Below, in pieces: positions 1 to 64,000 of a DNA stretch of 64,000 bases. The first letter of the stretch is position 1. Each line of letters starts with the position of its first letter. The notes under the pieces were generated by a model that saw nothing but the letters and a program-made list of their open reading frames with translations, was not told the origin of the DNA and did no database searches. The stretch spans positions 26,853 to 90,852 of the IMG/VR virus record IMGVR_UViG_3300030430_005214. The stretch is one strand, 5' to 3'. The stretch comes from a virus. A program made the translations under genes and the position numbers.

Positions 1-75
1 AATGGGCCTGGTAAATTACCACCTGGAAACAAAGGAGGAGACGTTTCAACTGGTAGCCCTGGTAGCTTAAAATAA
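1..75 (+). CDS. C-terminal end of an unidentified plus-strand gene (partial)
   Basis: An open frame enters from the left edge on the plus strand and stops at TAA 73-75. The 24 visible residues are rich in Gly, Pro, Ser and Lys (ending TGSPGSLK), a flexible tail that allows no family assignment. It is convergent with the minus-strand structural gene ending at 193. Too little is visible to exclude a chance open frame. Confidence 0.4.
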   Translation, partial: NGPGKLPPGNKGGDVSTGSPGSLK

Positions 76-175
76 ACAATCCCCTGGTTATCAGACAATA
101 ATTGTGTTGAATCTAAAAGGAGTGTGTAGCTATTATTAAGATAGAATTGATTCAATTTAATATTCCTTATAGTTA

Positions 176-194
176 ATTAGTAACTAATCTTTTT
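176..194 (+). terminator. weak candidate terminator for the plus-strand gene
   Basis: A short hairpin (ATTAG 176-180, loop TAA, CTAAT 184-188) is followed by CTTTTT on the plus strand. It lies about 100 bases after the stop at 75 and touches the stop of the convergent minus gene. The stem is only 5 bp and AT-only apart from one G-C pair, so it is weak. Confidence 0.25.
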
Positions 195-3100
195 AGTATG
201 GCCCAGTTGGTGATGTTCTAGGTAACTGTACCTGCTCTTTAACACCGGTCATAGGTGATTTTACTGCCTGTTGATTTTTAATAACTTTTTTAATTATTTC
301 TATTTCTGTTTTTGGATCCAATTGGGCGCCTCGTGTAGCTGGAACTCCAATCGCTTCGTCCCCTTCAAATCCTGATGTACTAACCGCGGTCGGCGTACCC
401 GGTAATTCGACTGCTCGGGCTGTTCTAGCTTCTGCTACAGCAGCCTGGATTGCTTCTTGTTCTAATCTAAATTCAGAATTAGAGCTAGCTACCGCAGGAT
501 TTTGATTTACATTGTTTAACTCATCAATAGCATCTCGGGTTCTTCCGTCAAGTAGTTGATCAACCAATGATAAATCTGTTGGGGCGCCGATCAAAAACAG
601 TTCATTTAAATTATAAAAATCTTTAAATAAATTTATAACTTTTTCATCAAATAGTGGTGTTATGTCTTCACCCTCAAACAGCACTATTTTGCAAAGAAGT
701 TGTTGACCTGGGAGTAAAGAATTTAATACCCCAGGTGTTAGCTCTCTAAAGTCCATTGCCTTAATAAAATTATTGTTGTTTTGTGTAAAAAATGAAAACT
801 TTGACGGTCGATTTGCGAATGCACCAATATCTCTTTGTTTAAACCCATGTAAATAATGCACTTTTGCAAAAATATTTAAGTAATAAGAATATGTATCATA
901 ATGCTCAAATAAAGCATTTTTAGTTATTAAAGAAAAGATATAATAAAGCAAATAGTTTCTAACCACTGAAGGCTGGATAAGATTTGCCACGTTTGCGGTT
1001 GAAAATACATTTGTTGTGTGGGGGACATTTTTGTTTGCCGTGTTAAATTCCGTATCTAAAATAATTTCATCACTAACTAATTGCGCATAAGTTTGATTTA
1101 AATATTTTAAGCTTCTTCTTTGGTAAACATTAGTATTTATTAAATTTACTAAAGATATAGCAGTATTATATGGATAATCTTCAAATGGGCCACCGGTCCA
1201 TTCATAATCTTTTGAATCTACAGAACCATAAGCTAGAGTTTCTGCATCTGATTTGCCTGGAGCCCCCATTGCTTCTGGAAGTGATATTACAAATGGCGAA
1301 CCAAAGTTATCAAGAACTCCTTGTGTGCTATTGCCAATTACACTTGAAGGAATTTCATCTTTATCGTAAGCTAATTTATCTTGAAGATAATTTGTAACCG
1401 TCTCTTGTTTTAAAGGAAATTTAATGCCAAATGTTCCTAAAATCTCTGGTATCAAAACTGACTTTGGGGTATTTGTTATGTTTTGTATTAATTTATTTCT
1501 TATCGCTCTCAAGTAATTATTGTCAAAATTTGTTTCATCTGTTTTTTCGTATTTTAATATAGATGGAGCAAACATATTCATAAACGAGTAACTATAATCA
1601 TTATCTTTTCCAACCAAGTCTTTGCCTTCAAGTGTTAAATAATTCATCGTTTCATTACCTTTGACCAGTTGCTTGTACGAATCGACTGAAATAGGCTTTA
1701 AGGGGGATGAGGAAATATTCTCCAGAGCCGGCATGGGCTCAACCCAATCAAAAGCATTTTTTGTTTTTGATAAATCTAAAACATTTTTAAACTCGTGTTC
1801 ATATTCTACAACAAAAACACTTTTATTTTTAACATTTGTCGATTGAATATAATCTTTGTCTGTAAAACCAGAACTTTTTTTAACAACCTGTTCGGTAGAA
1901 TACAACGTTAACAAATCTTCAGTTCTAGCTCTTATTATATCCAACAAAGATCTAGTTTTTTCTATTAACTCAGGTGTTGTCACTGATAAAGTTAATGATG
2001 ATCGAATGAAATTTCTGATATTGTCTATTAAGGAGAAATAGTTTTGCTCAGTTCCGGTGAAAAAATATGAATTAATTATGACTAAATATGTACTAAGACT
2101 ATCTAGCAAACTTGCACCAGTCGGGTCGACTATAGGAAAAGCAGAATTCACACTATCTGGTAATTCACTTTGTTTGTCGAAAGAGAAAGACAAAGGCACC
2201 AGTGGATTTACACTACCATTGATAGTTTGTTGGACAAAAGTTGGATTTAATTCTTTTTGAAACCTATCATAGATAGCGACAAACTTACCAGTTAATGGGT
2301 CTGGGATCATAAAGTTTGTTTTTTGAGACAACTCGTCCAAATTCGCAATTATAGTTCTAAGCTGCTCTAATCTATCATTTAAATAAGACATCACAGGGTC
2401 TTTATACTTTAGTTTTATCTTATAAGCATACTTGCCATTATCTTTTATCGCATCAATTTGACCGTCAAAAAATTCGTATAAGCACGTAGTATTATTTTCA
2501 TTGCCAGCCGGCGTAAAAGTTTTAGAGGTTTTATTAACAAAAACCATTGGATTAGTTATGTTTGAGCCATTATTATCTTGTTCGCTTAAAACTATATGTT
2601 TTTGATCATTTGGTGCGATTATTAGCACGTCACTGGTTTTTGTTCTTTTATTAATTCTAATAATTTGAAAACTAATAATATCAATATTTTGTATAATTGC
2701 ATCGTATAATTCAATACCCAAAGATTTTAAGCCCACCACTTTATCTAAAAAATTTGGCACTTTCGTTGTATATTTCAAAAGACTTTCTTTATCAATTGAA
2801 AAGAATAATGCTGGCGATCTATATTCCGAACTTAAAACTTGGCTGCCGCTACTAAGTTGAGTTTTTTTCTGTCCAGTTCTAATAGAATATTTTAGTTCAG
2901 ATACTATAGCTTTGTTTTTTATAAAATCATCAATCAACTTATTCTTTTTTTGTCCAGTGTATAAAACATTAGAACTAGCAGCTAAAATGGCCTCGTATAT
3001 AGATGACTTATATGAAAACAAATCCTCAAATGCATTCATACCTCTAAAATCAATAATTTTACTATTTCCTCGAACGATATATCTTAAAAAGGGGTGAGGT

Positions 3101-3999
3101 ATTGTGTTGTCATGCTGAGCGCCTGCCATGGCTCGAAACTCTCCAAAATTTGGACTATTTTGATTTGTTTCTTTATGAAAGTGTATCGGACCAGTCCAAA
3201 TATCATCGGGTGCCCCATATAAATAATTAACTTGTTGATTTCTATCAGTTGGCACGTTGGGTAATATAGATTCGCCTGTGGCTGGATCAATTAAATCTAA
3301 GTTTGTTGGTATTTCAGTTTTTGAAAGTATTTGCTCTTGGCCGTTATGTTTGAATGTTGTATCGATAATAAAATATCCCGTTCGGGTCACAATCTGTTGA
3401 TTGTCAAAAATAATCTCTGATCCAATTGAATTTTCAACAAAGCCGGCCAATTGATTTCCAAAATCTGCAGCTAAATAATAAATAAATCCTAGAAAGTCTG
3501 GTGTAGTGGTAGACGGTAAAATAAAATCACTTTGAACTGGAATTGTCAACATTCTTTGTTGCTTATCTTGAAATGATTTTGGGCTGACTATAGAGATATA
3601 ATCTTGTATTTTTTTTCCATTAAAAAAGTTTTTTAATTCAACGTGAAAAGCCTTTGTTGCATTTTGACTAATGTATTGTTTTTTTTCTGCTTCAGATAAT
3701 TTTACAAAATCTGTCATCTCCTGTTTGGATAATATAGGAATATAAAATAAAGAAGATTGAGTTAAGATATTTTTCAAACTTACATTTATTGTAAAATTAT
3801 TTGGTGAATAACTTGCAAGCGCTTTAATATAAAAATCCAATGTTATTCTTATTCTGTCTTGCCCAGATTGCAAGTCTTCATCTGGATTATCGTAATATAA
3901 ATCAACTTGGCTTTTGTTTTGAAAATTGTTTTTATTAGTACTTTCTAAAATAATACTTTTTAAAAATGGCTTTGGAGCACTGGTAAGACCCTTTAACAT
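193..3999 (-). CDS. large virion-associated protein of unknown function (1268 aa)
   Basis: I do not recognise a named domain. The protein is long, mixed alpha/beta in character, rich in Asn, Ser and Lys, with no signal peptide or clear membrane segment. The last 120 residues look disordered, with an Ala/Glu-rich helix near 1160-1180 (EQEAIQAAVAEARTARA). The ATG at 3999 overlaps the TGA of the preceding gene as TGATG; a TTG six bases earlier is in frame but less likely. It is the last gene of a run with gp6- and gp25-like baseplate proteins, so a tail or baseplate role is inferred from position and size only. Confidence 0.7.
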   Translation of the reverse strand: MLKGLTSAPKPFLKSIILESTNKNNFQNKSQVDLYYDNPDEDLQSGQDRIRITLDFYIKALASYSPNNFTINVSLKNILTQSSLFYIPILSKQEMTDFVKLSEAEKKQYISQNATKAFHVELKNFFNGKKIQDYISIVSPKSFQDKQQRMLTIPVQSDFILPSTTTPDFLGFIYYLAADFGNQLAGFVENSIGSEIIFDNQQIVTRTGYFIIDTTFKHNGQEQILSKTEIPTNLDLIDPATGESILPNVPTDRNQQVNYLYGAPDDIWTGPIHFHKETNQNSPNFGEFRAMAGAQHDNTIPHPFLRYIVRGNSKIIDFRGMNAFEDLFSYKSSIYEAILAASSNVLYTGQKKNKLIDDFIKNKAIVSELKYSIRTGQKKTQLSSGSQVLSSEYRSPALFFSIDKESLLKYTTKVPNFLDKVVGLKSLGIELYDAIIQNIDIISFQIIRINKRTKTSDVLIIAPNDQKHIVLSEQDNNGSNITNPMVFVNKTSKTFTPAGNENNTTCLYEFFDGQIDAIKDNGKYAYKIKLKYKDPVMSYLNDRLEQLRTIIANLDELSQKTNFMIPDPLTGKFVAIYDRFQKELNPTFVQQTINGSVNPLVPLSFSFDKQSELPDSVNSAFPIVDPTGASLLDSLSTYLVIINSYFFTGTEQNYFSLIDNIRNFIRSSLTLSVTTPELIEKTRSLLDIIRARTEDLLTLYSTEQVVKKSSGFTDKDYIQSTNVKNKSVFVVEYEHEFKNVLDLSKTKNAFDWVEPMPALENISSSPLKPISVDSYKQLVKGNETMNYLTLEGKDLVGKDNDYSYSFMNMFAPSILKYEKTDETNFDNNYLRAIRNKLIQNITNTPKSVLIPEILGTFGIKFPLKQETVTNYLQDKLAYDKDEIPSSVIGNSTQGVLDNFGSPFVISLPEAMGAPGKSDAETLAYGSVDSKDYEWTGGPFEDYPYNTAISLVNLINTNVYQRRSLKYLNQTYAQLVSDEIILDTEFNTANKNVPHTTNVFSTANVANLIQPSVVRNYLLYYIFSLITKNALFEHYDTYSYYLNIFAKVHYLHGFKQRDIGAFANRPSKFSFFTQNNNNFIKAMDFRELTPGVLNSLLPGQQLLCKIVLFEGEDITPLFDEKVINLFKDFYNLNELFLIGAPTDLSLVDQLLDGRTRDAIDELNNVNQNPAVASSNSEFRLEQEAIQAAVAEARTARAVELPGTPTAVSTSGFEGDEAIGVPATRGAQLDPKTEIEIIKKVIKNQQAVKSPMTGVKEQVQLPRTSPTGPY

Positions 4000-5162
4000 C
4001 AGCAAACTTCTCCCGGCTCAACCTCTGGTAATGCGGTGTAAGGATCAATGCTGATATCTTCCTCTTCTACAAAACCGTCACAATCATAAACGTTACTCAT
4101 ATAAATGTTTTGAGATTTAAGTCTCTTATCTCTACCTATTAAATAACATGCTAAAGTAGCATTGATTTGGCCATCTGTTTCTATATTAAAAACACTCTCG
4201 ACCGCAGTTTTTGATATGTCTGGACTTTTCATTACAAACGAGTTGGTCAGATCATCAGTTTCATCCATAAAATACATCTTTTCTAGTTCTTCTTCCTCTT
4301 CACCGTTTTCATTTGTTTTTGTTGTTACTTCATAAACTTCTATCATAAAATTTTCATTTAAAAAATCAACATTTTGCTCCTCTAGCGATAAGAATAAATA
4401 ATCTTTTATAACAAAAAAATTACCACCTTCGGCAGAAACTTTTTCAAAATGAAAGCCGCTTTGGTCTTCGCTTTGCACTTCTCCATCTAGACTGATTGCG
4501 CTAGCGTTTTTACCCAGGCCATCAAAAAAGTTTACCGGTTGAGAGAGTGTCTCAAATGGATTGTATTTTTCATCCATCCTATAAGCAACATCTTTAAGTT
4601 GGCAATTTATTTGTGGAACGTTTGTAAAAACATCTTTTTTCTTATAGTATGGAGCAGAACTAGAAATCTCACCTTGATAAAATAATGTGTTAAAAGCTGG
4701 ACTAAGGTTGTTTAGAAATGGTTTTGTACCAATTAAATTTTCTAAAAGCTTCTCAGATTCAGCAAAGCTGTTTTTTACTTTTATTTTTTGAACCTCTTCG
4801 ACATATTCTTGTATCGTAGAAGTCTCTAGAACACCAGCTATAACTTCGTCAATTATAATTGGCTTACCAGAATTAAAATCTTTTAAAAGGTTTGTCTCGG
4901 CAAATGAGTTAAATATGGCTCTCTCTGTGCCTACCTTTCTATGTAAAGCTTTAAGTCTGGGTGTTTCTTCTTGAATTCTTTGTTCAATGTAAGATTGTGA
5001 ATCGTCTTTACCGGAGCCAATCGCCCAAGTTCCGTCATAAAGCACATTGTCATCTGAAAAAGCATAATAGACTGGCTTAAACAGCCCTCTAGATAAAAGC
5101 TGCTTTCCGTAGCTTGTTAACTGAACATCTATCACATCCTGCTTTTTATTAAAAAATTCCAT
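3999..5162 (-). CDS. conserved tail/baseplate-region protein (387 aa)
   Basis: It opens with MEFFNKKQDVIDVQLTSYGK, a start that I associate with uncharacterised structural-region proteins of marine myoviruses; the function of that family is unknown to me. The middle and C-terminal parts are acidic, with a Glu run (NGEEEEELEK, around residue 300) and an acidic tail. No catalytic motif is visible. The ATG is preceded by GAGGAA. It lies 8 bases after the stop of the 3019-residue gene and is coupled by TGATG to the next gene, so the three are probably translated together as tail components. Confidence 0.7.
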   Translation of the reverse strand: MEFFNKKQDVIDVQLTSYGKQLLSRGLFKPVYYAFSDDNVLYDGTWAIGSGKDDSQSYIEQRIQEETPRLKALHRKVGTERAIFNSFAETNLLKDFNSGKPIIIDEVIAGVLETSTIQEYVEEVQKIKVKNSFAESEKLLENLIGTKPFLNNLSPAFNTLFYQGEISSSAPYYKKKDVFTNVPQINCQLKDVAYRMDEKYNPFETLSQPVNFFDGLGKNASAISLDGEVQSEDQSGFHFEKVSAEGGNFFVIKDYLFLSLEEQNVDFLNENFMIEVYEVTTKTNENGEEEEELEKMYFMDETDDLTNSFVMKSPDISKTAVESVFNIETDGQINATLACYLIGRDKRLKSQNIYMSNVYDCDGFVEEEDISIDPYTALPEVEPGEVC

Positions 5163-5170
5163 TAAATTTG

Positions 5171-8100
5171 TTATTCCTCTTCATTATAAGTAGGATTAAA
5201 TGTAGTTATTGAGTTTAGTTTTGCTAATTCGATTAAAGAGAAAAAGTCATAAGGCCAATTGTAAGAATATAAAAAGTCATTTGCCTGCTGTGGTCCTAAG
5301 TCTTTTCTAATATACTCTGTTCCGTTAAGATTGATTTTACCAACCATAGAGTTGTAATTCATTGCCGCTCTTTTTTTAACTTTAAAAACAGCCCATCTTG
5401 TTTTAGTTGAATCAAAGAATTCGTTTAGTCCCTTTTTGGGGGCAAAATAAGGGTGATATGGAATTTTAACGTCAGTCGCCGGCTGTCTTCCCTGCGCTTT
5501 TGTTGTAGGCATTAAATGCAAGCTTGTTTCGCTTTTAACTTTCAGCGCTTTCCTAGCAAAAGTTGGCTCAACGTTTTGCCACATATTTTGCAAATCTTTC
5601 TGTGTGAGATTAATAGAATATTCAATCATAAACATCACAAATGGGCTCACCTTATCATTATGTAGAAAGTCTAAGTGAGGTGGTATTACATACTTTCTCA
5701 TTAGCGACATCAAATCATATAACTCTTTACTTTCATCCAACACTGAAGGAGATTTCTCTTTAATTTCATTAAATGTTCTTATGTTCAGCGTTGTTAATGG
5801 ATCAAAACGGTCATCAATAGACTTGTATAGATTACTTTTAACTAAATTAAATTGTTCTTTATCTATGTGGTAGAATTCAGTTTGATTTATGATCTCATTA
5901 TATTTGAAAGGTATTGCAATAATAGCCTCACTAAATTCTCTTTGCGTCGTAGGTGCCGCAATATTTGATATACTTAAATCACCGCTTGAATTTAGCTTGC
6001 CCACTTTACTAAATTGTGTTGTATCTATGTTTAGCAATCGAGCCAAGTCTTTAAGCCCTGGATAATCGGCCGCTACGTTGTTATTGGTTATAAATTTTCC
6101 ATTAGGTCCTTCGGCCTGCAATTTAATCCCATTATCTCTTTCTGGTATTTCGCCGTATTGATGCCACATTCCTTTGGCAACATTACCAGAAATAAAACTA
6201 GTTTGTGGAGAGGCGTTTGTAAAATCTAAAACTGGACATTCCCATCTTGGCTTAAATGCCACCAGCTGTTTTTTTGCTGTTGCACCATCTTCAGTTTGAA
6301 ATTCTTGTTTTGTTTCATATAAAACGTGATTTGGATTTTCATCCCCCAAGAATAATGATGCAGAAAGCTGCATTTTATATCTGTGATTAGTTGTCTTATA
6401 AGCATTCAAGAGTGCAGTGGCATAGTTCCCAACGGTTGGATATGAAAAAGTGGGTAATCTGTTATATGAATATGAGGCAGTTGCAAATATTTCCTCTCTG
6501 GTGGTAACACCTTCTTTTAAGTTAGCAAATATTTGCACTGTGCCAAACCCATTGTAATAGGCCGGCGTGAACGGATCAAAAGCAGAACCAGTAATGCCAA
6601 AATCACTATTAATTGGACCCATCTTAAAAGCACTAGTACGGTCTTGTTTACCAAATTCACCAGTTTCGACTGGTGGGCCAAAAGAGGAACCATATAAAAA
6701 CGGATCAATATTAAAACCAGTAATAGCTCTATCGTACATTGTGACAGAAGCGGTGTTTACTTGCAAACTACTAGTTATATCAGCATTGCCAACTACATAG
6801 TCGTATGGGGAGACCCGCATTATTGCGTCTTGTTCCAAATAATCCGCAACATTTTTAATATTCATAGAGTTCATTAAATTGAGATACATTGTGTACGTGC
6901 CATCTTCTGGTATTATTATCTCAGCGTCAACTTCGTTATCTTGATTGGATCTAATCATAGCTTGCTGATTTGCGCCGCGGCCAATAAACAAGTTCATCGT
7001 CTCAGCCAAAAAGTTACTCATAGCAAAAGTATGATCATCTTTTACATTGACGATAGACGCAGTAGAGTCCAAAGCTAAATCTGGGTCAACTTCAGCGTCA
7101 TAAATTCTAATATTTTTTGGTTGCACTAAATCCCCAAAGGGAATTCTTGTATCAAAATTACCACTTATCGCATGGCCCCAACAGAGACTAGGAGTGGCAG
7201 TAAAACCACCTTCATTAGTAAAAACTGGGTAGTCAACTGCAATGCCAGACTTAATTGAATTGAACAATATCCCTGGCGCAAAGAAAGGCTGCGCCGCCGT
7301 TCTAACATTTTTTTCAGTGCCGAACAGATCCGCAGTTAAAGATTGGAAAAAGATTTTACCCAGCTGTGTTGTTCTCTCTGATGGATAAAAACCATCATAT
7401 GGTAAAAACTTTAATATAGCCTCGCAAGTTAGTTTATGCTTGGTTGTTCTAAGCTTGGTATCGGTAGGTACATCGGCAACGCCTCTTTGGTCTTCGAAAT
7501 CTTCTTCTACAAGTTTAAAATAATCATAGAAGTCACTAAACACATATCTGTTTAAAAATTCTTCTGTCGTTGCAAAATTATCTGTACCTGTTAAAGAAAG
7601 CAAACCGAATTGTATTTGTAGATCTTTTGACATGTTCATGGATACATCAAAGAACCCAGCGGGGCTGTAAGAGTCATACTGTAAATTATTAGCATTAGCT
7701 ATAAACCTACTCATATAATCGCTAATAATAAACTCTGGGAGGACTGTGCCATCTTTTAAATTTCTAAACCCTTCTTCAGCGTACTGATCGTAGTTATCAT
7801 AAAACGGTTTATGGTCATTGCTGGAAGTTGCCTCCCAGAACGTGTCGCCAACTGAGGCACTGTACCTTGCTATAGCAGAAGCACTTTGTAAAGTTGCGAA
7901 TGTAGGGAAATAATATAAATCTGCCTCTCTTGCACGTAACTCTGCTGGTGCCGACGACGGAAATTCATCCTTGTCTTGATAAATTAATTTGATTCTTCTA
8001 TTATAGTTTATGGTCGCAACAACATCACTACCAGTTTGATAATGAAACAAGGAATAACAATTTTGTAATTCGCCTACGCCATCTTGCTGTGTCATGCCAC

Positions 8101-11100
8101 CCTTATATGGAACAAACTCAGCGTTTTCAGCAAAATCATCGTGAGAGTCTAGTTTCCAAATACTAGAGGTTAATATTCCTTGTTCTCTTGAATTGGGCAA
8201 AAGATTTTCTGTTCTATGTTCTCTAGTATCTCTCCAAAACTTATTTACAAAATTAAGTCTTTTCCTAGTGCCAGAAAGATAAGTATACAAGCCTTTTGGA
8301 TAAATTGTTTCAGCATATGATACTTCCGCTATATCTTTAATATTATTTTCATTCAAATAGTTTAAAAATGCCGCGTACGGAGAGTAACTTTTGTTAAACA
8401 ACAATTCCGGTCTAATTGGTATGATGTTGTCTAGATGCCTACCTGAGTATTGTCGTGAAAGTTTAGACTCTTTTGTGTGATCTGTAAAATGTTTTTCAAT
8501 ATTACCCAAGCTGCTTAAAGCGACAGTAATACTTCTTTCCTCTCCTGTTTTAAATTTATAAATAAGAGGCTTATATTTCGATGTTACAGGTGGCTCAGTA
8601 AAGTTTTTAACTAATGAAGGTGGACGCTCAGGATCTTTTACACCAATAACTCGCTCTAAATATCCAATTTGATTATGATTTTTTTGATGTCTTACAATTG
8701 GATGATTATCTTTTCTGTAAAGCTTCCAGTTTGCCCCGCCATATGGACCCTGACGGTTTAGGAGTATAGAGTTTAAATATGGTGTTAGCGCGGGATTAAA
8801 CACTGTATTTATTAAAGAACCAACAATGTCATTGTTATAACCGCCATAAAATATGCCAAATGGGTCCGGGGTTAATCCTAAGCTTAACAGTAGCTGTTGG
8901 CCGACGATGTTATTATCCGGATCGAATTCGTCTCGCACGATTGTGTTCAACCCTACAAAATCAATTTCATAGAAAGTGGTTGTTGCTGCTTCTTTGGTAG
9001 TAGGAAATCGTATGTTAGTTTGATTTGGAACTATTTGACCACCGACATCACTAGAACTTACAAATACTAAATCAGAAGAAGCAAAATCACCCCTGCTAGT
9101 GTCTTTTTTCTCATAATCAAATAAAGCAGAACCAGTATAATTTTGTATTAAGCTGGCTGTAATCCAAGCATACTGTACATCTGTTTGTGGAATAGCATGT
9201 TGTACGTGAAAGTTATCATATTTAACTGTTTGCTCAAAAGGATCATCTCGGCGCCGGCCAAGCGACTCGCCAAATGTAATCGCTGGTCGACCATTTCTAT
9301 TAACCTTATGAAACGAGCCAGTACCGCTATAATCTTCAAAATTCACAGTTGAAAATCCACCAGGGTATGGTGCGAAGCCGGCTTCATCATAAGCAGCGAC
9401 TGTAAATTGATCACTAAAGAAACCAAATTGATTAGAATGATCAGAATATAATTCATTTAGAACAGTTCGAACAGGTAAATTTCTAAATGGCATCGCATTA
9501 TACACACTAAATTCTGCAGCTGCGATGTCTAACATACCCTCTGTCATAGTGCTAACATCACCTGGTGCAGAGAAGCGATTTACAATAATTGCTTTATTAG
9601 ATCCAGTCAAGTCTCTTCTTACCAAAGGAAAATCAATAACACCAGAGACAAAAGCCGAGTCGCGAGAACTTATCTCAGTTGGCAAATTTCCCTCAGACTC
9701 TACTAGATAACGATTGTTTAATGAGCGGCCATTAGTCATAACAATTTCATAAGTCTCTGAATAATTACCTATTTTTGTAACGCCGTTTGCGTCAGTCGCT
9801 TGGTCTTCTGTTTCAACAGGAGCTGTTAATTGTTTAATATTTTTAATGTTTACCGGGCGTTTTGCATACTCTTCACGGAAATACACAGACTTTGGATTTT
9901 CCGGTGCGATATTAAGCAAATCTATCCCTTCTGCAGATCCAGTTATGCGCCAGCCCTCTAGTCTCTCACCTTCGCTATCAGGAGGATCATTATCAGGGGT
10001 AAAATTTGTCATTACGTGACGATATGCTCGACCACCGACATATTTTTCTGTAAACGGACCTTGCATCGGAACATCGCCAAAAGGACCATAACTATCATGG
10101 TGTAAGTTTGTGATGGCTAAGTTGATTTGAAAGTCTGCAATCGGGGCCATAGCAGCTTCGTTTTTGATAGAAGAGCTATACAGTCCAAATGGAAACACCA
10201 AATCACCTTTAAAAACATTACTAAAATCATCACCCCCATCAATAACCGAAGCAACTGAAAATTTGTATTTTCTTTTGCCCCTATTTAATTCTAAATTATC
10301 GTCGCAATCTTTAAAAGATTCAAGCTTTGAATCAGGAGGTTCAATAGAAATTAATCCTCCCTCTCCTGGTGTGGATTGTGTTGGTCGCTTTCTTATAGAA
10401 TCCCAAAAACCAACTTTTTTATTCTGATAGGCGTTTCCACCACCATGAATGTCTGGCTGGTTTATACCCTTTACCTTATATGGTCTAGCTAGTCTTCTAG
10501 TGACATATGTTGACCCTTGATACGTCTCAGATGTTTTAACGTTGTAAAGCGTTGGAGCTGTCGCATTTGTTTCGTTAACAATGGAATCTAATTGAGTTTG
10601 TCGATTTATGTCAACATTGGAATCACCAGAAGATATTATTGGGTTTGCTCGCTCTGATCTCTCTTTAAACCAAGTGCAATTATCAGCTTCGTCATTTGTT
10701 ATTGGTGCATGACCCTCTTTCCATGGGTAACTTAGTTCATTAACTCCAAGTATTATCCCATCTGGTTCACTTTTTACGTCTTTTACAAGGGAATACTTAT
10801 TTGTAAATTTACTTCTATCACCTAAAACAAAATTTTCAATAACTGTTGATATACCATCTTCAAAAGTTAACATAGACATTGGTATTAATTTAACCAAATA
10901 TCTAGACACGGCATAATCAATAAACTTAAAGTATTCTACGTACTTATCAAAATCGTAATCATTTGCAACCTTTTCAAAGAAAAGATCTGCTGCTTTTTTA
11001 AGTTCTTTATATTCTCCACGATAAGCATTTACCGGAGTTCCAATCATATTGTTAAACCAAACAACAGAACCAAACATGTTTAACATTTCCTCTGAAATAT

Positions 11101-14100
11101 CTTGGAAAAGGTTCTTTTCTATTGAAAGATGATAGGTTGTTGGTCTGGTATTTCTATTAAAAAACTCGTCATCTTCGGAAAGAATTCTTGTTAAATTAGA
11201 ATCCATTAAAACTTCAGGTACTTGAGGTTGAAATGTTGATCGTTCTAGAGACTCAACGGCCTCTTTTGATGACGCAAGGAAGAAACTTCCAGAAGCAGTG
11301 TGTCTTCTGGACACTAAGCCACTAAACCATCCATATCTATTATCACTAAGTGAGCCAGAAGAAACATCCTCGACCGCGAACTCTCCGTTTGAATCTGAAC
11401 CGGTTACACTTGTAAAGTCCCAAAGCAAAGCTAATGTATGAGCTTGAGGTACGTACTTATCATTAATGCTATTTTGATATAAAAATGCATTTTGTGTTGG
11501 CCTTTCTGCGCCGAAATTACCTAGTTTTATGTTGTGATTGTCTATAGTGCCAGTTGGTAAACTAGCATACCACGCACGACAAGACTCTATTTTAGTATCG
11601 GCAAAGTCAACTATACTTCCAGTAAAGTTATTTCTATGCGCTCCAACAAACACGCGCTTAGGGCTAGATAATATTTTTCGACCAGAATCATTACTGATCG
11701 TACCAGTGACTAAAAATTCTTGGGCCTTATAGTCAGCTATATGATTTACACCATAAAAACGAACAGTGTAGCCGGACTCTTCGGATCCGCTCACTTGATT
11801 TATTGACTCTATTTTTGTTGGCGCGACAGTAACAGAAACCGTCCACAGCTGATCGTCATATACGTCGTCAAAGATAGAAGACGTCATCTCTGGTATAAGT
11901 CCACCGGTAGTGCTGCTTAATTTAAAGTATGCATTAGATGAAAACTTATCGTCTTTAACTATTGAAACTTGAAAGTTGGCATAATCATTTGTATCCCATG
12001 TTAAATCGTTTTCAACATATGGATCGGCGGTGTGTACACCAAATAAACTAGTTTGCTTATGAAGCGGATATAAGTTGGCTGCCGTGCCTTGATAGCTCTC
12101 TTTAACCGTAGCATAATCAGCTATAGACACTCGATTAGGTAAAATCGCGTTTGCTTCTAAGGTAAAAGCTAACCCTACACCCTCAAAAGTTCCATCTGTA
12201 ACGCCTGTTCCTGAAAGAAAAGACGTTGAATCATTATCAATTTTATATTGGAAGATTGACGCATCATTGTTGCCTATTTTGTTAAAATTAGCATAGTTTT
12301 TCTTTTTCGTAATTAATCTGAGATTGTCCTCTAGTTTATATACCGTCTCATTGCCATACAGATTAATTTTTAATACATTGTCACCAATTCCAAAACACCT
12401 TAAAAGGTTTCTAAATGACTTTTCACTACCTTTTGTTTTATAGATATAATTTAAGTTATTGTATATATTTTGATAAATAATGTTTTTTACTTCTTGTAAG
12501 TTTTTTTCAAACTTAATTTCTTCATCTCTATTATCAAACTTTTCCAGTAACGTTGCGTCAACAAATATCTCCGGTGCGACAAAACCAACAGACTCAAGAG
12601 ACTTCTTGTTAAAAGGAGGCGGCGTGGCCTCACCACTATAATATTTTATATTATTTAACTCTGGTAGTTTTTCTAAAAGTATTGAAGTTTCGTCAAAATA
12701 ACTTGAAACAACTTGTAATAGATTTAACAGTTGGTTTCCGTCTAAATTATCTCTTTCTGTTTCACTTTGTTCTAAAATCCAACCGGGCATATATGATTTT
12801 AAAGAATTTGCATTAGTGTCGTCATATATGCTGCCGCTTTTTGACATTCTAGACAAATAACTTAAAACATCCGGGTGGAAATCATAAACGATTGGATCTT
12901 TAAATTCTATTGTACTAGCAGAAGATTCTAATATAGCAGAGCCAATTTCTCTAGATCCTGCAGGATTATAACCCGTCCAAGAACCATTGCTTACTCGACC
13001 GGAGTAATCTAAAACAGTGGAATCAACGGATGTATTTTCTGTGATACCCTCATTAAATTTAAAGTAAACACCAAGGTCTGTATTCGATATGTCAGTATTT
13101 GTACCTCCACCAACCTGATCAAACCAGCGAGTTTGTATCTGTTTTGATGTTCTCCATCGTTTCCAATATCTAAATTCATCAATTGAGCCTGAAAATGGCG
13201 ACCAACCGCGGTCGCCGCGAGCGGCTGTACCATCATAAAATTCTGCTGCTTGCGCGCCAATTGTAGAAACGATTGCGCCGGAGACATAGCCAACTGGGAA
13301 AACTCCGGTTGAAGAATCGTTATATTCTCCGTCGACAAACAAATCAAAAAGTGTCTGATTTCCCTCAGTTTTCATTCTAATCGCGTAATGGTGCCAATTT
13401 CCATCTGCGATAGAAGAAGTCGTCAGCGTAGGGGAACCCATATATAATCTTATATTATTTGTGCTTCCCGAGGCATAACTTACAAAAAAGGCTTGATTGT
13501 TGACATTAGCGGCCGTGCCAGTGGTGGCAAGAGCTATCGACAGACGACCGTAATTATCACTAGTATGTGTTGTGCCGGTTACATGAGCGTCAACAATAAA
13601 TTCAAAATATTCTTGGTCAGGAACATAAGCATCTTTCTTAAGCCAAAATTCTACGGTATTACCTTTATTTCCATCAATTAAAAGATTATTTTCTCTATTA
13701 TCATCCAAATCATATATGTTGGCATCTTTACGATAAACAACATTATCTGTAACTTGGTTATAATATAGGCTATTTCCCGATCCGGCGTGTGGGCCACCTT
13801 TTGCTAATATATACTCAAAACCCTCGGTCAGATAATTTACAGGAGGAAAAAACCCACCTTCGGCACCTGCAGTAGCGGCTCCCGTCAAAAAATTGGCATA
13901 TCCAGTTGTTCTTGGATATCCATTTTCAAAAAGGTACAAATCTATAAGAGAAGAGGATACTTCCCAAAGAACTTTTTCTTTTAGTGATCCATCGTAAGGG
14001 TAGGTGTCGTGAATTCGTTTAATTGAATCTTCATAGTATTTTTCTGCTAATCCAAAACGAGCAAAGAAAGCAGGACTATCAAAATTTTCAATCGCTTCAA

Positions 14101-14230
14101 ATCTTGCATTTCTTTTATTGATTGCAGCTGCATAATCAAAAGATTCAATCTCACCTTTGAAATCATTCTTTGATAAAGGTTCTTCTGATTTTAAGTTCTT
14201 TTGCTCTTTAAATAAATCTTTTAAGGACAT
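5171..14230 (-). CDS. giant tail-region protein with two concanavalin-like lectin domains (3019 aa)
   Basis: At 3019 residues this is the largest gene in the window. Residues about 191-425 form a LamG/concanavalin-like jelly roll: NTVEFWLKK, then GNWHHYAIRM, LFVDG, and GSIDEFRYWKRW. A second lectin-like segment lies around 680-895 (VSIVKDD, LWTVSVTV, VFVGAHRNNFTG, ESCRAWYASL). The rest is unassigned beta-rich sequence with many Tyr, Asn and Ser. No signal peptide or protease motif is seen. It sits between the gp6-like wedge operon and the tail-end genes. Lectin folds in a baseplate protein fit glycan binding during adsorption (inference). It could also be a whisker, fibre-hub or giant wedge protein. 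Confidence 0.75.
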   Translation of the reverse strand: MSLKDLFKEQKNLKSEEPLSKNDFKGEIESFDYAAAINKRNARFEAIENFDSPAFFARFGLAEKYYEDSIKRIHDTYPYDGSLKEKVLWEVSSSLIDLYLFENGYPRTTGYANFLTGAATAGAEGGFFPPVNYLTEGFEYILAKGGPHAGSGNSLYYNQVTDNVVYRKDANIYDLDDNRENNLLIDGNKGNTVEFWLKKDAYVPDQEYFEFIVDAHVTGTTHTSDNYGRLSIALATTGTAANVNNQAFFVSYASGSTNNIRLYMGSPTLTTSSIADGNWHHYAIRMKTEGNQTLFDLFVDGEYNDSSTGVFPVGYVSGAIVSTIGAQAAEFYDGTAARGDRGWSPFSGSIDEFRYWKRWRTSKQIQTRWFDQVGGGTNTDISNTDLGVYFKFNEGITENTSVDSTVLDYSGRVSNGSWTGYNPAGSREIGSAILESSASTIEFKDPIVYDFHPDVLSYLSRMSKSGSIYDDTNANSLKSYMPGWILEQSETERDNLDGNQLLNLLQVVSSYFDETSILLEKLPELNNIKYYSGEATPPPFNKKSLESVGFVAPEIFVDATLLEKFDNRDEEIKFEKNLQEVKNIIYQNIYNNLNYIYKTKGSEKSFRNLLRCFGIGDNVLKINLYGNETVYKLEDNLRLITKKKNYANFNKIGNNDASIFQYKIDNDSTSFLSGTGVTDGTFEGVGLAFTLEANAILPNRVSIADYATVKESYQGTAANLYPLHKQTSLFGVHTADPYVENDLTWDTNDYANFQVSIVKDDKFSSNAYFKLSSTTGGLIPEMTSSIFDDVYDDQLWTVSVTVAPTKIESINQVSGSEESGYTVRFYGVNHIADYKAQEFLVTGTISNDSGRKILSSPKRVFVGAHRNNFTGSIVDFADTKIESCRAWYASLPTGTIDNHNIKLGNFGAERPTQNAFLYQNSINDKYVPQAHTLALLWDFTSVTGSDSNGEFAVEDVSSGSLSDNRYGWFSGLVSRRHTASGSFFLASSKEAVESLERSTFQPQVPEVLMDSNLTRILSEDDEFFNRNTRPTTYHLSIEKNLFQDISEEMLNMFGSVVWFNNMIGTPVNAYRGEYKELKKAADLFFEKVANDYDFDKYVEYFKFIDYAVSRYLVKLIPMSMLTFEDGISTVIENFVLGDRSKFTNKYSLVKDVKSEPDGIILGVNELSYPWKEGHAPITNDEADNCTWFKERSERANPIISSGDSNVDINRQTQLDSIVNETNATAPTLYNVKTSETYQGSTYVTRRLARPYKVKGINQPDIHGGGNAYQNKKVGFWDSIRKRPTQSTPGEGGLISIEPPDSKLESFKDCDDNLELNRGKRKYKFSVASVIDGGDDFSNVFKGDLVFPFGLYSSSIKNEAAMAPIADFQINLAITNLHHDSYGPFGDVPMQGPFTEKYVGGRAYRHVMTNFTPDNDPPDSEGERLEGWRITGSAEGIDLLNIAPENPKSVYFREEYAKRPVNIKNIKQLTAPVETEDQATDANGVTKIGNYSETYEIVMTNGRSLNNRYLVESEGNLPTEISSRDSAFVSGVIDFPLVRRDLTGSNKAIIVNRFSAPGDVSTMTEGMLDIAAAEFSVYNAMPFRNLPVRTVLNELYSDHSNQFGFFSDQFTVAAYDEAGFAPYPGGFSTVNFEDYSGTGSFHKVNRNGRPAITFGESLGRRRDDPFEQTVKYDNFHVQHAIPQTDVQYAWITASLIQNYTGSALFDYEKKDTSRGDFASSDLVFVSSSDVGGQIVPNQTNIRFPTTKEAATTTFYEIDFVGLNTIVRDEFDPDNNIVGQQLLLSLGLTPDPFGIFYGGYNNDIVGSLINTVFNPALTPYLNSILLNRQGPYGGANWKLYRKDNHPIVRHQKNHNQIGYLERVIGVKDPERPPSLVKNFTEPPVTSKYKPLIYKFKTGEERSITVALSSLGNIEKHFTDHTKESKLSRQYSGRHLDNIIPIRPELLFNKSYSPYAAFLNYLNENNIKDIAEVSYAETIYPKGLYTYLSGTRKRLNFVNKFWRDTREHRTENLLPNSREQGILTSSIWKLDSHDDFAENAEFVPYKGGMTQQDGVGELQNCYSLFHYQTGSDVVATINYNRRIKLIYQDKDEFPSSAPAELRAREADLYYFPTFATLQSASAIARYSASVGDTFWEATSSNDHKPFYDNYDQYAEEGFRNLKDGTVLPEFIISDYMSRFIANANNLQYDSYSPAGFFDVSMNMSKDLQIQFGLLSLTGTDNFATTEEFLNRYVFSDFYDYFKLVEEDFEDQRGVADVPTDTKLRTTKHKLTCEAILKFLPYDGFYPSERTTQLGKIFFQSLTADLFGTEKNVRTAAQPFFAPGILFNSIKSGIAVDYPVFTNEGGFTATPSLCWGHAISGNFDTRIPFGDLVQPKNIRIYDAEVDPDLALDSTASIVNVKDDHTFAMSNFLAETMNLFIGRGANQQAMIRSNQDNEVDAEIIIPEDGTYTMYLNLMNSMNIKNVADYLEQDAIMRVSPYDYVVGNADITSSLQVNTASVTMYDRAITGFNIDPFLYGSSFGPPVETGEFGKQDRTSAFKMGPINSDFGITGSAFDPFTPAYYNGFGTVQIFANLKEGVTTREEIFATASYSYNRLPTFSYPTVGNYATALLNAYKTTNHRYKMQLSASLFLGDENPNHVLYETKQEFQTEDGATAKKQLVAFKPRWECPVLDFTNASPQTSFISGNVAKGMWHQYGEIPERDNGIKLQAEGPNGKFITNNNVAADYPGLKDLARLLNIDTTQFSKVGKLNSSGDLSISNIAAPTTQREFSEAIIAIPFKYNEIINQTEFYHIDKEQFNLVKSNLYKSIDDRFDPLTTLNIRTFNEIKEKSPSVLDESKELYDLMSLMRKYVIPPHLDFLHNDKVSPFVMFMIEYSINLTQKDLQNMWQNVEPTFARKALKVKSETSLHLMPTTKAQGRQPATDVKIPYHPYFAPKKGLNEFFDSTKTRWAVFKVKKRAAMNYNSMVGKINLNGTEYIRKDLGPQQANDFLYSYNWPYDFFSLIELAKLNSITTFNPTYNEEE

Positions 14231-14231
14231 A

Positions 14232-16091
14232 TTATTCTACTCTAAACCTAAACCTTTCTGGTTGCTGAACATAGCTTCCATTGATTAAATAAGCAAAACT
14301 TAGCTCATAAACCGTGTCCGTATCAAACAAGTCCATTTCTAAATCAAAGTAGCTGCCACTCGCATCATAAGACAATCGAGTATGGTTTATAGAACCAGTC
14401 CCAAAAGGAACAACTTCTAGATTATCGTTTACTCTAGTGAACCGATAGTAAGTATTATCAATTATACTTGTTTCTATTTTATTATTCGCTACTGTATAAA
14501 TAGTTGGGGACCAATCTTTTTGACGAGTATAAAGTCTAAATCTAACCTTTTCATTTTTAGAATAAGTAGAACGTAGATTGATGACTTTAGAAACATATTT
14601 TTGATCAAAATTGTAATTTTGACTGCCAAACGTTTTTACTTTTATCGCTGAACCAGTGTGGTATTCAATTCCTCCGCTATGCCAAACATCAAATATGGTT
14701 GTTATGCTAGCAGAATCGTATGCAAACGAGCAAGAATATATACCAGTTTCTACGTGAGAAGCTGTTATGTTAATCATAGTGGCGTCATTGGCAACACCCC
14801 CGCCGACTGGTAAGGATAGCGGACTTCCAATAGGGGTAGTTGAACCACTGTATATATTTACATTCAACACTTGAACACCAGAATTTTCACCCAAATCAGG
14901 AATATCTTTTAATTGTCCTTTGACAACATTATAAAGATATAGGTTCATTAAGTTATCTGGACCGGTAACAAGCGATGAGCTTAAAAAGAAATCTCCTCGA
15001 TTATCTTTTTTGCTATCATCCCAACGGGCTTCAATAATCGGGCGCTTATGAAAAAATTGTGAACCTCTTGCAAAAAACTTTTTAGTGTAAAATGAATTAT
15101 TTGCCGTTTCATTTGAACCTGTAAGGCGTACACCAAAGCCAAAATTTGACAGGCCAGCGCTGGCTGGTCCTTTTATCCAATCTTCAACTAGATGACTTAC
15201 ATCTAGTTCTAAATTTTCAAAACCTGTGTCAAATGCTTGAGTGAAGGTGTACTCCTCACTGTCAACATAGCTACCACCTTCAACGTTAGAACCGCTAGTG
15301 AAGTTGTTGACAACAAAAGCACCCATACCTGAGTCTTGTGCGTTCGTTTTATTACCTGCAGTGCCAGGAGTATTTTGGGTAATAAGAACATTGTTGCCTG
15401 TTTTCGATGCAGTGAAACCAATATTTGTGCCGGCATTAATCCGTGCAATGATTTGATCTGCGGTGGCTCCTGCATCACCGCCAGCCATGCCGTCGATACC
15501 AATATTGACAGTAGTACCAGGAGTATATGCTGTAGTGTTTGCCGATACGTTTACACCTGTTACAAACCCATATGTTGTTGAGGTACCGGCTGCGTCAGTC
15601 AATGTAAATGTACCTGCAGTCAGCAGCTCTTTCACCACGGTTTCAATTGTCGCGGTGGCTTTGCCGGTGATGTCTGCCCAAGGCGTGTCACTTGAAGCAG
15701 AGAGATAATTTGATGCATCTTCATCTAAATATTCTTCCATATCTAAACCAAGACCTTCATTCCAAGATTGAGATATTGGCTGGACTACAAGTGTATAATT
15801 TTTTGGAGTTGTTTGTGTATGTTCTGCATTATACATCTTTAAAAAGAAATTAACGCTACCGGAGGCCGGTATTTTTTTCGCGGTGCGATCTGAATTAATT
15901 TCAGTAACGTCAAATTCAATAAGAATACGTGACAGTTCAGAAGATGAAGTTGTAGCCTGAGCATATATGCTAAACACCTCCAATGTGTCTGACTGGCCCA
16001 TGTTTCCAGCAGTGCCGCGGGTTCGTAAATTCGCCTTAAAAGCATTTGTAATTGTATTGTCTTTTGTAGCATAATATCTTTTTATTGCCAT
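14232..16091 (-). CDS. tail-region protein with a DNRLRE-like domain carrying an inserted Thr/Gly-rich module (619 aa)
   Basis: The N-terminal 140 residues read like a DNRLRE/carbohydrate-binding type beta-sandwich: SRILIEFDVTEI at 54-65, FFLKMYNA at 82-89, QSWNEGLGLD at 108-117. The domain seems to resume at about 272 (GGSYVDSEEYTF, then LDVSHLVEDWIKG 296-308). Between them, about 145-267, is a Thr/Ala/Gly-rich unit (TFTLTDAAGTSTTYGF, ITQNTPGTAGN), a repeat-type module seen in many phage structural proteins. The C-terminal 300 residues are unassigned beta-rich sequence. The ATG overlaps the wedge gene stop as TAATG. A virion surface or adhesin role is likely; the exact place is unknown. Confidence 0.7.
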   Translation of the reverse strand: MAIKRYYATKDNTITNAFKANLRTRGTAGNMGQSDTLEVFSIYAQATTSSSELSRILIEFDVTEINSDRTAKKIPASGSVNFFLKMYNAEHTQTTPKNYTLVVQPISQSWNEGLGLDMEEYLDEDASNYLSASSDTPWADITGKATATIETVVKELLTAGTFTLTDAAGTSTTYGFVTGVNVSANTTAYTPGTTVNIGIDGMAGGDAGATADQIIARINAGTNIGFTASKTGNNVLITQNTPGTAGNKTNAQDSGMGAFVVNNFTSGSNVEGGSYVDSEEYTFTQAFDTGFENLELDVSHLVEDWIKGPASAGLSNFGFGVRLTGSNETANNSFYTKKFFARGSQFFHKRPIIEARWDDSKKDNRGDFFLSSSLVTGPDNLMNLYLYNVVKGQLKDIPDLGENSGVQVLNVNIYSGSTTPIGSPLSLPVGGGVANDATMINITASHVETGIYSCSFAYDSASITTIFDVWHSGGIEYHTGSAIKVKTFGSQNYNFDQKYVSKVINLRSTYSKNEKVRFRLYTRQKDWSPTIYTVANNKIETSIIDNTYYRFTRVNDNLEVVPFGTGSINHTRLSYDASGSYFDLEMDLFDTDTVYELSFAYLINGSYVQQPERFRFRVE

Positions 16092-17893
16092 TAGATCACT
16101 TCCCCATTAATATCAACAGTCGGGAATTTAATTTCAAAAACAGTATTTTCAGGAGCAATTAAATATCTACCATCCTTTGAAATCATTTCATCATAGGATA
16201 CAGAGTACGAAGAGTATCCAAAGCCTTCTTTTTGTGTTACAGTAACCAACTTGGTGTCGACAACAGATGGTATATTGTTCAATAATTTATAAACATCTGT
16301 AATTTTAAAAGGCTCTCCAATATCGTAATATCGATCTGAATAAAACAAAGCTAGAGTGTTGATACATTCAGTAATAACATCAAACTTATTAACATTAGCA
16401 AACGAGACAACTTCAAAATCAATTTGTAAATTTATTATTCTTCCATCTAATATATCAACAGTGTCACCAATCATTTTATATTGATTAATCCAATTTCTTA
16501 AATTTTGTTTAACAATATTATTTGTAGTCGTAAATTGATTTGTGCTATTGAGTGACAAAACATATAAATTTAAATTTTTTCCGTTAAAACTAGTTTGATC
16601 TCTAATGATATTAGCTCTTTTTATTTGGCCAAAGTTTGATGGCATATTATAACAAAGAGAAATATAATCATCTTTTGTTACTGCTCTATATTGTGATGAG
16701 TATGCGCCTTTTGCTCTTGCCTTTACTTCATCGATATCTGGACGTTGACTGTTTGATCCACCATTAATTTGTTTTTCGTTTGTTAATTCTAGACTATCTC
16801 TAACTAAACTAATTTCAGCTGGACTAAGAGAAATTTCATCAATAAAAGAAAAATTAGCACCGACAGGGTTTACTATGGTATCAACTGGGGCATTAACCGA
16901 CACTGATGTATTTCTTCTATATACAACAGTTAAAACCGTGTTACTTGGTGCAATCCCAAGTTTGGTTGTTTTTGTTAATACTGTTGGGTCAAAAGACTTT
17001 TCAGTTATGTGGTCTTTTCCAAATATATCTAGCGCCATAGTGGTTGGATCTAAAAACTTCTCTTCATTGTCTTCAGTTCCATAGCCAAACTGAAGCTCTG
17101 CGCCGTAAAGGGTCGGTTCTGCGGTAAATCGTCTTGGTACCGATATTGGCTTATATATGTTCTTTGCAAAGCTCTTGTTATCATTTGTATTTAGTACCGG
17201 CACATATACAACGTCTTGAGTTAAATAATCCACCTCGTAATAATTGTTTCCCTTGGTATCAAAAACAGAAACAATTTCTGTTAGGTTGCTATCAAAAAGA
17301 TCTATTTTAAGAAATCTTCTGTAGTCTCCAATATTAAAAGTTTTACTTTGCAATTCGCCTGAAACTACCACGCCTTTTGCTTTTAAAGCAAATCTAGTGG
17401 GAGATGTTCCGGCTGGGTTTGATGCGGCAACTAAAATGGAATCTTCAGTTTGTGAAAAGTCTATATCCTCTATTAAAGTAAACAAGCTTCCATTCTGTGA
17501 AGAAAATGTAGAATTTTTTCTCAATATTGGCGCATAATTATAATCTGGCGCGGCACCATTACCAACGGCGGGTACCGTGACAAAAAAACTAACTTCGCCA
17601 AAAGCTGATGCATTTGGTCTATATTTATATCCATACTGCTTTACGAGTTTTAATATATTGGAAAACTCTAATGAAGTTTCTAAATATGCTTCGTTGGCTT
17701 GGTAATCAGTATAAAATGATACTATATCGCCAACATAGGCTACCATATCTAAAAGCAAAGAGCCAAAAGATGCTTCATTAAAATCTCTAAAAGTTTCCGG
17801 GTAGTATTTTTGAGCGTAGTTTATTAAATCTCTTTTAATGCTAGCAAAATCTCTAGAAGAATAATTAATTATCGGTTTTTTTATCTCAGGCAT
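16091..17893 (-). CDS. baseplate wedge protein, T4 gp6-like / baseplate J-like (600 aa)
   Basis: The N-terminus (INYSSRDFASIKRDLINYAQ, then FNEASFGSLLLDMVAYVGD and FYTDYQANEAYLETS) matches the start of T4 gp6 / baseplate J-like wedge proteins. Mid-protein segments (RAKGAYSSQYRAVTKDDY, around 390-410) also fit that family, where gp6 forms the inner ring of the baseplate that expands on tail contraction. Length 600 is close to T4 gp6 (about 660). The ATG at 17893 has AAGGAAAA upstream. It follows the gp25-like gene by 13 bases, the expected wedge partner. Confidence 0.9.
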   Translation of the reverse strand: MPEIKKPIINYSSRDFASIKRDLINYAQKYYPETFRDFNEASFGSLLLDMVAYVGDIVSFYTDYQANEAYLETSLEFSNILKLVKQYGYKYRPNASAFGEVSFFVTVPAVGNGAAPDYNYAPILRKNSTFSSQNGSLFTLIEDIDFSQTEDSILVAASNPAGTSPTRFALKAKGVVVSGELQSKTFNIGDYRRFLKIDLFDSNLTEIVSVFDTKGNNYYEVDYLTQDVVYVPVLNTNDNKSFAKNIYKPISVPRRFTAEPTLYGAELQFGYGTEDNEEKFLDPTTMALDIFGKDHITEKSFDPTVLTKTTKLGIAPSNTVLTVVYRRNTSVSVNAPVDTIVNPVGANFSFIDEISLSPAEISLVRDSLELTNEKQINGGSNSQRPDIDEVKARAKGAYSSQYRAVTKDDYISLCYNMPSNFGQIKRANIIRDQTSFNGKNLNLYVLSLNSTNQFTTTNNIVKQNLRNWINQYKMIGDTVDILDGRIINLQIDFEVVSFANVNKFDVITECINTLALFYSDRYYDIGEPFKITDVYKLLNNIPSVVDTKLVTVTQKEGFGYSSYSVSYDEMISKDGRYLIAPENTVFEIKFPTVDINGEVI

Positions 17894-17906
17894 CCTTGTG
17901 TTTTCC

Positions 17907-18278
17907 TTATAATTCTATGCTTAAAGTTAAATTGCTTAAACTAACAGAAGGCACGGAATAAAAAATTCTCACGGCTAAAATTTGCTCACTGTCTCCATGA
18001 AACTCCAGGTCATCTATGTTGATAAAAGGCATATATGTGTTCACCTGCTCATTTATCTTTTCGGCAATTTCTGATTGTGTGGATAATTCATTGCTCTCAA
18101 ACAAATAGTTTCTTAATCCAACTCCAAAATCTGGTATCATAACTCTTTCACCAGGCGCCGTCAAAACTAGATTTTTAAAGTTTTGTTGTATGTTTTGCGC
18201 TAAAGTTTTTGTCAAAGAGTAAAAACCGTCAGTATCATCTCTTTGTAATGGTATAACCGGTGATATTCCAAAAGCCAT
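17907..18278 (-). CDS. baseplate wedge protein, gp25-like (123 aa)
   Basis: Length and sequence fit the GpW/gp25 family: an N-terminal IPLQRDDTDGFYSLTK, then the typical ALxQNI-type helix (LAQNIQQNFKNLVLTAPGER), and GVGLRNYLFE with the conserved Arg and Leu. In T4, gp25 forms part of the inner baseplate with gp6 and gp53 and is related to the sheath-initiator domain. A strong GAGGG lies 8 bases before the ATG. The gene is directly upstream of the gp6-like gene, the same pairing as in contractile tails generally. Confidence 0.9.
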   Translation of the reverse strand: MAFGISPVIPLQRDDTDGFYSLTKTLAQNIQQNFKNLVLTAPGERVMIPDFGVGLRNYLFESNELSTQSEIAEKINEQVNTYMPFINIDDLEFHGDSEQILAVRIFYSVPSVSLSNLTLSIEL

Positions 18279-18320
18279 TTAAAACCCTCTTAAGAGTAAT
18301 TAGATAAGTCAAATATTTTA

Positions 18321-21300
18321 TTAACTATCCTCTTCATCTTCATTACCTGATTGGTAAGAGTTAATCAGTGTGTTAATCAAGTCAGGAGAAATAATATTAG
18401 TTTCATTACCACCAAAGTTACTACTTTGTACAATTTGGTTGATCAAATCTAAGTTGACAGCACCCGATTCCGATCCTTGATATTGTTGTAAATAATTTTC
18501 AAAGAATTTACTTTGTTGTCCAATCTTATCAAGACAAGGTGCTAAAGGTGGTTGTTTTTGTTCTTCTACAGGCCCTTGTTCATCACCATCTTTATCTTGA
18601 TTTATTAATTTAGCAGCGATGCCGAACGGTGTCAGTGGACCAGGAAGCAACCATGGCGTTTGCCAAGTCGGATCGACTATGTTTGCAAACGCTGATAAAA
18701 ATCCCTTTAAAAGACCCAAGCCTATTTGCCCTGCGGCCTCACCAATTTCATCTAATGTTACAACGTCTTTAGCGCGGGTAGGATGATAGATATCGCCATT
18801 TGCAGCGGCAGCTGCTGACAATAAAATATTAAGAGAATTTTTAATTGATGGATTAAAATTTGTTTCCATTTTGGGATAATTGGTCTCAACAAATATTTTA
18901 TGTAGCAAAGAGATTATAGTTGTTTGCTCTTTAAGGAAAACAGATTTTAAAAGTTTTTCAAATGTTTCTCTATTTTCTTGGCCGGCATACAACATTATGA
19001 TAAACAAATCAAAAATATTCATCTTATTATCTATAAAAACAGGAACCAAGTCTTTATTAACAGCCAATCCACCGCGTATTGCACGATATTTAATTGGAAA
19101 TTGAAGAAAGTAAAACTCAGAAAGCCCACCTACACCTGGTATAGATTCGACCAGGGCTTTTCGATAACCTAAATGGTTTTCTGGATCACCGGCGCCGAAT
19201 GAGTAGCCATCACCCAGAATAGTGCCATCCATGGCATATTTTCTATTTGGACCAGTAGGACTATAAGGTAAAGGATCGGAATAAGGAAATACAAATTGAT
19301 CCTCAAATTTAGCAGGTTTAAACTTTTCATTTAGCTTATAGCCTATTTTTTCTACGTCATCGTCATTGTACTCTGCCCAACCGAAATTATATTCCCACTT
19401 TAATTGTATGTAAGGTCTTATTCCTGTGGCCCAATCGCCATTATCCAAAAATGATGATCCAGCTGCTTCTCCAGATACATCAAAAATCTTTTGTAGGTGC
19501 GCCTTGACTAAAATATTGTATTCTTGCCTAGTCAAGAATTGATTTGATTCAGGAATATTTTTACTTAGAAATAAAGGATATTTTATTTGATTTTGAGAGC
19601 TTATAGGGCCTAAATCATTGTCATCAGTCACCGTACCCAACGACCCAAAGCTTGGTTCACCAATAAATTGATCCGCTATAGATTGAAAAGATTTTAAAGA
19701 TGCTTCCGTTAAAGCATTCGAAATTAATTCTTTATTTTGATGACCATCAATAAATAAAGCATCAAGAATATCGGTTAAAGAAAGAAACTCACTGCCCGCA
19801 AAAGGGTCATCCAGTGATTTGCCAACATTCCACCAAATATTATTAAGATAAGAGACTTTCTCTATCGTATTAACAGAGCTTTTAGAAAAATTTGAATAGC
19901 TTTTAAGTTTATAAAAATAACTATATATATCATTTTTATTATTTGAAAATACAAATTCATTAATGTTATTCGTGTTTAGTATCACACTAGCATCAAGACC
20001 ATCGATGTTATAAAAATTTTCATCAAAATAATACCCTGCTTTGTCAATTTTTATAAAAAAGTCAAACCAGGTCAGTTCCTGCTTAATTGGTTGTTTCAAT
20101 TCAAAGAAGGGAAGTTGAAGGGTGCTTGATTTTCTTTCATGTCCAATTTTTTCTTCTATGAGTGTTTTTTGTTTTGTATAAGCAGTTAATGGCCCAAGAA
20201 GAGGAGTTGGAGCAGTGTTTTCAAATACAGAATTATAAAATTCGGCAGATATTTGACCAGTAAGATCAGCTATTTTTGTTTCTATTCTGGTTACAGTATT
20301 AAATTCGTAAATATCAGAAATCTTTTGAGAATATAACCACTGAAAGAAGTTTCTGCCTTTAACATATATAACATTGTCAATTGTTGTTGAAATATTAAAT
20401 AGTGGTTTTTGTTCCAGTAAGCTACCTTCGAGGAGTGCTTTTAGATCTTGCATGAATATGTTTTCATTACGAATGAGCTGAAAAAATTCTCCTGTTCTAG
20501 AATTTAATTCTGGGTTTACATAATGTGAATTTGGATTATTAATAAATAATGTATCAATTGTTAGATTATTTAATTGGTTTGTTGTTTCTGTATCTAAAAG
20601 TTCATTTTGAATGTCAAAAATATCTTTTGACTGCAATATATTAAGACTATCGTTATCAACTGGGTAAGTAAATCTTCCTAATAAACTTTCAACATCGCTT
20701 AAATAAGTTTTTCCAAAAACAGACATGTCAACAAAACCGAACAATGAACTTTTCGAAAAAGAAGTATACCAGTTAAGATTATCCAAATTAGCAAAAAAGT
20801 TATCTTCAAAATTATATTTAAAAAACCAATACATTAAATCAAACCCGACGTCCGGATTTAAATTAGTATATTGGAATATTGGACTAGAGGCGTCTTCGTT
20901 GTCTAAGTTATCTATAAACTCAATTATTTGCGGAAACAACATAAATAATCTCGTATCATACAAAAACATTTTTAATTTTTTTTTGTAGTTGTCGGTGCCG
21001 ATACCGGGTTCAACATATTTACCTAAGAACAACAAAAACGTTTCAATGAGTTGTTTTAACTGTGGGTCGGAAAAGAAATTTGTTTTTGGCTTAATTTCAA
21101 TATATTTTTCTAAAATTAAACCATCTTTAGGTATTGTTTCTATTCCCGGTTGTTTATCCGTGGCTGTAAAATTATAATTAAGCTCCGGAGCTAAATCCGA
21201 TGCGGCGGCTAAAAAGTAATTAAAAGAATTTTGTTCGCCAACTACGGCCAAAGGATAAGTGCTAATATTTCCTTTAAAAGAAATTTTCGTTTTACCATCA

Positions 21301-24300
21301 TTTATTGGAAGATAATCGTTTATTAAAGCATCAACTTGATCTATTCTATCTGCTTTTTTAATCGGTGGTGGCGCTGCTTCATCACTGATAATTTCAAATT
21401 CTGAGCTAGCCTCAGATGCGTTTTCGGCTAAGAGTTGATATTCTGATTTATCAAAAAGAATTTCTTCTTCACTAAAAGTGTTTGCAAATAAAGAAGAAAA
21501 TTCACTTTTAATAAATGCTATCTGTGAGTCAATTTCAAATTGCAATGCAAATTCATCTGTTAGTGCTTCATTCTGAAATAAAATTCTTGTAATTTCAGTT
21601 ATAAACTTTTTTAAAATTTGATCATAAAAATCTTCAAATTTATAATAATCTGATTCAAATCTTTGATTTAAAGAGTTTATTATTTCAGATCTTAAAATTT
21701 GTTCATAAATACTTTTTGGGACATTAGAATTAAAAAATCCAAAGCCGCGGGGGAACACACTAAAAACAAAAATTGATTTTAAGAATTCTTTTATTGTAAT
21801 ACTTCTAATAAAAGCGTCAGTAGCTACTTTTACAACTGCAACATTTATAGGAGTTTCTGTTGCTGAATTCGGAGACAAGCAGACTAGTCTTTGAGAAAGC
21901 TTTACAACCTGATCTATAAACGCACTTTTATTCATAAAGCCTAAAAAGCATGTAGACTCTGTGCCGCCGGCACTTGTAATTGAATTGATGTTTTTATTAA
22001 GATTAAGTTTTTCCCAATTTTCTCTCTCGTATAATCCTAATTTAAAAGTATCTAAAGCTAAATCAAAAAACATTCCATTTATAATTTTAGAATAAAAATC
22101 ATTTTTTAAAGAAAGCTCACAAACTTTTTGTTTAACAATCTCATTGTATTTTGGTTGATTAATTACACCTGTATCGTATTTAAATAAAATCTCCTGGGCT
22201 GTTTCTCCAGATTCAAAATATTGATTTTCTTTATAACTTGCTAAAGTGAAGACGGAGCCGCCGGCGTCTGCTTCTTCGGTGGCGTCCTCATCGACGTTTT
22301 GAATATGATACGCAAAATCAGTAATATTTCCAGCAGAAGAATAAACAAAATTAATACCCCTTTTTATATTAAAATTGTCAGGTTCACTTTCAAAATTAAA
22401 AACGAGGCCCGGGCCGGTGAGAGCGCTTTGACCTTGAAATCTTATTTGATTATTGTTGAATGCCTCTAAATAAGATGTATATACTTTTGAACCGACAATA
22501 TTTCGACTTTTTTGAATTTCTGTTAAACTGTCAAGGTTGTCTTCAATAAATTGCTCTGTCGATACAAAAGTTCCGGGTTGGACATCTCTAAATCCATCTA
22601 TTCCTTTTTCAATATCTTCAAAAATAATTTTATAGTTAGATATATCACCTTCAAATAATGTATCTAAATTTCCAAAAACAGAGTCTGCTAAAATTTTAGC
22701 ATTACTTATCTCCAATTCAGTTAATTTAGCGCTACCATCCTCACACGGATCTAAAGGTCTATTTTCTTTAAAAAGATTATTGATATCAGGTATAAGATTT
22801 CCTAATATAAGAGTTTTAAGCGCTTTGTTTGCAGCTAGAGCATCTTTTACACCATCGGGGTCAATTCCATTGCTAAACACATCTGCTAGTGTTGTTTCAT
22901 CTAAACCCATACATATTTCAAATAATTTTGATTTTTGATCATTAAAATCTTTTGCCGCTTCTGCACAAAAAGAAAAATCAAAATCTTTGTTTATGAATGA
23001 AAAAAGTTCTTTTATACCTTGAATATTTCCATAGTATGCTAAAAAATCTGTGTCTTGAAGAAAACTTAACTCACTTATCAATCCAATTGCTGCTTCGTAT
23101 AATCTTGGACCGGCTGTTTGATCTATCATTGAACAAATCTGTCTAATGGAAAAATTAGCAGATATAAGATCCAGAATTTGCTTATATATATCAGGTGTTA
23201 TAGTATCGTCAATTTTTTTGGCTTCTTTATAGGATTTACTATTATCAATGGAGCCGATTTTTCCGCCAGTTTTTGACTTTGAGTCGATTATAAAATTAGA
23301 TAAATCGATTGCACCGAATGGGTCAAATGGTGTATTTACAAGCTCTTCTTCGGAACAAAATTCTGTAATTTTACCTATAGTGTAGAATATGCCACTTAAA
23401 ATCAAATCCCTTGCCAAATTTAAACCTATCTGTTTAAATTGTTCTAACAATTCTTCAAAAATGTCTCTTACAGGATAATCTGTTCTTAAGAACATTTGCA
23501 TTTTTCTTTTAAACGCTTTACCTACAGAAGCTGCATTATCTTCAAAAAACTCTCCAACCTCCTTGGCATCTCTAAAAAGCTGATATATAAAATATATAAC
23601 TGCTGGTACGGTGCCGTAAATAGCTAAACACAGATAGTATCTTTTTGTTCCGTCTTCGGCGCTAAATATTTCATTAATATATTCGTCAAAAGTCTCTACT
23701 CCAAATTCTTCAAACTTTTTAAGAGTAATCCATGGCGAAGTATCTCGCTTTTGCAGCTCTTCTAATGTGGCAATTATTTGCTTAAACTTGATTAAATTTA
23801 TGTCAAATATATTTTTTCGGCTTTGAAGATCTTGAGCCATGTAATTTTCAGGAAAAAGAAATGCTGTCCCGTCAGAGTTTAAATAATCTTGCGGAACTGC
23901 AACACCAGATTTTAAATTGCTGTATATTTGTCCACTAATGTTATTAAGATTATTTATGGTTTCTGCAATCGATTCATTACCAGCTAATGTTCCGGGTGAG
24001 CCAAGCGAGCCAAATAATTGATTAGCAGCATAACTGCTCTTGACTTCTGCCTTTTCAGCTTGTGTTAAATGCGGACAAACAATAATTAATCTAGGTATAA
24101 TATCCTCCATTAATGAACGATATATAAATGCTTGATCCTCTCCGTTGTTCTTTGCAGCCGTTAGACTACTTATTTGTGAGGTTAAAGATCCAATTTGTGT
24201 ATTATAATATTTATCTAGATTTACTAAATTTTCTGGCGGCGTTTGGCCAGGAATGTCTGTAAATACTTTATTTTTATCATTTTGTACATTTTGATTGTCT

Positions 24301-26132
24301 ACAAGTTTATCTCTTCTATCTATTAAGCTTTTAATTCTGTCATCAATTGTACTTCTCCCAAAAGTACTTTCTAAAGACTTTCCTAATTGATCATTAAGTT
24401 GTGCTGGGCTTAACCCTGATGACGCACCTACAGCATCAATCACTGCTTCGTATGAAATTAACATTCTACTTATAAAGCTTTTCATCAGCGGACCCGTCGT
24501 CCAAGAATAGCTTTGATCTGCATCTTTTAAAATATCTGTCGTATTTTGTATTGATCTTGATATTATATCTTCGCCCCACTTTACTTGTGGATCTAATATT
24601 TTGTTGAAGTAGATATCACCCAATTCTTTTGCTAAATCTTTGGCGATTCCATCGTCCATTTCTTCTAAGCCTTGAACTATTGCCTCTTTGTGATCATCGA
24701 ATGCTTTCAAAATATCTTTACATATGATATCTAATAATTCATCTACAGGAATTAATTTTAAAAGACATTTTACCGATAAAGATATTAATGAGTCGACATC
24801 GATATAATTCAAAAGCTGTTCATAGTAGTCTTCTACGCTATTAATTTCTTGAAATTTTCCTGCAATAAAAGAGTCACCAAGTAAATCTCCGATAGCTTCA
24901 TATTGCTTAGACATTTCTTGTTGCATTTGGTCTTTAAATGCGTCATTAAATCTTTCACCTGTTGGGAAATAATTTTTATAATATTCATCATCTAGTAATC
25001 TAACATCTCCTAAAATAAAGCTTTCTATTAATGCCTGTGTGACTTCATTGACAACTATGCTACTTCTGGGAAACAAGTATTTATTCAAAAACATTTTCGT
25101 TTCATCAGCATTGACAAAGACACTTGAATTAACTGGGCCGCCTTGTGGGGCAGTGGCTTTCTCATTTAGCTGAAAGTTGAGATTATACCTGTTATATATT
25201 TTGGACAGATTAAACACTAATGAGTTTAATGTACTGTCGTTAAAGTAAGAGGGAGTGCTTGTCGTTGAATCCACAAGAAGAACCGATAGACTTCCTGGGC
25301 GATCGGCCGGTAATTGCGCTAGGCCCCCAGAGCCCGCAGCTGCATCGGCACGCTTAGATAGAAAAATTTTTTCAAATTTATAGTCATCTAAAGAAAATTC
25401 AATTTTTACATAGTCATTTACAATATCTGCATTCACCTTCCCACCAGAAGTTGTATAGTCATTAACTATTCCAACAACAGCATCGTTTAAAGATCTTATT
25501 TGCGTAGCTAAATAATTTAAGTTAATTGGTCTATCAAGCGTTATATTATAATAGTCAATTTTTTGTTTTAGTAGCTGCATGACGCGAGATGCGACATACG
25601 ACATTAATTTTAAATCAGCTATTTTATATACAACAAATCTTTTGTCGACCCCCGTTAGCCCGGAAACAATAGAAATATTAGAAGTAGATATACCCTTGGG
25701 TAAGTTGCCGGCGACAGTAGTGCCCGGAGAATTCAACTTTGAAGCTGTTTTTGTAGAAAGGAGACCTGGGTTCATCGATTGAAGTACGTCTCCTCTCATA
25801 AAAAAGTAAAACGTTGCTCCCGGGCCATTTATGGGGTCGCCCTTAAGACCGTCAGTTGTAAAGAAATCTCGGGGTTCTTGACCATCTGGTGGGTTATTGT
25901 CGACATACACTATTTTATTTTTATCGAGAAAGTCTTTTAAAAACTTGTTTTCGAGAACGCCAAGGGAACCAGGCGCAATGTTTTCACCAAAAAAATTACA
26001 TGTATTGCGAAAACCGCCATTAGTTTTGTAAAAAATTAATTTGTTATAATATTTTTTGGCTAATTTTCCGGCTTGAAACTCTTTGATTAGCTCTTTTTGT
26101 TTTTGTTTTGGTTCTATTATTATGTTGCTCAT
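18321..26132 (-). CDS. giant baseplate-region protein of unknown function (2603 aa)
   Basis: I cannot assign a family. The protein is mostly helical and charged in its first 1200 residues, then more mixed. It has a hydrophobic stretch near residues 831-850 (LCLAIYGTVPAVIYFIYQLF) and a second near 910-930 (LARDLILSGIFYTIGKI), unusual for a soluble baseplate protein. Asp/Glu-Asn-rich linkers occur throughout, and the tail is acidic (SGNEDEEDS). It lies directly upstream of the gp25- and gp6-like genes and downstream of the spike/peptidase genes, so a baseplate, hub or tape-measure-associated role is likely, but it lacks the long coiled coil of an ordinary tape measure. Confidence 0.7.
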   Translation of the reverse strand: MSNIIIEPKQKQKELIKEFQAGKLAKKYYNKLIFYKTNGGFRNTCNFFGENIAPGSLGVLENKFLKDFLDKNKIVYVDNNPPDGQEPRDFFTTDGLKGDPINGPGATFYFFMRGDVLQSMNPGLLSTKTASKLNSPGTTVAGNLPKGISTSNISIVSGLTGVDKRFVVYKIADLKLMSYVASRVMQLLKQKIDYYNITLDRPINLNYLATQIRSLNDAVVGIVNDYTTSGGKVNADIVNDYVKIEFSLDDYKFEKIFLSKRADAAAGSGGLAQLPADRPGSLSVLLVDSTTSTPSYFNDSTLNSLVFNLSKIYNRYNLNFQLNEKATAPQGGPVNSSVFVNADETKMFLNKYLFPRSSIVVNEVTQALIESFILGDVRLLDDEYYKNYFPTGERFNDAFKDQMQQEMSKQYEAIGDLLGDSFIAGKFQEINSVEDYYEQLLNYIDVDSLISLSVKCLLKLIPVDELLDIICKDILKAFDDHKEAIVQGLEEMDDGIAKDLAKELGDIYFNKILDPQVKWGEDIISRSIQNTTDILKDADQSYSWTTGPLMKSFISRMLISYEAVIDAVGASSGLSPAQLNDQLGKSLESTFGRSTIDDRIKSLIDRRDKLVDNQNVQNDKNKVFTDIPGQTPPENLVNLDKYYNTQIGSLTSQISSLTAAKNNGEDQAFIYRSLMEDIIPRLIIVCPHLTQAEKAEVKSSYAANQLFGSLGSPGTLAGNESIAETINNLNNISGQIYSNLKSGVAVPQDYLNSDGTAFLFPENYMAQDLQSRKNIFDINLIKFKQIIATLEELQKRDTSPWITLKKFEEFGVETFDEYINEIFSAEDGTKRYYLCLAIYGTVPAVIYFIYQLFRDAKEVGEFFEDNAASVGKAFKRKMQMFLRTDYPVRDIFEELLEQFKQIGLNLARDLILSGIFYTIGKITEFCSEEELVNTPFDPFGAIDLSNFIIDSKSKTGGKIGSIDNSKSYKEAKKIDDTITPDIYKQILDLISANFSIRQICSMIDQTAGPRLYEAAIGLISELSFLQDTDFLAYYGNIQGIKELFSFINKDFDFSFCAEAAKDFNDQKSKLFEICMGLDETTLADVFSNGIDPDGVKDALAANKALKTLILGNLIPDINNLFKENRPLDPCEDGSAKLTELEISNAKILADSVFGNLDTLFEGDISNYKIIFEDIEKGIDGFRDVQPGTFVSTEQFIEDNLDSLTEIQKSRNIVGSKVYTSYLEAFNNNQIRFQGQSALTGPGLVFNFESEPDNFNIKRGINFVYSSAGNITDFAYHIQNVDEDATEEADAGGSVFTLASYKENQYFESGETAQEILFKYDTGVINQPKYNEIVKQKVCELSLKNDFYSKIINGMFFDLALDTFKLGLYERENWEKLNLNKNINSITSAGGTESTCFLGFMNKSAFIDQVVKLSQRLVCLSPNSATETPINVAVVKVATDAFIRSITIKEFLKSIFVFSVFPRGFGFFNSNVPKSIYEQILRSEIINSLNQRFESDYYKFEDFYDQILKKFITEITRILFQNEALTDEFALQFEIDSQIAFIKSEFSSLFANTFSEEEILFDKSEYQLLAENASEASSEFEIISDEAAPPPIKKADRIDQVDALINDYLPINDGKTKISFKGNISTYPLAVVGEQNSFNYFLAAASDLAPELNYNFTATDKQPGIETIPKDGLILEKYIEIKPKTNFFSDPQLKQLIETFLLFLGKYVEPGIGTDNYKKKLKMFLYDTRLFMLFPQIIEFIDNLDNEDASSPIFQYTNLNPDVGFDLMYWFFKYNFEDNFFANLDNLNWYTSFSKSSLFGFVDMSVFGKTYLSDVESLLGRFTYPVDNDSLNILQSKDIFDIQNELLDTETTNQLNNLTIDTLFINNPNSHYVNPELNSRTGEFFQLIRNENIFMQDLKALLEGSLLEQKPLFNISTTIDNVIYVKGRNFFQWLYSQKISDIYEFNTVTRIETKIADLTGQISAEFYNSVFENTAPTPLLGPLTAYTKQKTLIEEKIGHERKSSTLQLPFFELKQPIKQELTWFDFFIKIDKAGYYFDENFYNIDGLDASVILNTNNINEFVFSNNKNDIYSYFYKLKSYSNFSKSSVNTIEKVSYLNNIWWNVGKSLDDPFAGSEFLSLTDILDALFIDGHQNKELISNALTEASLKSFQSIADQFIGEPSFGSLGTVTDDNDLGPISSQNQIKYPLFLSKNIPESNQFLTRQEYNILVKAHLQKIFDVSGEAAGSSFLDNGDWATGIRPYIQLKWEYNFGWAEYNDDDVEKIGYKLNEKFKPAKFEDQFVFPYSDPLPYSPTGPNRKYAMDGTILGDGYSFGAGDPENHLGYRKALVESIPGVGGLSEFYFLQFPIKYRAIRGGLAVNKDLVPVFIDNKMNIFDLFIIMLYAGQENRETFEKLLKSVFLKEQTTIISLLHKIFVETNYPKMETNFNPSIKNSLNILLSAAAAANGDIYHPTRAKDVVTLDEIGEAAGQIGLGLLKGFLSAFANIVDPTWQTPWLLPGPLTPFGIAAKLINQDKDGDEQGPVEEQKQPPLAPCLDKIGQQSKFFENYLQQYQGSESGAVNLDLINQIVQSSNFGGNETNIISPDLINTLINSYQSGNEDEEDS

Positions 26133-26158
26133 TGTTGCCTTTTAAGTGATTAAAATAA

Positions 26159-27886
26159 TTAGTTTGTTCTGTTTTTCTCGCTTAATATTTTATATGATCC
26201 CAATTTACTAAAAGCAGCAGTATCATTATTTATTCTGTTTTGACCAGCAGCTTTACAACCTGTCGTTTGTATCATGTTGTTCAGCATGGCGTCTCTGCCA
26301 GCGTTTACAACTTCAGGAGAAGTGTAATTTTTCCCTCCACCAAGAGCTAAAGGATTAGTGCCATTCGTAGACATAAAACCAATCAAAATAGCAAACGGGT
26401 CATAGTGTGTGTGTTGGGCTAAAGCAGCGTTAAATTTAAATTGTGATTGAAGAAAATCTAACAGAATAGCTGAGACTTCGCCTACACTTTTAGACAATCC
26501 CTCTAAGTAAGTTGTTAGATTATCTCCTTTTACCAGTGGTTGCAAATCTTGATCTTCATTACCAGCGATTAAATCAATTCCAAACTTAGAATATTGTTCT
26601 CCACCTCTAGAATTTGTTTTATCCGTTCCTGTGATCAATCTTATACCAGACGTTCTAGACATAAGAACTACATCGTCAGCTTTTACTGCCGCGACTGATA
26701 TTCCCTGTCTTGTTTCAGTTGGACTAAACTCTTTAATTTTGCTTATAACTTTTGAATACGTTCCGCCGGCAACCCTTAATAAGTTATCAACATCGGACTT
26801 TTGAGATAGGTAAACATATGCAGCATCTCCAATTAAATCATTTGGCTTCACAACTGGTGCTGGAGGGCCGGCCTGTCCTTCTGGTAGTTGTTCCATTATA
26901 ATATTGTCGGGTGATCTACCAGCAAACATATATACGGCGCCGGATTTGGTATGCCCTCTTAATTTATAAAATTCATCTCTCGTTGCGATGATACCAGAGT
27001 TATTTTTACTTTGCAATACAGCATCTCCAGGCTTTGCATCCAAAGGGGGCACTGGTTCAATAAGGCGACCGCCACCGATGCCATTAAGATATCCCAGCTT
27101 AAGCTCTTCGGCTGTCTCATATATTCTTTGATCTTCTGCGGATAGACCAGACAAATCGAAAGCTGGAACTTTATTCAAAGACTTTGGCTTATTTATTGCC
27201 GGCATATCACCAGGCGATGCACCTTGATTAATCGATGCAGGTCCTGAATTTATCTGACTTTCATTATAACCAATTTGACTCGGCTGATTACCAACAAGAC
27301 CTAAATTTGCCTCTAGATTACCCGCTATAGAAACTCCAGATGCGATTGATTCATAACTATCAATCTCTATCTCGTCTTCAATTTCATCTTCGTTTTCATC
27401 AGTGGCGCCATGCTCCCCTCCAGAAAGCTGTTCATCTAGACTATCGAGAAAACCCTCTGGGGCGGCCGACTCATATTTTTCTAGATCTTTTTGTTGTTCA
27501 GCAACAATGGCATCGATTTCGTTTTCTAATGCATTTGCATTTTGACTTAAAATAACATCTATAACACTTGTATTTTCTTGCGAAGTGAGATTTGCAAGTT
27601 CTTTGCGAAAATATAAATTAACCTTTTCGTAATCTATTTTGCTTTTATCTATATTTAAAAAGTAAAAAACTATATTTGCATTATATTCATCTTTGGTTGT
27701 ATTAAGTATCGGATCAGGATCATTAAAATAAACATCTGCTGATGTTTCAAGCTCTGCGCTGTCTTTAGGTATCGTGTAAACTTTTTCAGTTTTACTATAT
27801 TCGCCCTTTAATATCTTTAGTGTAGATATTGTTAAAGAAGGCTGCCCACCATCTAATTGTGACGCAAAAGCTTGTAAAAATCTCAT
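26159..27886 (-). CDS. putative baseplate spike/hub-associated structural protein (575 aa)
   Basis: The N-terminal 140 residues look like an all-beta/alpha domain; 140-300 is a disordered acidic linker (EDEIEDEIEIDSYES). The C-terminal half has a repetitive beta-rich stretch (VAAVKADDVVLMSRTSGIRL, then SKFGIDLIAGNEDQDLQPLV) followed by a helical region ending in AQHTHYDP. The GIRL/GIDLIAGN pattern resembles uncharacterised structural proteins of marine myoviruses. The ATG overlaps the peptidase-like gene stop as ATGA, implying coupled translation. Spike or hub is my inference from the beta-rich C-terminus and its peptidase neighbour. Confidence 0.6.
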   Translation of the reverse strand: MRFLQAFASQLDGGQPSLTISTLKILKGEYSKTEKVYTIPKDSAELETSADVYFNDPDPILNTTKDEYNANIVFYFLNIDKSKIDYEKVNLYFRKELANLTSQENTSVIDVILSQNANALENEIDAIVAEQQKDLEKYESAAPEGFLDSLDEQLSGGEHGATDENEDEIEDEIEIDSYESIASGVSIAGNLEANLGLVGNQPSQIGYNESQINSGPASINQGASPGDMPAINKPKSLNKVPAFDLSGLSAEDQRIYETAEELKLGYLNGIGGGRLIEPVPPLDAKPGDAVLQSKNNSGIIATRDEFYKLRGHTKSGAVYMFAGRSPDNIIMEQLPEGQAGPPAPVVKPNDLIGDAAYVYLSQKSDVDNLLRVAGGTYSKVISKIKEFSPTETRQGISVAAVKADDVVLMSRTSGIRLITGTDKTNSRGGEQYSKFGIDLIAGNEDQDLQPLVKGDNLTTYLEGLSKSVGEVSAILLDFLQSQFKFNAALAQHTHYDPFAILIGFMSTNGTNPLALGGGKNYTSPEVVNAGRDAMLNNMIQTTGCKAAGQNRINNDTAAFSKLGSYKILSEKNRTN

Positions 27887-29406
27887 TTATCTAATCCCAA
27901 TTCCTTTACAATATCTTCGCCCTCTACTCCTAAAACCTGCAGTATGTTTGGGACCCTCTCGTCGACTTCATGAAGAAAATTATCAAAAGGCATTTGACGA
28001 ACCCTTTTCTTACTGTTTGCAATCTTTGGTTTTCTTTTCTGAAAAAGTGCCTTTGATCTTCCAATGTAATTTGCAACATTTGCCAACTCATCAACGCCTT
28101 TTCTATTAAAATTTTTGCTTTTAAGTGTTCTCAAAGCCAGATCAACGCGCCAGCCAGAATATGGTGTGCCTTTATTGCTGGACGTAGTTATTCCTCGTGC
28201 AACGTAACCTTTCTTTGGCGCAACATTGTGTTTACTTTCCTTTACGGTTCTTCCGCTGCATAGGTCGTCTGAGCCATCACCATTTAAATCCATATCAAGA
28301 TAAAATATACCTCGTTTCTGGTTTCCTTGTTTTTTGCGGCCGAGCACGGTGGCTACGCCAAAATAACCTTCAAAATCATAATGCACGTTCGCTGATGAGC
28401 CAGGACAGCAGCCGCCTTTTGAAGTACTACCAGCCTGATCAAGTCTTGGACCAGTAATACCTACAGGCTTAGTAGATCTTGGTCGCGGTATACATGATGC
28501 AGTCTGTCCAGTTTCATCCCCTGTGGCTGCCACATTAGTCGATAAATTGAGATACATCCCAAGTTTAGCACGAGGGAGCCTACCCTCATTAACAAGCAGC
28601 GCTATGGAATTGTGATATTGTAGGACTGGTATAATATATTTTCTTCCATTGTAAGTGCATTCCACCATCGAATCAGAAGCAATACCGTAACCATGATTAC
28701 CTTTATCTGGGCTTTGTCCGGGATATCCGCGAGAATAAGAAGTAACCACAACTTTAGGATTACTAATGTGTGGACTTAATTGCCAATATCTTGTAACAAC
28801 CTCACAAAACGCAGCTTGCAATCTAGCAAAATGTTTCTTTGCTAAAATAAATTCTTCTTCAGTAAAATTCTTTCTAATGTGTTTTTGTATTTCAGGCTTG
28901 CCTCCTCTTTTATAACCTGTGCCGCCGCCTCGTGGGTCAATTTTTCCACCGCGCAGATTATCAGGCACTGGGAGTGGCTGTCCTTTATCGTTGTACTTTA
29001 ACAGACCTTCATCAACCATATATTTTCTTTTTAAGCCGATTGGAAAAGATTTTTCTACGTCTTTTATAAATTTATCGTATTGTGCTCTAGACATTCTAAA
29101 ATAATCAGTTGGATTTTTAACATCGTATGCATTGGAAAGTTTATTGATTTGTTTTTTTAACTTTCTAATCTTTCTCTGGATTTTTCTTTTTTGCTTCTTA
29201 TCAAAAGGGGGATCAGTGGAATTAGGATCGTTTGTGCCAGCAGACAGTATACTTTCTTGTGCAGCTAAATCTTTTTTTATCTCATTAACTTTGTCAGAAT
29301 AGGTGGCTATAAAGTCAATAGCGTGACCAGAATCAAATTGAGATTGAGAACTTGTGTTGATTGGTTCTGATACTGGATCAAATGGTTTATGTACAAAGTT
29401 ACTCAT
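27883..29406 (-). CDS. tail-associated putative M15-like peptidoglycan peptidase (507 aa)
   Basis: The central domain (about 170-400) shows VVVTSYSRG at 219-226 and then HGYGIASD at 238-245, matching the HxxGxAxD zinc-site pattern of M15 D,D-carboxypeptidases and L,D-endopeptidases. A possible third ligand is H342 in VHYDFEGYF; the Glu three residues before it, usual in M15, is not seen. Residues 70-95 are a very basic coiled segment (KKQKRKIQRKIRKLKKQ). A cluster of Cys (GGCCPG) lies at 331-336. A cell-wall-cutting enzyme in the baseplate would fit the neighbouring spike-like gene. Activity is unproven, and a non-catalytic M15-fold protein is possible. Confidence 0.55.
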   Translation of the reverse strand: MSNFVHKPFDPVSEPINTSSQSQFDSGHAIDFIATYSDKVNEIKKDLAAQESILSAGTNDPNSTDPPFDKKQKRKIQRKIRKLKKQINKLSNAYDVKNPTDYFRMSRAQYDKFIKDVEKSFPIGLKRKYMVDEGLLKYNDKGQPLPVPDNLRGGKIDPRGGGTGYKRGGKPEIQKHIRKNFTEEEFILAKKHFARLQAAFCEVVTRYWQLSPHISNPKVVVTSYSRGYPGQSPDKGNHGYGIASDSMVECTYNGRKYIIPVLQYHNSIALLVNEGRLPRAKLGMYLNLSTNVAATGDETGQTASCIPRPRSTKPVGITGPRLDQAGSTSKGGCCPGSSANVHYDFEGYFGVATVLGRKKQGNQKRGIFYLDMDLNGDGSDDLCSGRTVKESKHNVAPKKGYVARGITTSSNKGTPYSGWRVDLALRTLKSKNFNRKGVDELANVANYIGRSKALFQKRKPKIANSKKRVRQMPFDNFLHEVDERVPNILQVLGVEGEDIVKELGLDK

Positions 29407-29442
29407 ATTGTTTCCTTTAAACTATATCGACTATCAATTTTA

Positions 29443-29895
29443 TTACGGATTGTGTCGAACAGCGACGATTTTCGGCTCAGTAAAATTGTCTATATTTCCA
29501 AAAGTTACAGTAATTTTTGTTCCTGCTAAGAGTATGTCTCCTGCGCTTTTTAATATACTCATTGGGCCTGTAAAAGTAGGATGCATTACTATAGATGCCA
29601 TGTCGTTCGCGCCTAGCGGTACAGGGATTAAATTATGTAATTCTGGTATTCTTGCTTTTACTCTAAATTCGTTTCTAACGATATCTTGTTGAGTTTGTAT
29701 AAAGTGAACTAACACCACAGCGTTAAAATTTTGTTGTTTGCTAAGTTTATCTTTAGTGTATGTTCTTTCAATCGCTTCAAATAATTGATCTTCTGCGGTT
29801 TTAAGTAAATTAATTTCAACCACTTCATTATCTGATGGTTCTATTAATGCTGGGTTTGGGGCATCACTAAACTCGGCAAATGGATCAAAAGACAT
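29443..29895 (-). CDS. small tail-region protein, possibly OB-like (150 aa)
   Basis: No named family recognised. The N-terminus is acidic and disordered; the rest is a compact alpha/beta unit. A beta-rich end (KITVTFGNIDNF, EPKIVAVRH) and the segment FRVKARIPELHNLIPVPLG resemble the OB-fold entry seen in baseplate spike proteins, but this is weak. The ATG overlaps the preceding stop as TAATG. Position between a small helical protein and the peptidase-like tail gene suggests a baseplate or spike-assembly part. Confidence 0.55.
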   Translation of the reverse strand: MSFDPFAEFSDAPNPALIEPSDNEVVEINLLKTAEDQLFEAIERTYTKDKLSKQQNFNAVVLVHFIQTQQDIVRNEFRVKARIPELHNLIPVPLGANDMASIVMHPTFTGPMSILKSAGDILLAGTKITVTFGNIDNFTEPKIVAVRHNP

Positions 29896-30191
29896 TATTT
29901 TTCTCCTTGAATTACATCAAAAAGCGACTTTTTGTCCTCTTCCGATAGTTCAACACTAGTATCGGCTTTCTTAGCCATAATGGACGTAAGTTTTACCAAT
30001 TGTTCATTAGATCGCTGTAAGGTTTCCACATATTTAGCTGCAATAAAACCCAAGTCTTTGTGAGTTTCTTGCCCGTTAGTGATTTCTGCAAAAACTTGTG
30101 TTAGCAAGGTAGAGGTAATATCTCTATCATCTCTAATATTCGCAATTGCTTCTTGAATATAATTTTCTAAATCTTTTATTGATCGTCCCAT
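29895..30191 (-). CDS. small helical protein of unknown function (98 aa)
   Basis: An almost fully helical, charged protein (LENYIQEAIANIRDDRD, then KLTSIMAKKADTSVELSEED) with no Cys and no membrane segment. It overlaps the end of the sigma-factor gene by 16 bases and is coupled to the next gene by TAATG. It may be a tail chaperone or small structural subunit; nothing in the sequence decides this. Confidence 0.55.
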   Translation of the reverse strand: MGRSIKDLENYIQEAIANIRDDRDITSTLLTQVFAEITNGQETHKDLGFIAAKYVETLQRSNEQLVKLTSIMAKKADTSVELSEEDKKSLFDVIQGEK

Positions 30192-30874
30192 CCCTTTTTA
30201 AACTCCGCATAACGTTTTCTTACTTTATTAAGAGAGCTTACAACTTGCTTGGTATTTAGCCCGGTAATTTCTCTAATATACAAGTAAATAGCTTTTTTGT
30301 TAAAAATTTCTATGTTATTAGCCTCATTGAAAAGAATTTCAATAGCTTGAATAGTTTTAACTTCGTTTTCTCTAAGAGGCATTTTTTTCCAAGATTCTAT
30401 TTCTTTGCTAAGGTGCAAAAAGAATTCGTGTTTGTTGCGGTCTTCAATGTAGGTATTACGAACAACTAGCTGCTGTATTGAAGGTGTGTTTGATGTATCA
30501 GAGTGGGTTAGAAAGTACTCTTCTAGGTGGGTTTCTCTTTTTGCTTTTTTTGATGTCTTTTTTACTTCAGCGATAAACCAATTTTTTGAAACAACGCTAA
30601 AGTAAGTAAATGCTTTTGACCCTTTGTCCGGATCAAAGTTATTAAGAACTGTTATAAGCCAATTTTTACAATCATCTTTAAGAGAATCAATGTTAGGAAG
30701 AGATGTAAATTTATAAGTATAAACAATTTTATCTACCATTTCATCAAAAACTGGGCCAATAAACTCTTTATAAAGATCATTGCGTCGTTTGGGATCTTGT
30801 GTTTGACAATATTCTACTATTGCATCTTGATGTTCTTTTCTAAAATAATGGTTTTTAGTTCTCTTCCTCGGCAT
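30176..30874 (-). CDS. late-transcription sigma factor, T4 gp55-like (232 aa)
   Basis: Residues about 45-110 read like a reduced sigma region 2: KFTSLPNIDSLKDDCKNWL, then NNFDPDKGSKAFTYFSVVSKNWF and a basic KKTSKKAKRE. The DPDKGSKAFTYF core is typical of gp55-family late sigma factors, which recruit host RNA polymerase to TATAAATA promoters together with the sliding clamp and gp33. The C-terminal region (TKQVVSSLNKVRKRYAEFKKGW) could be a short DNA- or clamp-binding helix. It overlaps the next upstream gene by 20 bases. Confidence is high for the family, moderate for the promoter specificity. Confidence 0.85.
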   Translation of the reverse strand: MPRKRTKNHYFRKEHQDAIVEYCQTQDPKRRNDLYKEFIGPVFDEMVDKIVYTYKFTSLPNIDSLKDDCKNWLITVLNNFDPDKGSKAFTYFSVVSKNWFIAEVKKTSKKAKRETHLEEYFLTHSDTSNTPSIQQLVVRNTYIEDRNKHEFFLHLSKEIESWKKMPLRENEVKTIQAIEILFNEANNIEIFNKKAIYLYIREITGLNTKQVVSSLNKVRKRYAEFKKGWDDQ

Positions 30875-31142
30875 ATTCTTCCTCTTGTCTTAAGACACGT
30901 TGAAAACTTTGGCATTCCTCAACAAGTGCCTTTGAGTGACGAAGCAAATTTGCTAAAGTTTCATCTCCATAAAAGCGCTCAAGTCCATTAACAATGTCAA
31001 TGTGATCTCTATATTCTTCTAATGTTTCACTAAAAGTATCTAATTCATCTTGAAAAGTTAAGAATCTTTTTAAAAGTTGAATAACATACCAAATAAAAAC
31101 AAAGTTAAGAATAATTGAAAGAGCCAAGAAAAGTTGTGTCAT
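30855..31142 (-). CDS. small single-pass membrane protein (95 aa)
   Basis: The N-terminus is a hydrophobic segment (LFLALSIILNFVFIWYVI, residues 4-21) followed by a charged helical, Glu-rich coil ending in EEYAEEEN. This is an N-anchored protein with a cytoplasmic or periplasmic coil. It is placed between the sigma factor and the zinc-ribbon gene, joined to the latter by ATGA. No function can be read from the sequence. Confidence 0.6.
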   Translation of the reverse strand: MTQLFLALSIILNFVFIWYVIQLLKRFLTFQDELDTFSETLEEYRDHIDIVNGLERFYGDETLANLLRHSKALVEECQSFQRVLRQEEEYAEEEN

Positions 31143-31387
31143 CTGCTATTATCTAGTTCCTTTATTTGGTTTTTAAGGTCCTCTTTAGAGCTTTCAATAA
31201 ACTCTTTAGTTAAATCACCAGTTTTTTTCTTTTTTGTTTGTTTATTAGTATTATATGAGAAGTTACTAGGCTTCCGTCCAATGTTTCTTGAAGAACACCA
31301 TGGGCATTCTTCTATTGTCTCAGACATTAAGTGATTTTCTTTCCACTCCCCTAAACAATCTCCACACTGATAAACATATATCGGCAA
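31139..31387 (-). CDS. FmdB-type zinc-ribbon protein (82 aa)
   Basis: Starts MPIYVYQCGDC and has a second pair ECPWC, giving C8-C11 and C28-C31, the spacing of FmdB/zinc-ribbon regulators (PF09723 type). The C-terminal half is a Lys-rich helix. The start is TTG at 31387, supported by AAGGAG 6-7 bases upstream and by family alignment of the first residues. FmdB proteins often act as small transcription or stress regulators. Lying next to a gp55-like sigma factor, it could be a transcription accessory protein, though this is inference. Confidence 0.7.
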   Translation of the reverse strand: MPIYVYQCGDCLGEWKENHLMSETIEECPWCSSRNIGRKPSNFSYNTNKQTKKKKTGDLTKEFIESSKEDLKNQIKELDNSR

Positions 31388-31398
31388 TTTTTATCTCC

Positions 31399-31620
31399 TT
31401 ATTCTGGTTGATCGCAAACAACATCCCAGTCAGCTGTTGTTTCTTCATTAAGTTTAACCAATGGCGGGTTCAGTACAACCAAACCCTCTGGTGAACTAGT
31501 CATCTTAAACCCCTCTAAAACAGGTACAATATCAGATTGTTCTAATAAAGATTTTTGTAATGCCATCATAAGTGCACCGATGGCCTGTTTCGATAGGTTT
31601 GTGTGTTGTATTTCAGTCAT
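31399..31620 (-). CDS. small conserved phage protein (73 aa)
   Basis: A small acidic protein: an N-terminal helix (TNLSKQAIGALMMALQKSLL), then a beta-like segment (GLVVLNPPLVKLNEE). No motif recognised. The ATG has AAGGAG 6-7 bases upstream. It lies just after the nucleotide-sugar dehydrogenase and before the zinc-ribbon gene, at the border of the glycan island. A gp33-like late coactivator is possible by size and position but cannot be supported. Confidence 0.5.
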   Translation of the reverse strand: MTEIQHTNLSKQAIGALMMALQKSLLEQSDIVPVLEGFKMTSSPEGLVVLNPPLVKLNEETTADWDVVCDQPE

Positions 31621-31629
31621 ATTTTCTCC

Positions 31630-32469
31630 TTATTCTTCGCTAATTGCGCGACCTTTAAGTTGTTCCCAATCTCGTTCGGGTCTAACCTCTAAATTTTTAC
31701 CCCAAGTAGATTTTAATACCATCGGGTTTACATCAACTTTTTCAGCAAAGCTGATTAGAGCGTTAACATCTTTTGGAAAACAAGAACCTCCAAAGCCGAA
31801 CTTACCGTCTGGACCTGGGGAGCTAAAATGAGTTCTCCCTATTCTTTGATCGTAAAGACCATACTCTACTACTTTATCATAATCTACGTTAATTTTTTCA
31901 CATATTTGTCTAATTTCATTAGAAAAACTAACTTTTGTGGCCAAAAAGCAGTTAGTAAAATACTTTACCATTTCTGCAGTGTTTGAACCAGTCTTTATAA
32001 TAGATGCTGATGGATAGCATTTTCTATAGAGATTTTTCACTTTTGTTGTTCCTGGTCTTGGGCCTCCGATGATAACTCTATTTTGATTTTTAAAATCATC
32101 AATAAAGTTTGCCTCCGTTAGAAACTCAGGGTTAAAAATAACTTGTAAGTTTTGGCACTCCTTGTTAAATTTTTCTGTTGTTCCGGGTAAAACGGTTGAC
32201 TTTATAACAGCAATATTGTTATTGTTAAAAGAATTTAATTTATAGATTGTGTTTGAAACTATTGATAAATCACATTCTCCATTTTTTCTCATCGGTGTTG
32301 GCAAACAAACAAATATTATTTCTGCTTTTTCGCTTAATTCTTCTAAAGAGTTGCAAGTTGATTGTTTAAATTTATCATAAGTTTCAATATTAACAAAATT
32401 TTTAAAGCCTTCTCGTATCGCCGTGCCGACAAAACCTTGTCCGATTACCCCAATAGTATTATTGTCCAC
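31630..32469 (-). CDS. compact nucleotide-sugar 6-dehydrogenase (UDP-glucose/UDP-GlcNAc dehydrogenase-like, 279 aa)
   Basis: Rossmann start IGVIGQGFVGTA near residues 6-17, then CLPTPM (family motif) and the catalytic-Cys loop GFGGSCFPKD. These identify the UDP-sugar dehydrogenase family, which oxidises C6 of UDP-glucose or UDP-GlcNAc with two NAD+. Length 279 is far below the usual 390-450; the whole C-terminal UDP-binding domain is missing and the protein ends in RDWEQLKGRAISEE. Start is GTG at 32469 with GAGGAG upstream. In the island it could feed the diamino-sugar route. Activity with a missing domain is uncertain. Confidence 0.75.
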   Translation of the reverse strand: MDNNTIGVIGQGFVGTAIREGFKNFVNIETYDKFKQSTCNSLEELSEKAEIIFVCLPTPMRKNGECDLSIVSNTIYKLNSFNNNNIAVIKSTVLPGTTEKFNKECQNLQVIFNPEFLTEANFIDDFKNQNRVIIGGPRPGTTKVKNLYRKCYPSASIIKTGSNTAEMVKYFTNCFLATKVSFSNEIRQICEKINVDYDKVVEYGLYDQRIGRTHFSSPGPDGKFGFGGSCFPKDVNALISFAEKVDVNPMVLKSTWGKNLEVRPERDWEQLKGRAISEE

Positions 32470-33322
32470 CTTTCAACTCCTCAAAACAATTGTTTATTCC
32501 TGCTTGGATTCCAACTTTAGCTTTCCACCCAAGATCTCTTAAAGGACCAATATCTGCCTTGGTTAACATAACATCGCCTTTTCTATTCTCAACATAATCA
32601 AATTTTAAATCAGGAAAATGATTTTGAATTATTTGTTTAATTTCATTTAACGAAATATTGCTACCGGTGCCGACATCAAAGTTTTGTCCACAAAAATCTT
32701 GTGTATACTCCATTGCAAAGATATTTGCACTAACAACATCAGATACATGCACCATATCTCTTCTTTGCTCTCCATCGCCAGTAATATAAGGTGTTTTGTT
32801 TTCTCTTATTGTTTTCATCCAACTAGCAATAGCGGTTGCATAAGGTCCATCTGCTTTCTGATCTTCTGAATATACATTAAAGTATCGTAAAGACACTGTA
32901 TCAACGCCGTATAAGTCAGCGTACAGTTTACATTCCATTTCCGAAACCAGCTTTTGTAGTGCATATGGACTTGCAGGGCCGCTGCCGTTTCCAACCACCG
33001 AAGAAGAGCTGGAATAGATAACTCTTTTTGCGCCCATATGCTTGGCAAAGTTTAAAACATTGCTAGCCGCTAGTACATTGTTTTCCATGGTCAGTATCGG
33101 ATTTTCAACACTATACGCCACGCGGGGAAAACAAGCTAAATGAAAAATGTATTCTGGTTTAAAATTAAAATAAGCCGGATGAAATTTTTCTCTTAAATCA
33201 TTCAGGATATTATGATCTTCAACAAGATCGATGCCCATGACTTCGTGACCCAAATCTTTTAACTTTTTATACAAGTGAGAGCCAATATACCCTTTGTGTC
33301 CCGTTACTAAACATTTAGCCAT
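32459..33322 (-). CDS. NAD-dependent nucleotide-sugar epimerase/dehydratase, SDR family (287 aa)
   Basis: Extended short-chain dehydrogenase: VTGHKGYIGSHLYKKL (NAD-binding GxxGxxG) at residues 6-21, active-site Ser block SSSSSVVG, and the YxxxK pair in SPYALQK, with RRDMVHVSDV later. It resembles GalE-type UDP-sugar 4-epimerases but could be a dehydratase; the substrate is not readable. It overlaps the dehydrogenase by 11 bases and follows the aminotransferase by one base, so it belongs to the same sugar operon. Confidence 0.8.
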   Translation of the reverse strand: MAKCLVTGHKGYIGSHLYKKLKDLGHEVMGIDLVEDHNILNDLREKFHPAYFNFKPEYIFHLACFPRVAYSVENPILTMENNVLAASNVLNFAKHMGAKRVIYSSSSSVVGNGSGPASPYALQKLVSEMECKLYADLYGVDTVSLRYFNVYSEDQKADGPYATAIASWMKTIRENKTPYITGDGEQRRDMVHVSDVVSANIFAMEYTQDFCGQNFDVGTGSNISLNEIKQIIQNHFPDLKFDYVENRKGDVMLTKADIGPLRDLGWKAKVGIQAGINNCFEELKGGQ

Positions 33323-33323
33323 T

Positions 33324-34127
33324 TTATTTCCTCTCTCTAATACTTTTTGCTACTTGTTCTGAAATTGGACAATCTCCAGTAATGCCAAGTTTTTTATATA
33401 TCGGCTGGTCGTATACAACTCTTGGATAGTGTCCTTTTTCGGGTCCTCTTAATCCTAACTCTGCTTTTACACCAGTCATATGTAATTTCATTTGTTCTAG
33501 AGCCATCAAGCACAAGGGCTCTGCTAGTCTAAAATTAAAGCCTATATATTCGTGATTATATTTTCCTACTTGACCTTGATCGCATATAGATCTAATTTTC
33601 TTATGATCAAGTTTCGATCCTTTTGGGATGCATATCATTCCACCTTCAAACGTAGATATGTTTTTGGTTTTGTAAAAAGAAAACGTTCCACAATCAGCCA
33701 GCATTCCTGCAAATTTACCACAATGACATTCGGCACCAAAAGCTTGAGCCGTATCTTCAATAACAACAAGGTCATGTTTTTTTGCGATCTCGTTTATTTT
33801 CTCCATTTCACACACCCTACCGTATAGGTGAACTGGTATGATTGCTTTTGTTTTGGGAGTTATTGCAGCCTCTATTTTTTTAGGATCTAACAAATATGTG
33901 TTTGGGTCTATATCGACGAATACTGGTTTTGCACCAGCAATTAATATTGCATTACTAGTGGCTATAAAAGTAAAAGGAGTTGTGATTACTTCATCTCCTG
34001 GTTGTAAATCTAGTGACCACAAAGGAGCGATTAGGGCTGCTGTGCCATTATTGACAGCTATACAATCTTCTAGATCAAATCTCTCTTTTACATATTCTTC
34101 AAATATATTTCTAATAACTACCGGCAT
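33324..34127 (-). CDS. compact DegT/DnrJ/StrS-family PLP aminotransferase (267 aa)
   Basis: Family motifs: AVNNGTAALIAP near residues 24-35, GDEVITTPFTFIATSNAI, DLVVIEDTAQAFGAEC and the PLP-lysine loop FSFYKTKNISTFEGGMI. Such enzymes aminate keto-sugars on nucleotide carriers (WbpE, GnnB types) using Glu. It is about 100 residues shorter than usual: the first 25 residues are missing, and after NFRLAEPLCLMALEQMK the usual 60-80 residues are skipped, running to an ending ISEQVAKSIRERK. The ATG is one base beyond the acetyltransferase stop. Either a compact active form or a decaying copy. Confidence 0.75.
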   Translation of the reverse strand: MPVVIRNIFEEYVKERFDLEDCIAVNNGTAALIAPLWSLDLQPGDEVITTPFTFIATSNAILIAGAKPVFVDIDPNTYLLDPKKIEAAITPKTKAIIPVHLYGRVCEMEKINEIAKKHDLVVIEDTAQAFGAECHCGKFAGMLADCGTFSFYKTKNISTFEGGMICIPKGSKLDHKKIRSICDQGQVGKYNHEYIGFNFRLAEPLCLMALEQMKLHMTGVKAELGLRGPEKGHYPRVVYDQPIYKKLGITGDCPISEQVAKSIRERK

Positions 34128-34128
34128 T

Positions 34129-34608
34129 TTAACCTCTTAAAATTTTTGCTGGGTTTCCTACGACTACTGTATCTGGTGGGACGTTCTTTGTTACAACAGA
34201 ACCGGCGCCAACTAAAGATCTTTCACCGATTACATTGCCACAGACTATAGTGGAATTAGCGCCAACACTACAACCCTCTTTAAATAATGTTTTTCTAAAT
34301 CGATCTTTCCAATCACCAGTTGCTGTTGGTCTTATGTCGTTTGTTGTAACCACATTTGGTCCGATAAAAACATTATTCTCTATTGTGACGCCTTCATATA
34401 TTATTGAGTTGTTTTGTATTTTTACATTATCTCCAATAATGACATTATTGCCTATATGTACGCCCTCTCCAATTATACAATTATTTCCTATTTTTGCACC
34501 ACTCATAACATGAGAGAATGCCCATATTTTTGTATTCTCTCCAATTTGCGCGCCACTATCAAGTATTGAAGTTTCATGTAAAAAGTATTTTTTTTCCGCT
34601 GTAGGCAT
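34129..34608 (-). CDS. sugar N-/O-acetyltransferase, left-handed beta-helix hexapeptide type, WbpD/WlbB-like (159 aa)
   Basis: Repeated hexapeptides (ILDSGAQIGENTKI, AKIGNNCIIGEGVHIGNNV, VKIQNNSIIYEGV) form a left-handed beta-helix, with the typical end AGSVVTKNVPPDTVVVGNPA. A tail-located NDIRPTATGDW loop resembles WbpD/WlbB, which acetylate the 3-amino group of UDP-diamino-glucuronate. Length fits that family (about 190, slightly short). The gene is two bases from the aminotransferase and shares its likely pathway. Substrate is inferred. Confidence 0.8.
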   Translation of the reverse strand: MPTAEKKYFLHETSILDSGAQIGENTKIWAFSHVMSGAKIGNNCIIGEGVHIGNNVIIGDNVKIQNNSIIYEGVTIENNVFIGPNVVTTNDIRPTATGDWKDRFRKTLFKEGCSVGANSTIVCGNVIGERSLVGAGSVVTKNVPPDTVVVGNPAKILRG

Positions 34609-34639
34609 TAAACAATTGTAACATGACGCTCTTTAAAAT

Positions 34640-35362
34640 TTAAATTTCCCAAATTATTTTTTTATGCTTTTTCTTTTTAAATCTTTTTATTTTTAAATGT
34701 TCAAAGTAGCAATCTTTATGAGCAAACATTTTATATTTTCCATCTTTAACAATTCTATAGCTTATTTGGTGATCAGAGGCTCCTCCGGTGCTGCGGTTCC
34801 CGTAAGTATATAATCCATATTCTTGCAGGACATGTCTTTTAAATGACGTTAAAGAAAAGCCAATTCCATAAGTTTCGAAAATATCCTCTTCTATATTTTC
34901 CATTAAATACTTACGTGTATATTTTGCATGATCAATATTTTCTTCATGTGGGTACCATGGATAATCTGTTTTTCTAGGAGATTTGGTTGGACCTCTTAAT
35001 GTTAGTTTATTACCCCATTTAGCAGGTAAAACATTAATTTGTTTCGAATTGGGATTTAAATTGCAATACCCGGTTAGCACATCATATTTTTTATTGTTAT
35101 TTACAATTACATCAATATTTTTTTGATTTATAATCACATCATCAGATATTAATATGTAGTTTTGATATATTGGTGCTACATCTAAGTCGCTTCCGTTTTT
35201 GCTAATATTTTCGCCATTCACTATTTTCATAATGGATGATAAGGCATCCCTTTCATTAAACCCACTTATCCAAACTTTTGGAATGGCCACGCTTTTAAGA
35301 GAATCTACACAGACCTTTTCATCTCTTGGGTTTAAAATTACTAAAAGATCTTTATTTGACAT
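34640..35362 (-). CDS. putative glycosyltransferase of GT-A type (240 aa)
   Basis: Sequence is consistent with a small GT-A enzyme: a beta-strand LLVILNPRD, a helix, then ILISDDVIIN near residues 71-80 which could be a DxD-like metal site. A later acceptor-side loop (TYGNRSTGGASDHQISYRI) and a basic end (KIKRFKKKKHKK) follow. No signal or membrane segment. AAGGAG lies just upstream of the ATG. It belongs to the glycan island; donor and acceptor are unknown. The family call is moderate. Confidence 0.5.
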   Translation of the reverse strand: MSNKDLLVILNPRDEKVCVDSLKSVAIPKVWISGFNERDALSSIMKIVNGENISKNGSDLDVAPIYQNYILISDDVIINQKNIDVIVNNNKKYDVLTGYCNLNPNSKQINVLPAKWGNKLTLRGPTKSPRKTDYPWYPHEENIDHAKYTRKYLMENIEEDIFETYGIGFSLTSFKRHVLQEYGLYTYGNRSTGGASDHQISYRIVKDGKYKMFAHKDCYFEHLKIKRFKKKKHKKIIWEI

Positions 35363-35373
35363 GAGTTCGCTCC

Positions 35374-35403
35374 TTAATTAGCATTAGCCTATTAGCTAAT
35401 TAA
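35374..35403. repeat. 9-bp perfect inverted repeat between a small ORF and a glycosyltransferase gene
   Basis: TTAATTAGC at 35374-35382 and GCTAATTAA at 35395-35403 are perfect inverted copies around a 12-base loop that itself contains another ATTAGC/GCTAAT pair. No run of T follows on either strand, so it is not a standard terminator. It sits between the stop of the small ORF (35396) and the ribosome site of the next minus gene (near 35366-35371), where it could fold in the mRNA and affect translation. Confidence 0.5.
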
Positions 35404-35551
35404 TTAGCGATGATGAAGCAGTTATATCCTCTAATCTTACAGTTTCTGGGAAATGTTTTTCTATGTTATTCGTATAATCAAACCTTGTTTGTCTAACAAA
35501 GTTATTAAAACTTTTATAATTAGCTTGATTTATAAAATTAATTTTCACCAT
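35396..35551 (-). CDS. small unknown protein coupled to the upstream gene (51 aa)
   Basis: A 51-codon frame starts ATG at 35551, sharing its A with the TGA of the upstream gene (TGATG), the same coupling used elsewhere in this operon. The product begins MVKINFINQANYKSFNNF, is mixed in charge and has no motif. It ends at TAG 35396-35398, inside the inverted repeat. It could be a true small gene or the surviving N-terminus of a larger gene cut during island reshuffling. Confidence 0.45.
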   Translation of the reverse strand: MVKINFINQANYKSFNNFVRQTRFDYTNNIEKHFPETVRLEDITASSSLIN

Positions 35552-36384
35552 CAAACCTCATATTCATACTTTGAAAAAAAGTTAACCTTTTCTAAATATT
35601 TTTTATTTTTCCATTTTGTATGTCCTTTTGCAAACCATATTTTATTATTATCGCCAAATAAGGTATCACAATAGGGATTTAAATCTCTAGGAGTGTTTAT
35701 GGCAGTTTCCATTTTTATTTTTACGTTGTTTTCCATTTGATAATTAATTACAGATTTAACAAAATAGTTCATATCTGAAAATGTTTTGTTCATTGAGTCA
35801 GTGTTTTCTATTAATTTTATCCAACGATTGATAATATCAATACACACTTGATTCTTTCTCATTGCATGTGTTCCCAATAGAACAACTTTACCAGTTGTTG
35901 TTTTTAGTATATCATCAATACTGTTACCTTGTTCAACTAACATTTGTACATCGTTTATACCACAAACTTTTTTTGGCTCAAGTGAAAATATATTATTTTT
36001 AGAGCGTTCTAAAAAAACAAAATCATTATGATCTAAGTGTTCTTCAATGTAATTTAGATTATCGAACACAATGCCGTTGGCGCCAAAAGTACAAAGCTTT
36101 CCACTTTTACTATTTTTTAAAAGTTCAAGGAAAAGTCTTGGCCTATAGTTTCTGTAAAATTCTATTTTGTTATGAACATTGAAATTATTATTTTCTGAAC
36201 TAGTTCTGATAAAATTTATTTTTGTATCTTTAGAAAACTTATTTTTTACATTATAAAAGTCTTTATCAGTAAAGTCAAGTAAATTAAAGTGTATTAAGTT
36301 TTTATTCCCATGATATCTAATGCTTCTTATTAAAGCATTTGCAAATTTAAAATACTTTGGGTCGCACCAAGTTAAGATCTCCAT
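35551..36384 (-). CDS. putative glycosyltransferase-like protein lacking a clear DxD (277 aa)
   Basis: The start MEILTWCDPKYFKFANALI and the later block LFLELLKNSKSGKL resemble GT8-like GT-A proteins, but the expected DxD position reads FGANGIVFDN, so metal binding is doubtful. Length fits small GT-A enzymes. The correct start is ATG 36384, which shares its A with the Gfo/Idh stop (TAATG); a longer frame from 36429 is less likely. Function inferred from the island context only. Confidence 0.5.
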   Translation of the reverse strand: MEILTWCDPKYFKFANALIRSIRYHGNKNLIHFNLLDFTDKDFYNVKNKFSKDTKINFIRTSSENNNFNVHNKIEFYRNYRPRLFLELLKNSKSGKLCTFGANGIVFDNLNYIEEHLDHNDFVFLERSKNNIFSLEPKKVCGINDVQMLVEQGNSIDDILKTTTGKVVLLGTHAMRKNQVCIDIINRWIKLIENTDSMNKTFSDMNYFVKSVINYQMENNVKIKMETAINTPRDLNPYCDTLFGDNNKIWFAKGHTKWKNKKYLEKVNFFSKYEYEV

Positions 36385-37256
36385 TATGAAACCATCTCTA
36401 AGGCCGACAAAGCATGAACAATATGACATCCTGTTGGTTGTTCACCCCTCACAAACTTTACAAAACTATGCAATTCTTCATAAAGAGGTTCGCTTTTTTC
36501 TACAGGCACTGCTTCACATTCACCGGTGTATGAAATATATTGTATTTCTTGCTTAATATAATCTAGAAAATATTTACCTTCGTTACATATTAATTCAAGT
36601 GTTCTAATTTTTTCTGGTTCAACCCAAGAAGCTTCAGACAGCAGTATTGTATTTTGATCGTTTTTATATTTACAGATTAAAGTTGCGTAATCGGTTTTAT
36701 TATCATCTCTGGTTTTATTAGTGTATAAAGAGTGATCATCAAATTTAGAATCAATAAGATAATTAGCAACATCTGCATCGTGCACTAATAAATCTAAATT
36801 GACATAATCAGATGAGCGAGCAACAAAGTTCCCCAATCTTCTAGTTCTTATTAAATTAATACCGGTAATTTTTTTTTCGTCAATCATTGATTTTAATTTT
36901 TGTACAGCAGGATTAAATCTTTCAATGTGCCCAACAAATATATTTTTAGAGTATACCAGTAACTTTAGTGCTTTTATTCTATCATCGTCAATTGGCTTTT
37001 CTATAAAAAGTTTTAAATTTTTATTAATTTTTAACAATTCTAAAGATATATCAACGTGTTTGTCACTTGGTGCACAAATCAATACCGCATCTAATTCGTT
37101 TATTTGATCCAAAAAAAGTTCTTTATCATTATATTTTTCTATATTGGGATCATACAGTGCAGACAACTTAAAATCTTTTAGTTCGCTTTCTAGCTTTTTG
37201 CAAATCCTTAAATGATTTCTGCCCATATTTCCAATGCCACATATACCAAATTTCAT
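36384..37256 (-). CDS. Gfo/Idh/MocA-family nucleotide-sugar dehydrogenase, WbpB/GnnA-like (290 aa)
   Basis: N-terminal GICGIGNMGRNHL (NAD-binding GxGxxG), the EKP loop in LFIEKPIDDD near residue 89, GHIERFNPAVQKL and LLVHDADVANYL are family marks. GHIERFNPA is characteristic of the UDP-GlcNAc 3-dehydrogenases (GnnA, WbpB group) that make a 3-keto sugar for a DegT aminotransferase. An aminotransferase and a WbpD-like acetyltransferase lie 2 to 3 kb away, so a diamino-sugar route is likely. The C-terminus (ALSALEMVS) is slightly short for the family. Confidence 0.8.
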   Translation of the reverse strand: MKFGICGIGNMGRNHLRICKKLESELKDFKLSALYDPNIEKYNDKELFLDQINELDAVLICAPSDKHVDISLELLKINKNLKLFIEKPIDDDRIKALKLLVYSKNIFVGHIERFNPAVQKLKSMIDEKKITGINLIRTRRLGNFVARSSDYVNLDLLVHDADVANYLIDSKFDDHSLYTNKTRDDNKTDYATLICKYKNDQNTILLSEASWVEPEKIRTLELICNEGKYFLDYIKQEIQYISYTGECEAVPVEKSEPLYEELHSFVKFVRGEQPTGCHIVHALSALEMVS

Positions 37257-37258
37257 TG

Positions 37259-38107
37259 TTACACCTCGCGAGAAAGCATAATGCTTCTAATAACTTTTTT
37301 ACTTGTACCCTCTTTGTGTTCATAACAAGAAAAGTTTACAAAGTCGTCTTCTTTCATATCTTTATACAATCCTCTCACAAAGCCATCTGTCTTTACAGAC
37401 ATTACGGGTTCGTAGCCTGCGTCTACTATAATTTTTGGTTTTGCCACTGGTGTAGAGACAGCATATTTTGGTTTAAATCCTATTTTAAAATACTTTCTAA
37501 TGACTTCAGCAAAGTTATTGTCTTCATCATAATAGTGAGGATGTACTTCTATTAAAAAAGAAGTTGTACCTTCATTGTTTTTAAAATAATTATAGGCACC
37601 TTCTAAGATTTTTACCTCATGGCCCTCAACATCCATTTTGATAAAGTTTGGATATTTTTTGTTTTTCAAAAAAGTCTCTAGCGTATAACAATTTACCACT
37701 TCTTTTCTTATGCTATGTTTTGTTCTTTTCACGCTGTTTAGATTTGGTTGTGAGGCAATCCAAAAATCTAAATTACCATCGGCAGATGATATCGCGCAGC
37801 GCTCGATTTCACAAATATTTTCAAAACTGTTATTGTTAACGTTTTTGGTTAGTAAATCAATGTTATGCTGGTCAGGCTCGATGGCATAAACTTGCCCATC
37901 TGGACCTACTTTTTCTAACATGTATAATGTTGTATACCCTATGTTTGCTCCTAGATCCACACAGGTCATTCCAGGTTTTATAGTATTTCTTAACATAGAC
38001 ATAAAAAGTTTTTCTCTGCCACCAACAGTATAAAGAACTCTAGATATTCCACCATCCGAAATGTCAAGTGTCATGTTAAAATTGTCTATCTTTTTTTCTA
38101 CAATCAT
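37259..38107 (-). CDS. FkbM-family SAM methyltransferase (282 aa)
   Basis: Class I methyltransferase: CVDLGANIGYTTLYML (motif I) near residues 50-65, VYAIEPDQHNIDLL, and the FkbM signature FIKMDVEGHEVKILEG, followed by LIEVHPHYYDE. FkbM enzymes O-methylate sugar hydroxyls in glycans and natural products. The position in the island, just upstream of the Gfo/Idh gene, points to methylation of a surface sugar, a known way to cap glycan chains. Substrate unknown. Confidence 0.85.
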   Translation of the reverse strand: MIVEKKIDNFNMTLDISDGGISRVLYTVGGREKLFMSMLRNTIKPGMTCVDLGANIGYTTLYMLEKVGPDGQVYAIEPDQHNIDLLTKNVNNNSFENICEIERCAISSADGNLDFWIASQPNLNSVKRTKHSIRKEVVNCYTLETFLKNKKYPNFIKMDVEGHEVKILEGAYNYFKNNEGTTSFLIEVHPHYYDEDNNFAEVIRKYFKIGFKPKYAVSTPVAKPKIIVDAGYEPVMSVKTDGFVRGLYKDMKEDDFVNFSCYEHKEGTSKKVIRSIMLSREV

Positions 38108-38118
38108 TTTTATTTCCT

Positions 38119-38820
38119 TTACAGTTTCTCGTTTTCTAAATATCTTGACAGTTCACTTTTCTCAGATAGGTTTACAAAATTTATATCATTATAGTCACCA
38201 AATTCTTTTATAAATTTAGCAGTTTTAAAAGTTGTGTGTCGGTCTTTAGGATTCCTTTCGTCTGGTTTGCAAGTTTTTATTAGTTGAGGTATATTGTACT
38301 TTTCATACTCCGAGTTGTTTGTCCAAAAATATTCAGATGAATATAAGTCAACACCGCAAAAATAAATTTTTTCATAATCCATCTTACTCATGATATCTAA
38401 AATTACTGTAATACTAGCCATGCAACTAACTTGAACATGATTATCATCTGGAAAATAGCGACCATCATTAGAGCGATACTTTTTTTTGTAACTAAAAATA
38501 TTTTCAAACCAATCTTCTTTTACCATATCAAAAAGATATGGTCTGGTTTTATCTAAAATCCAATTAACTTCTCTATAGTCATCTTTTTTAAGTTCTATCA
38601 TTTGCTTTGCGAAAGGACCATTACGATGCATCTTCACCTCTAAATGATAAAAATCTGGAACTATATCATGTATAAACCAATTATTTGACGTCCATATATC
38701 CATCTGTTTTATTTTTTGCCAGTCATTATCCTTCAAATCTAATATTGATGGCCCAGAGCCTAAAAATATAGCATTTTTGCTTTTCTTTTTTGCAATTATT
38801 TCTTTAACATCTTTAACCAT
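38119..38820 (-). CDS. GxGPS-motif protein, possible DUF115/GT42-like sugar-transferase relative (233 aa)
   Basis: The N-terminal AIFLGSGPSILDL (near residues 17-29) and WTSNNWFIHDIVPDFY resemble the nucleotide-binding start shared by GT42 sialyltransferase-like and DUF115 proteins; a later YEKIYFCGVDLYSSEYFW fits the same fold. No membrane segment. The ATG at 38820 overlaps the HAD gene end by 8 bases; an in-frame TTG at 38832 is not preferred. With CMP-sugar synthetases nearby, a transferase using a CMP-sugar is plausible but unproven. Confidence 0.5.
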   Translation of the reverse strand: MVKDVKEIIAKKKSKNAIFLGSGPSILDLKDNDWQKIKQMDIWTSNNWFIHDIVPDFYHLEVKMHRNGPFAKQMIELKKDDYREVNWILDKTRPYLFDMVKEDWFENIFSYKKKYRSNDGRYFPDDNHVQVSCMASITVILDIMSKMDYEKIYFCGVDLYSSEYFWTNNSEYEKYNIPQLIKTCKPDERNPKDRHTTFKTAKFIKEFGDYNDINFVNLSEKSELSRYLENEKL

Positions 38821-39121
38821 TTTGTTTCTCAAAAAATAAATCAGAATTTATTGCTTTATCACAGATAAAGTAATCATAATGTGGCTTACCCACCCTAAGA
38901 TCATGATACTTAGCTCCCCAGCTGTCGAGTTGTTGTTTGGTAAATTCTAGCCAGTTAATCCCGGTCACTGCTCCTCTCGCGGTCCAGTAAATTATTGTAT
39001 TTCCGTTATCATACAATGCGTTAACCGTGTTAATATTTTCTTTAATAGGTTGAGCTTTGCTATACATCCCATCAGTGTTATTGCAAATCGTTCCATCAAT
39101 ATCAACATAATATATTTTCAT
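38813..39121 (-). CDS. small HAD-superfamily phosphatase (102 aa)
   Basis: Motif I is YYVDIDGTIC (residues 4-13, nucleophile D7), motif II YWTARG, and a late Lys/Asp pair in KPHYDYFICDKAIN. The 102-residue size is smaller than KdsC (about 170-188) but the core is complete. Placed next to a KdsA-type synthase (ATGA overlap), it is the natural candidate for removing the phosphate from the octulosonate-8-phosphate. Capsule-linked HAD enzymes of the same size exist. Confidence 0.75.
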   Translation of the reverse strand: MKIYYVDIDGTICNNTDGMYSKAQPIKENINTVNALYDNGNTIIYWTARGAVTGINWLEFTKQQLDSWGAKYHDLRVGKPHYDYFICDKAINSDLFFEKQNG

Positions 39122-39909
39122 TCTTGAAATCCTTTTATAGAATTTTCAACCTTATCATAAACATTTAATACTGTCTCTAGTCTATTAAGAGGTACTTGGC
39201 AATCAGCATCTGATACAGCTTCCTTTGGTCTAGGGTGTGTTTCCATAAAGACGCCATCGTAATTAAGTATACTTGAAGCAACAACAAATCTTTCAGCCAG
39301 AACAGGATCACCTTGATAAACGTGAACTTTTCTGCTTCTTTGGGTAGAGTGTGTGCAGTCAAGAATAAATTTATCAAAATGCCTTTTGATCTCATCAACA
39401 ATAGTAAAGTCAACTATCATTTTGTCGTAACCAAAATTACTGCCGCGTTCGCACAGCCATGCTTCACAGTCTGGACTTGTATGTTTAATCTTATCAAGAG
39501 ATTTTATAATGTTATCTGGACCCAACCATTGGCCCTTTTTAACATTAATTTTTTTAAAATGTCTAGCACATTCAACAATTAAATCTGTTTGTCTGCATAG
39601 AAAAGCTGGGATTTGTATACAATCTATATACTCAGCCAATTTTTCTACTTGATTTGTTTCGTGTACATCAGTGAGTAATTTTATATCCGGATATTTTTCT
39701 TTAACAGCTTTAAAAGCCTCTATTCCTTCATCCATCCCTGGGCCGCGGCCGCCATAAAGAGAAGTTCTATTTGCCTTATCATAAGATGCTTTGTAGTACC
39801 ACTCATAATTGGTTTGACTCATATGTTTATATATTTCATCGGCAGTGTCAAGATAAAAATCAACACTTTCCATGGAACAAGGCCCAACAATCCAAACTTT
39901 ACTCATCAT
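39118..39909 (-). CDS. kdsA: KdsA-type 3-deoxy-octulosonate 8-phosphate synthase (263 aa)
   Basis: Clear KdsA family: VGPCSMES near the start, the signature YKASYDKANRTSLYGGRGPG, LLTDVHE, IQIPAFLCRQTDL, NVKKGQWL and CERGSNFGYDKMIVDFT. KdsA condenses phosphoenolpyruvate with arabinose-5-phosphate to give Kdo-8-phosphate. Length 263 is near normal (275-284). The exact aldose substrate cannot be proved from sequence. It sits between the HAD phosphatase and a NeuA-type cytidylyltransferase, which is the order of a CMP-ulosonate pathway. Confidence 0.9.
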   Translation of the reverse strand: MMSKVWIVGPCSMESVDFYLDTADEIYKHMSQTNYEWYYKASYDKANRTSLYGGRGPGMDEGIEAFKAVKEKYPDIKLLTDVHETNQVEKLAEYIDCIQIPAFLCRQTDLIVECARHFKKINVKKGQWLGPDNIIKSLDKIKHTSPDCEAWLCERGSNFGYDKMIVDFTIVDEIKRHFDKFILDCTHSTQRSRKVHVYQGDPVLAERFVVASSILNYDGVFMETHPRPKEAVSDADCQVPLNRLETVLNVYDKVENSIKGFQE

Positions 39910-40561
39910 TTACCCCATTTGATTTCATCAATGCCTCGATAACCATTAATTCCTCTTTTGTATCGACCTGAAAGCTTCGCGAGAATGGAATTTCTATAAC
40001 TCCAATATTGCCGCCATACCTCATTCCGGTTTTTAAAAGATTTCTTTTTGTTGTTATATAAAAGGCACCGTTTTCTATGTATTTTGGCTCAATAGTTTGC
40101 CGTCTTGGTCTGTATCTAATATTCCAGTCGATGGGTTTTACATCTAAACTCCATCGCGGCACCCAGTGCTCTTTAGTTACAGTGAAAACAGAATCATAAT
40201 AACCAGTTTGCATTAATGCAATTCCTTTATTTATATCATCTTTGCTCACCATTGGTGAAGTTGTTTGAATATACACCAGCATGTCAAAATCAACATTCTC
40301 AGCAAAGTGGACTAAGGTGTCTTCACATTTTGCAGTATCCGTTGCCAATTCCACTGGGCGTCTTATTACACTGGCGCCGCACTGTTCAGCAACAGCTTTT
40401 ATCTCATCATCTTCTGTGCTAACCCAAGTTTCATCAACTTTGGACCTTAAAGATGCATCGACAACATAAGATATCAACGGCTTGCCACAAAGAGGTGCAA
40501 TATTTTTTCTTGGAATGCCTTTACTTCCACCTCTAGCGAGAGTTAAAGAAACTATTTTCAT
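39899..40561 (-). CDS. CMP-sugar synthetase of NeuA (acylneuraminate cytidylyltransferase) type (220 aa)
   Basis: N-terminal LARGGSKGIPRKNI is the NeuA-type signature rather than the KdsB one (IPARYxSxRLPGK). Later VSTEDDEI, YIQTTSPM, YIENGAFYI and FQVDTKEEL fit the family. It transfers CMP from CTP to the anomeric carbon of a 2-keto-3-deoxy acid. Its partner here is a KdsA-type synthase, not a NeuB type, which makes the product ambiguous: Kdo, an 8-carbon relative, or another ulosonate. ATG 40561 overlaps the upstream stop as ATGA, with GGAG upstream. Confidence 0.85.
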   Translation of the reverse strand: MKIVSLTLARGGSKGIPRKNIAPLCGKPLISYVVDASLRSKVDETWVSTEDDEIKAVAEQCGASVIRRPVELATDTAKCEDTLVHFAENVDFDMLVYIQTTSPMVSKDDINKGIALMQTGYYDSVFTVTKEHWVPRWSLDVKPIDWNIRYRPRRQTIEPKYIENGAFYITTKRNLLKTGMRYGGNIGVIEIPFSRSFQVDTKEELMVIEALMKSNGVNDE

Positions 40562-41259
40562 TTGTTCTCCTCAAGTATCTTATTGTTTATTTTAACATTT
40601 TTTAAGCCAGGATTAAAACTAGAATATGTATAAAAAGTAAATAAAGTATCAGGAAATTTTTCTAATAAATTTGCTAAAAAGTTCTTCATACGAGGAGCTT
40701 TATCAATCCCTGATTTCTTTGGCGCCTCTTTGGTTTTTGTACTAGAACAAACCGTCAAATACTCTGCCTCATAAAAATCTAATCCAACCACAGTTATATC
40801 GGTATAACCCAACACGGCAGCTGCATAGGATGTCGTTAAGACCCCCATTGTAGGGAATCCAGGTAGTCTTAATTCAGTAGGCTTTCTTGGTTCTGAATAT
40901 TTTAATATACTGTCGTCTAAGTATTTACTCTTAACGTTCATATTATCAAGCATTAATTTCAATCTAGATGGAGTTCGATACGGTGGCTCACCGCTATATT
41001 CTTTTTTTAGAACATTTAGCGTAACTGATTTAACATTAAAATAATCATACATTTGTTTTGTCAGTAATGCAAAATTTTCCCTACAGATAAAGTGCTCAAT
41101 ATTTTTTTGTTTCGCTAAGAAATCTTTAACATAACTATGTAATACTTCTCTTTTAAAATCATTAACGATAATACACGTATCATATTCTTCATTATTTAAA
41201 AGTTTAATATTTTCTAATGATTTGCCGCGACATAAAATTATAAGTTTTTTATTCTTCAA
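40558..41259 (-). CDS. GT42-like / Rossmann-type protein with CRGKSL motif (233 aa)
   Basis: Starts LIILCRGKSLENIKLL and has a CIIVNDFKREV block, then TTSYAAAVLGYTDITVVGLDF, a layout like the CMP-binding start of GT42 sialyltransferase-like proteins and like the gene at 38119. No second conserved motif can be confirmed. The start is TTG at 41259, with AAAGG about 6 bases upstream and no nearby ATG. It could transfer the CMP-activated sugar made by the neighbouring genes (inference). Confidence 0.45.
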   Translation of the reverse strand: MKNKKLIILCRGKSLENIKLLNNEEYDTCIIVNDFKREVLHSYVKDFLAKQKNIEHFICRENFALLTKQMYDYFNVKSVTLNVLKKEYSGEPPYRTPSRLKLMLDNMNVKSKYLDDSILKYSEPRKPTELRLPGFPTMGVLTTSYAAAVLGYTDITVVGLDFYEAEYLTVCSSTKTKEAPKKSGIDKAPRMKNFLANLLEKFPDTLFTFYTYSSFNPGLKNVKINNKILEENK

Positions 41260-41260
41260 T

Positions 41261-41848
41261 TTATACCTTTCTTAATGAACTATCTGCCATTCGTTTTTTT
41301 TCTTCTGTAATAGACGGACAATGACTACCCACCATGTGTATCAAATCATAAAGCAGCATCATACACATTACCTCAACCGTGTGGAAATATTCACAACCAA
41401 AGCTTAGTTCATCTACTCCATCTCCCAAAACCTGTGAGTTTTGACCAGATAATAAAAACGTTTCAATGTTTTGCTCTTTGGCCCAATGTAGTGCCTTAAT
41501 AACATTTGATGAATTACCAGAGCAAGAAAGCCCAATAACTAAACACTCATCTGGATTTTCTATACTAGCATTTGATGTTGTCTCTAACCATCTTACAAAC
41601 ATATTTTTAAATCCATGATCATTGGCGTTTGATGTTATAAACCCGACACTTTCAAACGAGTAAACAACCTTGTCATGAACTAATCTTGTTAGATCTGTTG
41701 CCATATGGTTTGCCACAAAGTGCAAACCACCATTGCCTATTAGAAAAATCTTTTTTGATTTTTTTAACTTATTAACCAGCTTTGTGTATTCTTTTGTTGC
41801 AGTGACGTCACTACATTTTTTTTCTATATTTTCAAAATTAATATTCAT
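41261..41848 (-). CDS. SIS-domain sugar isomerase, GmhA-like (195 aa)
   Basis: SIS-domain motifs: IFLIGNGGLHFVANHMA, ITSNANDHGFKNMF (compare GmhA ...NDYGFEEVF) and LVIGLSCSGNSSNVIKALHWA, ending in a His-rich region TVEVMCMMLLYDLIHMV. GmhA converts sedoheptulose-7-phosphate to a heptose-7-phosphate. The gene lacks the CBS domains of KdsD, so it is better read as GmhA-like. It lies between the CMP-sugar genes and a sugar-phosphate cyclase; sedoheptulose-7-phosphate would also be the substrate of EEVS-type cyclases. Confidence 0.75.
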   Translation of the reverse strand: MNINFENIEKKCSDVTATKEYTKLVNKLKKSKKIFLIGNGGLHFVANHMATDLTRLVHDKVVYSFESVGFITSNANDHGFKNMFVRWLETTSNASIENPDECLVIGLSCSGNSSNVIKALHWAKEQNIETFLLSGQNSQVLGDGVDELSFGCEYFHTVEVMCMMLLYDLIHMVGSHCPSITEEKKRMADSSLRKV

Positions 41849-41861
41849 TTTTTAATCCTCT

Positions 41862-42929
41862 TTATTTTTTAGAATTAATATATTCAATAATGTTGTTTTT
41901 GTATCTTTCATTTAAAACAATTTGTTTTTTAAACATCTCTCCAAACCCTTTAGTTAGAATTATAGATATATTTCCATCAATATTTTTTTTATCTTTCTTT
42001 AAAGACTCCCAATATAAGTCTATGGAAATATCTTTTATGTCTTTAACATGATATTTAGAATTTTTTTCAACTAAAAGATCCATTTTATCATAATCTTTTT
42101 GTGACAAATATCCTTCTCTTAATGATATGAAATTAGATATTCCAATTCCAAAGGTTACTGCGGCTCCATGAGGTATCGCATAATCTGTGGCAGATTCTAA
42201 AGCGTGTCCAAAGGTATGCCCATAGTTTAAAATGTTTCTATAATTTCTATCATACTCATCTACTTCTATGATATCTTTTTTAATCTGCAAGCTATCATAA
42301 ATCAATTGTTTTAGTTCTTCTTTTCTCTCTAAAGACACATCATAAAAATCAAACAACTTTTGATACTTCTTTTCAGGATTTAAAAAATGAACTTTTATTA
42401 TTTCACCAATTCCTGATATGATATCACTTTGTAAAAGCGTCTCTAGAAAGTCTGTATTGACCACTATTTTTTCAGGTGGATAAAAGGTTCCAACTTGATT
42501 TTTATATTTCTCAATATTAATGGAGCTTTTGCTTCCAATACAACTATCGCATTGTGCTAAGAGTGTTGTTGGATAAAATTCCCATGGGACGCCTCTGAAT
42601 AATATAGAGGCCACAAAGCATGTAACATCTTGAGTTATTCCACCACCTATCGCCACGAGCTTATGATTCTTTTTAAAGCCAGAACTTAACAGATGTTTTA
42701 TAATCTCTTGACTTTGATTGATTGTTTTATTTGTTTCTATGGCCTCTAGTAAATATACACTTTGTCCCTTTAGAGCCTCAAATTTATTTTTATACAACTC
42801 ATGAACTTTTTTATCTACAATAAAAAAACATTTTGTGTTTTTAACGCTTTCTTCAAGATGTTTATTTACATTATTTGAAAATACGACTTCATAATCTTTA
42901 ATCAAAGATTGTACTTTAAAATTCTTCAT
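41862..42929 (-). CDS. sugar-phosphate cyclase of the 3-dehydroquinate synthase superfamily (355 aa)
   Basis: Motifs: AIGGGITQDVTCFVAS near residues 92-107, FYPTTLLAQCDSCIGSK, YKNQVGTFYPP, IGEIIKVHF and NYGHTFGHALE followed by PHGAAVTFG. The E, H and H of GEIIK, GHTFGH and PHG are the likely metal ligands. AroB enzymes usually have GGK and HGEAV where this has GSK and HGAAV, so it may be a sugar-phosphate cyclase (2-epi-5-epi-valiolone or deoxy-scyllo-inosose type) rather than a shikimate enzyme. It overlaps the DegT aminotransferase by 14 bases, the pairing seen in aminocyclitol and amino-ulosonate pathways. Confidence 0.8.
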   Translation of the reverse strand: MKNFKVQSLIKDYEVVFSNNVNKHLEESVKNTKCFFIVDKKVHELYKNKFEALKGQSVYLLEAIETNKTINQSQEIIKHLLSSGFKKNHKLVAIGGGITQDVTCFVASILFRGVPWEFYPTTLLAQCDSCIGSKSSINIEKYKNQVGTFYPPEKIVVNTDFLETLLQSDIISGIGEIIKVHFLNPEKKYQKLFDFYDVSLERKEELKQLIYDSLQIKKDIIEVDEYDRNYRNILNYGHTFGHALESATDYAIPHGAAVTFGIGISNFISLREGYLSQKDYDKMDLLVEKNSKYHVKDIKDISIDLYWESLKKDKKNIDGNISIILTKGFGEMFKKQIVLNERYKNNIIEYINSKK

Positions 42930-44055
42930 TTACCACCTCATTTATGCTTTCTATTATGTAAGATCTTTCTTCTAGTGATAAACCACAATACATTGGTAAG
43001 CATACATTTGTTTCCATTAAATGTCTAGCATTTTTATAATCTTGGTTGGTGATATTTTTTATTTTTTTATTTATTTTTTGTTCGTGACAAAGATATTCGT
43101 AAGTCGTCGGTGGTAAGTGTATATTATATTTTTGTTTTAGTAAATCAGTAAATTTTTGTTTTTTCTCTTTTGAGTCGGCAAAAATTATGTATTTGTAATA
43201 AGCGCTGGTAGTTCTATCTGGAATCATAAATTTAGAAAAGCCGTTATTTAACTCTATATTGTTGTCATAAAATTTAGCCAACTCTCTTCGTTCGTTAAAG
43301 ATATTTTTAGAATTTTTGCAGTGAAGAAGACCTAAGACTGCCGTAATCTCGGACATTTTATAGTTGTTACCTAGTTCAAAAACTTCAAAATTGTTGACAC
43401 TTCTGTCTAAACCAATAGCTCTTATTCTAAGCATTTTTTGTATTAAATCATCTTTATTAGATGTAATCATTCCACCTTCGCCGGTTGTTAAAACTTTAGA
43501 GTGGTGAAAAGAAAAAGCTCCATAGTGACCAATAGATCCCACACTTTTACCTTCATAGCTTGCGCCGTGTGCACATGCTGCGTCTTCAATTAAAAATATA
43601 TCTCTTTCATCGCAATAATCTTTTATTTTTTGGATTTCATTGCTCACTATTCCACCAACATGCACAATTATTATTGCTTTTGTATTATCCTTTATGGAAC
43701 TTTTAATAGTTTCTAGGCTTAAAGAAAATGTTTCTTTGGATATATCAGCGTATATAACTTCTGCACCAGCATTGTGCACTGACAGTGGTGTCGCAAAAAA
43801 AGTATACGTAGGCACGACAACTGAATGGCCACGGACATCAATAGCTTTTAGAATAATTTCCAGAGCAGTTGTACAACTATTAACAGCTATACTATTTTTT
43901 ACATTTATTATATCAGACCAAGTTGATTCAAAGTTTTTAACATATTCTCCACCATCTGTGAGGTATCCATTTTTTAACACTAATTCGATGTGCTTTTGCA
44001 CATATTCAATGTCTTCTTTAGAATATGGAAGATTATATTTTTTTATATTTAGCAT
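42916..44055 (-). CDS. DegT/DnrJ/StrS-family PLP aminotransferase (379 aa)
   Basis: Full-length DegT fold: AVNSCTTALEII, VVVPTYTFFATPLSVH, IFLIEDAACAHGASYEG, and the PLP-lysine loop GAFSFHHSKVLTTGEGGMI (Lys in HSK). StrS-type enzymes aminate keto-cyclitols and keto-sugars. Start chosen at ATG 44055 (MLNIKKYN), with GCGGAG about 5 bases upstream; the longer frame from 44088 lacks such a site. It is adjacent to the DHQ-synthase-like cyclase and to a second CMP-sugar synthetase. Unlike the aminotransferase at 33324, it is of normal length. Confidence 0.85.
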   Translation of the reverse strand: MLNIKKYNLPYSKEDIEYVQKHIELVLKNGYLTDGGEYVKNFESTWSDIINVKNSIAVNSCTTALEIILKAIDVRGHSVVVPTYTFFATPLSVHNAGAEVIYADISKETFSLSLETIKSSIKDNTKAIIIVHVGGIVSNEIQKIKDYCDERDIFLIEDAACAHGASYEGKSVGSIGHYGAFSFHHSKVLTTGEGGMITSNKDDLIQKMLRIRAIGLDRSVNNFEVFELGNNYKMSEITAVLGLLHCKNSKNIFNERRELAKFYDNNIELNNGFSKFMIPDRTTSAYYKYIIFADSKEKKQKFTDLLKQKYNIHLPPTTYEYLCHEQKINKKIKNITNQDYKNARHLMETNVCLPMYCGLSLEERSYIIESINEVVNEEF

Positions 44056-44698
44056 ATGTCTCCGCAAAAATGAAATCGAATTCTTCATCTATGTCAATAC
44101 ACTCGTGGCGCGAAACTATCATAGTAGTAAACCTATTAGTAACTCTTTTTTGCTCTTTTTCAAAAGCGGCTCTTCTAAAAACATAAAAACCACTTTCTCT
44201 CAAAATAGGCTTCATGTATTGTGTTCCAACTAGCTTCTCTATATCGTGATTAACCGGTTTGATTTGTTCTTTATTATCTGTATGCCAAAATCGATCATAC
44301 ACCTCGTACAACGGCACAACAGAATTTACATTGGAATTCTTTTGTAGAGTGGAGATTGCGTTGTCAATTGTCTCATGATGTAAAAAAGGTAAAGTAACAA
44401 AAACTTGACAAATTATATCTTCATTAATTTTTTGCAACTCAAAGTTTAACAAGTCGTTTCCAGAAACATCAGGGCCATTTAGGTACTTTGGTCTTTTTAT
44501 GGTTTCAAAATTGTTTTCAACCGCTATGTTTAATATCATGTCATCTGATGAATCAACATAAATCTTATCTACATTTTTACATTTTTTTACAGTTTTAAAA
44601 ATGTAATCATACAGGGGACGACCATTTAGTAATTTTGTATTTTTTCCTGGTAGTCTTTGATTATTTGTTTTTATTGGAATTACTATGCTTGTTTTCAT
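44033..44698 (-). CDS. second CMP-sugar synthetase (NeuA-like cytidylyltransferase) (221 aa)
   Basis: Starts TSIVIPIKTNNQRLPGKNTKLL, the nucleotide-binding loop of the acylneuraminate cytidylyltransferase family, with IYVDSSDDMI and VFVTLPFLHHETID downstream. The loop reads IPIKTNNQRLPGKN instead of IPARxGSKxIPxKN, a divergent form, and the expected conserved Arg is not at its usual place. It overlaps the next gene by 38 bases and the aminotransferase start by 23. With the NeuA-type enzyme at 39899, the island has two activating enzymes of one class. Confidence 0.7.
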   Translation of the reverse strand: MKTSIVIPIKTNNQRLPGKNTKLLNGRPLYDYIFKTVKKCKNVDKIYVDSSDDMILNIAVENNFETIKRPKYLNGPDVSGNDLLNFELQKINEDIICQVFVTLPFLHHETIDNAISTLQKNSNVNSVVPLYEVYDRFWHTDNKEQIKPVNHDIEKLVGTQYMKPILRESGFYVFRRAAFEKEQKRVTNRFTTMIVSRHECIDIDEEFDFIFAETYAKYKKI

Positions 44699-45599
44699 TT
44701 TTGGCTAGCGTCTGTTGTAAAAAGTCTCTATATTTTCTAGAAACTATGTTCATATTATAATCTATATCCCAGTTGTTTTTAACTTTTTTATCAAAATTAA
44801 TCTTAGGAGGGTTATACAATTGAACCGGTTGGAAGTTCCATTCTTCTTCTTCCAAAATAACAGCGTTTAGGCCAGCAATCTCACAAGTCCCGCCGGCAGA
44901 AGAGCAGATAATTTGGCATCCAGAAGCTCGGGCATCTACAACTACATTAGGACAGTGATCCAGCCAAGCTAAATGTAAAAAATATTTTGAACGTTTATAC
45001 AAAGAAATCAAATTAGGAACAGAAACCTCACCAACATAAAAAATTCTTTCGTTTTTTTCTATTTTTTGTTCTGATTTTCCTGCAACAACAAGACAATCTT
45101 TTTTAGATGAGTGTTCTAAAAAATATCTTATGTTCTCATTTAGTCTTTTGTGGGGCCGCCAGGACGCGGCGCAAGACCAGACATTTTCAAACTTATCTAT
45201 CTTTGGATGAGACAGCGGAGATATTGTTTCTATAAAATCTGTATCGGCACCATTATGAATAACAGAAGAGTTTTTATGCTCTCCGAAATATTCTGTTGTT
45301 AATTTTTTGTTAAAATTAGATTGAAATACTACACCGGCAGAATGATGATATGTTTTTTCAATGTTTTGATTTTGTATTTTGTAAGGTTGTGATAAATTAA
45401 AATATATTCCATCTAATCTTTGAAAAAGAGGAGTTTTGCTTTGAAAATCTCTTGTTTCTATAAAACACAACCTAGCATCGATGGAGGTATTTTGATTACA
45501 ATATAAATCATTTTTTTTACCATATTTAACTAGTTTTGCAGCAAAATGGTTAGGTCCAGATGCGCTTTGCAGATTGACATTTTCTAGTTTAATATTCAT
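44661..45599 (-). CDS. family-4-like GT-B glycosyltransferase (312 aa)
   Basis: GT-B protein of group 1 type: HNGADTDFIETISP near residue 115, an AASWRPHKRLNENI acceptor loop, VGEVSVPNLISLY, then the donor side HLAWLDHCPNVVVDARASGC, where D/D replaces the more usual E-x7-E. Ends in an Asn/Lys-rich tail (ENKHSNSNKNK). The ATG at 45599 overlaps the following gene's stop as ATGA. Likely adds a sugar in an exported glycan; donor unknown. Confidence 0.7.
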   Translation of the reverse strand: MNIKLENVNLQSASGPNHFAAKLVKYGKKNDLYCNQNTSIDARLCFIETRDFQSKTPLFQRLDGIYFNLSQPYKIQNQNIEKTYHHSAGVVFQSNFNKKLTTEYFGEHKNSSVIHNGADTDFIETISPLSHPKIDKFENVWSCAASWRPHKRLNENIRYFLEHSSKKDCLVVAGKSEQKIEKNERIFYVGEVSVPNLISLYKRSKYFLHLAWLDHCPNVVVDARASGCQIICSSAGGTCEIAGLNAVILEEEEWNFQPVQLYNPPKINFDKKVKNNWDIDYNMNIVSRKYRDFLQQTLAKNENKHSNSNKNK

Positions 45600-47215
45600 A
45601 TTCTTTTATATGGTTTTTTATTTCTGATTTGAACAGCTAACTCAGATTGTTTTTTAGCTTTTATTTTATCAACACTTAATGGATTTTGTCTATTGTAAAC
45701 ATAAAGCACTTCAGGTATATAAACAGACCTTTCAGCTGACATTTCTAGTAGTGGAAGCATTATCGCCTGATCATAGGTCATTTCAAAATACTTACCATCG
45801 TTCTTAAGATCAGTATGATCTAATTTTTTCCACAGGTGATATTTAAAACTTCTTAGATGTGAAGCTCGCCAGACATCTTTTCTAAATGCATTATTCTTAA
45901 CAACCTCGGCTGGGTATTGTGAGGGTTCTACTCCTTTTTGGCCATTTGTGCTATAGACATAGCTCCCATAAGTTAAAAAGACATTTCTTTTGTACTCTTT
46001 GTTTAATTTTGACAACACTGCCGAAGATGACAACCAATCATCACCATCCATCAATATTATAACATCATCATCTTTTAAATCTTTTTTGCCTAGAACGTGA
46101 GCTATGTTACCCAACGCATATTTTTTATCTTTGTTTTCTATTAGTTCAAATCGATCGTCGCTTTTTATTAGTTTTTTAATTTTCTCACAAGAGTTATCGG
46201 TAGACATGTCATCTACTAAGTAACATTTAAAATTTGAATATTTCTGTCTAACAATGCTTTTAACACATTTCTCTATCCACTCTGCGCAGTTGTAAAACGG
46301 AACCACAAAAATAAATCTATTTTTTTCTTTAATATTTTTATTAACGACCGGCAGTGATAAATTTTTACTCGCTAGCAGCTCTACTTCATCCCAAAATATT
46401 TTAGTCCTTTGTTTAAGATGATTTAGTGTTGTTTCTCTTGTTTGAAACCATGGCTCATGTCTATGCTGAACATTGTCATTTAATATTAATTCGCAGTCTA
46501 AAAGTTTTGCCTCTATAGTCATTCTAGGGCAAGTGTCACCAGCTTTGGGAAAAAATATAATGCCTTTTGATTTTGCTAATTTTTTTAGTGTTTCTTTGTG
46601 AGTTAAGTTCCAGATCAATTCATATTTTAATTTTTTTTCATCTGCGAACTTAATTGCATCATCGACACCTTTTATCCATGAAGGAGAGTTTAGAATAAGA
46701 TACGTATCGTTTTTATTTTTTGTATCTAAAGATAATATATAATTTAATTTTTTATTCGAAAAAACAGAATTTAGTACCTTGTTGTTTTTGTCATCTAAAA
46801 ATGGAAATTTGCTTTGATAATGTAAAAGTTGATTTTTACTCATCCACCAAGTCATTTTTGAATTATTTAAAAATATTGAAACCAGCTTTCCGTGACGCTT
46901 TGTTTCACAATCACATTTGCCTTCGCTTAATTTATGTTTACCTGGAGAGCGATATTTACAATACTTGTAATCATACTCTAATATAAAGTAGTCCAAATTT
47001 TTTGCAGCATACAATAAAGCCTGTTCTGGAACATTAGAAAAATTACCAAAAATCCAAACCGCAGAGGTATTGTTTTTCATGTAATTTAATAATCTAGGAT
47101 CAGAGGATAAAATTTTATTGCAAGGAAAGTAAGAATCAACTATAATTGCTTCTGTTGTTAGTTCGGCGCCGCCTTCATACTGCTGCGCAAACATATCGGC
47201 CACAAAAAAAATCAT
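45596..47215 (-). CDS. two-domain glycosyltransferase: N-terminal GT-B-like part plus C-terminal GT2 (539 aa)
   Basis: Residues about 1-285 are GT-B-like (FFVADMFAQQYEGGAELT start; KGIIFFPKAGDTCPRMTIEA with a family-4-like donor loop). From about 293 a family-2 GT-A domain starts: FVVPFYNCAEWIEKCVKSI, YLVDDMSTDNSC, and VIILMDGDDWL, where DGDD is the metal-binding DxD. This fusion of two transferase folds could make two successive linkages. Cysteine-rich KCDCETKRHGK lies near 97-110. ATGA coupling joins it to the next gene. Confidence 0.75.
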   Translation of the reverse strand: MIFFVADMFAQQYEGGAELTTEAIIVDSYFPCNKILSSDPRLLNYMKNNTSAVWIFGNFSNVPEQALLYAAKNLDYFILEYDYKYCKYRSPGKHKLSEGKCDCETKRHGKLVSIFLNNSKMTWWMSKNQLLHYQSKFPFLDDKNNKVLNSVFSNKKLNYILSLDTKNKNDTYLILNSPSWIKGVDDAIKFADEKKLKYELIWNLTHKETLKKLAKSKGIIFFPKAGDTCPRMTIEAKLLDCELILNDNVQHRHEPWFQTRETTLNHLKQRTKIFWDEVELLASKNLSLPVVNKNIKEKNRFIFVVPFYNCAEWIEKCVKSIVRQKYSNFKCYLVDDMSTDNSCEKIKKLIKSDDRFELIENKDKKYALGNIAHVLGKKDLKDDDVIILMDGDDWLSSSAVLSKLNKEYKRNVFLTYGSYVYSTNGQKGVEPSQYPAEVVKNNAFRKDVWRASHLRSFKYHLWKKLDHTDLKNDGKYFEMTYDQAIMLPLLEMSAERSVYIPEVLYVYNRQNPLSVDKIKAKKQSELAVQIRNKKPYKRI

Positions 47216-48471
47216 GCTAATTTAGCAAATAAATCATCAATTTCTTGGTCAGAGACAGTCTCTATAAAGTACTCGTTTATAATACTATTAAATTTTTCAT
47301 ATTGATATTCTTCTTGAAAATTTTTTAGTATCCACTGCTGGAGTTTTTTAGCTTGAGATTTAAACCTACCATAATCTTTGTATACTTGCCGCAGTTTCAT
47401 TTTGTATGAGCCTTGCTGTGGATCCGCCCAAGCAGAATCTTTTTCTATAACACCTTTCCAGGCAACACCCTCCGGTATTTGATTTATATCATAATCAACT
47501 TTAGCAAAGTGAGCCTTAAGAGTTTTCTTTCCTTTTTTATTTTTTGTTGGCTTGTAAAGAAAATCTAAGTGCCCAGACCAATCAGTCGCAATCACTGGTA
47601 ATCCAGAATAGGCCGCCTCAAATAACGGCAATCCAAACCCTTCTCCATGAGTTAGACTTACTAATGCGTTAATTGATTTATCTCTGTATAGCGAATGCAT
47701 CTCTTGATCAGTTAAGTCTCCGTGAAGTAAATATATCTTGCACTTTCTATCATCATATTTTTTTACAAATCTTTTCAACTCCTTATCTAAAAAGCTGCGA
47801 TCCATAACCGATCCACCTTTTAAAAATGTTTTTATGACCAGGCCAACATTTGGGTTGTCAAAAAATTCTTCAACAAACCACTTCACTGTTGCTTTCATAT
47901 TTTTTCTTGGTCCCCATTGAGCCACAGACAAAAAATTAAACTCAGTAGGTAGATTTAAATTTAAGTCTGGTAAGTCGTCAAAAGTTTTAACGGGGTAATG
48001 AACAATGTCTATATCTTTTGTACATTGTAAGGTGCCTCTCTGTCCTGTTTTCTGGTCAATCCCTTCATAAACTGTTTTTAAAAATGTATCACGAGAGTGT
48101 TTAGATATTGTAACAACTTTATCCATCATATTGGCTTTTTCAATCCAAATTGGAGATACTTTTGTGGTTTCTATACCTGCTGTGACGCCTATGTTAATGG
48201 GAGCCATTTTTTCCCACTCGTTAGGAATAGTTACTTGAACAGACATATCAAATTGACCTTTAGCTTGTATATGAATGGCTGTTTTTTTAATTATTTCATC
48301 AAGCCAAGTCCTCTCTTCGTTGTTTTCCCAAATCCAACTTGATTTGCCCCAGTTGACGGGCAATAAGTAAACATCTAAGTTTTCTACTTCTCTTAAGGCG
48401 CGCAAAATAAAACGACAATGTTCACCATACCCTGTTCTAGTTAGGGCCGGTCCTCTAACCAACACTTTCAT
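47212..48471 (-). CDS. GT-B glycosyltransferase, family 4 (419 aa)
   Basis: Start chosen at ATG 48471 (MKVLVRGPALTRTGYGEHCR), with AAGGAGG 7 bases upstream and TAATG overlap with the previous stop; the longer frame from 48495 has no better site. Donor-side motif LTHGEGFGLPLFEAAYSGLP carries the E-x7-E signature, with VIATDWSG after it. The first 100 residues (VTIPNEWEKMAPINIGVTAG) fit the acceptor domain. Member of the 48-49.8 kb transferase pair. Confidence 0.85.
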   Translation of the reverse strand: MKVLVRGPALTRTGYGEHCRFILRALREVENLDVYLLPVNWGKSSWIWENNEERTWLDEIIKKTAIHIQAKGQFDMSVQVTIPNEWEKMAPINIGVTAGIETTKVSPIWIEKANMMDKVVTISKHSRDTFLKTVYEGIDQKTGQRGTLQCTKDIDIVHYPVKTFDDLPDLNLNLPTEFNFLSVAQWGPRKNMKATVKWFVEEFFDNPNVGLVIKTFLKGGSVMDRSFLDKELKRFVKKYDDRKCKIYLLHGDLTDQEMHSLYRDKSINALVSLTHGEGFGLPLFEAAYSGLPVIATDWSGHLDFLYKPTKNKKGKKTLKAHFAKVDYDINQIPEGVAWKGVIEKDSAWADPQQGSYKMKLRQVYKDYGRFKSQAKKLQQWILKNFQEEYQYEKFNSIINEYFIETVSDQEIDDLFAKLA

Positions 48472-49754
48472 TACGCTACCTCCTTGATAACCCATCTATT
48501 ATCATGCTTTCTCGTATCCCAAGAGCCCTCTCGCTCGTGAATTTCTAAAAATGTATCGACCCAGGTTTTACAGAAATTGTCAAAATTATAATTTTTCATA
48601 ACATGATTTCTACCGTCTAGACCCATCTTTAATCTTTCTTCTTTTGTCATATTATAGATTTTTTCCATTGCAGCTACAACGTCATCTCCATTTAATCTAT
48701 CCTCATAGATCCATGGAATTTGTTGCGAACCAATTATAGCCTTTGAAGATGGGTATACCGGAACACCAAAAGTCTTATCTCCGTCAACTACTTGTTCTTG
48801 TAATCCGCCTGTCATATTAACAATAATTGGCGTGCCACAAGAAAGGGATTCAAGAGTTGCTAAACCAAAACCCTCGGCATCAGAAATATTAATTGTGCAA
48901 TCAGCTATATTGTATATCATTGCTAATCTTTGTAAATCCACTTTTTCTTGACTAAATAAAACCTGACCGTCCTGTAGATCTAAATGCTCTACGATTGCCG
49001 CGAGGTCTTGCCCGTTTGGATCATTAACTGCCGTATGCATAATTAAGCACGCTTTGTCTCGGCCAACTTTATTTAAAAATTCATTAAACCAAAAAATAAG
49101 AGAGCCTGATTGTTTTCTTCTTGCGTTTCTATTGTTCCAAAAGAAAATAAATTTATCTGGATCATAAAAATCACCAAAAACGGCTTTTTTAAATTCTTCT
49201 ACATTTTCTTTATCTTGTTTTGTTTCAATCACTATCGGTTTAAAAACGTCACTATTAACAGCATGTGGAATATACTGAGATGTAACATCCGGTGCTACAG
49301 TTTTTACAATATCGTCAGTAACTTTTGATATTGTAGCAACAAAATCATTTGATTCATAGAATTGTTTATTGTAGGTAGGATAGGGATAATTATCCCAAAC
49401 ATGATAATAAACCATAGGCATAAGAGATCTAATTTCATTCTCCATTTCCCAAAGCCAATGCCAAAAGCGGGGGTCTGTCATAAACCATAGGACATCTGGT
49501 TTTTCTTGCCTGATCAGCGAACGGACCATTTCTTGATTTCCATATCCATCTACAGGATACATAACCCAATCATCTCCATATTGTTGTGTTTTGATTGGAT
49601 CGTAATTTGGGTGTTTGATCGCACCGCCAAATGAACGAATTTGGAACTTACCAGTTTTTAATAACGCTTCACAAATATACCTAGTTTGAGTTCCAACGCC
49701 ACTAGGACTAAGAGGCATATCACTAAGAGTGAAGACCTTAATTTTTTTATCCAT
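48471..49754 (-). CDS. GT-B glycosyltransferase, family 4 (427 aa)
   Basis: Begins IKVFTLSDMPLSPSGVGTQT, a typical GT4 start, with ISDAEGFGLATLESLSCGTP carrying the E-x7-E donor motif and FFWNNRNARRKQSGSLI, a nucleotide-binding segment. Length and motifs agree with GT4 enzymes that extend cell-surface polysaccharides. It is the first gene of the glycan island on the reading strand and shares TAATG coupling with the next transferase. Acceptor and sugar cannot be told. Confidence 0.85.
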   Translation of the reverse strand: MDKKIKVFTLSDMPLSPSGVGTQTRYICEALLKTGKFQIRSFGGAIKHPNYDPIKTQQYGDDWVMYPVDGYGNQEMVRSLIRQEKPDVLWFMTDPRFWHWLWEMENEIRSLMPMVYYHVWDNYPYPTYNKQFYESNDFVATISKVTDDIVKTVAPDVTSQYIPHAVNSDVFKPIVIETKQDKENVEEFKKAVFGDFYDPDKFIFFWNNRNARRKQSGSLIFWFNEFLNKVGRDKACLIMHTAVNDPNGQDLAAIVEHLDLQDGQVLFSQEKVDLQRLAMIYNIADCTINISDAEGFGLATLESLSCGTPIIVNMTGGLQEQVVDGDKTFGVPVYPSSKAIIGSQQIPWIYEDRLNGDDVVAAMEKIYNMTKEERLKMGLDGRNHVMKNYNFDNFCKTWVDTFLEIHEREGSWDTRKHDNRWVIKEVA

Positions 49755-49761
49755 TTAAACC

Positions 49762-50568
49762 TCATGAACAATGCTTTGTTTTATAATATTCACACACGCC
49801 ATACTTCCCATAGCAAGAAAGTCTATTTTTGACGTGGTTGCATTTATTGATATTATACACGGCCTTGTTCAATAATTTAAGAGCATTACCTATTTTCTTT
49901 TCGCCATTGGAAACTTTAAATATCTCGACGTTATTTTTATTTGCGGTTCTTTTTAAGAGGGCGAAGTGAGTAGTTATATCTTTATAATCTTTATTATGTT
50001 TTTTAGCCCAAAAGTGCTTATATAGACTTAACTGATATGTAATCATTTTATCTGTCTTTTTTCGACTATCCCAGCCCCAAGAGCATGTCTTCCAATCAAT
50101 AACATGAAACTTTTTAGTGTCTGGTGTGTAAATTACAAGATCAATAAAACCTTTAAAATTTTTATCAATTTTTATATTTTCGATGCTTTCATAAATTTCC
50201 TCTTCTACAGAAACCATTTCAAAAATGCCAAAATATTTTTTAAGTGCCGGCAAGACAAACTGTGTAAGATGTTTCCCCTGTTGTCTCATAGAGGTTAAAA
50301 GATCTGCGGAAAACTCGATATCAGGAGTGGCCGCTTTTATTTTTTGTAAGTTTTGTACAAATTCTGTTTCAAAAATAAGTTCTAAACCTTCAGATTTTTT
50401 ATTTTGATCATAATCTTGTACTACGATCTCGCAAACCGTATGAAGTGCAGATCCAAAAGCGGTGTGCTCGTTGCCTTTAAACTGCTTTATCTTATCAATA
50501 TAGTTTAGTTTATGCTTCCAAGCACAAGTGTTCCACTCTTTAAGTTCGGAGTAGGATATGTGAGACAT
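49762..50568 (-). CDS. PD-(D/E)XK nuclease, RecB/Cas4-like (268 aa)
   Basis: Starts SHISYSELKEWNTCAWKHKL with a conserved Cys, then FGSALHTVCE, the core KGFIDLVIYTPD with a D, and HVIDWKTCSWG (the D-x-K). The C-terminus holds three more Cys (SCYGKYGVCEYYKTKHC), giving the 1+3 pattern of an Fe-S cluster in RecB/Cas4-type exonucleases. Such enzymes resect DNA ends in repair or recombination-based replication. T4-like marine phages often carry one near PhoH, as here. Confidence 0.75.
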   Translation of the reverse strand: MSHISYSELKEWNTCAWKHKLNYIDKIKQFKGNEHTAFGSALHTVCEIVVQDYDQNKKSEGLELIFETEFVQNLQKIKAATPDIEFSADLLTSMRQQGKHLTQFVLPALKKYFGIFEMVSVEEEIYESIENIKIDKNFKGFIDLVIYTPDTKKFHVIDWKTCSWGWDSRKKTDKMITYQLSLYKHFWAKKHNKDYKDITTHFALLKRTANKNNVEIFKVSNGEKKIGNALKLLNKAVYNINKCNHVKNRLSCYGKYGVCEYYKTKHCS

Positions 50569-50991
50569 CTATTCCTCTGTTTTTTTCTTTCTGGGCGCCC
50601 TCTTTTTCTTTGGCTTAGGTTTTACTTCTGTTTTTTTAAGACCATAAGGCAATTTTTTAGTGGGCGGCGAAGCTGCTTCTTTATCTTCTTTAATTGTAGA
50701 CTTAGCTTCTATTTTTGTTTCTTCTATTATAACATTTTTTTTAATATTGTCAATAGATGTTTTGTTTTTGATCTCGAATATCCATTCACCACATAAATTA
50801 ATCGTATGATTCATTAAATCATGAGTGGGTTTAGATACTAGCGATATATTTTCTTTCAAATCATATTCTTCTCTAATGTATCTAAACGCATCTAAAGTCG
50901 TAAAAACTTTTACGCTTTCTGTTTTTTTTCTGGGCTGCAAATTTACTTTTAAGTAATATTTATCATCTTTTTTTTCACTAGTTAAATTCAT
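50569..50991 (-). CDS. Lys-rich small protein, unknown (140 aa)
   Basis: N-terminal half is a mixed alpha/beta unit (YYLKVNLQPRKKTESVKVFTT); a central domain reaches about residue 85; from there to the end it is a low-complexity basic tail with PKPKKKRAPRKKK. The tail suggests nucleic acid binding. The gene abuts the nuclease start (one base) and has GGAG before ATG, so it might be a nuclease accessory, but nothing proves this. Confidence 0.55.
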   Translation of the reverse strand: MNLTSEKKDDKYYLKVNLQPRKKTESVKVFTTLDAFRYIREEYDLKENISLVSKPTHDLMNHTINLCGEWIFEIKNKTSIDNIKKNVIIEETKIEAKSTIKEDKEAASPPTKKLPYGLKKTEVKPKPKKKRAPRKKKTEE

Positions 50992-50999
50992 TTTATCTC

Positions 51000-51689
51000 C
51001 TACATCTCAAAAATAGATTCTATTTTTTGATATAGCACTGGGCTAATTTCTTTTAATTTGCCTCTACTACCCAATAAATAGTTTTCAAAACCATTTGCCC
51101 AATATTCTCTTAAGGCTGTAATAGCATATGGCGAATAAAACAATTCAGAAGATACTCCTCTTAGTGTATTATAACCTATATTTCTGTATAGGTGTTGATC
51201 AAATTTATAATCGTATTCTGGTTTAGCATACGCATCTAAATCATATTGTTTGTCACCTAACATATAATATAAGTGTTTTCTTTTTGCCACAAATTCACGT
51301 TCCAAGCGACCATCTCCGTATATTTTATCTTCATGTTTTTCTTCAACAGCGTGAGCAAGCTCATGAAATATATCATCTAATAAATCTCTTTCATTATCTT
51401 GATCTGGAGATAAATATATGGCACCGTCTTTATACATAGCATTGTATTCACGACCATCTTTAAAAAAGTCCTCAACATATCCGACAAAAAAACCATCAAC
51501 ATTATCAAAAAAATATTCTGGTGTTTCGGCTTCTATTTTTGTTTTAATAAAATTTAAATTTATATCATTTTCAAATGGTTGCGCAAATATGAACGGCTTA
51601 TCATAAATTTTATATTGTTTAAATTTTTTTTTACTTTTATGCGCGTTATCAACTATGTACTTCACTTTTATTTTCCACGCTATCAGCAT
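51000..51689 (-). CDS. putative zinc metallopeptidase-like protein with HELAH (229 aa)
   Basis: LLDDIFHELAHAVEEKHED contains HExxH (zinc binding plus catalytic Glu), followed by FVAKRKHLYYMLG as possible third-ligand region. No signal peptide. ATG 51689 has AAGGA 7 bases upstream and overlaps the previous gene's end by 41 bases; a GTG at 51665 also gives a good frame. It could be a peptidase, perhaps virion-linked, or a non-peptidase metalloprotein; the substrate is unknown. Confidence 0.55.
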   Translation of the reverse strand: MLIAWKIKVKYIVDNAHKSKKKFKQYKIYDKPFIFAQPFENDINLNFIKTKIEAETPEYFFDNVDGFFVGYVEDFFKDGREYNAMYKDGAIYLSPDQDNERDLLDDIFHELAHAVEEKHEDKIYGDGRLEREFVAKRKHLYYMLGDKQYDLDAYAKPEYDYKFDQHLYRNIGYNTLRGVSSELFYSPYAITALREYWANGFENYLLGSRGKLKEISPVLYQKIESIFEM

Positions 51690-51909
51690 CAGCTAATCCT
51701 TGCCTATATCCGCGAATAAAATTTTCTTCTGCCAATGGAATTAAAAATTCAGGGAATTCCTGGGCCATTACTTGAATGATCATTTCCACGTTCACCTCAT
51801 CATTTTCAGGTTGAACTTTATCTCCAACGTAGTTAACTAACCATTTTTTCATTTCGTTGACAGGTTCTACTTTTTTAAATAGGTCCGGATTTTCAGTATC
51901 AATTGACAT
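51649..51909 (-). CDS. small acidic protein of unknown function (86 aa)
   Basis: Acidic helical protein (NEMKKWLVNYVGDK, then VEMIIQVMAQEFPEFLIPLA and FIRGYRQGLADAD). AAAGGAG is upstream of the ATG. It follows PhoH by 46 bases and overlaps the metallopeptidase. No domain recognised; size and position fit a conserved T4-like phage accessory protein. Confidence 0.55.
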   Translation of the reverse strand: MSIDTENPDLFKKVEPVNEMKKWLVNYVGDKVQPENDEVNVEMIIQVMAQEFPEFLIPLAEENFIRGYRQGLADADSVENKSEVHS

Positions 51910-51955
51910 AACAACTCCTTTGTTTTATAGAAATATATCATAATTAGTGAATAAT

Positions 51956-53269
51956 TTAAAGAATTTTAGACGCTATTGTGGCCACCTTTGACCTTTCTCC
52001 CTTTCTAAGCGTTACGTGCCCAGAAATTTCGAAAGTTTTGAATTTTTCAACAGCATGAGTTAGACCGTTAGACGTCTCATCTAAATATACATTATCAATT
52101 TGTTCAATATCACCAGTTAAAACTATTTTTGTCCCCTCACCAACTCTAGTTAAAATTGTTTTTAGCTCATGAGCAGTTAGGTTTTGTGCTTCATCTATAA
52201 TGATAAAAGCATTAGCTATTGATCTACCTCTTATATAAGTTAAAGCCTCTACTTCTATTTTTCCTCGGTCCAAATATGTCTCTAGCGTAGCTTTATCATT
52301 TGCCATCAAATATTCTAAATTATCACGGATAGGAGCAACCCAAGGTGACATTTTTTCTTCCATCGTTCCTGGTAAAAACCCAATATCTCTACCCATTGGT
52401 TGAATTGGCCTAGACACCACGAGCCGGCTATACGTCTCTTTTTCTACAACTTGGCTAAGGCCGGCCGCTATTGCCATTAAGGTTTTACCACAACCAGCCT
52501 TACCCACTAACGTTACTACATTTACTTTTGGGTCTTCTAATAAATCCATAGCGAAAATCTGCTCTTTGTTTCTAGATTTTAAACCCCAAAGTCTTTTTTT
52601 ATTGCCGGGATTGAGCAATTTTAGGGGCTTCTCGTGCGATTCAAATTTTCCGAGAGCAGTCTTTTTTTCATTTTGATTTGATATCAACATTAAAAACTGA
52701 TTTGGATTTAATTGTAGTTCTTCTTCCTCAATATAAACTTCTTCTCCAGAATAAAATCTGTCAAGAACAGGTTCATCAACCAAGTGGGTAATGAAGCCAG
52801 TATAGATATTATCTGTGTCCTTTATAACTTGATCTGAATTGTAATCCTCTGTCGGGAGCCCCAAAGAGTCACACTTAACACGCATGTTAATATCTCGTGT
52901 AACCACGATTACTTTTCTTTTTGGGTTTTCATTTTTCTGGTTTAATGCAACGCTAATAATCTCATTATCAGGCACAGAAAGATCTAAATCATCTGGTATG
53001 CCCTCACGTTTGACCATTTTCACGCATATTATGCCTTTACCCTTATCTATTCTCACACCTTTAGACAAGCTACCTTTCTCTCGGAGAGCATCAAGATTGC
53101 GTATAAGCGTTCTTGCATTTGTGCCTGCTCCATCTTGTCGTTTTTTGTTATTATCTATCTCTTCTAAAACTTTTAAAGGAAGGACTATATCATTAGTACC
53201 ATAGGATCGAATACAATTTGCGTCCGTTAAACAGACGCTAGTATCAAGAATATAAATTTTTTTAGCCAT
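51956..53269 (-). CDS. phoH: PhoH-family ATPase with N-terminal PIN domain (437 aa)
   Basis: Residues 1-150 form a PIN-type ribonuclease domain (YILDTSVCLTD with D9, VLEEID, PDNEIISVAL with D101, VVTRDINMRV with D126). Then GKAGCGKT at 256-263 (Walker A), IIIDEAQ at 356-362 (Walker B) and VLTGDIEQ. This PIN-PhoH layout (PhoH2 type) is known as an RNA helicase/ribonuclease. PhoH genes are common in marine phages. The role is uncertain; RNA turnover is more likely than a phosphate-starvation role. The start has AAAGTGAG just upstream. Confidence 0.9.
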   Translation of the reverse strand: MAKKIYILDTSVCLTDANCIRSYGTNDIVLPLKVLEEIDNNKKRQDGAGTNARTLIRNLDALREKGSLSKGVRIDKGKGIICVKMVKREGIPDDLDLSVPDNEIISVALNQKNENPKRKVIVVTRDINMRVKCDSLGLPTEDYNSDQVIKDTDNIYTGFITHLVDEPVLDRFYSGEEVYIEEEELQLNPNQFLMLISNQNEKKTALGKFESHEKPLKLLNPGNKKRLWGLKSRNKEQIFAMDLLEDPKVNVVTLVGKAGCGKTLMAIAAGLSQVVEKETYSRLVVSRPIQPMGRDIGFLPGTMEEKMSPWVAPIRDNLEYLMANDKATLETYLDRGKIEVEALTYIRGRSIANAFIIIDEAQNLTAHELKTILTRVGEGTKIVLTGDIEQIDNVYLDETSNGLTHAVEKFKTFEISGHVTLRKGERSKVATIASKIL

Positions 53270-53323
53270 GTTTACTCACTTTGTTAAACACTTGATCTTC
53301 TTCGTTAAAATCTTCTTTTCGAG

Positions 53324-53337
53324 TTAATTTAAATTAA
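53324..53337. repeat. perfect 14-bp palindrome, candidate operator
   Basis: TTAATTTAAATTAA reads the same on both strands. It lies 13 bases upstream of the TATAAATA box at 53350, a position fitting a regulator-binding site. All-A/T composition means chance is not excluded. Confidence 0.35.
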
Positions 53338-53349
53338 AGAAGCAGTCAC

Positions 53350-53357
53350 TATAAATA
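53350..53357 (+). promoter_or_regulatory. T4-type late promoter TATAAATA upstream of the plus-strand protease gene
   Basis: An exact TATAAATA at 53350-53357 lies 33 bases before the ATG at 53391 and 93 bases before the preferred ATG at 53451. It is flanked to form the palindrome CACTATAAATAGTG. The phage encodes a gp55-like sigma that reads this sequence in T4. In so AT-rich a genome the octamer also arises by chance (for instance inside a gene at 8557-8564). Confidence 0.5.
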
Positions 53358-53404
53358 GTGTTTTTGTTTATAAAAAAGGAGAAAAGGTGAATGGCATACT
53401 TATT

Positions 53405-53412
53405 TATTTATA
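53405..53412 (-). promoter_or_regulatory. possible minus-strand late promoter toward phoH
   Basis: TATAAATA reads on the minus strand here (TATTTATA on plus at 53405-53412), pointing to phoH, whose ATG is at 53269, giving a leader of about 130 bases. It would lie inside the protease frame if that began at 53391, one reason to prefer 53451. Confidence 0.3.
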
Positions 53413-53450
53413 TGAGAGTAAAAATCTCAGAGACATCGGAGGATAAAAAA

Positions 53451-54209
53451 ATGAGTAGGGTTATGGTTAGTACCCTCGCGTTCGTTATGCTGTTTACTTT
53501 CTCTTGCGGCACGATGAATTCAAGTGTAAAAAATGATTTTCCAAGAGAAGGATTTGCATTTATTAGTAAAACAGTTCAATTAAAAAGATGCTTTGGTAAA
53601 GATAACTGCGCCACGATGGATTTACGTTCATCGGGATCTGGTTATGTTGTTAAGCTTTCTGACAAAGGCGCGTACATAGTTACTGCCGCTCACGTTTGTG
53701 ATGGTGAAAAAGGTTTGTTGGAATCAGTTGAACAAACTATTCACATGAGAGTATCAACATTATCGTTAAAAAGATATGATGCTGTTGTTCTAAAAAAAGA
53801 TCAATCAATTGACGCTTGTTTACTTTTTGCAGAAGGTTTAACTGAAGGGGTTGAAGTTATACCTTTAGCAGCAAAACCTCCCAAGAGAGGTGAAAAAGTT
53901 TATAATATAGCTGCTCCTTTGGGTATGTTTGATTATGATATGGTTCCAGTTTTTGAAGGTAGGTATGCTGGTGAAGAAGATGGACAAGATGTTTATTCTT
54001 TAGCTGCTACTTTTGGATCTTCTGGCTCTATGATTTTAAATTCTAAAGGTGAGCTAGTAGGAATGGTTCATTCTGTTTTAGTAAAATTTAGAAATATTGC
54101 TATTTCTTCACCTTATGAAAAGCTAATGAATTTTATTAGAGACGGTCTTTCTGAGGTAGTATTGGCAGAATGGGCTTGTGTTGCCCCTGGTGAGTGTCTT
54201 AAGTATTAA
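53451..54209 (+). CDS. trypsin-like serine protease lipoprotein (252 aa)
   Basis: The only complete plus-strand gene. Signal peptide MSRVMVSTLAFVMLFTFSCG (lipobox-like, lipid Cys at C19). The trypsin-fold triad is visible: IVTAAHVCDG (H81), SIDACLLF (D121), and TFGSSGSM (S191). The S1-family shape is complete but small, with no prodomain. The preferred start has CGGAGG 8 bases upstream; an in-frame ATG at 53391, also with a ribosome site, would add 20 hydrophilic residues before the signal peptide, less likely. It lies on the opposite strand to nearly all others and has its own late-type promoter. A surface protease acting on host or competing-phage proteins is a plausible role. Confidence 0.8.
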   Translation: MSRVMVSTLAFVMLFTFSCGTMNSSVKNDFPREGFAFISKTVQLKRCFGKDNCATMDLRSSGSGYVVKLSDKGAYIVTAAHVCDGEKGLLESVEQTIHMRVSTLSLKRYDAVVLKKDQSIDACLLFAEGLTEGVEVIPLAAKPPKRGEKVYNIAAPLGMFDYDMVPVFEGRYAGEEDGQDVYSLAATFGSSGSMILNSKGELVGMVHSVLVKFRNIAISSPYEKLMNFIRDGLSEVVLAEWACVAPGECLKY

Positions 54210-54592
54210 TATCGATAGGTAGGTTTTTTTCTGTTCCAAATAGTCAGACCTAGTTTATTTTTAACCCAGATTAGGTCTGTATATAAATTCATGTAATCTG
54301 TATAATTTTCTTCATCTGTATGTGCTTGCATAAAGGTAAATTCATCCATTTGAAAAAAAGTATCCAAATAAAACGAGACTTTGTGATCAATCTCTCGTCG
54401 GTTACTAGCGATAGATGTTTTTGTATCTGGTAAGTAAAATTCATAATCAGTTTTATCATGAACAATTGTTATTAACAATCTACCGGTTATTAGCTCAACT
54501 TTTAAACTTACGTGATCAATATTAGTTACATACCAGTGTTCTTGTTCATATGAACGAATTAAATTTCTTTTTTTACCATACTTAGATGCCAT
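54206..54592 (-). CDS. small conserved protein, unknown (128 aa)
   Basis: A compact beta-rich protein (HVSLKVELITGRLLITIVHD, then KTDYEFYLPDTKTSI) with a helix at the C-terminus (DYMNLYTDLIWVKNKL). No motif. Its stop overlaps the protease stop: TTAA at 54206-54209 supplies both TAA codons. TAATG couples it to the upstream gene. Confidence 0.55.
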   Translation of the reverse strand: MASKYGKKRNLIRSYEQEHWYVTNIDHVSLKVELITGRLLITIVHDKTDYEFYLPDTKTSIASNRREIDHKVSFYLDTFFQMDEFTFMQAHTDEENYTDYMNLYTDLIWVKNKLGLTIWNRKKPTYRY

Positions 54593-54798
54593 TAATCTAC
54601 TGCCGATATTAAACTTGCTTGAACAAACTCAATTTTTTTATTTTTATTTTTTGGATCTTGTAAGGTCAGATATTGTTCTGAATTCCAACGAAGGTATTGA
54701 ATATCTTCTAACAACCAAACTTTATTTTTATAATAGACTGGAGAACCAATGTAAGCCCTTCTTCCGTTCCCGTCTAAAGTAAATCTTGTTGTCGACAT
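54592..54798 (-). CDS. small protein, unknown (68 aa)
   Basis: Beta-rich small protein (RAYIGSPVYYKNKVWLLEDI). Start chosen at ATG 54798 (MSTTRFTL), with GGAGG 6 bases upstream; a longer frame from 54858 adds a Lys/Arg-rich stretch but lies over the previous gene. Resembles an SH3-like or Sm-like fold by pattern, unproven. Confidence 0.5.
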   Translation of the reverse strand: MSTTRFTLDGNGRRAYIGSPVYYKNKVWLLEDIQYLRWNSEQYLTLQDPKNKNKKIEFVQASLISAVD

Positions 54799-54811
54799 TT
54801 TAAACCTCCTT

Positions 54812-55042
54812 TTAGGGGGTTTGCGACCCCTCTTCTCTTCGATGCAAAGCAAAATCATCTAATGCGTCAGCGCAATCTAATGCTTCTGCTAGTATTGTAG
54901 TCCATTTATCAACTTCTTTTAATATATCAGTGTGTTCTCCAACCATAACAGTTTGAGTAAATAGCATATCTAGCATTGCTCTTGCTTCCTCTGCTTGTGC
55001 TTCATACTTTAATTTAGCTGCATTAAATAATTTATTATTCAT
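54812..55042 (-). CDS. small helical protein, unknown (76 aa)
   Basis: A nearly all-helical Ala/Glu-rich protein (FNAAKLKYEAQAEEARAM, then EVDKWTTILAEALDCADAL) that probably forms a short helical hairpin. No motif. It is coupled by ATGA to the helix-turn-helix gene and sits in a small-gene cluster. Confidence 0.5.
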   Translation of the reverse strand: MNNKLFNAAKLKYEAQAEEARAMLDMLFTQTVMVGEHTDILKEVDKWTTILAEALDCADALDDFALHRREEGSQTP

Positions 55043-55416
55043 ATAACCTCTTTTTCTTCTTCTTCAAAAAATGAAATTGTATTATATTTTTTAATATAGC
55101 GGTTAAACTCCATATAGTCAACCCCTAAAAATCTAGCTGCTTCTTTTTTTGTTCTTGCAATGCTTAAAGCTGTCTTTAAAAGAGCATCAGTGACTGCATG
55201 TCTAGTTAGTCTCCATATTGGAAGGCCATAAAATTTACCACACAAATACCTAGTTGATAATTCTAGCTTGATTGCAATTAAGTCTTCTAAAGAAATATTA
55301 TTAATATTATTTAAAGTATTATCAGTAATTTTCTTTTCAGACTTTAGTTTATTTATTATACTATAATTTGAATATTTTGTAACAGTATTTTTCTTTTTTT
55401 TATTTTTCCATGACAT
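55039..55416 (-). CDS. Fis-like helix-turn-helix protein (125 aa)
   Basis: The N-terminal 30 residues are Lys-rich; residues about 75-115 read VTDALLKTALSIARTKKEAA-RFLGVDYMEFNRYIKKY, a Fis/NtrC-type C-terminal helix-turn-helix (the second helix begins after the Gly). The acidic end (FFEEEEKEVI) is unusual for such proteins. It could bind DNA near its own region or regulate late expression. Other HTH types cannot be ruled out. Confidence 0.6.
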   Translation of the reverse strand: MSWKNKKKKNTVTKYSNYSIINKLKSEKKITDNTLNNINNISLEDLIAIKLELSTRYLCGKFYGLPIWRLTRHAVTDALLKTALSIARTKKEAARFLGVDYMEFNRYIKKYNTISFFEEEEKEVI

Positions 55417-55458
55417 ATATTAAATAATAATAGAAATAATGATATAATTTAATTTATA

Positions 55459-56178
55459 TTATTTATTATAATCTGGAGATTCTGGTTCTGGTAGGGTGGG
55501 TTGAAGTTCCTCTTCAAATCTATCAAAATATAATTTAAGATTAGTTAACATATATTCTTTATATAATTTTCTATCTTCACCATCAGCCAAAGATTCGTAA
55601 GCGTCTTGAATTTGATTTTCTACTTTATTGAATGTAGTTGAGGCAAAGTTTCTACCGGTGACATTCATGCCTTCTAGATCTTGAAAAGATTTTACTTCTT
55701 CTGGCTCTTCAGGTTCTGTTGGCATATCTTGATCTCGGACTGGAATAAATTTATCTTCAACATCGATATCTAAAGCTACTTCTTCCTCAAGTTCATTTTC
55801 TTCTTGACTTCCTTCAGCTCCTGATGTAAGATCTACTGGTGCTAAAGAATTCTGAACTGCATTAAGAATATGGGCTCTAAAAGAGTCTCTTTGTTCTTTA
55901 GATGTTGTAAGTGCTTTATATGCATCTTCAACGATAGGAATAACAACTTTCAAAGTATCCTCAAGGACATTTATCCCTGTTGCTCTTTGAGGCTGCTCGT
56001 CTGGAACATCAGCACTAACTTCTTTGATGAGAGATCGAATAACACTACGAAGTCTATTCTCTTCAAGCATAACTTTTTCTTTCTTTTCAGCAAGATAGTT
56101 TTCTAGAAGACCACGGATTACTTTTCTAAAACGTTGTTCTTCTTTTAGTTCTTTTAAAAATTCATCGCGATCAATCAT
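55459..56178 (-). CDS. acidic protein with LRxxIRxLLxE helical repeats (239 aa)
   Basis: Start at ATG 56178 (MIDRDEFLKEL), with TTGGAG upstream; the frame begins earlier only with a TTG. Residues 17-29 (FRKVIRGLLENYL) and 43-54 (LRSVIRSLIKEV) are two copies of the same amphipathic helix. Residues 125-175 are highly acidic and disordered. The C-terminus is helical and ends PESPDYNK. Possibly a scaffold- or core-type protein in the head, by composition and its odd neighbours, but this is a guess. Confidence 0.55.
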   Translation of the reverse strand: MIDRDEFLKELKEEQRFRKVIRGLLENYLAEKKEKVMLEENRLRSVIRSLIKEVSADVPDEQPQRATGINVLEDTLKVVIPIVEDAYKALTTSKEQRDSFRAHILNAVQNSLAPVDLTSGAEGSQEENELEEEVALDIDVEDKFIPVRDQDMPTEPEEPEEVKSFQDLEGMNVTGRNFASTTFNKVENQIQDAYESLADGEDRKLYKEYMLTNLKLYFDRFEEELQPTLPEPESPDYNK

Positions 56179-56182
56179 TAAA

Positions 56183-58201
56183 TTACACTCCAAGTTTCTG
56201 TAATAAATAGTTTAACGCTTCATTAACTTCTTTTTCAGAAACTTTTTTACGTTTTCTTCGTTTGGCGCCAAGAGGTAAAGCATATCCCTGTACAGAGCCC
56301 CCTCCCATTGAAGATATTTCTTCTATTTCTTCTTCTTCCAAAACCTCATCGACTAACCCACGAAAGATACCCAAAAAGGGTTCATTAACCTCCTTGAGTT
56401 CTTTGTTTACCATATCTGCTATGTAGTCTGCTCTATCCTTTGACGTATCTGGTAAAAAGCGTTCTATGTTTTCATCGTTTCTTAAAGCATTTCTAAAATC
56501 AGTAGCACTTAACACTTCACCAACAGGATCAAAAGCATAGTCAAGAGGGTTTAAAACTTCTGCATCTTCAACATATTTTTGAACATTACCAGCAAAACGT
56601 TCTGCAGCATCGCCACCCTTCGTTGAAGCACCAAGAATAATCTTTGCACCTTTCATTTCTGGTTTATTACCATACTCCATAGCTGCTCTAACAGGTGAAG
56701 CAAATTCAGAGACTTGAACAACTGATTTCAATGGTGATTCAAACTCTGCAACTTCAACTTCAGCGTTCCGAACGTTCGCATCATCTAAATACAAGTTTAA
56801 TATTTTCTCAGACACTTGTGCTGTGATGCCATCTTTTTCTTTTGGACTTATAAGAATCACTACTTGATCAGCTAGCCTTGCATAATGCTCAATCATATCT
56901 AAATGGCCTCGATGCGGAGGTTTAAATTTTCCAGGTAAAATAGCGACAGTTTCGCCTTCATTTTGCTCCATAAGCATTTCCTTTACCATTTGTGGTATCT
57001 TACCTCTTCCGTACTTAAATAACCCCAAAAGTTGGTTCATTGGAGCAAAGTTTCCTGTAAACTTATACATTTGACCATTGTGTTGGAATACAAAACCTTC
57101 AACAACAGTATCAATATTATCATGATGTTTAATTTTATCGAGTTGTCGAACTAAAATATCTTGGGCTGCTTTTTTCTCTGGTCCATCATAAGTTTGAATG
57201 GCACGAATAGCTTTCTCAGTTTCATTTTTAAGTCTTTCTACTTCTGCCTCATTATCTAAAATATAAGCGCTTTTTAATCCGCGGAGGAGTTCTACAGCGA
57301 AATCATGAATGGCCATCTCAATTGGTTGCACAAGCTTGGCGATTAGAAATTTTGAATTTTTATTAAAAGCAGATATTTTTGCCTTCACTTCTTTTTCCAT
57401 CCCTCTAGCTATTTGTGAAACTGTTGGAGCACTTTTGTCCCCCAACATTCTTCTAACAAGAAGTTTAACTCGATCTTCGTCTAACTGCGGGAAATTTTCT
57501 TCGGTGTATGGTGTTAATTTATCTCTTAAATAATCATTAATGGTCATATCGCCTGAATAACCTGTACGTTGTATGCGATCTAAGGTTTTTTCAACAAATG
57601 TTTCATCTGTAATTTTATTAAGGGTAAGAAAAGCAGTTCTACGAACAGAAAAGTCTTGATCTGCTGTGGCTTCTTCAAATCTATCAACCACGCTATCTAA
57701 AAACGCTGATTCTTTTTCGTTTGCTACAACTTCTAAGCTGTTGTCTTCTTTATTATACTTCTTATGACCCATCCTATGAATATTCACTACATTTTCGTCA
57801 TAGTTAACAACATTTGGAGCAATCGGACCTTGAATCTCTGTATTATAAAATATCTCACCATTAGGTCCAAAGATCTTAGCTCTTTCTTTTTCTGAAAGCG
57901 ACTCAACAGCCTTTACGTAAGCGTTAAAAGCCGTGACATAAGCTTTTCTTGCGCTTTCGCCGCCGCGGAATTCACGGTTGATAAGATCTTCAAAGGTCAT
58001 GCCCCCACGAGACATATCACCTTTATTTCTTGCAGCACGAGGCTTACCATCGACATAACCAAGAAATATATTATAGCCGTCAGTCTTTTCTGTTCCTACG
58101 AGTTCGCCTTTGGCGGCTTTTTGTAAAATATCGGCCATTTCATTAAAGGTGAGATTACGATTATCGTAAAGGTGTGATAAGTGTCCTGCTACGCCGCCCA
58201 T
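56183..58201 (-). CDS. RNA ligase-like nucleotidyltransferase fused to NMNAT-like adenylyltransferase (672 aa)
   Basis: Residues 1-400 carry ligase/capping nucleotidyltransferase motifs: motif I EKTDGYNIF with K39, motif III FYNTEI at 118-123, motif IV VVEGFVF at 366-372, motif V QMYKFTG at 377-383. Residues 415-600 are an HxGH nucleotidylyltransferase: GKFKPPHRGHLD (H430, H433), ending with SATDFRNAL (565-573), like the ISxTxxR of NMNAT. The tail is acidic then basic (GAKRRKRKK). The two could join NMN adenylylation with nucleic-acid end joining, as in a NAD or RNA-repair system; no biochemical evidence. Starts ATG 58201. Confidence 0.7.
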   Translation of the reverse strand: MGGVAGHLSHLYDNRNLTFNEMADILQKAAKGELVGTEKTDGYNIFLGYVDGKPRAARNKGDMSRGGMTFEDLINREFRGGESARKAYVTAFNAYVKAVESLSEKERAKIFGPNGEIFYNTEIQGPIAPNVVNYDENVVNIHRMGHKKYNKEDNSLEVVANEKESAFLDSVVDRFEEATADQDFSVRRTAFLTLNKITDETFVEKTLDRIQRTGYSGDMTINDYLRDKLTPYTEENFPQLDEDRVKLLVRRMLGDKSAPTVSQIARGMEKEVKAKISAFNKNSKFLIAKLVQPIEMAIHDFAVELLRGLKSAYILDNEAEVERLKNETEKAIRAIQTYDGPEKKAAQDILVRQLDKIKHHDNIDTVVEGFVFQHNGQMYKFTGNFAPMNQLLGLFKYGRGKIPQMVKEMLMEQNEGETVAILPGKFKPPHRGHLDMIEHYARLADQVVILISPKEKDGITAQVSEKILNLYLDDANVRNAEVEVAEFESPLKSVVQVSEFASPVRAAMEYGNKPEMKGAKIILGASTKGGDAAERFAGNVQKYVEDAEVLNPLDYAFDPVGEVLSATDFRNALRNDENIERFLPDTSKDRADYIADMVNKELKEVNEPFLGIFRGLVDEVLEEEEIEEISSMGGGSVQGYALPLGAKRRKRKKVSEKEVNEALNYLLQKLGV

Positions 58202-58205
58202 AGAT

Positions 58206-58457
58206 TTATTTTCCTTCTTCTAATATTCTTACTTGTTCTTCTAGAAGTGAGATTTTGTTTTCGAGAGTTCTAACAACTCTTTTTATTTCAAGTAAATTTT
58301 TACGAGCAACTGATAGTTGTCTACTTTCCCTTTGACTTTTTGGTCGTACTTCGTCTAAGATACGAAGAACAGACTCGACGTAAGCACGAGCAGTAGGATT
58401 GCTTTTAACTTCTCCTATCAAAAAGTCTCTGGTCATTTTTCTTAGATCAGTTTTCAT
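58206..58457 (-). CDS. coiled-coil small protein, unknown (83 aa)
   Basis: A basic N-terminal half (DLRKMTRDFLIGEV) and a strong C-terminal coiled coil (RKNLLEIKRVVRTLENKISL-LEEQVRIL). It follows the metallopeptidase by TAATG coupling and precedes the ligase-NMNAT gene by 4 bases. No motif for function. Confidence 0.55.
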   Translation of the reverse strand: MKTDLRKMTRDFLIGEVKSNPTARAYVESVLRILDEVRPKSQRESRQLSVARKNLLEIKRVVRTLENKISLLEEQVRILEEGK

Positions 58458-59188
58458 TAGTTGTCCTTGGATATTTCTTCTAGAATATCACGAACAGCAT
58501 CACGAAGCGCTGCCTCGTCTAGATCTTCAAGAACTTCTTCTTTAGCCTCTGTTGACATCGGATGCACTTCTTCCAATGCGCCTTCTTTTTCTTCCTCATC
58601 TAATTCTTCAGGCGCCTCTTCGAGTTGAGCGGTGGCATAGTCTGCTTTAGTTAAACTAGCAGTGCCTTGGGCCTCATTTAGAAATGATTTTTCTTTTGGT
58701 TTATATCCCCATTTATCCATAAGCATTTCGCCAAATTCTTTATTTCTCCAGTTCTTGTAAGACATTTTCTGTTCTCCTTTGGTGTCTTTATCTTTATAAT
58801 TAGTTTCTTCAAGTCGATTCTTCAAGCGATCTTCAAAATCACGAAAACACATATTTCCTTTTTCATACGCTTCGCGTTCCATTTCTCTCATATGTGGATC
58901 TTTTTGAGCATAACCAGGTCCAGTTACCGCACTAGTTAGATCTCCCCTTTCATTCTGTAAATGATGAACTAACTCGTGAGCAAGAGATCGAAGACAATCT
59001 TTCATATGTCTACCCGTAGTGTAAACCGTAATTGATTCTTCTTCTGGATCATAATGAGCAGTACTGCCAAAAGGCTTCATACTATTTTCTTTATCTTGTG
59101 CGAAAATTATGGTGGGTTTATTTTGAAGCTTATACCGCTGGTGAAAAAACTCTAACAAATCATTAGCGTATGTTTTTATATTGTTCAT
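58457..59188 (-). CDS. putative HExxH zinc metallopeptidase with acidic LRxxVRxILEE tail (243 aa)
   Basis: HELVHH at 71-76 (HExxH) lies in a helix (CLRSLAHELVHHLQNERG), with an ERE segment at 104-106 that may supply the third zinc ligand. Residues 170-243 are acidic and end in LRDAVRDILEEI (228-239), a copy of the helix found in the protein at 55459. No signal peptide, so it acts inside the cell or the virion. The zinc motif is clear, but the substrate is unknown. Confidence 0.65.
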   Translation of the reverse strand: MNNIKTYANDLLEFFHQRYKLQNKPTIIFAQDKENSMKPFGSTAHYDPEEESITVYTTGRHMKDCLRSLAHELVHHLQNERGDLTSAVTGPGYAQKDPHMREMEREAYEKGNMCFRDFEDRLKNRLEETNYKDKDTKGEQKMSYKNWRNKEFGEMLMDKWGYKPKEKSFLNEAQGTASLTKADYATAQLEEAPEELDEEEKEGALEEVHPMSTEAKEEVLEDLDEAALRDAVRDILEEISKDN

Positions 59189-59211
59189 ATTTTAATTAGT
59201 ACGATTGTATT

Positions 59212-60210
59212 TTAGATCTCATGAGGGGACCGAGAAAAAACAACAGACCTAACAAAAGGTACATTGTCCAACTTTCGTTTAATATACTCTTCCATATGTT
59301 TAGCATCAATGAAACGTTTGAGAGTGCTGTTTTCATTAATAGCAAAGTGACCGACATTTTCTAGAACATCCATTTTATTAAAAACAATATGCGTTGCTCC
59401 ATTAATATTAATCGCTTTTTGCAAAAAGTTTAAATTCATCCAGTTAACTTGTCTTTTTCTTCCTGTGGTAGCACCATATTCTTGACCCTCTTCTTGTATT
59501 TTTGTAAATACATCACCTTGAGGTTGAAAGGCTTTAGATCCAACATAAGTCTCATAAGATTTAGCTACACCATAAATATTTCTTACAGTTTGTGGCGGAA
59601 CACCGTTCATTAGTGCCGCCGCAGAAATGCAATTGGATGATGTGACATAAGGATAAGAGCCCCAATCAATATCCAGTCCAAAGCCTTGAGCGCCCTCGAA
59701 AAGAATAATTGGATTACCGCATCTTTCATGTAGTTCTTCATAAAGGTCTATTAGATAAGGACGAAGCTCAGAAACATCTTCGGCTCTAACACCAGTTCTG
59801 GCAAACTTATCTCTATAAGCGGGACCGTTACCTCGTTTAGTCGTGCCTATTTTTGTTTCTCTTGCTTCTTCTTCAATGTGATTTTGCGTAATAATGTGAG
59901 CATTTTTAGCGATAAATACAAGACCATTTGCGTCAATACCGCCTTCTTTTAATTCTTCAATCTCTTTAAAAAATTGTTCCACGTTGACAACACACCCCGG
60001 ACCAATAATGGACCGAATGCCAAAAAATACACCGGCAGGTATGTGATGAGTAACAAATTTTTTCCCTCTATGAAAGATAGTGTGGCCGGCGTTACAACCG
60101 CCATTATATCTGATAACATGCGTATATTCTCCTGTTCTACAAAGGTGATGTGTAACTTTTCCTTTTCCACAGTCACCATACTGTAAATCTACAACAATAT
60201 CTGAAATCAT
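59212..60210 (-). CDS. purA: compact adenylosuccinate synthetase-like enzyme (332 aa)
   Basis: Motifs: GDCGKGK at residues 12-18 (P-loop; D13 kept, E14 replaced by Cys), GGCNAGHT (H43), KIGTTKRGNGPAYRDK, YPYVTSSN, GATTGRKRQVNW and FNKMDVLENVG. It makes adenylosuccinate from IMP, GTP and Asp. At 332 aa it is about 100 shorter than bacterial PurA but near archaeal PurA and phage PurZ. PurZ lacks the catalytic Asp, as I recall, so D13 argues for PurA. Start is ATG 60210 with GGAGGGG upstream; the longer frame begins with TTG. Confidence 0.8.
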   Translation of the reverse strand: MISDIVVDLQYGDCGKGKVTHHLCRTGEYTHVIRYNGGCNAGHTIFHRGKKFVTHHIPAGVFFGIRSIIGPGCVVNVEQFFKEIEELKEGGIDANGLVFIAKNAHIITQNHIEEEARETKIGTTKRGNGPAYRDKFARTGVRAEDVSELRPYLIDLYEELHERCGNPIILFEGAQGFGLDIDWGSYPYVTSSNCISAAALMNGVPPQTVRNIYGVAKSYETYVGSKAFQPQGDVFTKIQEEGQEYGATTGRKRQVNWMNLNFLQKAININGATHIVFNKMDVLENVGHFAINENSTLKRFIDAKHMEEYIKRKLDNVPFVRSVVFSRSPHEI

Positions 60211-60232
60211 AAACCCCTCCAAGTGAGGTTCT

Positions 60233-60261
60233 ATTATAACATAAGAGAATAAATAGTTAAA
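60233..60261 (-). promoter_or_regulatory. possible sigma-70-like promoter upstream of the purA-like gene
   Basis: On the minus strand TTTAAC (60256-60261) and TATAAT (60233-60238) are 17 bp apart, with a perfect -10 but a poor -35 (3 of 6). The ATG lies 23 bases beyond the -10, so the leader is very short. It lies in a 54-base gap between two genes, where a promoter is expected. Confidence 0.35.
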
Positions 60262-60264
60262 GAG

Positions 60265-62133
60265 TTAGTTTTCAGCGCAGGCTGTTTCATCAAGGATTTC
60301 AAGAAGGTTGCCGTACATCTTTTCTGCGGTGGGAACAAGATCAAATTTCTTTGCTTTTGAGAAAGAATCAACAATATTATCCCAGTAAAGGTTTCCAAAA
60401 CTGGCAGTGAAAACATAGAAATTAAACTCTGGCGCTGCTTGCATAGAAGATATAACATCACTTTGCTCTATCTTTGGAACAAGATAACTTTGAGGTTCTT
60501 CGTCTGTGAAGAGTATTATAACTCTTTTAGTATTTTCTCTCCACTCTATATTCCAGTTTTCTTTTTCAGGCTCTGAAACGTTAATTCCACCCCAACCTTC
60601 AAACCAAGCAGCAGAATTAACGTCAAACGTCCCACCTCCTATTAGACTTTGTAAAGAAAGGTAAATAGCGTCTAAGCTTTGCTCATCTCCACCATCCATG
60701 GATGTTGTATCAATGTTAGCAAAAGATCCCATAAAACTTTGAAAATCAGTTAGGTTGATTTCTATTTTTAATTTTTCAACGTTTTTTGTTAAGCCTGCGT
60801 CATACTCATCAACAGCAATCAGTACTAAACCCCATTTTATAATTTCAGAATCACTATAATGGACAGCGAACTGACTTAGCGCCGAAAGAACTGCATTAAT
60901 GTCATTGAGCATAGAACCTGACATATCGACAATGAGAAGAATATCGGTAGGTTCAAGTTCTTTTTCCGTTATTCCATCACAGTTTGTATCTTCACCATTA
61001 CAAATATCTTCGTCCATTGGAACAACTTCATCCATACACAACTCCGGCATAAAGGTACCGTTTTCAAAATCACTACCCCATATGCCTTCTTTACAATAAA
61101 AGTTTCCAGGCAAACATATACCGATACCAAGTGTTTCAGGCGGCCCACTATAGCAAATAGAAAATAAATTTTCATCAACTAACTGATTACAGTTATCGTC
61201 ATGATTATTACACTCTTCTGATATCACTTTTCCTAGATATTGATCGCATTTTTCACCTTCTTCTAATATCTCGGGAAACCAGTGACAAGATGCAAGACAA
61301 TCAGTCATTTTGAAACTTTTGCATTTATCGTCCTCACACTCACAAGTTTTGTACCCCTCTCCACAAACAAGCGGAGGCTCAGTGCAAGGAACTAATATTC
61401 CAACATCTTTTTCAGTACAGAAACATTCTATATCTTCATCAACAAGTCCATCACAATCATTGTCCAAGCCGTCGCAGATTTCATCAAAAGGTTGTTTTGC
61501 GGTGCACAACCATTGGCCTTGGATGCAATATTCTAGATCATCTTCACAAGCAGTTGAACAAGCTTGAACTAAATCTTCATCTGTTAGCCCATCGCAATCA
61601 TTATCAACATTATCACAAGTTTCAGGAGGAACAGGACCACAAACTCCACAGGCGTTTAGCTGTCCTTCATCAATTTCACCATCGCAATCATTATCAATGC
61701 CGTCACAAATTTCTTCGGTGCAGTTAACAACACACTCAGTATATTGAATTAAACCCTTAACACAAACTTTATCTTGAATTCCTGGTTCGCCTTCTTCATT
61801 CAAACATGGCGCATCTTTTTCAATTAAATACTGAGTTGGATTACATTCAAGTTGTTGTTCACACTCGCCTTGAAAAACTATAGTGTTTGGTTCATCACAT
61901 TCATTGACACAAATTTGTTTTCGCCAAACTTCACTTAAATCTTCACAAAAGTACCAGTCGCATTTTACACACGGATCTTGCCATATAGAATACGTGTCTT
62001 CTTCAACTACAATATCAATAACATCTTTGACATCGGGAACTGTAGGCACAGGACTAGCAGCGACTGGTTCTTTTTTATCGGAACAGGAGGATAACAATAT
62101 TGTACTAATAAGAAGAAATATCTTCATCTTCAT
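60265..62133 (-). CDS. lipoprotein with MopE-like DNDCDG repeats and a VWA domain (622 aa)
   Basis: Signal peptide MKMKIFLLISTILLSSC with lipobox L-S-S-C17 and an Asp/Glu-poor Pro linker. Five Cys-rich repeats match the MopE/putative metal-binding pattern: 142-156 (ICDGIDNDCDGEIDE), 172-186, 219-233, 307-321 and a weaker one at 377-391. The VWA domain (about 396-615) has a MIDAS motif DMSGS (D403, S405, S407) and FTDEEP (D543). Such proteins are common in Myxococcota-type genomes as surface proteins. No strong ribosome site is seen; ATG 62127 is an alternative. In a phage, an acquired host-surface gene is likely. Confidence 0.85.
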   Translation of the reverse strand: MKMKIFLLISTILLSSCSDKKEPVAASPVPTVPDVKDVIDIVVEEDTYSIWQDPCVKCDWYFCEDLSEVWRKQICVNECDEPNTIVFQGECEQQLECNPTQYLIEKDAPCLNEEGEPGIQDKVCVKGLIQYTECVVNCTEEICDGIDNDCDGEIDEGQLNACGVCGPVPPETCDNVDNDCDGLTDEDLVQACSTACEDDLEYCIQGQWLCTAKQPFDEICDGLDNDCDGLVDEDIECFCTEKDVGILVPCTEPPLVCGEGYKTCECEDDKCKSFKMTDCLASCHWFPEILEEGEKCDQYLGKVISEECNNHDDNCNQLVDENLFSICYSGPPETLGIGICLPGNFYCKEGIWGSDFENGTFMPELCMDEVVPMDEDICNGEDTNCDGITEKELEPTDILLIVDMSGSMLNDINAVLSALSQFAVHYSDSEIIKWGLVLIAVDEYDAGLTKNVEKLKIEINLTDFQSFMGSFANIDTTSMDGGDEQSLDAIYLSLQSLIGGGTFDVNSAAWFEGWGGINVSEPEKENWNIEWRENTKRVIILFTDEEPQSYLVPKIEQSDVISSMQAAPEFNFYVFTASFGNLYWDNIVDSFSKAKKFDLVPTAEKMYGNLLEILDETACAEN

Positions 62134-62156
62134 ATAATAAATATGTGTTTAAGGGG

Positions 62157-62522
62157 TTAAGTGTACTCTTTATCTTGTTTTTGTGGTAGTTTTGTGATGC
62201 GAGTTGATATAATACGGTCGCCGTCTGCGTCTTTCATAATTGATATTTTCTCTGCGACCAACTGTAAATATGTCAGCGCTCTTCCTGGTTCCACGTAAAA
62301 ACGAAGGTAAAGGTTCATAAGTTTATTGTTTTGAGGATCACGCTGAATGCCGCCTTCGCCGGCACGAATAACAGTCACGCCCTCAATTCCACGGATCGCC
62401 TCAAAAACTCGGCCATAAAGCTTAGTAGCTGATTCCGCTTTTACAAGAAGTTCTGCTTCATAAACAGATTTTTGTTCAGTTAGGAAATATTTAAAATTTT
62501 CAAAAAGATTTTTCATTATCAT
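62157..62522 (-). CDS. small protein with an ACT-like pattern, unknown (121 aa)
   Basis: Alpha/beta protein with a helix (ESATKLYGRVFEAIRGIEGV), strands (TVIRAGEGGI) and a second beta-alpha pair, a layout like ferredoxin-like/ACT domains, not proven. Two possible ATG codons (62522, 62516) lack clear ribosome sites. Same strand as its neighbours; no motif. Confidence 0.5.
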   Translation of the reverse strand: MIMKNLFENFKYFLTEQKSVYEAELLVKAESATKLYGRVFEAIRGIEGVTVIRAGEGGIQRDPQNNKLMNLYLRFYVEPGRALTYLQLVAEKISIMKDADGDRIISTRITKLPQKQDKEYT

Positions 62523-62537
62523 AATTAGTCTATTTTA

Positions 62538-62738
62538 CTACAAAACATGTTCTAATGTAAATTCTAAACACCAAAATGGCTCACTATCACACCAGTAAAC
62601 GAGAACATCGTATATTATTTCATCATCTACTTTGCCCTCTTCTGTAAATTCTTGCACTTCTTGAATATCTATAACGACGCCTATATTATGTATTAAATCG
62701 AATCTTACAAGATCCCCAGGTTTAAAGCTGCAGGGCAT
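62538..62738 (-). CDS. small SH3-like protein, unknown (66 aa)
   Basis: Start at ATG 62738 (MPCSFKPGDLVRF), four bases after the previous gene; a longer frame from 62810 would overlap it. The pattern GDLVRFDLIHNIGVVIDI looks like a small beta-barrel (SH3/KOW-like) protein. Six aromatic residues lie near the C-terminus. No function can be assigned. Confidence 0.45.
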   Translation of the reverse strand: MPCSFKPGDLVRFDLIHNIGVVIDIQEVQEFTEEGKVDDEIIYDVLVYWCDSEPFWCLEFTLEHVL

Positions 62739-62742
62739 CGTT

Positions 62743-63903
62743 TTACTTTTCTTCGGCGGCTTCCTCCAAGCTACCGCCAAAACCAGGTGGTGCTGATTTT
62801 GCTCTATCATATGATGGCTTAGTCATTCCTGGTGAAACATATTTGTTACCGCCCTTTCCGATCAGGCGTATTTTCATTTTTCTATAATTTTTCTTAACTG
62901 CTTTTTGGAACGGTTCATTTTGTTCCTTTTGCATTCTTTTCGTTTTTCGCTTTGACGCTTCTTTCCTTTTTTTTGCGTAATCAAATGCCTTCTTAAGTCT
63001 TTTCTTAACTTTTGGATCTTTCGCATTTTGATATGCCGCCCTTGCTCTCTGATGTATGAGATTTATTATTTGTGATTGTCTTTTGTGAGACTTTGATTTA
63101 AACGACGCTTTTGATAAAGTATCTTTGATATCTTGAACGGTTCTAAACTTTACACTTACAGTATCTTTTGGGTTTTCGTCTGTGTAAAGTCTTCTGGTTG
63201 AGCCCTTTGGTTTTTTACCGGTCCCCTTTTTAGGATCTCGTTTCTTTTTTTCTTCTATACCATGTTCGACGCCTTCGCCAACGTTTCTGCTGATAAAGAT
63301 GGCTTTCGCTTGTTTTTCTGCAGCTTTTTTTGTTTTATGAGTTCCCCTTACTTTACCTTTCTTATCAACGTATACATATTTATCGCCGCGTTTTAAAACT
63401 TTTTCTTCTATCTCAACTGATTCGTTTTTTCTCTCGCCTTTTTTGGAACGAGTTTTTTGATTTTTACAAAACTGCTTCATTGTGAAGCCTTTTGGGTTGT
63501 CGCACTTCTTGGCTCGTTTTTTTCTTTCCGCTTTGGAAAACTTTTCGTTTAAGCCACCAAAAAGGTATGTCTCAAAGTCATATTTTCCACCATAAATGTC
63601 TGAAAGTACGATTCGTCCAAAATCCCTGATACCCGTATCGATATCGATATAATCTTCTTCGTGTAAAGAATATACCGCTTCGCGAATCTCTGGTGAATTC
63701 ATATCAATTTTATCATACTGTTCATCGAAAACATTTTTCAAAACTGATAACTGGGCTGGGGTGAAGTCGCTTTCTTTGTAATAAGGCTCACGTTCAGAAT
63801 CAAAATCATCTTCGTCTTGCTGTTCTTGCAGACCGTGAGGTTCCATATAGGGATGGTCTTTAAGATACTTTGCCATTTTTGGTGAGACTTTAAACTTGAT
63901 CAC
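62743..63903 (-). CDS. Lys-rich basic protein, possibly DNA-binding or virion-packaged (386 aa)
   Basis: The first 130 residues are acidic (QQDEDDFDSEREPYY) and fairly ordered (PAQLSVLKNVFDEQY). From about 130 on it is highly basic with KKAAEKQAKA, KKGTGKKPKGSTRR and KKRKEASKRKTKRMQKE, ending SAPPGFGGSLEEAAEEK. It could condense DNA or be packaged in the head. The start is GTG at 63903, overlapping the next gene's TGA as GTGA. No enzymatic motif seen. Confidence 0.55.
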   Translation of the reverse strand: MIKFKVSPKMAKYLKDHPYMEPHGLQEQQDEDDFDSEREPYYKESDFTPAQLSVLKNVFDEQYDKIDMNSPEIREAVYSLHEEDYIDIDTGIRDFGRIVLSDIYGGKYDFETYLFGGLNEKFSKAERKKRAKKCDNPKGFTMKQFCKNQKTRSKKGERKNESVEIEEKVLKRGDKYVYVDKKGKVRGTHKTKKAAEKQAKAIFISRNVGEGVEHGIEEKKKRDPKKGTGKKPKGSTRRLYTDENPKDTVSVKFRTVQDIKDTLSKASFKSKSHKRQSQIINLIHQRARAAYQNAKDPKVKKRLKKAFDYAKKRKEASKRKTKRMQKEQNEPFQKAVKKNYRKMKIRLIGKGGNKYVSPGMTKPSYDRAKSAPPGFGGSLEEAAEEK

Positions 63904-64000
63904 TTCTTGATAATCTCCACAATTAATTTATCCTTACCCATAAGTAGTCTGTGCCAAGTATAAGCGGGTATAAAATGTGTCTGACCAGCTTCTAATTTAA
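63900..64000 (-). CDS. C-terminal end of a cupin-domain protein (partial)
   Basis: The visible 32 residues read LEAGQTHFIPAYTWHRLLMG and end EIIKK; the segment H-x-IPA-x-TWH-x-L is a typical cupin metal-site strand pair. The gene enters from beyond 64000 and stops at TGA 63900-63902, overlapping the GTG of the next gene. Cupins can be sugar epimerases or dioxygenases; the partial sequence cannot decide. Confidence 0.55.
   Translation of the reverse strand, partial: KLEAGQTHFIPAYTWHRLLMGKDKLIVEIIKK

What the first reader, a model, noticed from the sequence alone, without database searches (positions are those of the whole stretch)
38813..44698. Phage island with a possible new CMP-activated amino-sugar or aminocyclitol route
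Within 6 kb are a KdsA-type synthase, a small HAD phosphatase, two NeuA-like cytidylyltransferases, a GmhA-like isomerase, a dehydroquinate-synthase-like cyclase and a StrS-type aminotransferase. KdsA normally pairs with KdsB, not NeuA. The cyclase-plus-aminotransferase pair is typical of aminocyclitols; alternatively it parallels KdnB/KdnA, which make 8-amino-Kdo. The cyclase has GSK and HGAAV where AroB has GGK and HGEAV. The mixture does not match one known pathway (inference).
Basis: partly seen in the sequence, partly recalled or inferred. Interest (0 to 1): 0.75.

Follow-up and report, generated by a model that had tools for sequence, protein, structure and literature searches.

The report
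Phage cassette with orphan AroB-like cyclase
A marine-type phage carries two separable gene cassettes for activated surface sugars: one looks like a Kdo-type pathway, the other, built around an uncharacterised relative of dehydroquinate synthase, recurs in dozens of phages and bacteria and may make a CMP-activated amino-cyclitol not described so far.

Summary
The genes are there, but they are two cassettes, not one mixed route. Cassette 1 is NeuA2, DegT aminotransferase, cyclase, GmhA-like isomerase. Cassette 2 is GTa, NeuA1, KdsA, HAD. Five other phages keep cassette 1; only one of them also has cassette 2. The cyclase passes the cut-off of TIGR04425, an orphan 'AroB-related cyclizing phospholyase' family (438 vs 400 bits), and fails the AroB cut-off. 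The family is one clade (100/99) on the AroB side, far from EEVS/DDGS, and keeps the DHQS active-site residues that EEVS/DDGS lose. CTP transferases lie beside 35 of 44 cyclases of the window's class, 0 of 40 of a second (ThDP) class and 0 of 27 ordinary aroB genes. The cyclase-linked CTP transferase has lost the Arg that salt-bridges sialate; NeuA1 keeps it. In 8 of 18 cyclase-less phage loci a HAD gene stands in, mostly in the SDR-cyclase slot. Best reading: a CMP-activated aminocyclitol for surface glycan. The product is inferred, not shown.

The parts
44033..44698 (-). NeuA2: cytidylyltransferase of cassette 1, acceptor site altered (Phe/Thr where CMP-sialate synthetases have Gln104/Arg165)
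   Evidence: PF02348 75 bits; residues; 49-54% to the same gene in five phages
42916..44055 (-). DegT/StrS-type aminotransferase of cassette 1 (start at 44055 preferred over 44088 from the sister genes)
   Evidence: PF01041 296 bits; PDB matches; 53-55% in five phages
41862..42929 (-). TIGR04425 AroB-related sugar phosphate cyclase
   Evidence: 438 bits vs cut-off 400; clade 100/99; active-site residues
41261..41848 (-). GmhA-like SIS-domain isomerase of cassette 1
   Evidence: PF13580 27.3 bits, gmhA 65.9 vs 209; up to 69% to phage relatives, 54 viral loci
40558..41259 (-). GTa: putative CMP-sugar glycosyltransferase, no family hit
   Evidence: weak fold match to sialyltransferase CstII, E 3e-4, TM 0.32, model pLDDT 72; 53% in L156
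39899..40561 (-). NeuA1: NeuA-type CMP synthetase of cassette 2, keeps Gln104 and Arg165
   Evidence: groups with PpNeuA and mouse NeuA
39118..39909 (-). KdsA: Kdo-8-phosphate synthase
   Evidence: 261 bits vs 242 NF003543; PDB KdsA
38813..39121 (-). small HAD phosphatase, candidate KdsC role
   Evidence: phrog_1238 2.7e-28, EcbF-BcbF 2.9e-6
38119..38832 (-). MptE/Maf-like protein, candidate CMP-sugar glycosyltransferase; not in the sister phages' loci
   Evidence: PF01973 21.4 bits, below cut-off 34.6
36384..37256 (-). Gfo/Idh/MocA oxidoreductase near the cassettes; membership of cassette 1 uncertain
   Evidence: PF01408 42.9 bits; Gfo/Idh genes recur beside bacterial relatives

Best explanation
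The island holds two independent CMP-sugar cassettes for surface-glycan remodelling. Cassette 2 (GTa, NeuA1, KdsA, HAD) makes Kdo-8-phosphate from PEP and host arabinose-5-phosphate, dephosphorylates it, couples it to CMP and transfers it (assigned by homology). Cassette 1 (NeuA2, aminotransferase, TIGR04425 cyclase, GmhA-like) is a separate route. The GmhA-like isomerase prepares a ketose phosphate; the cyclase does DHQS-type NAD-dependent oxidation, phosphate elimination and ring closure to a keto-cyclitol; the aminotransferase puts an amine on the ketone; the altered CTP transferase makes a CMP conjugate for a glycosyltransferase. Shown: gene families, cassette boundaries, recurrence, cyclase clade, kept and lost residues. 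Inferred: substrates, order of steps, product.
For: Cassette 1 in L143, L156, L161, L165, L177; cassette 2 beside it only in L156. TIGR04425 over cut-off, one clade 100/99. DHQS residues R112, K134, N144, E176, K217, R231, N235, H238, H242, H254, K315 kept, several lost in EEVS/DDGS. All 8 bacterial genomes searched hold a further, higher-scoring PF01761 gene. CTP transferase within 6 kb in 35 of 44 loci of this class, 0 of 40 ThDP-class loci, 0 of 27 aroB controls. NeuB in 1 of 31 and PF00793 in 2 of 31 cyclase phage records, none NeuB in this record, so the linked CTP transferase usually has no phage ulosonate supply. Gln104/Arg165 lost in cyclase-linked phage CTP transferases, kept in NeuA1; R165A is inactive (PMC2901514). 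HAD gene in 8 of 18 cyclase-less loci, 0 of 36 with cyclase (p 4e-5, 7e-4 after collapsing near-copies).
Against: No substrate or product is known for TIGR04425. Fourteen of 15 cyclase-less records have no TIGR04425 anywhere yet keep the GmhA-like gene and mostly NeuA and a class III aminotransferase, so the CMP product need not be a cyclitol; records may be fragments. The kept DHQS arginine R231 fits a carboxylated, DAHP-like substrate, while the CTP transferase's acceptor does not look like a ulosonate; I cannot reconcile these from sequence. PseF-like 9ftb also lacks Arg165, with Arg shifted by one, so the loss alone does not prove a non-ulosonate acceptor. Known activated cyclitols are GDP-linked (PMC9200736), not CMP-linked. 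The SDR beside nearly every other cyclase is missing from this record.
Confidence: 0.45

Rival explanations
1. Cassette 1 makes an ordinary (ring-oxygen) CMP-activated amino sugar; NeuA, the aminotransferase and the GmhA-like isomerase are the core and the cyclase (with SDR elsewhere) only supplies or alters a side precursor.
For: NeuA, class III aminotransferase and GmhA-like genes persist without the cyclase in several phages; a HAD gene stands in the SDR-cyclase slot in most HAD-bearing loci.
Against: All five phages with the window's DegT-type cassette keep the cyclase; the SDR-cyclase pair is near-universal in the bacterial clusters, though those loci were found by their cyclase.
Confidence: 0.27
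2. One joint pathway: KdsA product is further processed by the cyclase and aminotransferase, as in 8-amino-Kdo, and both CMP synthetases act on Kdo derivatives.
For: All genes sit in one tight run, and L156 keeps the same order.
Against: Cassette 1 exists without KdsA in four of five sister phages and PF00793 is in 2 of 31 cyclase records; not a KdnB-type Fe-ADH; NeuA2 lacks the ulosonate Arg; chemically Kdo8P lacks the DAHP-like beta-phosphate geometry (own reasoning).
Confidence: 0.1
3. The cyclase is an extra 3-dehydroquinate synthase that boosts the host shikimate pathway.
For: All DHQS active-site residues checked are kept; best fold matches are AroB.
Against: Below the aroB cut-off, separate clade, sugar-cassette neighbours in phages and bacteria, and carriers have another AroB-type gene.
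Confidence: 0.1

Closest known systems
NCBIfam TIGR04425, AroB-related putative sugar phosphate phospholyase (cyclizing)
   Same: The window cyclase is over the curated cut-off
   Different: A hypothetical equivalog with no function given; no paper in the library names it. The phage cassettes and the CTP-transferase link were not found in the papers searched.
3-dehydroquinate synthase (AroB)
   Same: Fold (TM 0.86-0.88) and all active-site residues checked
   Different: Cys130, residue other than Glu in HGxAV, His at 179 in many members (not the window), separate clade, sugar-cassette context
2-deoxystreptamine start: DOIS (BtrC), BtrS aminotransferase, BtrN radical SAM (roles recalled)
   Same: Cyclase next to a DegT aminotransferase; one sister phage, L161, adds a radical SAM/SPASM gene
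   Different: DOIS scores 99 bits against 161 for the best AroB; CTP transferase and GmhA-like isomerase added; radical SAM in that slot in only one of five sister loci
C7-cyclitol pathways (EEVS to GDP-valienol; acarbose, validamycin)
   Same: A carbocycle is activated as a nucleotide (PMC9200736)
   Different: EEVS fingerprint absent; activation there is to GDP from a 1-phosphate, not CMP
Kdo pathway (KdsA, KdsC, KdsB)
   Same: Cassette 2 has KdsA, a HAD protein and a CMP synthetase
   Different: The synthetase is NeuA-type, not KdsB; no KdsD in the cassette

Membership tests
TIGR04425 (cyclase) | score over curated cut-off of 400 bits | tested here: met
   438.3 bits, residues 6-352
3-dehydroquinate synthase AroB | aroB equivalog cut-off of 305 bits | tested here: not met
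   280.8 bits
3-dehydroquinate synthase AroB | metal and substrate residues of DHQS | tested here: met
   eleven positions conserved
3-dehydroquinate synthase AroB | DAHP to 3-dehydroquinate activity | not testable with these tools
   needs an enzyme assay
EEVS/DDGS (sedoheptulose-7-phosphate cyclases) | their residues at 217, 235, 242 and their clade | tested here: not met
2-deoxy-scyllo-inosose synthase | closest relationship to DOIS | tested here: inconclusive
   2d2x 99 bits vs AroB 161, TM 0.84; DOIS not placed in the tree
KdnB / iron-containing alcohol dehydrogenase | PF00465 gathering score of 31.3 | tested here: not met
   24.7 bits
KdsA | NF003543 cut-off and KdsA motifs | tested here: met
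   261 vs 242; below the stricter TIGR01362 (249 vs 314); alignment
KdsB | TIGR00466 cut-off of 155 bits | tested here: not met
   NeuA1 32.3 bits, NeuA2 not listed
CMP-ulosonate synthetase (NeuA1) | Gln104 and Arg165 of the acceptor site | tested here: met
CMP-ulosonate synthetase (NeuA2) | Gln104 and Arg165 of the acceptor site | tested here: not met
   Phe and Thr; K21, R71, D209, D211 kept
GmhA | gmhA equivalog cut-off of 209 bits | tested here: not met
   65.9 bits

The most novel reading that the evidence does not exclude
Phages and many bacteria share an undescribed route in which a TIGR04425 cyclase makes an aminocyclitol that a repurposed NeuA-type enzyme activates as a CMP conjugate and a sialyltransferase-like enzyme adds to surface glycan: a CMP-activated carbasugar, with a HAD-phosphatase variant of the cassette that makes the ring-oxygen counterpart.
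Probability: 0.3. Interest if true: 0.82.

Novelty: new variant of a known kind. Interest (0 to 1): 0.6.

Why it matters
TIGR04425 is an orphan branch of the sugar phosphate cyclases spread over many bacterial phyla and phages. The cassette gives it a defined partner set of four genes, a swap variant (HAD for SDR-cyclase) and a CTP transferase with a rebuilt acceptor site, so its substrate and product can be tested with a handful of proteins. If the product is a CMP-activated carbocycle, it would be a new kind of activated sugar and a new way for phages to alter the host surface.

Tried and rejected
A single-protein scan of viral contigs with the cyclase found nothing, because the peptides chosen were not conserved; a degenerate DNA pattern for QxDSxIGSKSSIN worked. 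A single-protein KdsA scan found nothing. No TIGR04425-like gene appeared in annotated phage records; those hits are under 34% identity, where named AroB. Randomised rows of the cyclase were written as possible search bait and dropped unused. One-pathway, KdnB-type, EEVS and plain-AroB readings were considered and lowered, for the reasons given. GSK as a diagnostic motif was rejected. A radical SAM gene as a general cassette part was rejected: it is in that slot in L161 only. Bradyrhizose was looked at as a possible product of the second cyclase class (PMC4743980) but its gene cluster is not listed there in enough detail to test. Literature searches on the family and on phage CMP cassettes gave nothing relevant.

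Full report
What is there. The eight genes from 44698 down to 38813 are read on the minus strand with overlaps or gaps between -23 and +13 nt, like one operon. Family assignments are firm for KdsA, both PF02348 cytidylyltransferases, the cyclase and the DegT aminotransferase; the GmhA-like and HAD proteins are looser. An eighth gene, 40558-41259, has no family hit; its AlphaFold model (pLDDT 72, two sequences) has sialyltransferase CstII as its best PDB match, E 3e-4 but TM 0.32, a weak hint of a CMP-sugar glycosyltransferase. The record is a 104 kb phage contig with portal, large terminase, primase, tail fibre and endolysin genes.

The cyclase. It scores 438 bits against TIGR04425 (cut-off 400) and 281 against aroB (cut-off 305). 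A scan of viral contigs with a family motif found 42 loci, all with a relative at 38-46% identity; a scan of bacterial genomes found about 50 more. In a careful tree the family is one clade (100/99) next to AroB and away from EEVS/DDGS (100/100). DOIS was not in the tree. The family keeps every DHQS active-site residue checked, including those replaced in EEVS/DDGS, but has Cys at 130, rarely Glu in HGxAV, and His instead of Lys at 179 in 21 of 38 viral and 11 of 49 bacterial members; the window has Lys. Fold matches are led by AroB. All eight bacterial genomes tested also hold a separate, higher-scoring cyclase-family gene, so this is not the housekeeping enzyme.

Two classes of neighbourhood. 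An SDR gene is beside nearly every cyclase. One class adds a GmhA-like isomerase, CTP transferase (NeuA or KdsB type), aminotransferase and, in bacteria, Gfo/Idh and 2-hydroxyacid dehydrogenases. The other adds a ThDP enzyme and an HpcH-like protein. CTP transferases lie within 6 kb in 35 of 44 loci of the first class, 0 of 40 of the second, and 0 of 27 ordinary aroB loci. The classes were defined without the CTP transferase. Loci are not independent, so the p-values are only a guide.

Reverse test. Starting from the GmhA-like protein, 54 viral loci were found; 36 have the cyclase and nearly all full-length ones have a NeuA. Five have the window's order NeuA2, DegT aminotransferase, cyclase, GmhA-like, without an SDR in the cassette (L143, L156, L161, L165, L177). 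Only L156 continues with GTa, NeuA1, KdsA, HAD as in the window (53-57% identity); in L143, L161 and L165 the GmhA-like gene is followed directly by a UDP-glucose-dehydrogenase-like gene. This separates the island into two cassettes.

Cyclase-less variants. In 8 of the 18 cyclase-less loci a HAD gene is present, in six of them exactly between NeuA and the class III aminotransferase where SDR-cyclase otherwise sits; no locus has both. Cyclase and phosphatase both remove a phosphate, which suggests (inference) that they are alternative exits from the same sugar phosphate. It also shows that NeuA, aminotransferase and GmhA-like genes can go without the cyclase, which is the main weakness of the cyclitol reading.

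The two CTP transferases differ. Against N. meningitidis CMP-Neu5Ac synthetase numbering, NeuA1 keeps Gln104 and Arg165 and groups with true NeuA. NeuA2 and all cyclase-linked phage enzymes have Phe or Leu and Thr or Ser there, with the CTP and metal residues kept. [quoted passage not shown] The PseF-like 9ftb has Arg one position earlier; NeuA2 has none at either place. NeuB is found in 1 of 31 and the KdsA family in 2 of 31 cyclase phage records, and NeuB not in this one.

Mechanism. Cassette 2 is best read as a Kdo-type route with a NeuA-type synthetase. Cassette 1 is best read as isomerase, cyclase, aminotransferase, CMP coupling. The kept DHQS arginine argues for a DAHP-like acid as cyclase substrate, the altered NeuA2 argues against a ulosonate acceptor; which of the two misleads is open. 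Nucleotide-activated cyclitols are known as GDP-valienol (PMC9200736); a CMP-cyclitol is not known to me.

Verdict. Observation confirmed; interpretation partly supported; a new variant built on a named but uncharacterised family.

Noticed in passing
59212-60222: PurZ-like adenylosuccinate synthetase (phrog_1211, E 2e-73): the phage may use 2-aminoadenine in its DNA.
   Followed up: no
L027, L078, L082, L086, L089 and others: Second cyclase class: HpcH-like protein, SDR, cyclase and a ThDP acetolactate-synthase-like enzyme, in bacteria often beside CDP-hexose genes; could make a branched or carbocyclic sugar. Also in about 16 viral contigs.
   Followed up: partly
L161:9169-9987: Radical SAM/SPASM gene between the cyclase and the GmhA-like gene.
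   Followed up: partly
41862-42929 against L156, L161: The window cyclase does not group with the cyclases of sister cassettes although the neighbouring genes are more alike (53-57% against 41-42%): possible gene replacement.
   Followed up: partly
L062: A contig binned as a thaumarchaeal genome has the phage cassette almost identical to phage L021; probably a viral contig in the bin.
   Followed up: no
33324-34127 and 31630-32469: A short DegT aminotransferase (267 aa) and a UDP-sugar dehydrogenase matching only part of its N-terminal domain; both look truncated.
   Followed up: no
L060, L056, L050, L063: Bacterial clusters of the window's class often hold TIGR04326 surface carbohydrate genes and KdsB-like transferases, so the cassette may mirror a host surface-glycan pathway.
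   Followed up: partly

Follow-up and report, generated by a model that had tools for sequence, protein, structure and literature searches.

A predicted ligase-type and HxGH bifunctional nucleotidyltransferase at a conserved locus of a T4-related marine phage

The window analysed here, a stretch of phage DNA of 64,000 nucleotides, encodes a 672-aa protein, best read as a bifunctional nucleotidyltransferase from a marine phage related to T4, with a predicted N-terminal domain of the RNA-ligase type and a predicted C-terminal HxGH adenylyltransferase domain, which would be made late and possibly be delivered with the virion. It represents a real, conserved and widespread two-enzyme type, and the predicted identities of both halves are well supported by structural models and invariant residues. 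Both folds have long been known; as far as our literature search goes, the new part is their near-obligate pairing. We found no description of this pairing in the open-licence literature, and the statement of a first-pass annotation of this DNA that no enzyme of this arrangement has been characterised holds within that body of papers. An origin of the motifs and of the fusion by chance or artefact is ruled out by the residue conservation and the pairing counts given below. The analysis also offers an initial idea of function for many phage proteins annotated as 'hypothetical' or 'cytidyltransferase'.

The two halves of the protein

The ORF begins with an ATG placed 4 bases past the upstream gene, is preceded by a purine-rich GAAGGA about 10 bases 5' of this start, and overlaps the listed downstream gene. 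All of the motifs that the first-pass annotation had named (K39, TEI, VVEGFVF, YKFTG, HRGH and SATDFR) were recovered from it. The features of the protein are:

56183..58201, minus strand: 672-aa two-domain protein, ligase-type nucleotidyltransferase plus HxGH adenylyltransferase (ORF list; AF2 model)
57002..58201, minus strand: RNA-ligase-type domain, residues 1-400 (AF2 domain model, VIA fold comparison)
58172..58183, minus strand: HLSH motif (H7-H10), N-terminal of motif I (H10 in 42/42 homologs, H7 in 40/42)
58070..58090, minus strand: motif I EKTDGYN, residues 38-44, with the candidate adenylated lysine K39 (aligned with EKIHGTN of T4 Rnl2)
58028..58030, minus strand: R58, paired with R55 of T4 Rnl2 (42/42 homologs; hhalign)
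57824..57844, minus strand: motif III NTEIQGP, residues 120-126, with E122 (aligned with the NMEYVAP-type stretch of T4 Rnl1)
57086..57100, minus strand: motif IV EGFVF, residues 368-372 (VVEGFVF running from V366 to 372; E368, G369 and F372 in 42/42 homologs)
57053..57067, minus strand: motif V-like YKFTG, residues 379-383 (K380, T382 and G383 in 42/42 homologs)
56390..56956, minus strand: HxGH adenylyltransferase domain, residues 416-604 (PF01467, VIA fold comparison)
56903..56914, minus strand: HRGH motif, residues 430-433, with H430 and H433 (sequence)
56492..56509, minus strand: SATDFR, second motif of the HxGH domain, residues 565-570 (sequence)
56186..56338, minus strand: acidic, glycine-rich and basic tail with a terminal helix, residues 622-672 (AF2 model)

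In the full-length AlphaFold2 model, built from an alignment of 52 sequences (mean pLDDT 82.6, pTM 0.64), the tail has low pLDDT at residues 622-653 and forms a helix at 656-669. A similar acidic, glycine-rich and basic tail is seen on several proteins with other ligase-like modules.

The N-terminal half is predicted to adopt the adenylation-domain fold of the covalent nucleotidyltransferase (ligase/capping) superfamily. VIA comparison of an AlphaFold2 model of residues 1-412 (pLDDT 88.2, pTM 0.86; alignment of 42 sequences) gave the Naegleria RNA ligase as the best match (Z 9.9, rmsd 4.0, 189 aligned residues), followed by T4 Rnl1 (Z 9.4), T4 Rnl2 (8.9), REL1 (8.8) and Trl1 (8.3), ahead of the DNA ligases, which reach a Z of at most 7.1 (Pmar-Lig 7.1), and a capping enzyme (5.8); all 50 of the 50 rows listed are chains of the ligase/capping superfamily, with Z from 9.9 to 5.4. 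In Foldseek against the PDB, where no match was found at E <= 0.001, the first 19 rows are RNA ligases with the exception of Aquifex 3qwu, which is titled a putative DNA ligase. A PDB sequence search with this half gave nothing credible, its top rows being unrelated helical proteins, and the sole Pfam match of the 672-aa protein above cut-off is the HxGH domain (PF01467). The commonest Pfam match of the ligase-domain members is PF09414 (RNA_ligase), found in 25 of 42 at E <= 1 (best 0.0031), in the rows shown below the family cut-off; a search of the phage record itself with PF09414 gave no match. Profile-profile alignment by hhalign pairs K39 and R58 with K35 and R55 of T4 Rnl2 (E 0.0012, probability 19.5) and aligns motifs I and III with those of T4 Rnl1 (E 0.11, probability 0.5).

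The residues that define a covalent nucleotidyltransferase, namely the KxDG lysine of motif I and the acids of motifs III and IV, are present in all 42 aligned homologs, with E38, K39, D41 and G42 of motif I and E122 of motif III each found in 42/42. The predicted structure, together with the invariant K39, R58, E122, E368 and K380, bears out the ligase-type nucleotidyltransferase fold that had been claimed for this part of the chain, and the comparison with T4 Rnl1 and Rnl2 that had been proposed as a check places it nearest to the RNA ligases. Motif V has a single lysine in a KxT arrangement, whereas KxK is invariant in 10 Rnl2 and 14 Rnl1 sequences. Sealing may for this reason be impaired, and membership of the classical Rnl1 or Rnl2 families was not accepted, given K380-F-T382 in the place of KxK. 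The protein shares with T4 RNA ligases 1 and 2, the Naegleria RNA ligase and the fungal Trl1 ligase domain the fold of its N-terminal half (Z 9.9 to 8.3), the adenylated-lysine arrangement and motifs I, III and IV, but differs from them in the one motif V lysine, in a large, mostly helical insert before motif IV (about residues 190-365 in the AF2 models), in the N-terminal HxxH and in its fusion to an HxGH domain. The HLSH motif is common to other ligase-like families found at the same locus (A9, A10).

The C-terminal half passes both the family model PF01467 (26.5 bits, cut-off 21) and the general model TIGR00125 (34 bits, cut-off 27.7). The best specific curated model is that of CoaD (TIGR01510, 41.6 bits against a cut-off of 103.3), with the NMNAT-type models ranking next at no more than 23 bits (best 22.8 bits against a cut-off of 127). 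In VIA comparisons of residues 416-604 CoaD is again the best match (Z 17.2, rmsd 2.5, 152 aligned residues), and the NMN adenylyltransferase/ADPR pyrophosphatase 2r5w scores Z 15.2 (rmsd 2.6, 159 aligned). An identity as a true CoaD was not accepted, the score lying below the TIGR01510 equivalog cut-off, nor was that of a true NMNAT (NadD, NadM or NadR), for which the equivalog or subfamily cut-offs were likewise not reached. Of the earlier label 'NMNAT-like', the HxGH domain itself is therefore real, but the subfamily is not upheld, as CoaD is the top curated model and none of the equivalog cut-offs is reached.

With CoaD, NadD, NadM and NadR the domain has in common the HxGH fold and the HRGH and SxTxxR motifs; it differs from them in its failure to reach any of their equivalog cut-offs, in its fusion to a ligase-type domain and in lacking RGxR. 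The latter is a motif of CoaD, and it is absent from the tested stretch in 97 of 97 HxGH domains. Among the 82 distinct HxGH domains in ligase ORFs, 42 have GxHH in place of HxGH, which may lower their activity. KVP40 NatV, a bifunctional NMNAT/Nudix protein, is comparable in that a phage HxGH adenylyltransferase is joined to a second enzyme, which is a Nudix hydrolase there and a ligase-type domain here.

Pairing and exchange of the halves at a conserved locus

A scan of IMG/VR with the whole protein recovered 23 relatives, and a scan with the ligase-domain alignment found a relative of this domain in at least 576 viral contigs, with 6 in prokaryote contigs; the best 80 of the at least 576 viral matches were kept for locus analysis. 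Pairing was counted only in loci fetched by ligase-guided searches, which avoids circularity, using an HxGH pattern that takes in GAFKPPH and excluding the annotated records L025, L027 and L028 as well as the window itself. These loci contain 99 distinct ligase-domain ORFs, 58 of them complete and 41 incomplete. An HxGH motif is present in the same chain in 56 of the 58 complete ORFs, lying N-terminal of the ligase domain in 38 and C-terminal of it in 18; one of the remaining two has the HxGH in the next gene (L029) and the other is a 244-aa fragment (L114). Nine of the 41 incomplete ORFs, which were left out of the pairing count, also carry the motif. Elsewhere in the same loci it occurs in only one of 225 other ORFs of at least 300 aa, this one being the L029 neighbour. 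Reversed domain order is also found in the Microcystis phage Mel-JY01. The search for the same domain pairing, which the first-pass annotation had recommended, has thus found it in both orders, and it is near-obligate rather than a product of chance. Its recurrence makes a functional link between the two halves likely.

The paired domains belong to a cassette with the order metallopeptidase, 83-aa gene, ligase-like plus HxGH, 244-aa gene and 125-aa gene, not every one of these neighbours being present in every locus. The neighbours in the window, with match counts that are not independent (190 loci were searched, several of them overlapping copies of one contig), are:

59212..60222, minus strand: adenylosuccinate synthetase, cassette neighbour (PF00709, 1.8e-83; 31 loci)
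58457..59188, minus strand: metallopeptidase-like gene with HELVHH (matches in 73 loci)
58206..58457, minus strand: 83-aa gene, directly upstream, cassette member (matches in 43 loci)
55459..56193, minus strand: 244-aa gene, directly downstream and overlapping, cassette member (matches in 65 loci)
55039..55416, minus strand: 125-aa gene, cassette neighbour (matches in 58 loci)

In one relative the 244-aa gene is fused in frame (L010).

At this one conserved locus, either half is swapped for another type. In the clade of the window protein the ligase half is constant and two members, L019 and L022, have other types of HxGH domain. In turn, among the relatives from an HxGH-guided scan (at least 545, of which the best 80 were kept), the same HxGH domain type is found behind DUF6267 in L135 and L139-L141 (PF19782 at 5.9e-97 in L141); in L133 and L177 it follows a third family of ligase-like modules ('family C'). 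Window-type, DUF6267 and family C modules all share one set of flanking genes. Family C is a homolog of the window ligase domain (hhalign 98.7%, E 1.9e-16). For DUF6267 the same comparison gave no profile link (E 0.44), and it was rejected as a detectable homolog of that domain.

The motifs of DUF6267 (KWDGAP, EG[YF]V and VK[FL]VDR) and its position at the locus suggest that it is ligase-like: HLxH, KWDGAP, EGxV and KxVxR are invariant in 6/6 aligned proteins, with the exception of the fourth residue after KWDGA. The cyanophage DUF6267 proteins (469 records) may, on the evidence of motifs and gene order, be ligase-like enzymes too; our literature search found no paper on this family. A search for DUF6267 in the phage record of the window gave no match, but no control matched in it either. 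In the T4-like cyanophages Syn19, S-RSM4 and S-SZBM1, the DUF6267 gene is directly followed by an unfused HxGH gene. Six records appeared both among the 25 of 469 DUF6267 records listed and among the 60 of 532 HxGH records listed, and in 6/6 the two matches are on one strand, within about 510 bases. The cyanophage DUF6267 (PF19782) and cytidylyltransferase genes (T4-GC 71, 190) resemble the window protein in that a gene ligase-like by motif adjoins an HxGH gene, but they are separate genes where the window has a fusion; L141 has a DUF6267-HxGH fusion inside the cassette type of the window.

Predicted role and alternative readings

As the best explanation of the protein as a whole we tentatively propose, with confidence somewhat short of even, a ligase-type and HxGH bifunctional enzyme which would repair RNA and cofactor damage. 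The ligase half would load AMP onto K39 and transfer it to a 5'-phosphorylated end, which it would then either seal or leave adenylated; RNA is the most likely substrate. The HxGH half would consume ATP in forming a dinucleotide cofactor (NAD+, dephospho-CoA or a similar compound), both activities having been selected to travel together. Of the components of this proposal RNA repair is the firmest, followed by cofactor synthesis and then by virion delivery. Indirect support for a role at RNA ends comes from relatives whose chain also includes a P-loop kinase, an HD domain or an NTase of the CCA/poly(A)-polymerase type. All three are found in one 2428-aa ORF (L030; the NTase as a PolyA_pol match), and among six further large ORFs chosen for Pfam analysis a kinase-type match was obtained in five and PolyA_pol in one (L112). 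RNA repair is a setting in which, according to the accessible text of PMC7824862, RNA ligases are expected to be accompanied by CCA-adding and Pol-beta NTases. If the ligase half does work on RNA, these phages would possess a system for repairing or tagging ends that belongs to none of the Rnl1, Rnl2 and RtcB families.

The fact that the long relatives differ in their further domains (kinase, CCA-type NTase, HD, zinc protease) also fits a reading that we hold to be rather unlikely, namely a polyvalent chain of two independent effectors with no chemical coupling, joined only for late synthesis and co-packaging. In the accessible portions of the account of polyvalent proteins by Iyer et al. 2017 (PMC5512222), such variation is described, unrelated enzyme domains are likewise combined in one phage chain, and the metallopeptidase, Pol-beta and ParB-like partners are ones that we also see in relatives of the window protein; RNA ligase, a term that occurs three times in that paper, is named in those portions only as not associating with 2H domains. 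Among the relatives of the window protein, a ParB-like domain occurs in L027, and L087 combines a zinc protease domain with what looks by eye like a Pol-beta-type NTase. The window protein itself combines two disparate enzyme domains, the minimum for a polyvalent protein, and L030, L087 and L180 have more. Moreover, the Flavobacterium phage immuto 'NMNAT' (QQO92100.1) joins the same type of HxGH domain, in a single chain, to a homolog of the metallopeptidase that neighbours the window protein, but differs from the latter in having at its N-terminus a Pol-beta-type NTase (by eye) and no detected ligase-type domain. Its relative L144, with a weak PF18765 match, likewise links HxGH, Pol-beta NTase and metallopeptidase domains with no ligase domain detected. 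Against mere co-packaging, the ligase/HxGH pair is near constant (56/58) while the other domains vary, and the occurrence at one locus of three ligase-like module types, all joined to a single type of HxGH domain, favours a specific partnership.

It is unlikely that the ligase-like half is no ligase at all, adenylating instead a protein or small molecule or acting as a non-catalytic binding domain. The KxT of motif V, the weak profile match to true ligases and the large helical insert speak for such a reading, whereas the invariance of the key lysine, arginine and acids in 42/42 homologs and the position of RNA ligases as the closest folds, before DNA ligases and capping enzymes, speak against it.

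We regard as decidedly doubtful a role in NAD+ salvage, whereby the HxGH half would be a true NMNAT restoring NAD+ after attack by a host NADase and the ligase half would heal tRNA. The HxGH and SxTxxR motifs and the fold match to 2r5w agree with this, as do two relatives (P0002, P0003) that match NMNAT models best, though far below cut-off; HIGH-superfamily enzymes have also been proposed for phage NAD+ restoration in the accessible text of PMC9503650. However, CoaD is nearest by both curated model and fold, a search of the phage record, which may be a fragment, gave no match to nicotinamide phosphoribosyltransferase (PF04095) while controls matched, and members of the clade differ in their type of HxGH domain. 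For these reasons NAD synthesis is a possibility. The link between end repair and NAD synthesis put forward in the first-pass annotation is consequently sustained in part: the fusion of RNA-ligase-type and HxGH domains, with its conserved residues and its recurrence, stands, but the cofactor named is brought into question by the CoaD affinity and the lack of an NAPRTase match. No tRNA gene was found.

We assign a low probability to a very widespread one-pathway unit in which the ligase half would put AMP (from NAD+ or ATP) on RNA 5' ends and the HxGH half would regenerate the dinucleotide or convert the adenylated end, the whole being a virion-carried machine for the post-transcriptional making or clearing of RNA 5' caps. 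According to the accessible part of a 2021 review (PMC8131947), a post-transcriptional NAD-type capping enzyme has not yet been described. If its halves are coupled, the window protein would be a candidate for such an enzyme. An NMN-recycling ligase, with NAD+ as the AMP donor and the HxGH half using ATP to remake NAD+ from the released NMN, would explain the near-obligate pairing in either order and would suit the conserved HxxH N-terminal to motif I, the side on which NAD+-dependent ligases have their NMN-binding domain, but is very improbable given that no NMN-binding domain was identified and that the closest folds are ATP-dependent RNA ligases.

Possible virion delivery

As a repair enzyme, the protein would probably enter the cell early and there repair RNA and cofactor damage caused by host defence. 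Early entry is made probable by the analogy with polyvalent proteins and by the virion-borne cyanophage homologs of the HxGH half. The virion reports concern such homologs of that half only. For S-SZBM1, mass spectrometry of virions detected the HxGH protein S-SZBM1_140 as well as _139, encoded next downstream (accessible text of PMC9146016); the DUF6267 protein S-SZBM1_141 does not appear in the virion protein table given there, and DUF6267 was accordingly rejected as a virion protein. For S-CREM2, the corresponding text of PMC10665884 reports the cytidylyltransferase ORF154 from virions, and its authors allow that such enzymes may be contaminants of the preparation.

The phage record encodes a T4-type prohead protease (PF03420, E 8.7e-30). 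A search of it with PF07068 for the major capsid gene of T4 type gave no match, and no control matched in that search. A capsid-targeting tag was looked for in the window protein and no such start was found, so that its packaging and delivery are suggested by analogy with the homologs. An N-terminal amphipathic helix pattern, picked after the sequences had been viewed, is present in 4 of the 109 ORFs of the record (500 shuffles: mean 0.2, maximum 2), the window protein not being one of these. The HxGH proteins of Syn19 and S-SZBM1 start with MKKFSAFLNEA and MRFRQFIIEA, respectively, and we take both starts to resemble the T4 capsid-targeting sequence.

Chain make-up in relatives

In the fetched locus L010 (1094-4006), the open reading frame of the window type, which combines an RNA-ligase-type domain with an HxGH adenylyltransferase domain, continues in frame through the next gene to yield a protein of 971 aa; thus, the 244-aa neighbor can belong to the same chain as the window-type protein. 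In L180 (5995-9615), L171, L176 and L187, a single chain displays the HxGH motif at its start and a ligase-like domain of family C, the third ligase-like family, at its end, with a homolog of the window gene 62743-63903 contained inside it. The L180 chain additionally possesses a HELEH metallopeptidase-like motif.

Genes adjoining the cassette

Features in the window and in the loci L195 and L196
59212-60222: PurA/PurZ-type adenylosuccinate synthetase (PF00709, 1.8e-83; phrog_1211)
60265-62133: lipoprotein-like gene (CDGxDNDCDG repeats and a DMSGS stretch, by eye)
51956-53269: PhoH and PIN domains, near the cassette
53391-54209, plus strand: trypsin-like protease (PF13365, 1.1e-13)
32459-49754: sugar-gene cluster (epimerase, aminotransferases, glycosyltransferases and one methyltransferase)
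L195 972-9586 and L196 1377-1793: genes starting with a helix like MKITKxxLKxIIxEEL

The adenylosuccinate synthetase gene adjoins the cassette, and its position is conserved. The lipoprotein-like gene, a rare sort for a phage, is retained 5' of the cassette in many loci; on visual inspection its repeats resemble calcium sites and its DMSGS stretch a von Willebrand A domain. The MKITKxxLKxIIxEEL-like helix opens several of the genes that lie upstream of the cassette, as well as one gene adjoining the prohead protease, and might be a capsid-targeting tag in this phage group.

Wider genomic setting

The PhoH/PIN gene is predicted to supply an RNA helicase/RNase pair, and the trypsin-like protease gene is surrounded by minus-strand genes. 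In L116 (5034-9759) the cassette lies within a WOR-3 MAG chromosome, preceded by a stretch of masked or unknown bases and flanked by host-like genes; it might represent either the remains of a prophage or a viral contig placed there by faulty scaffolding.
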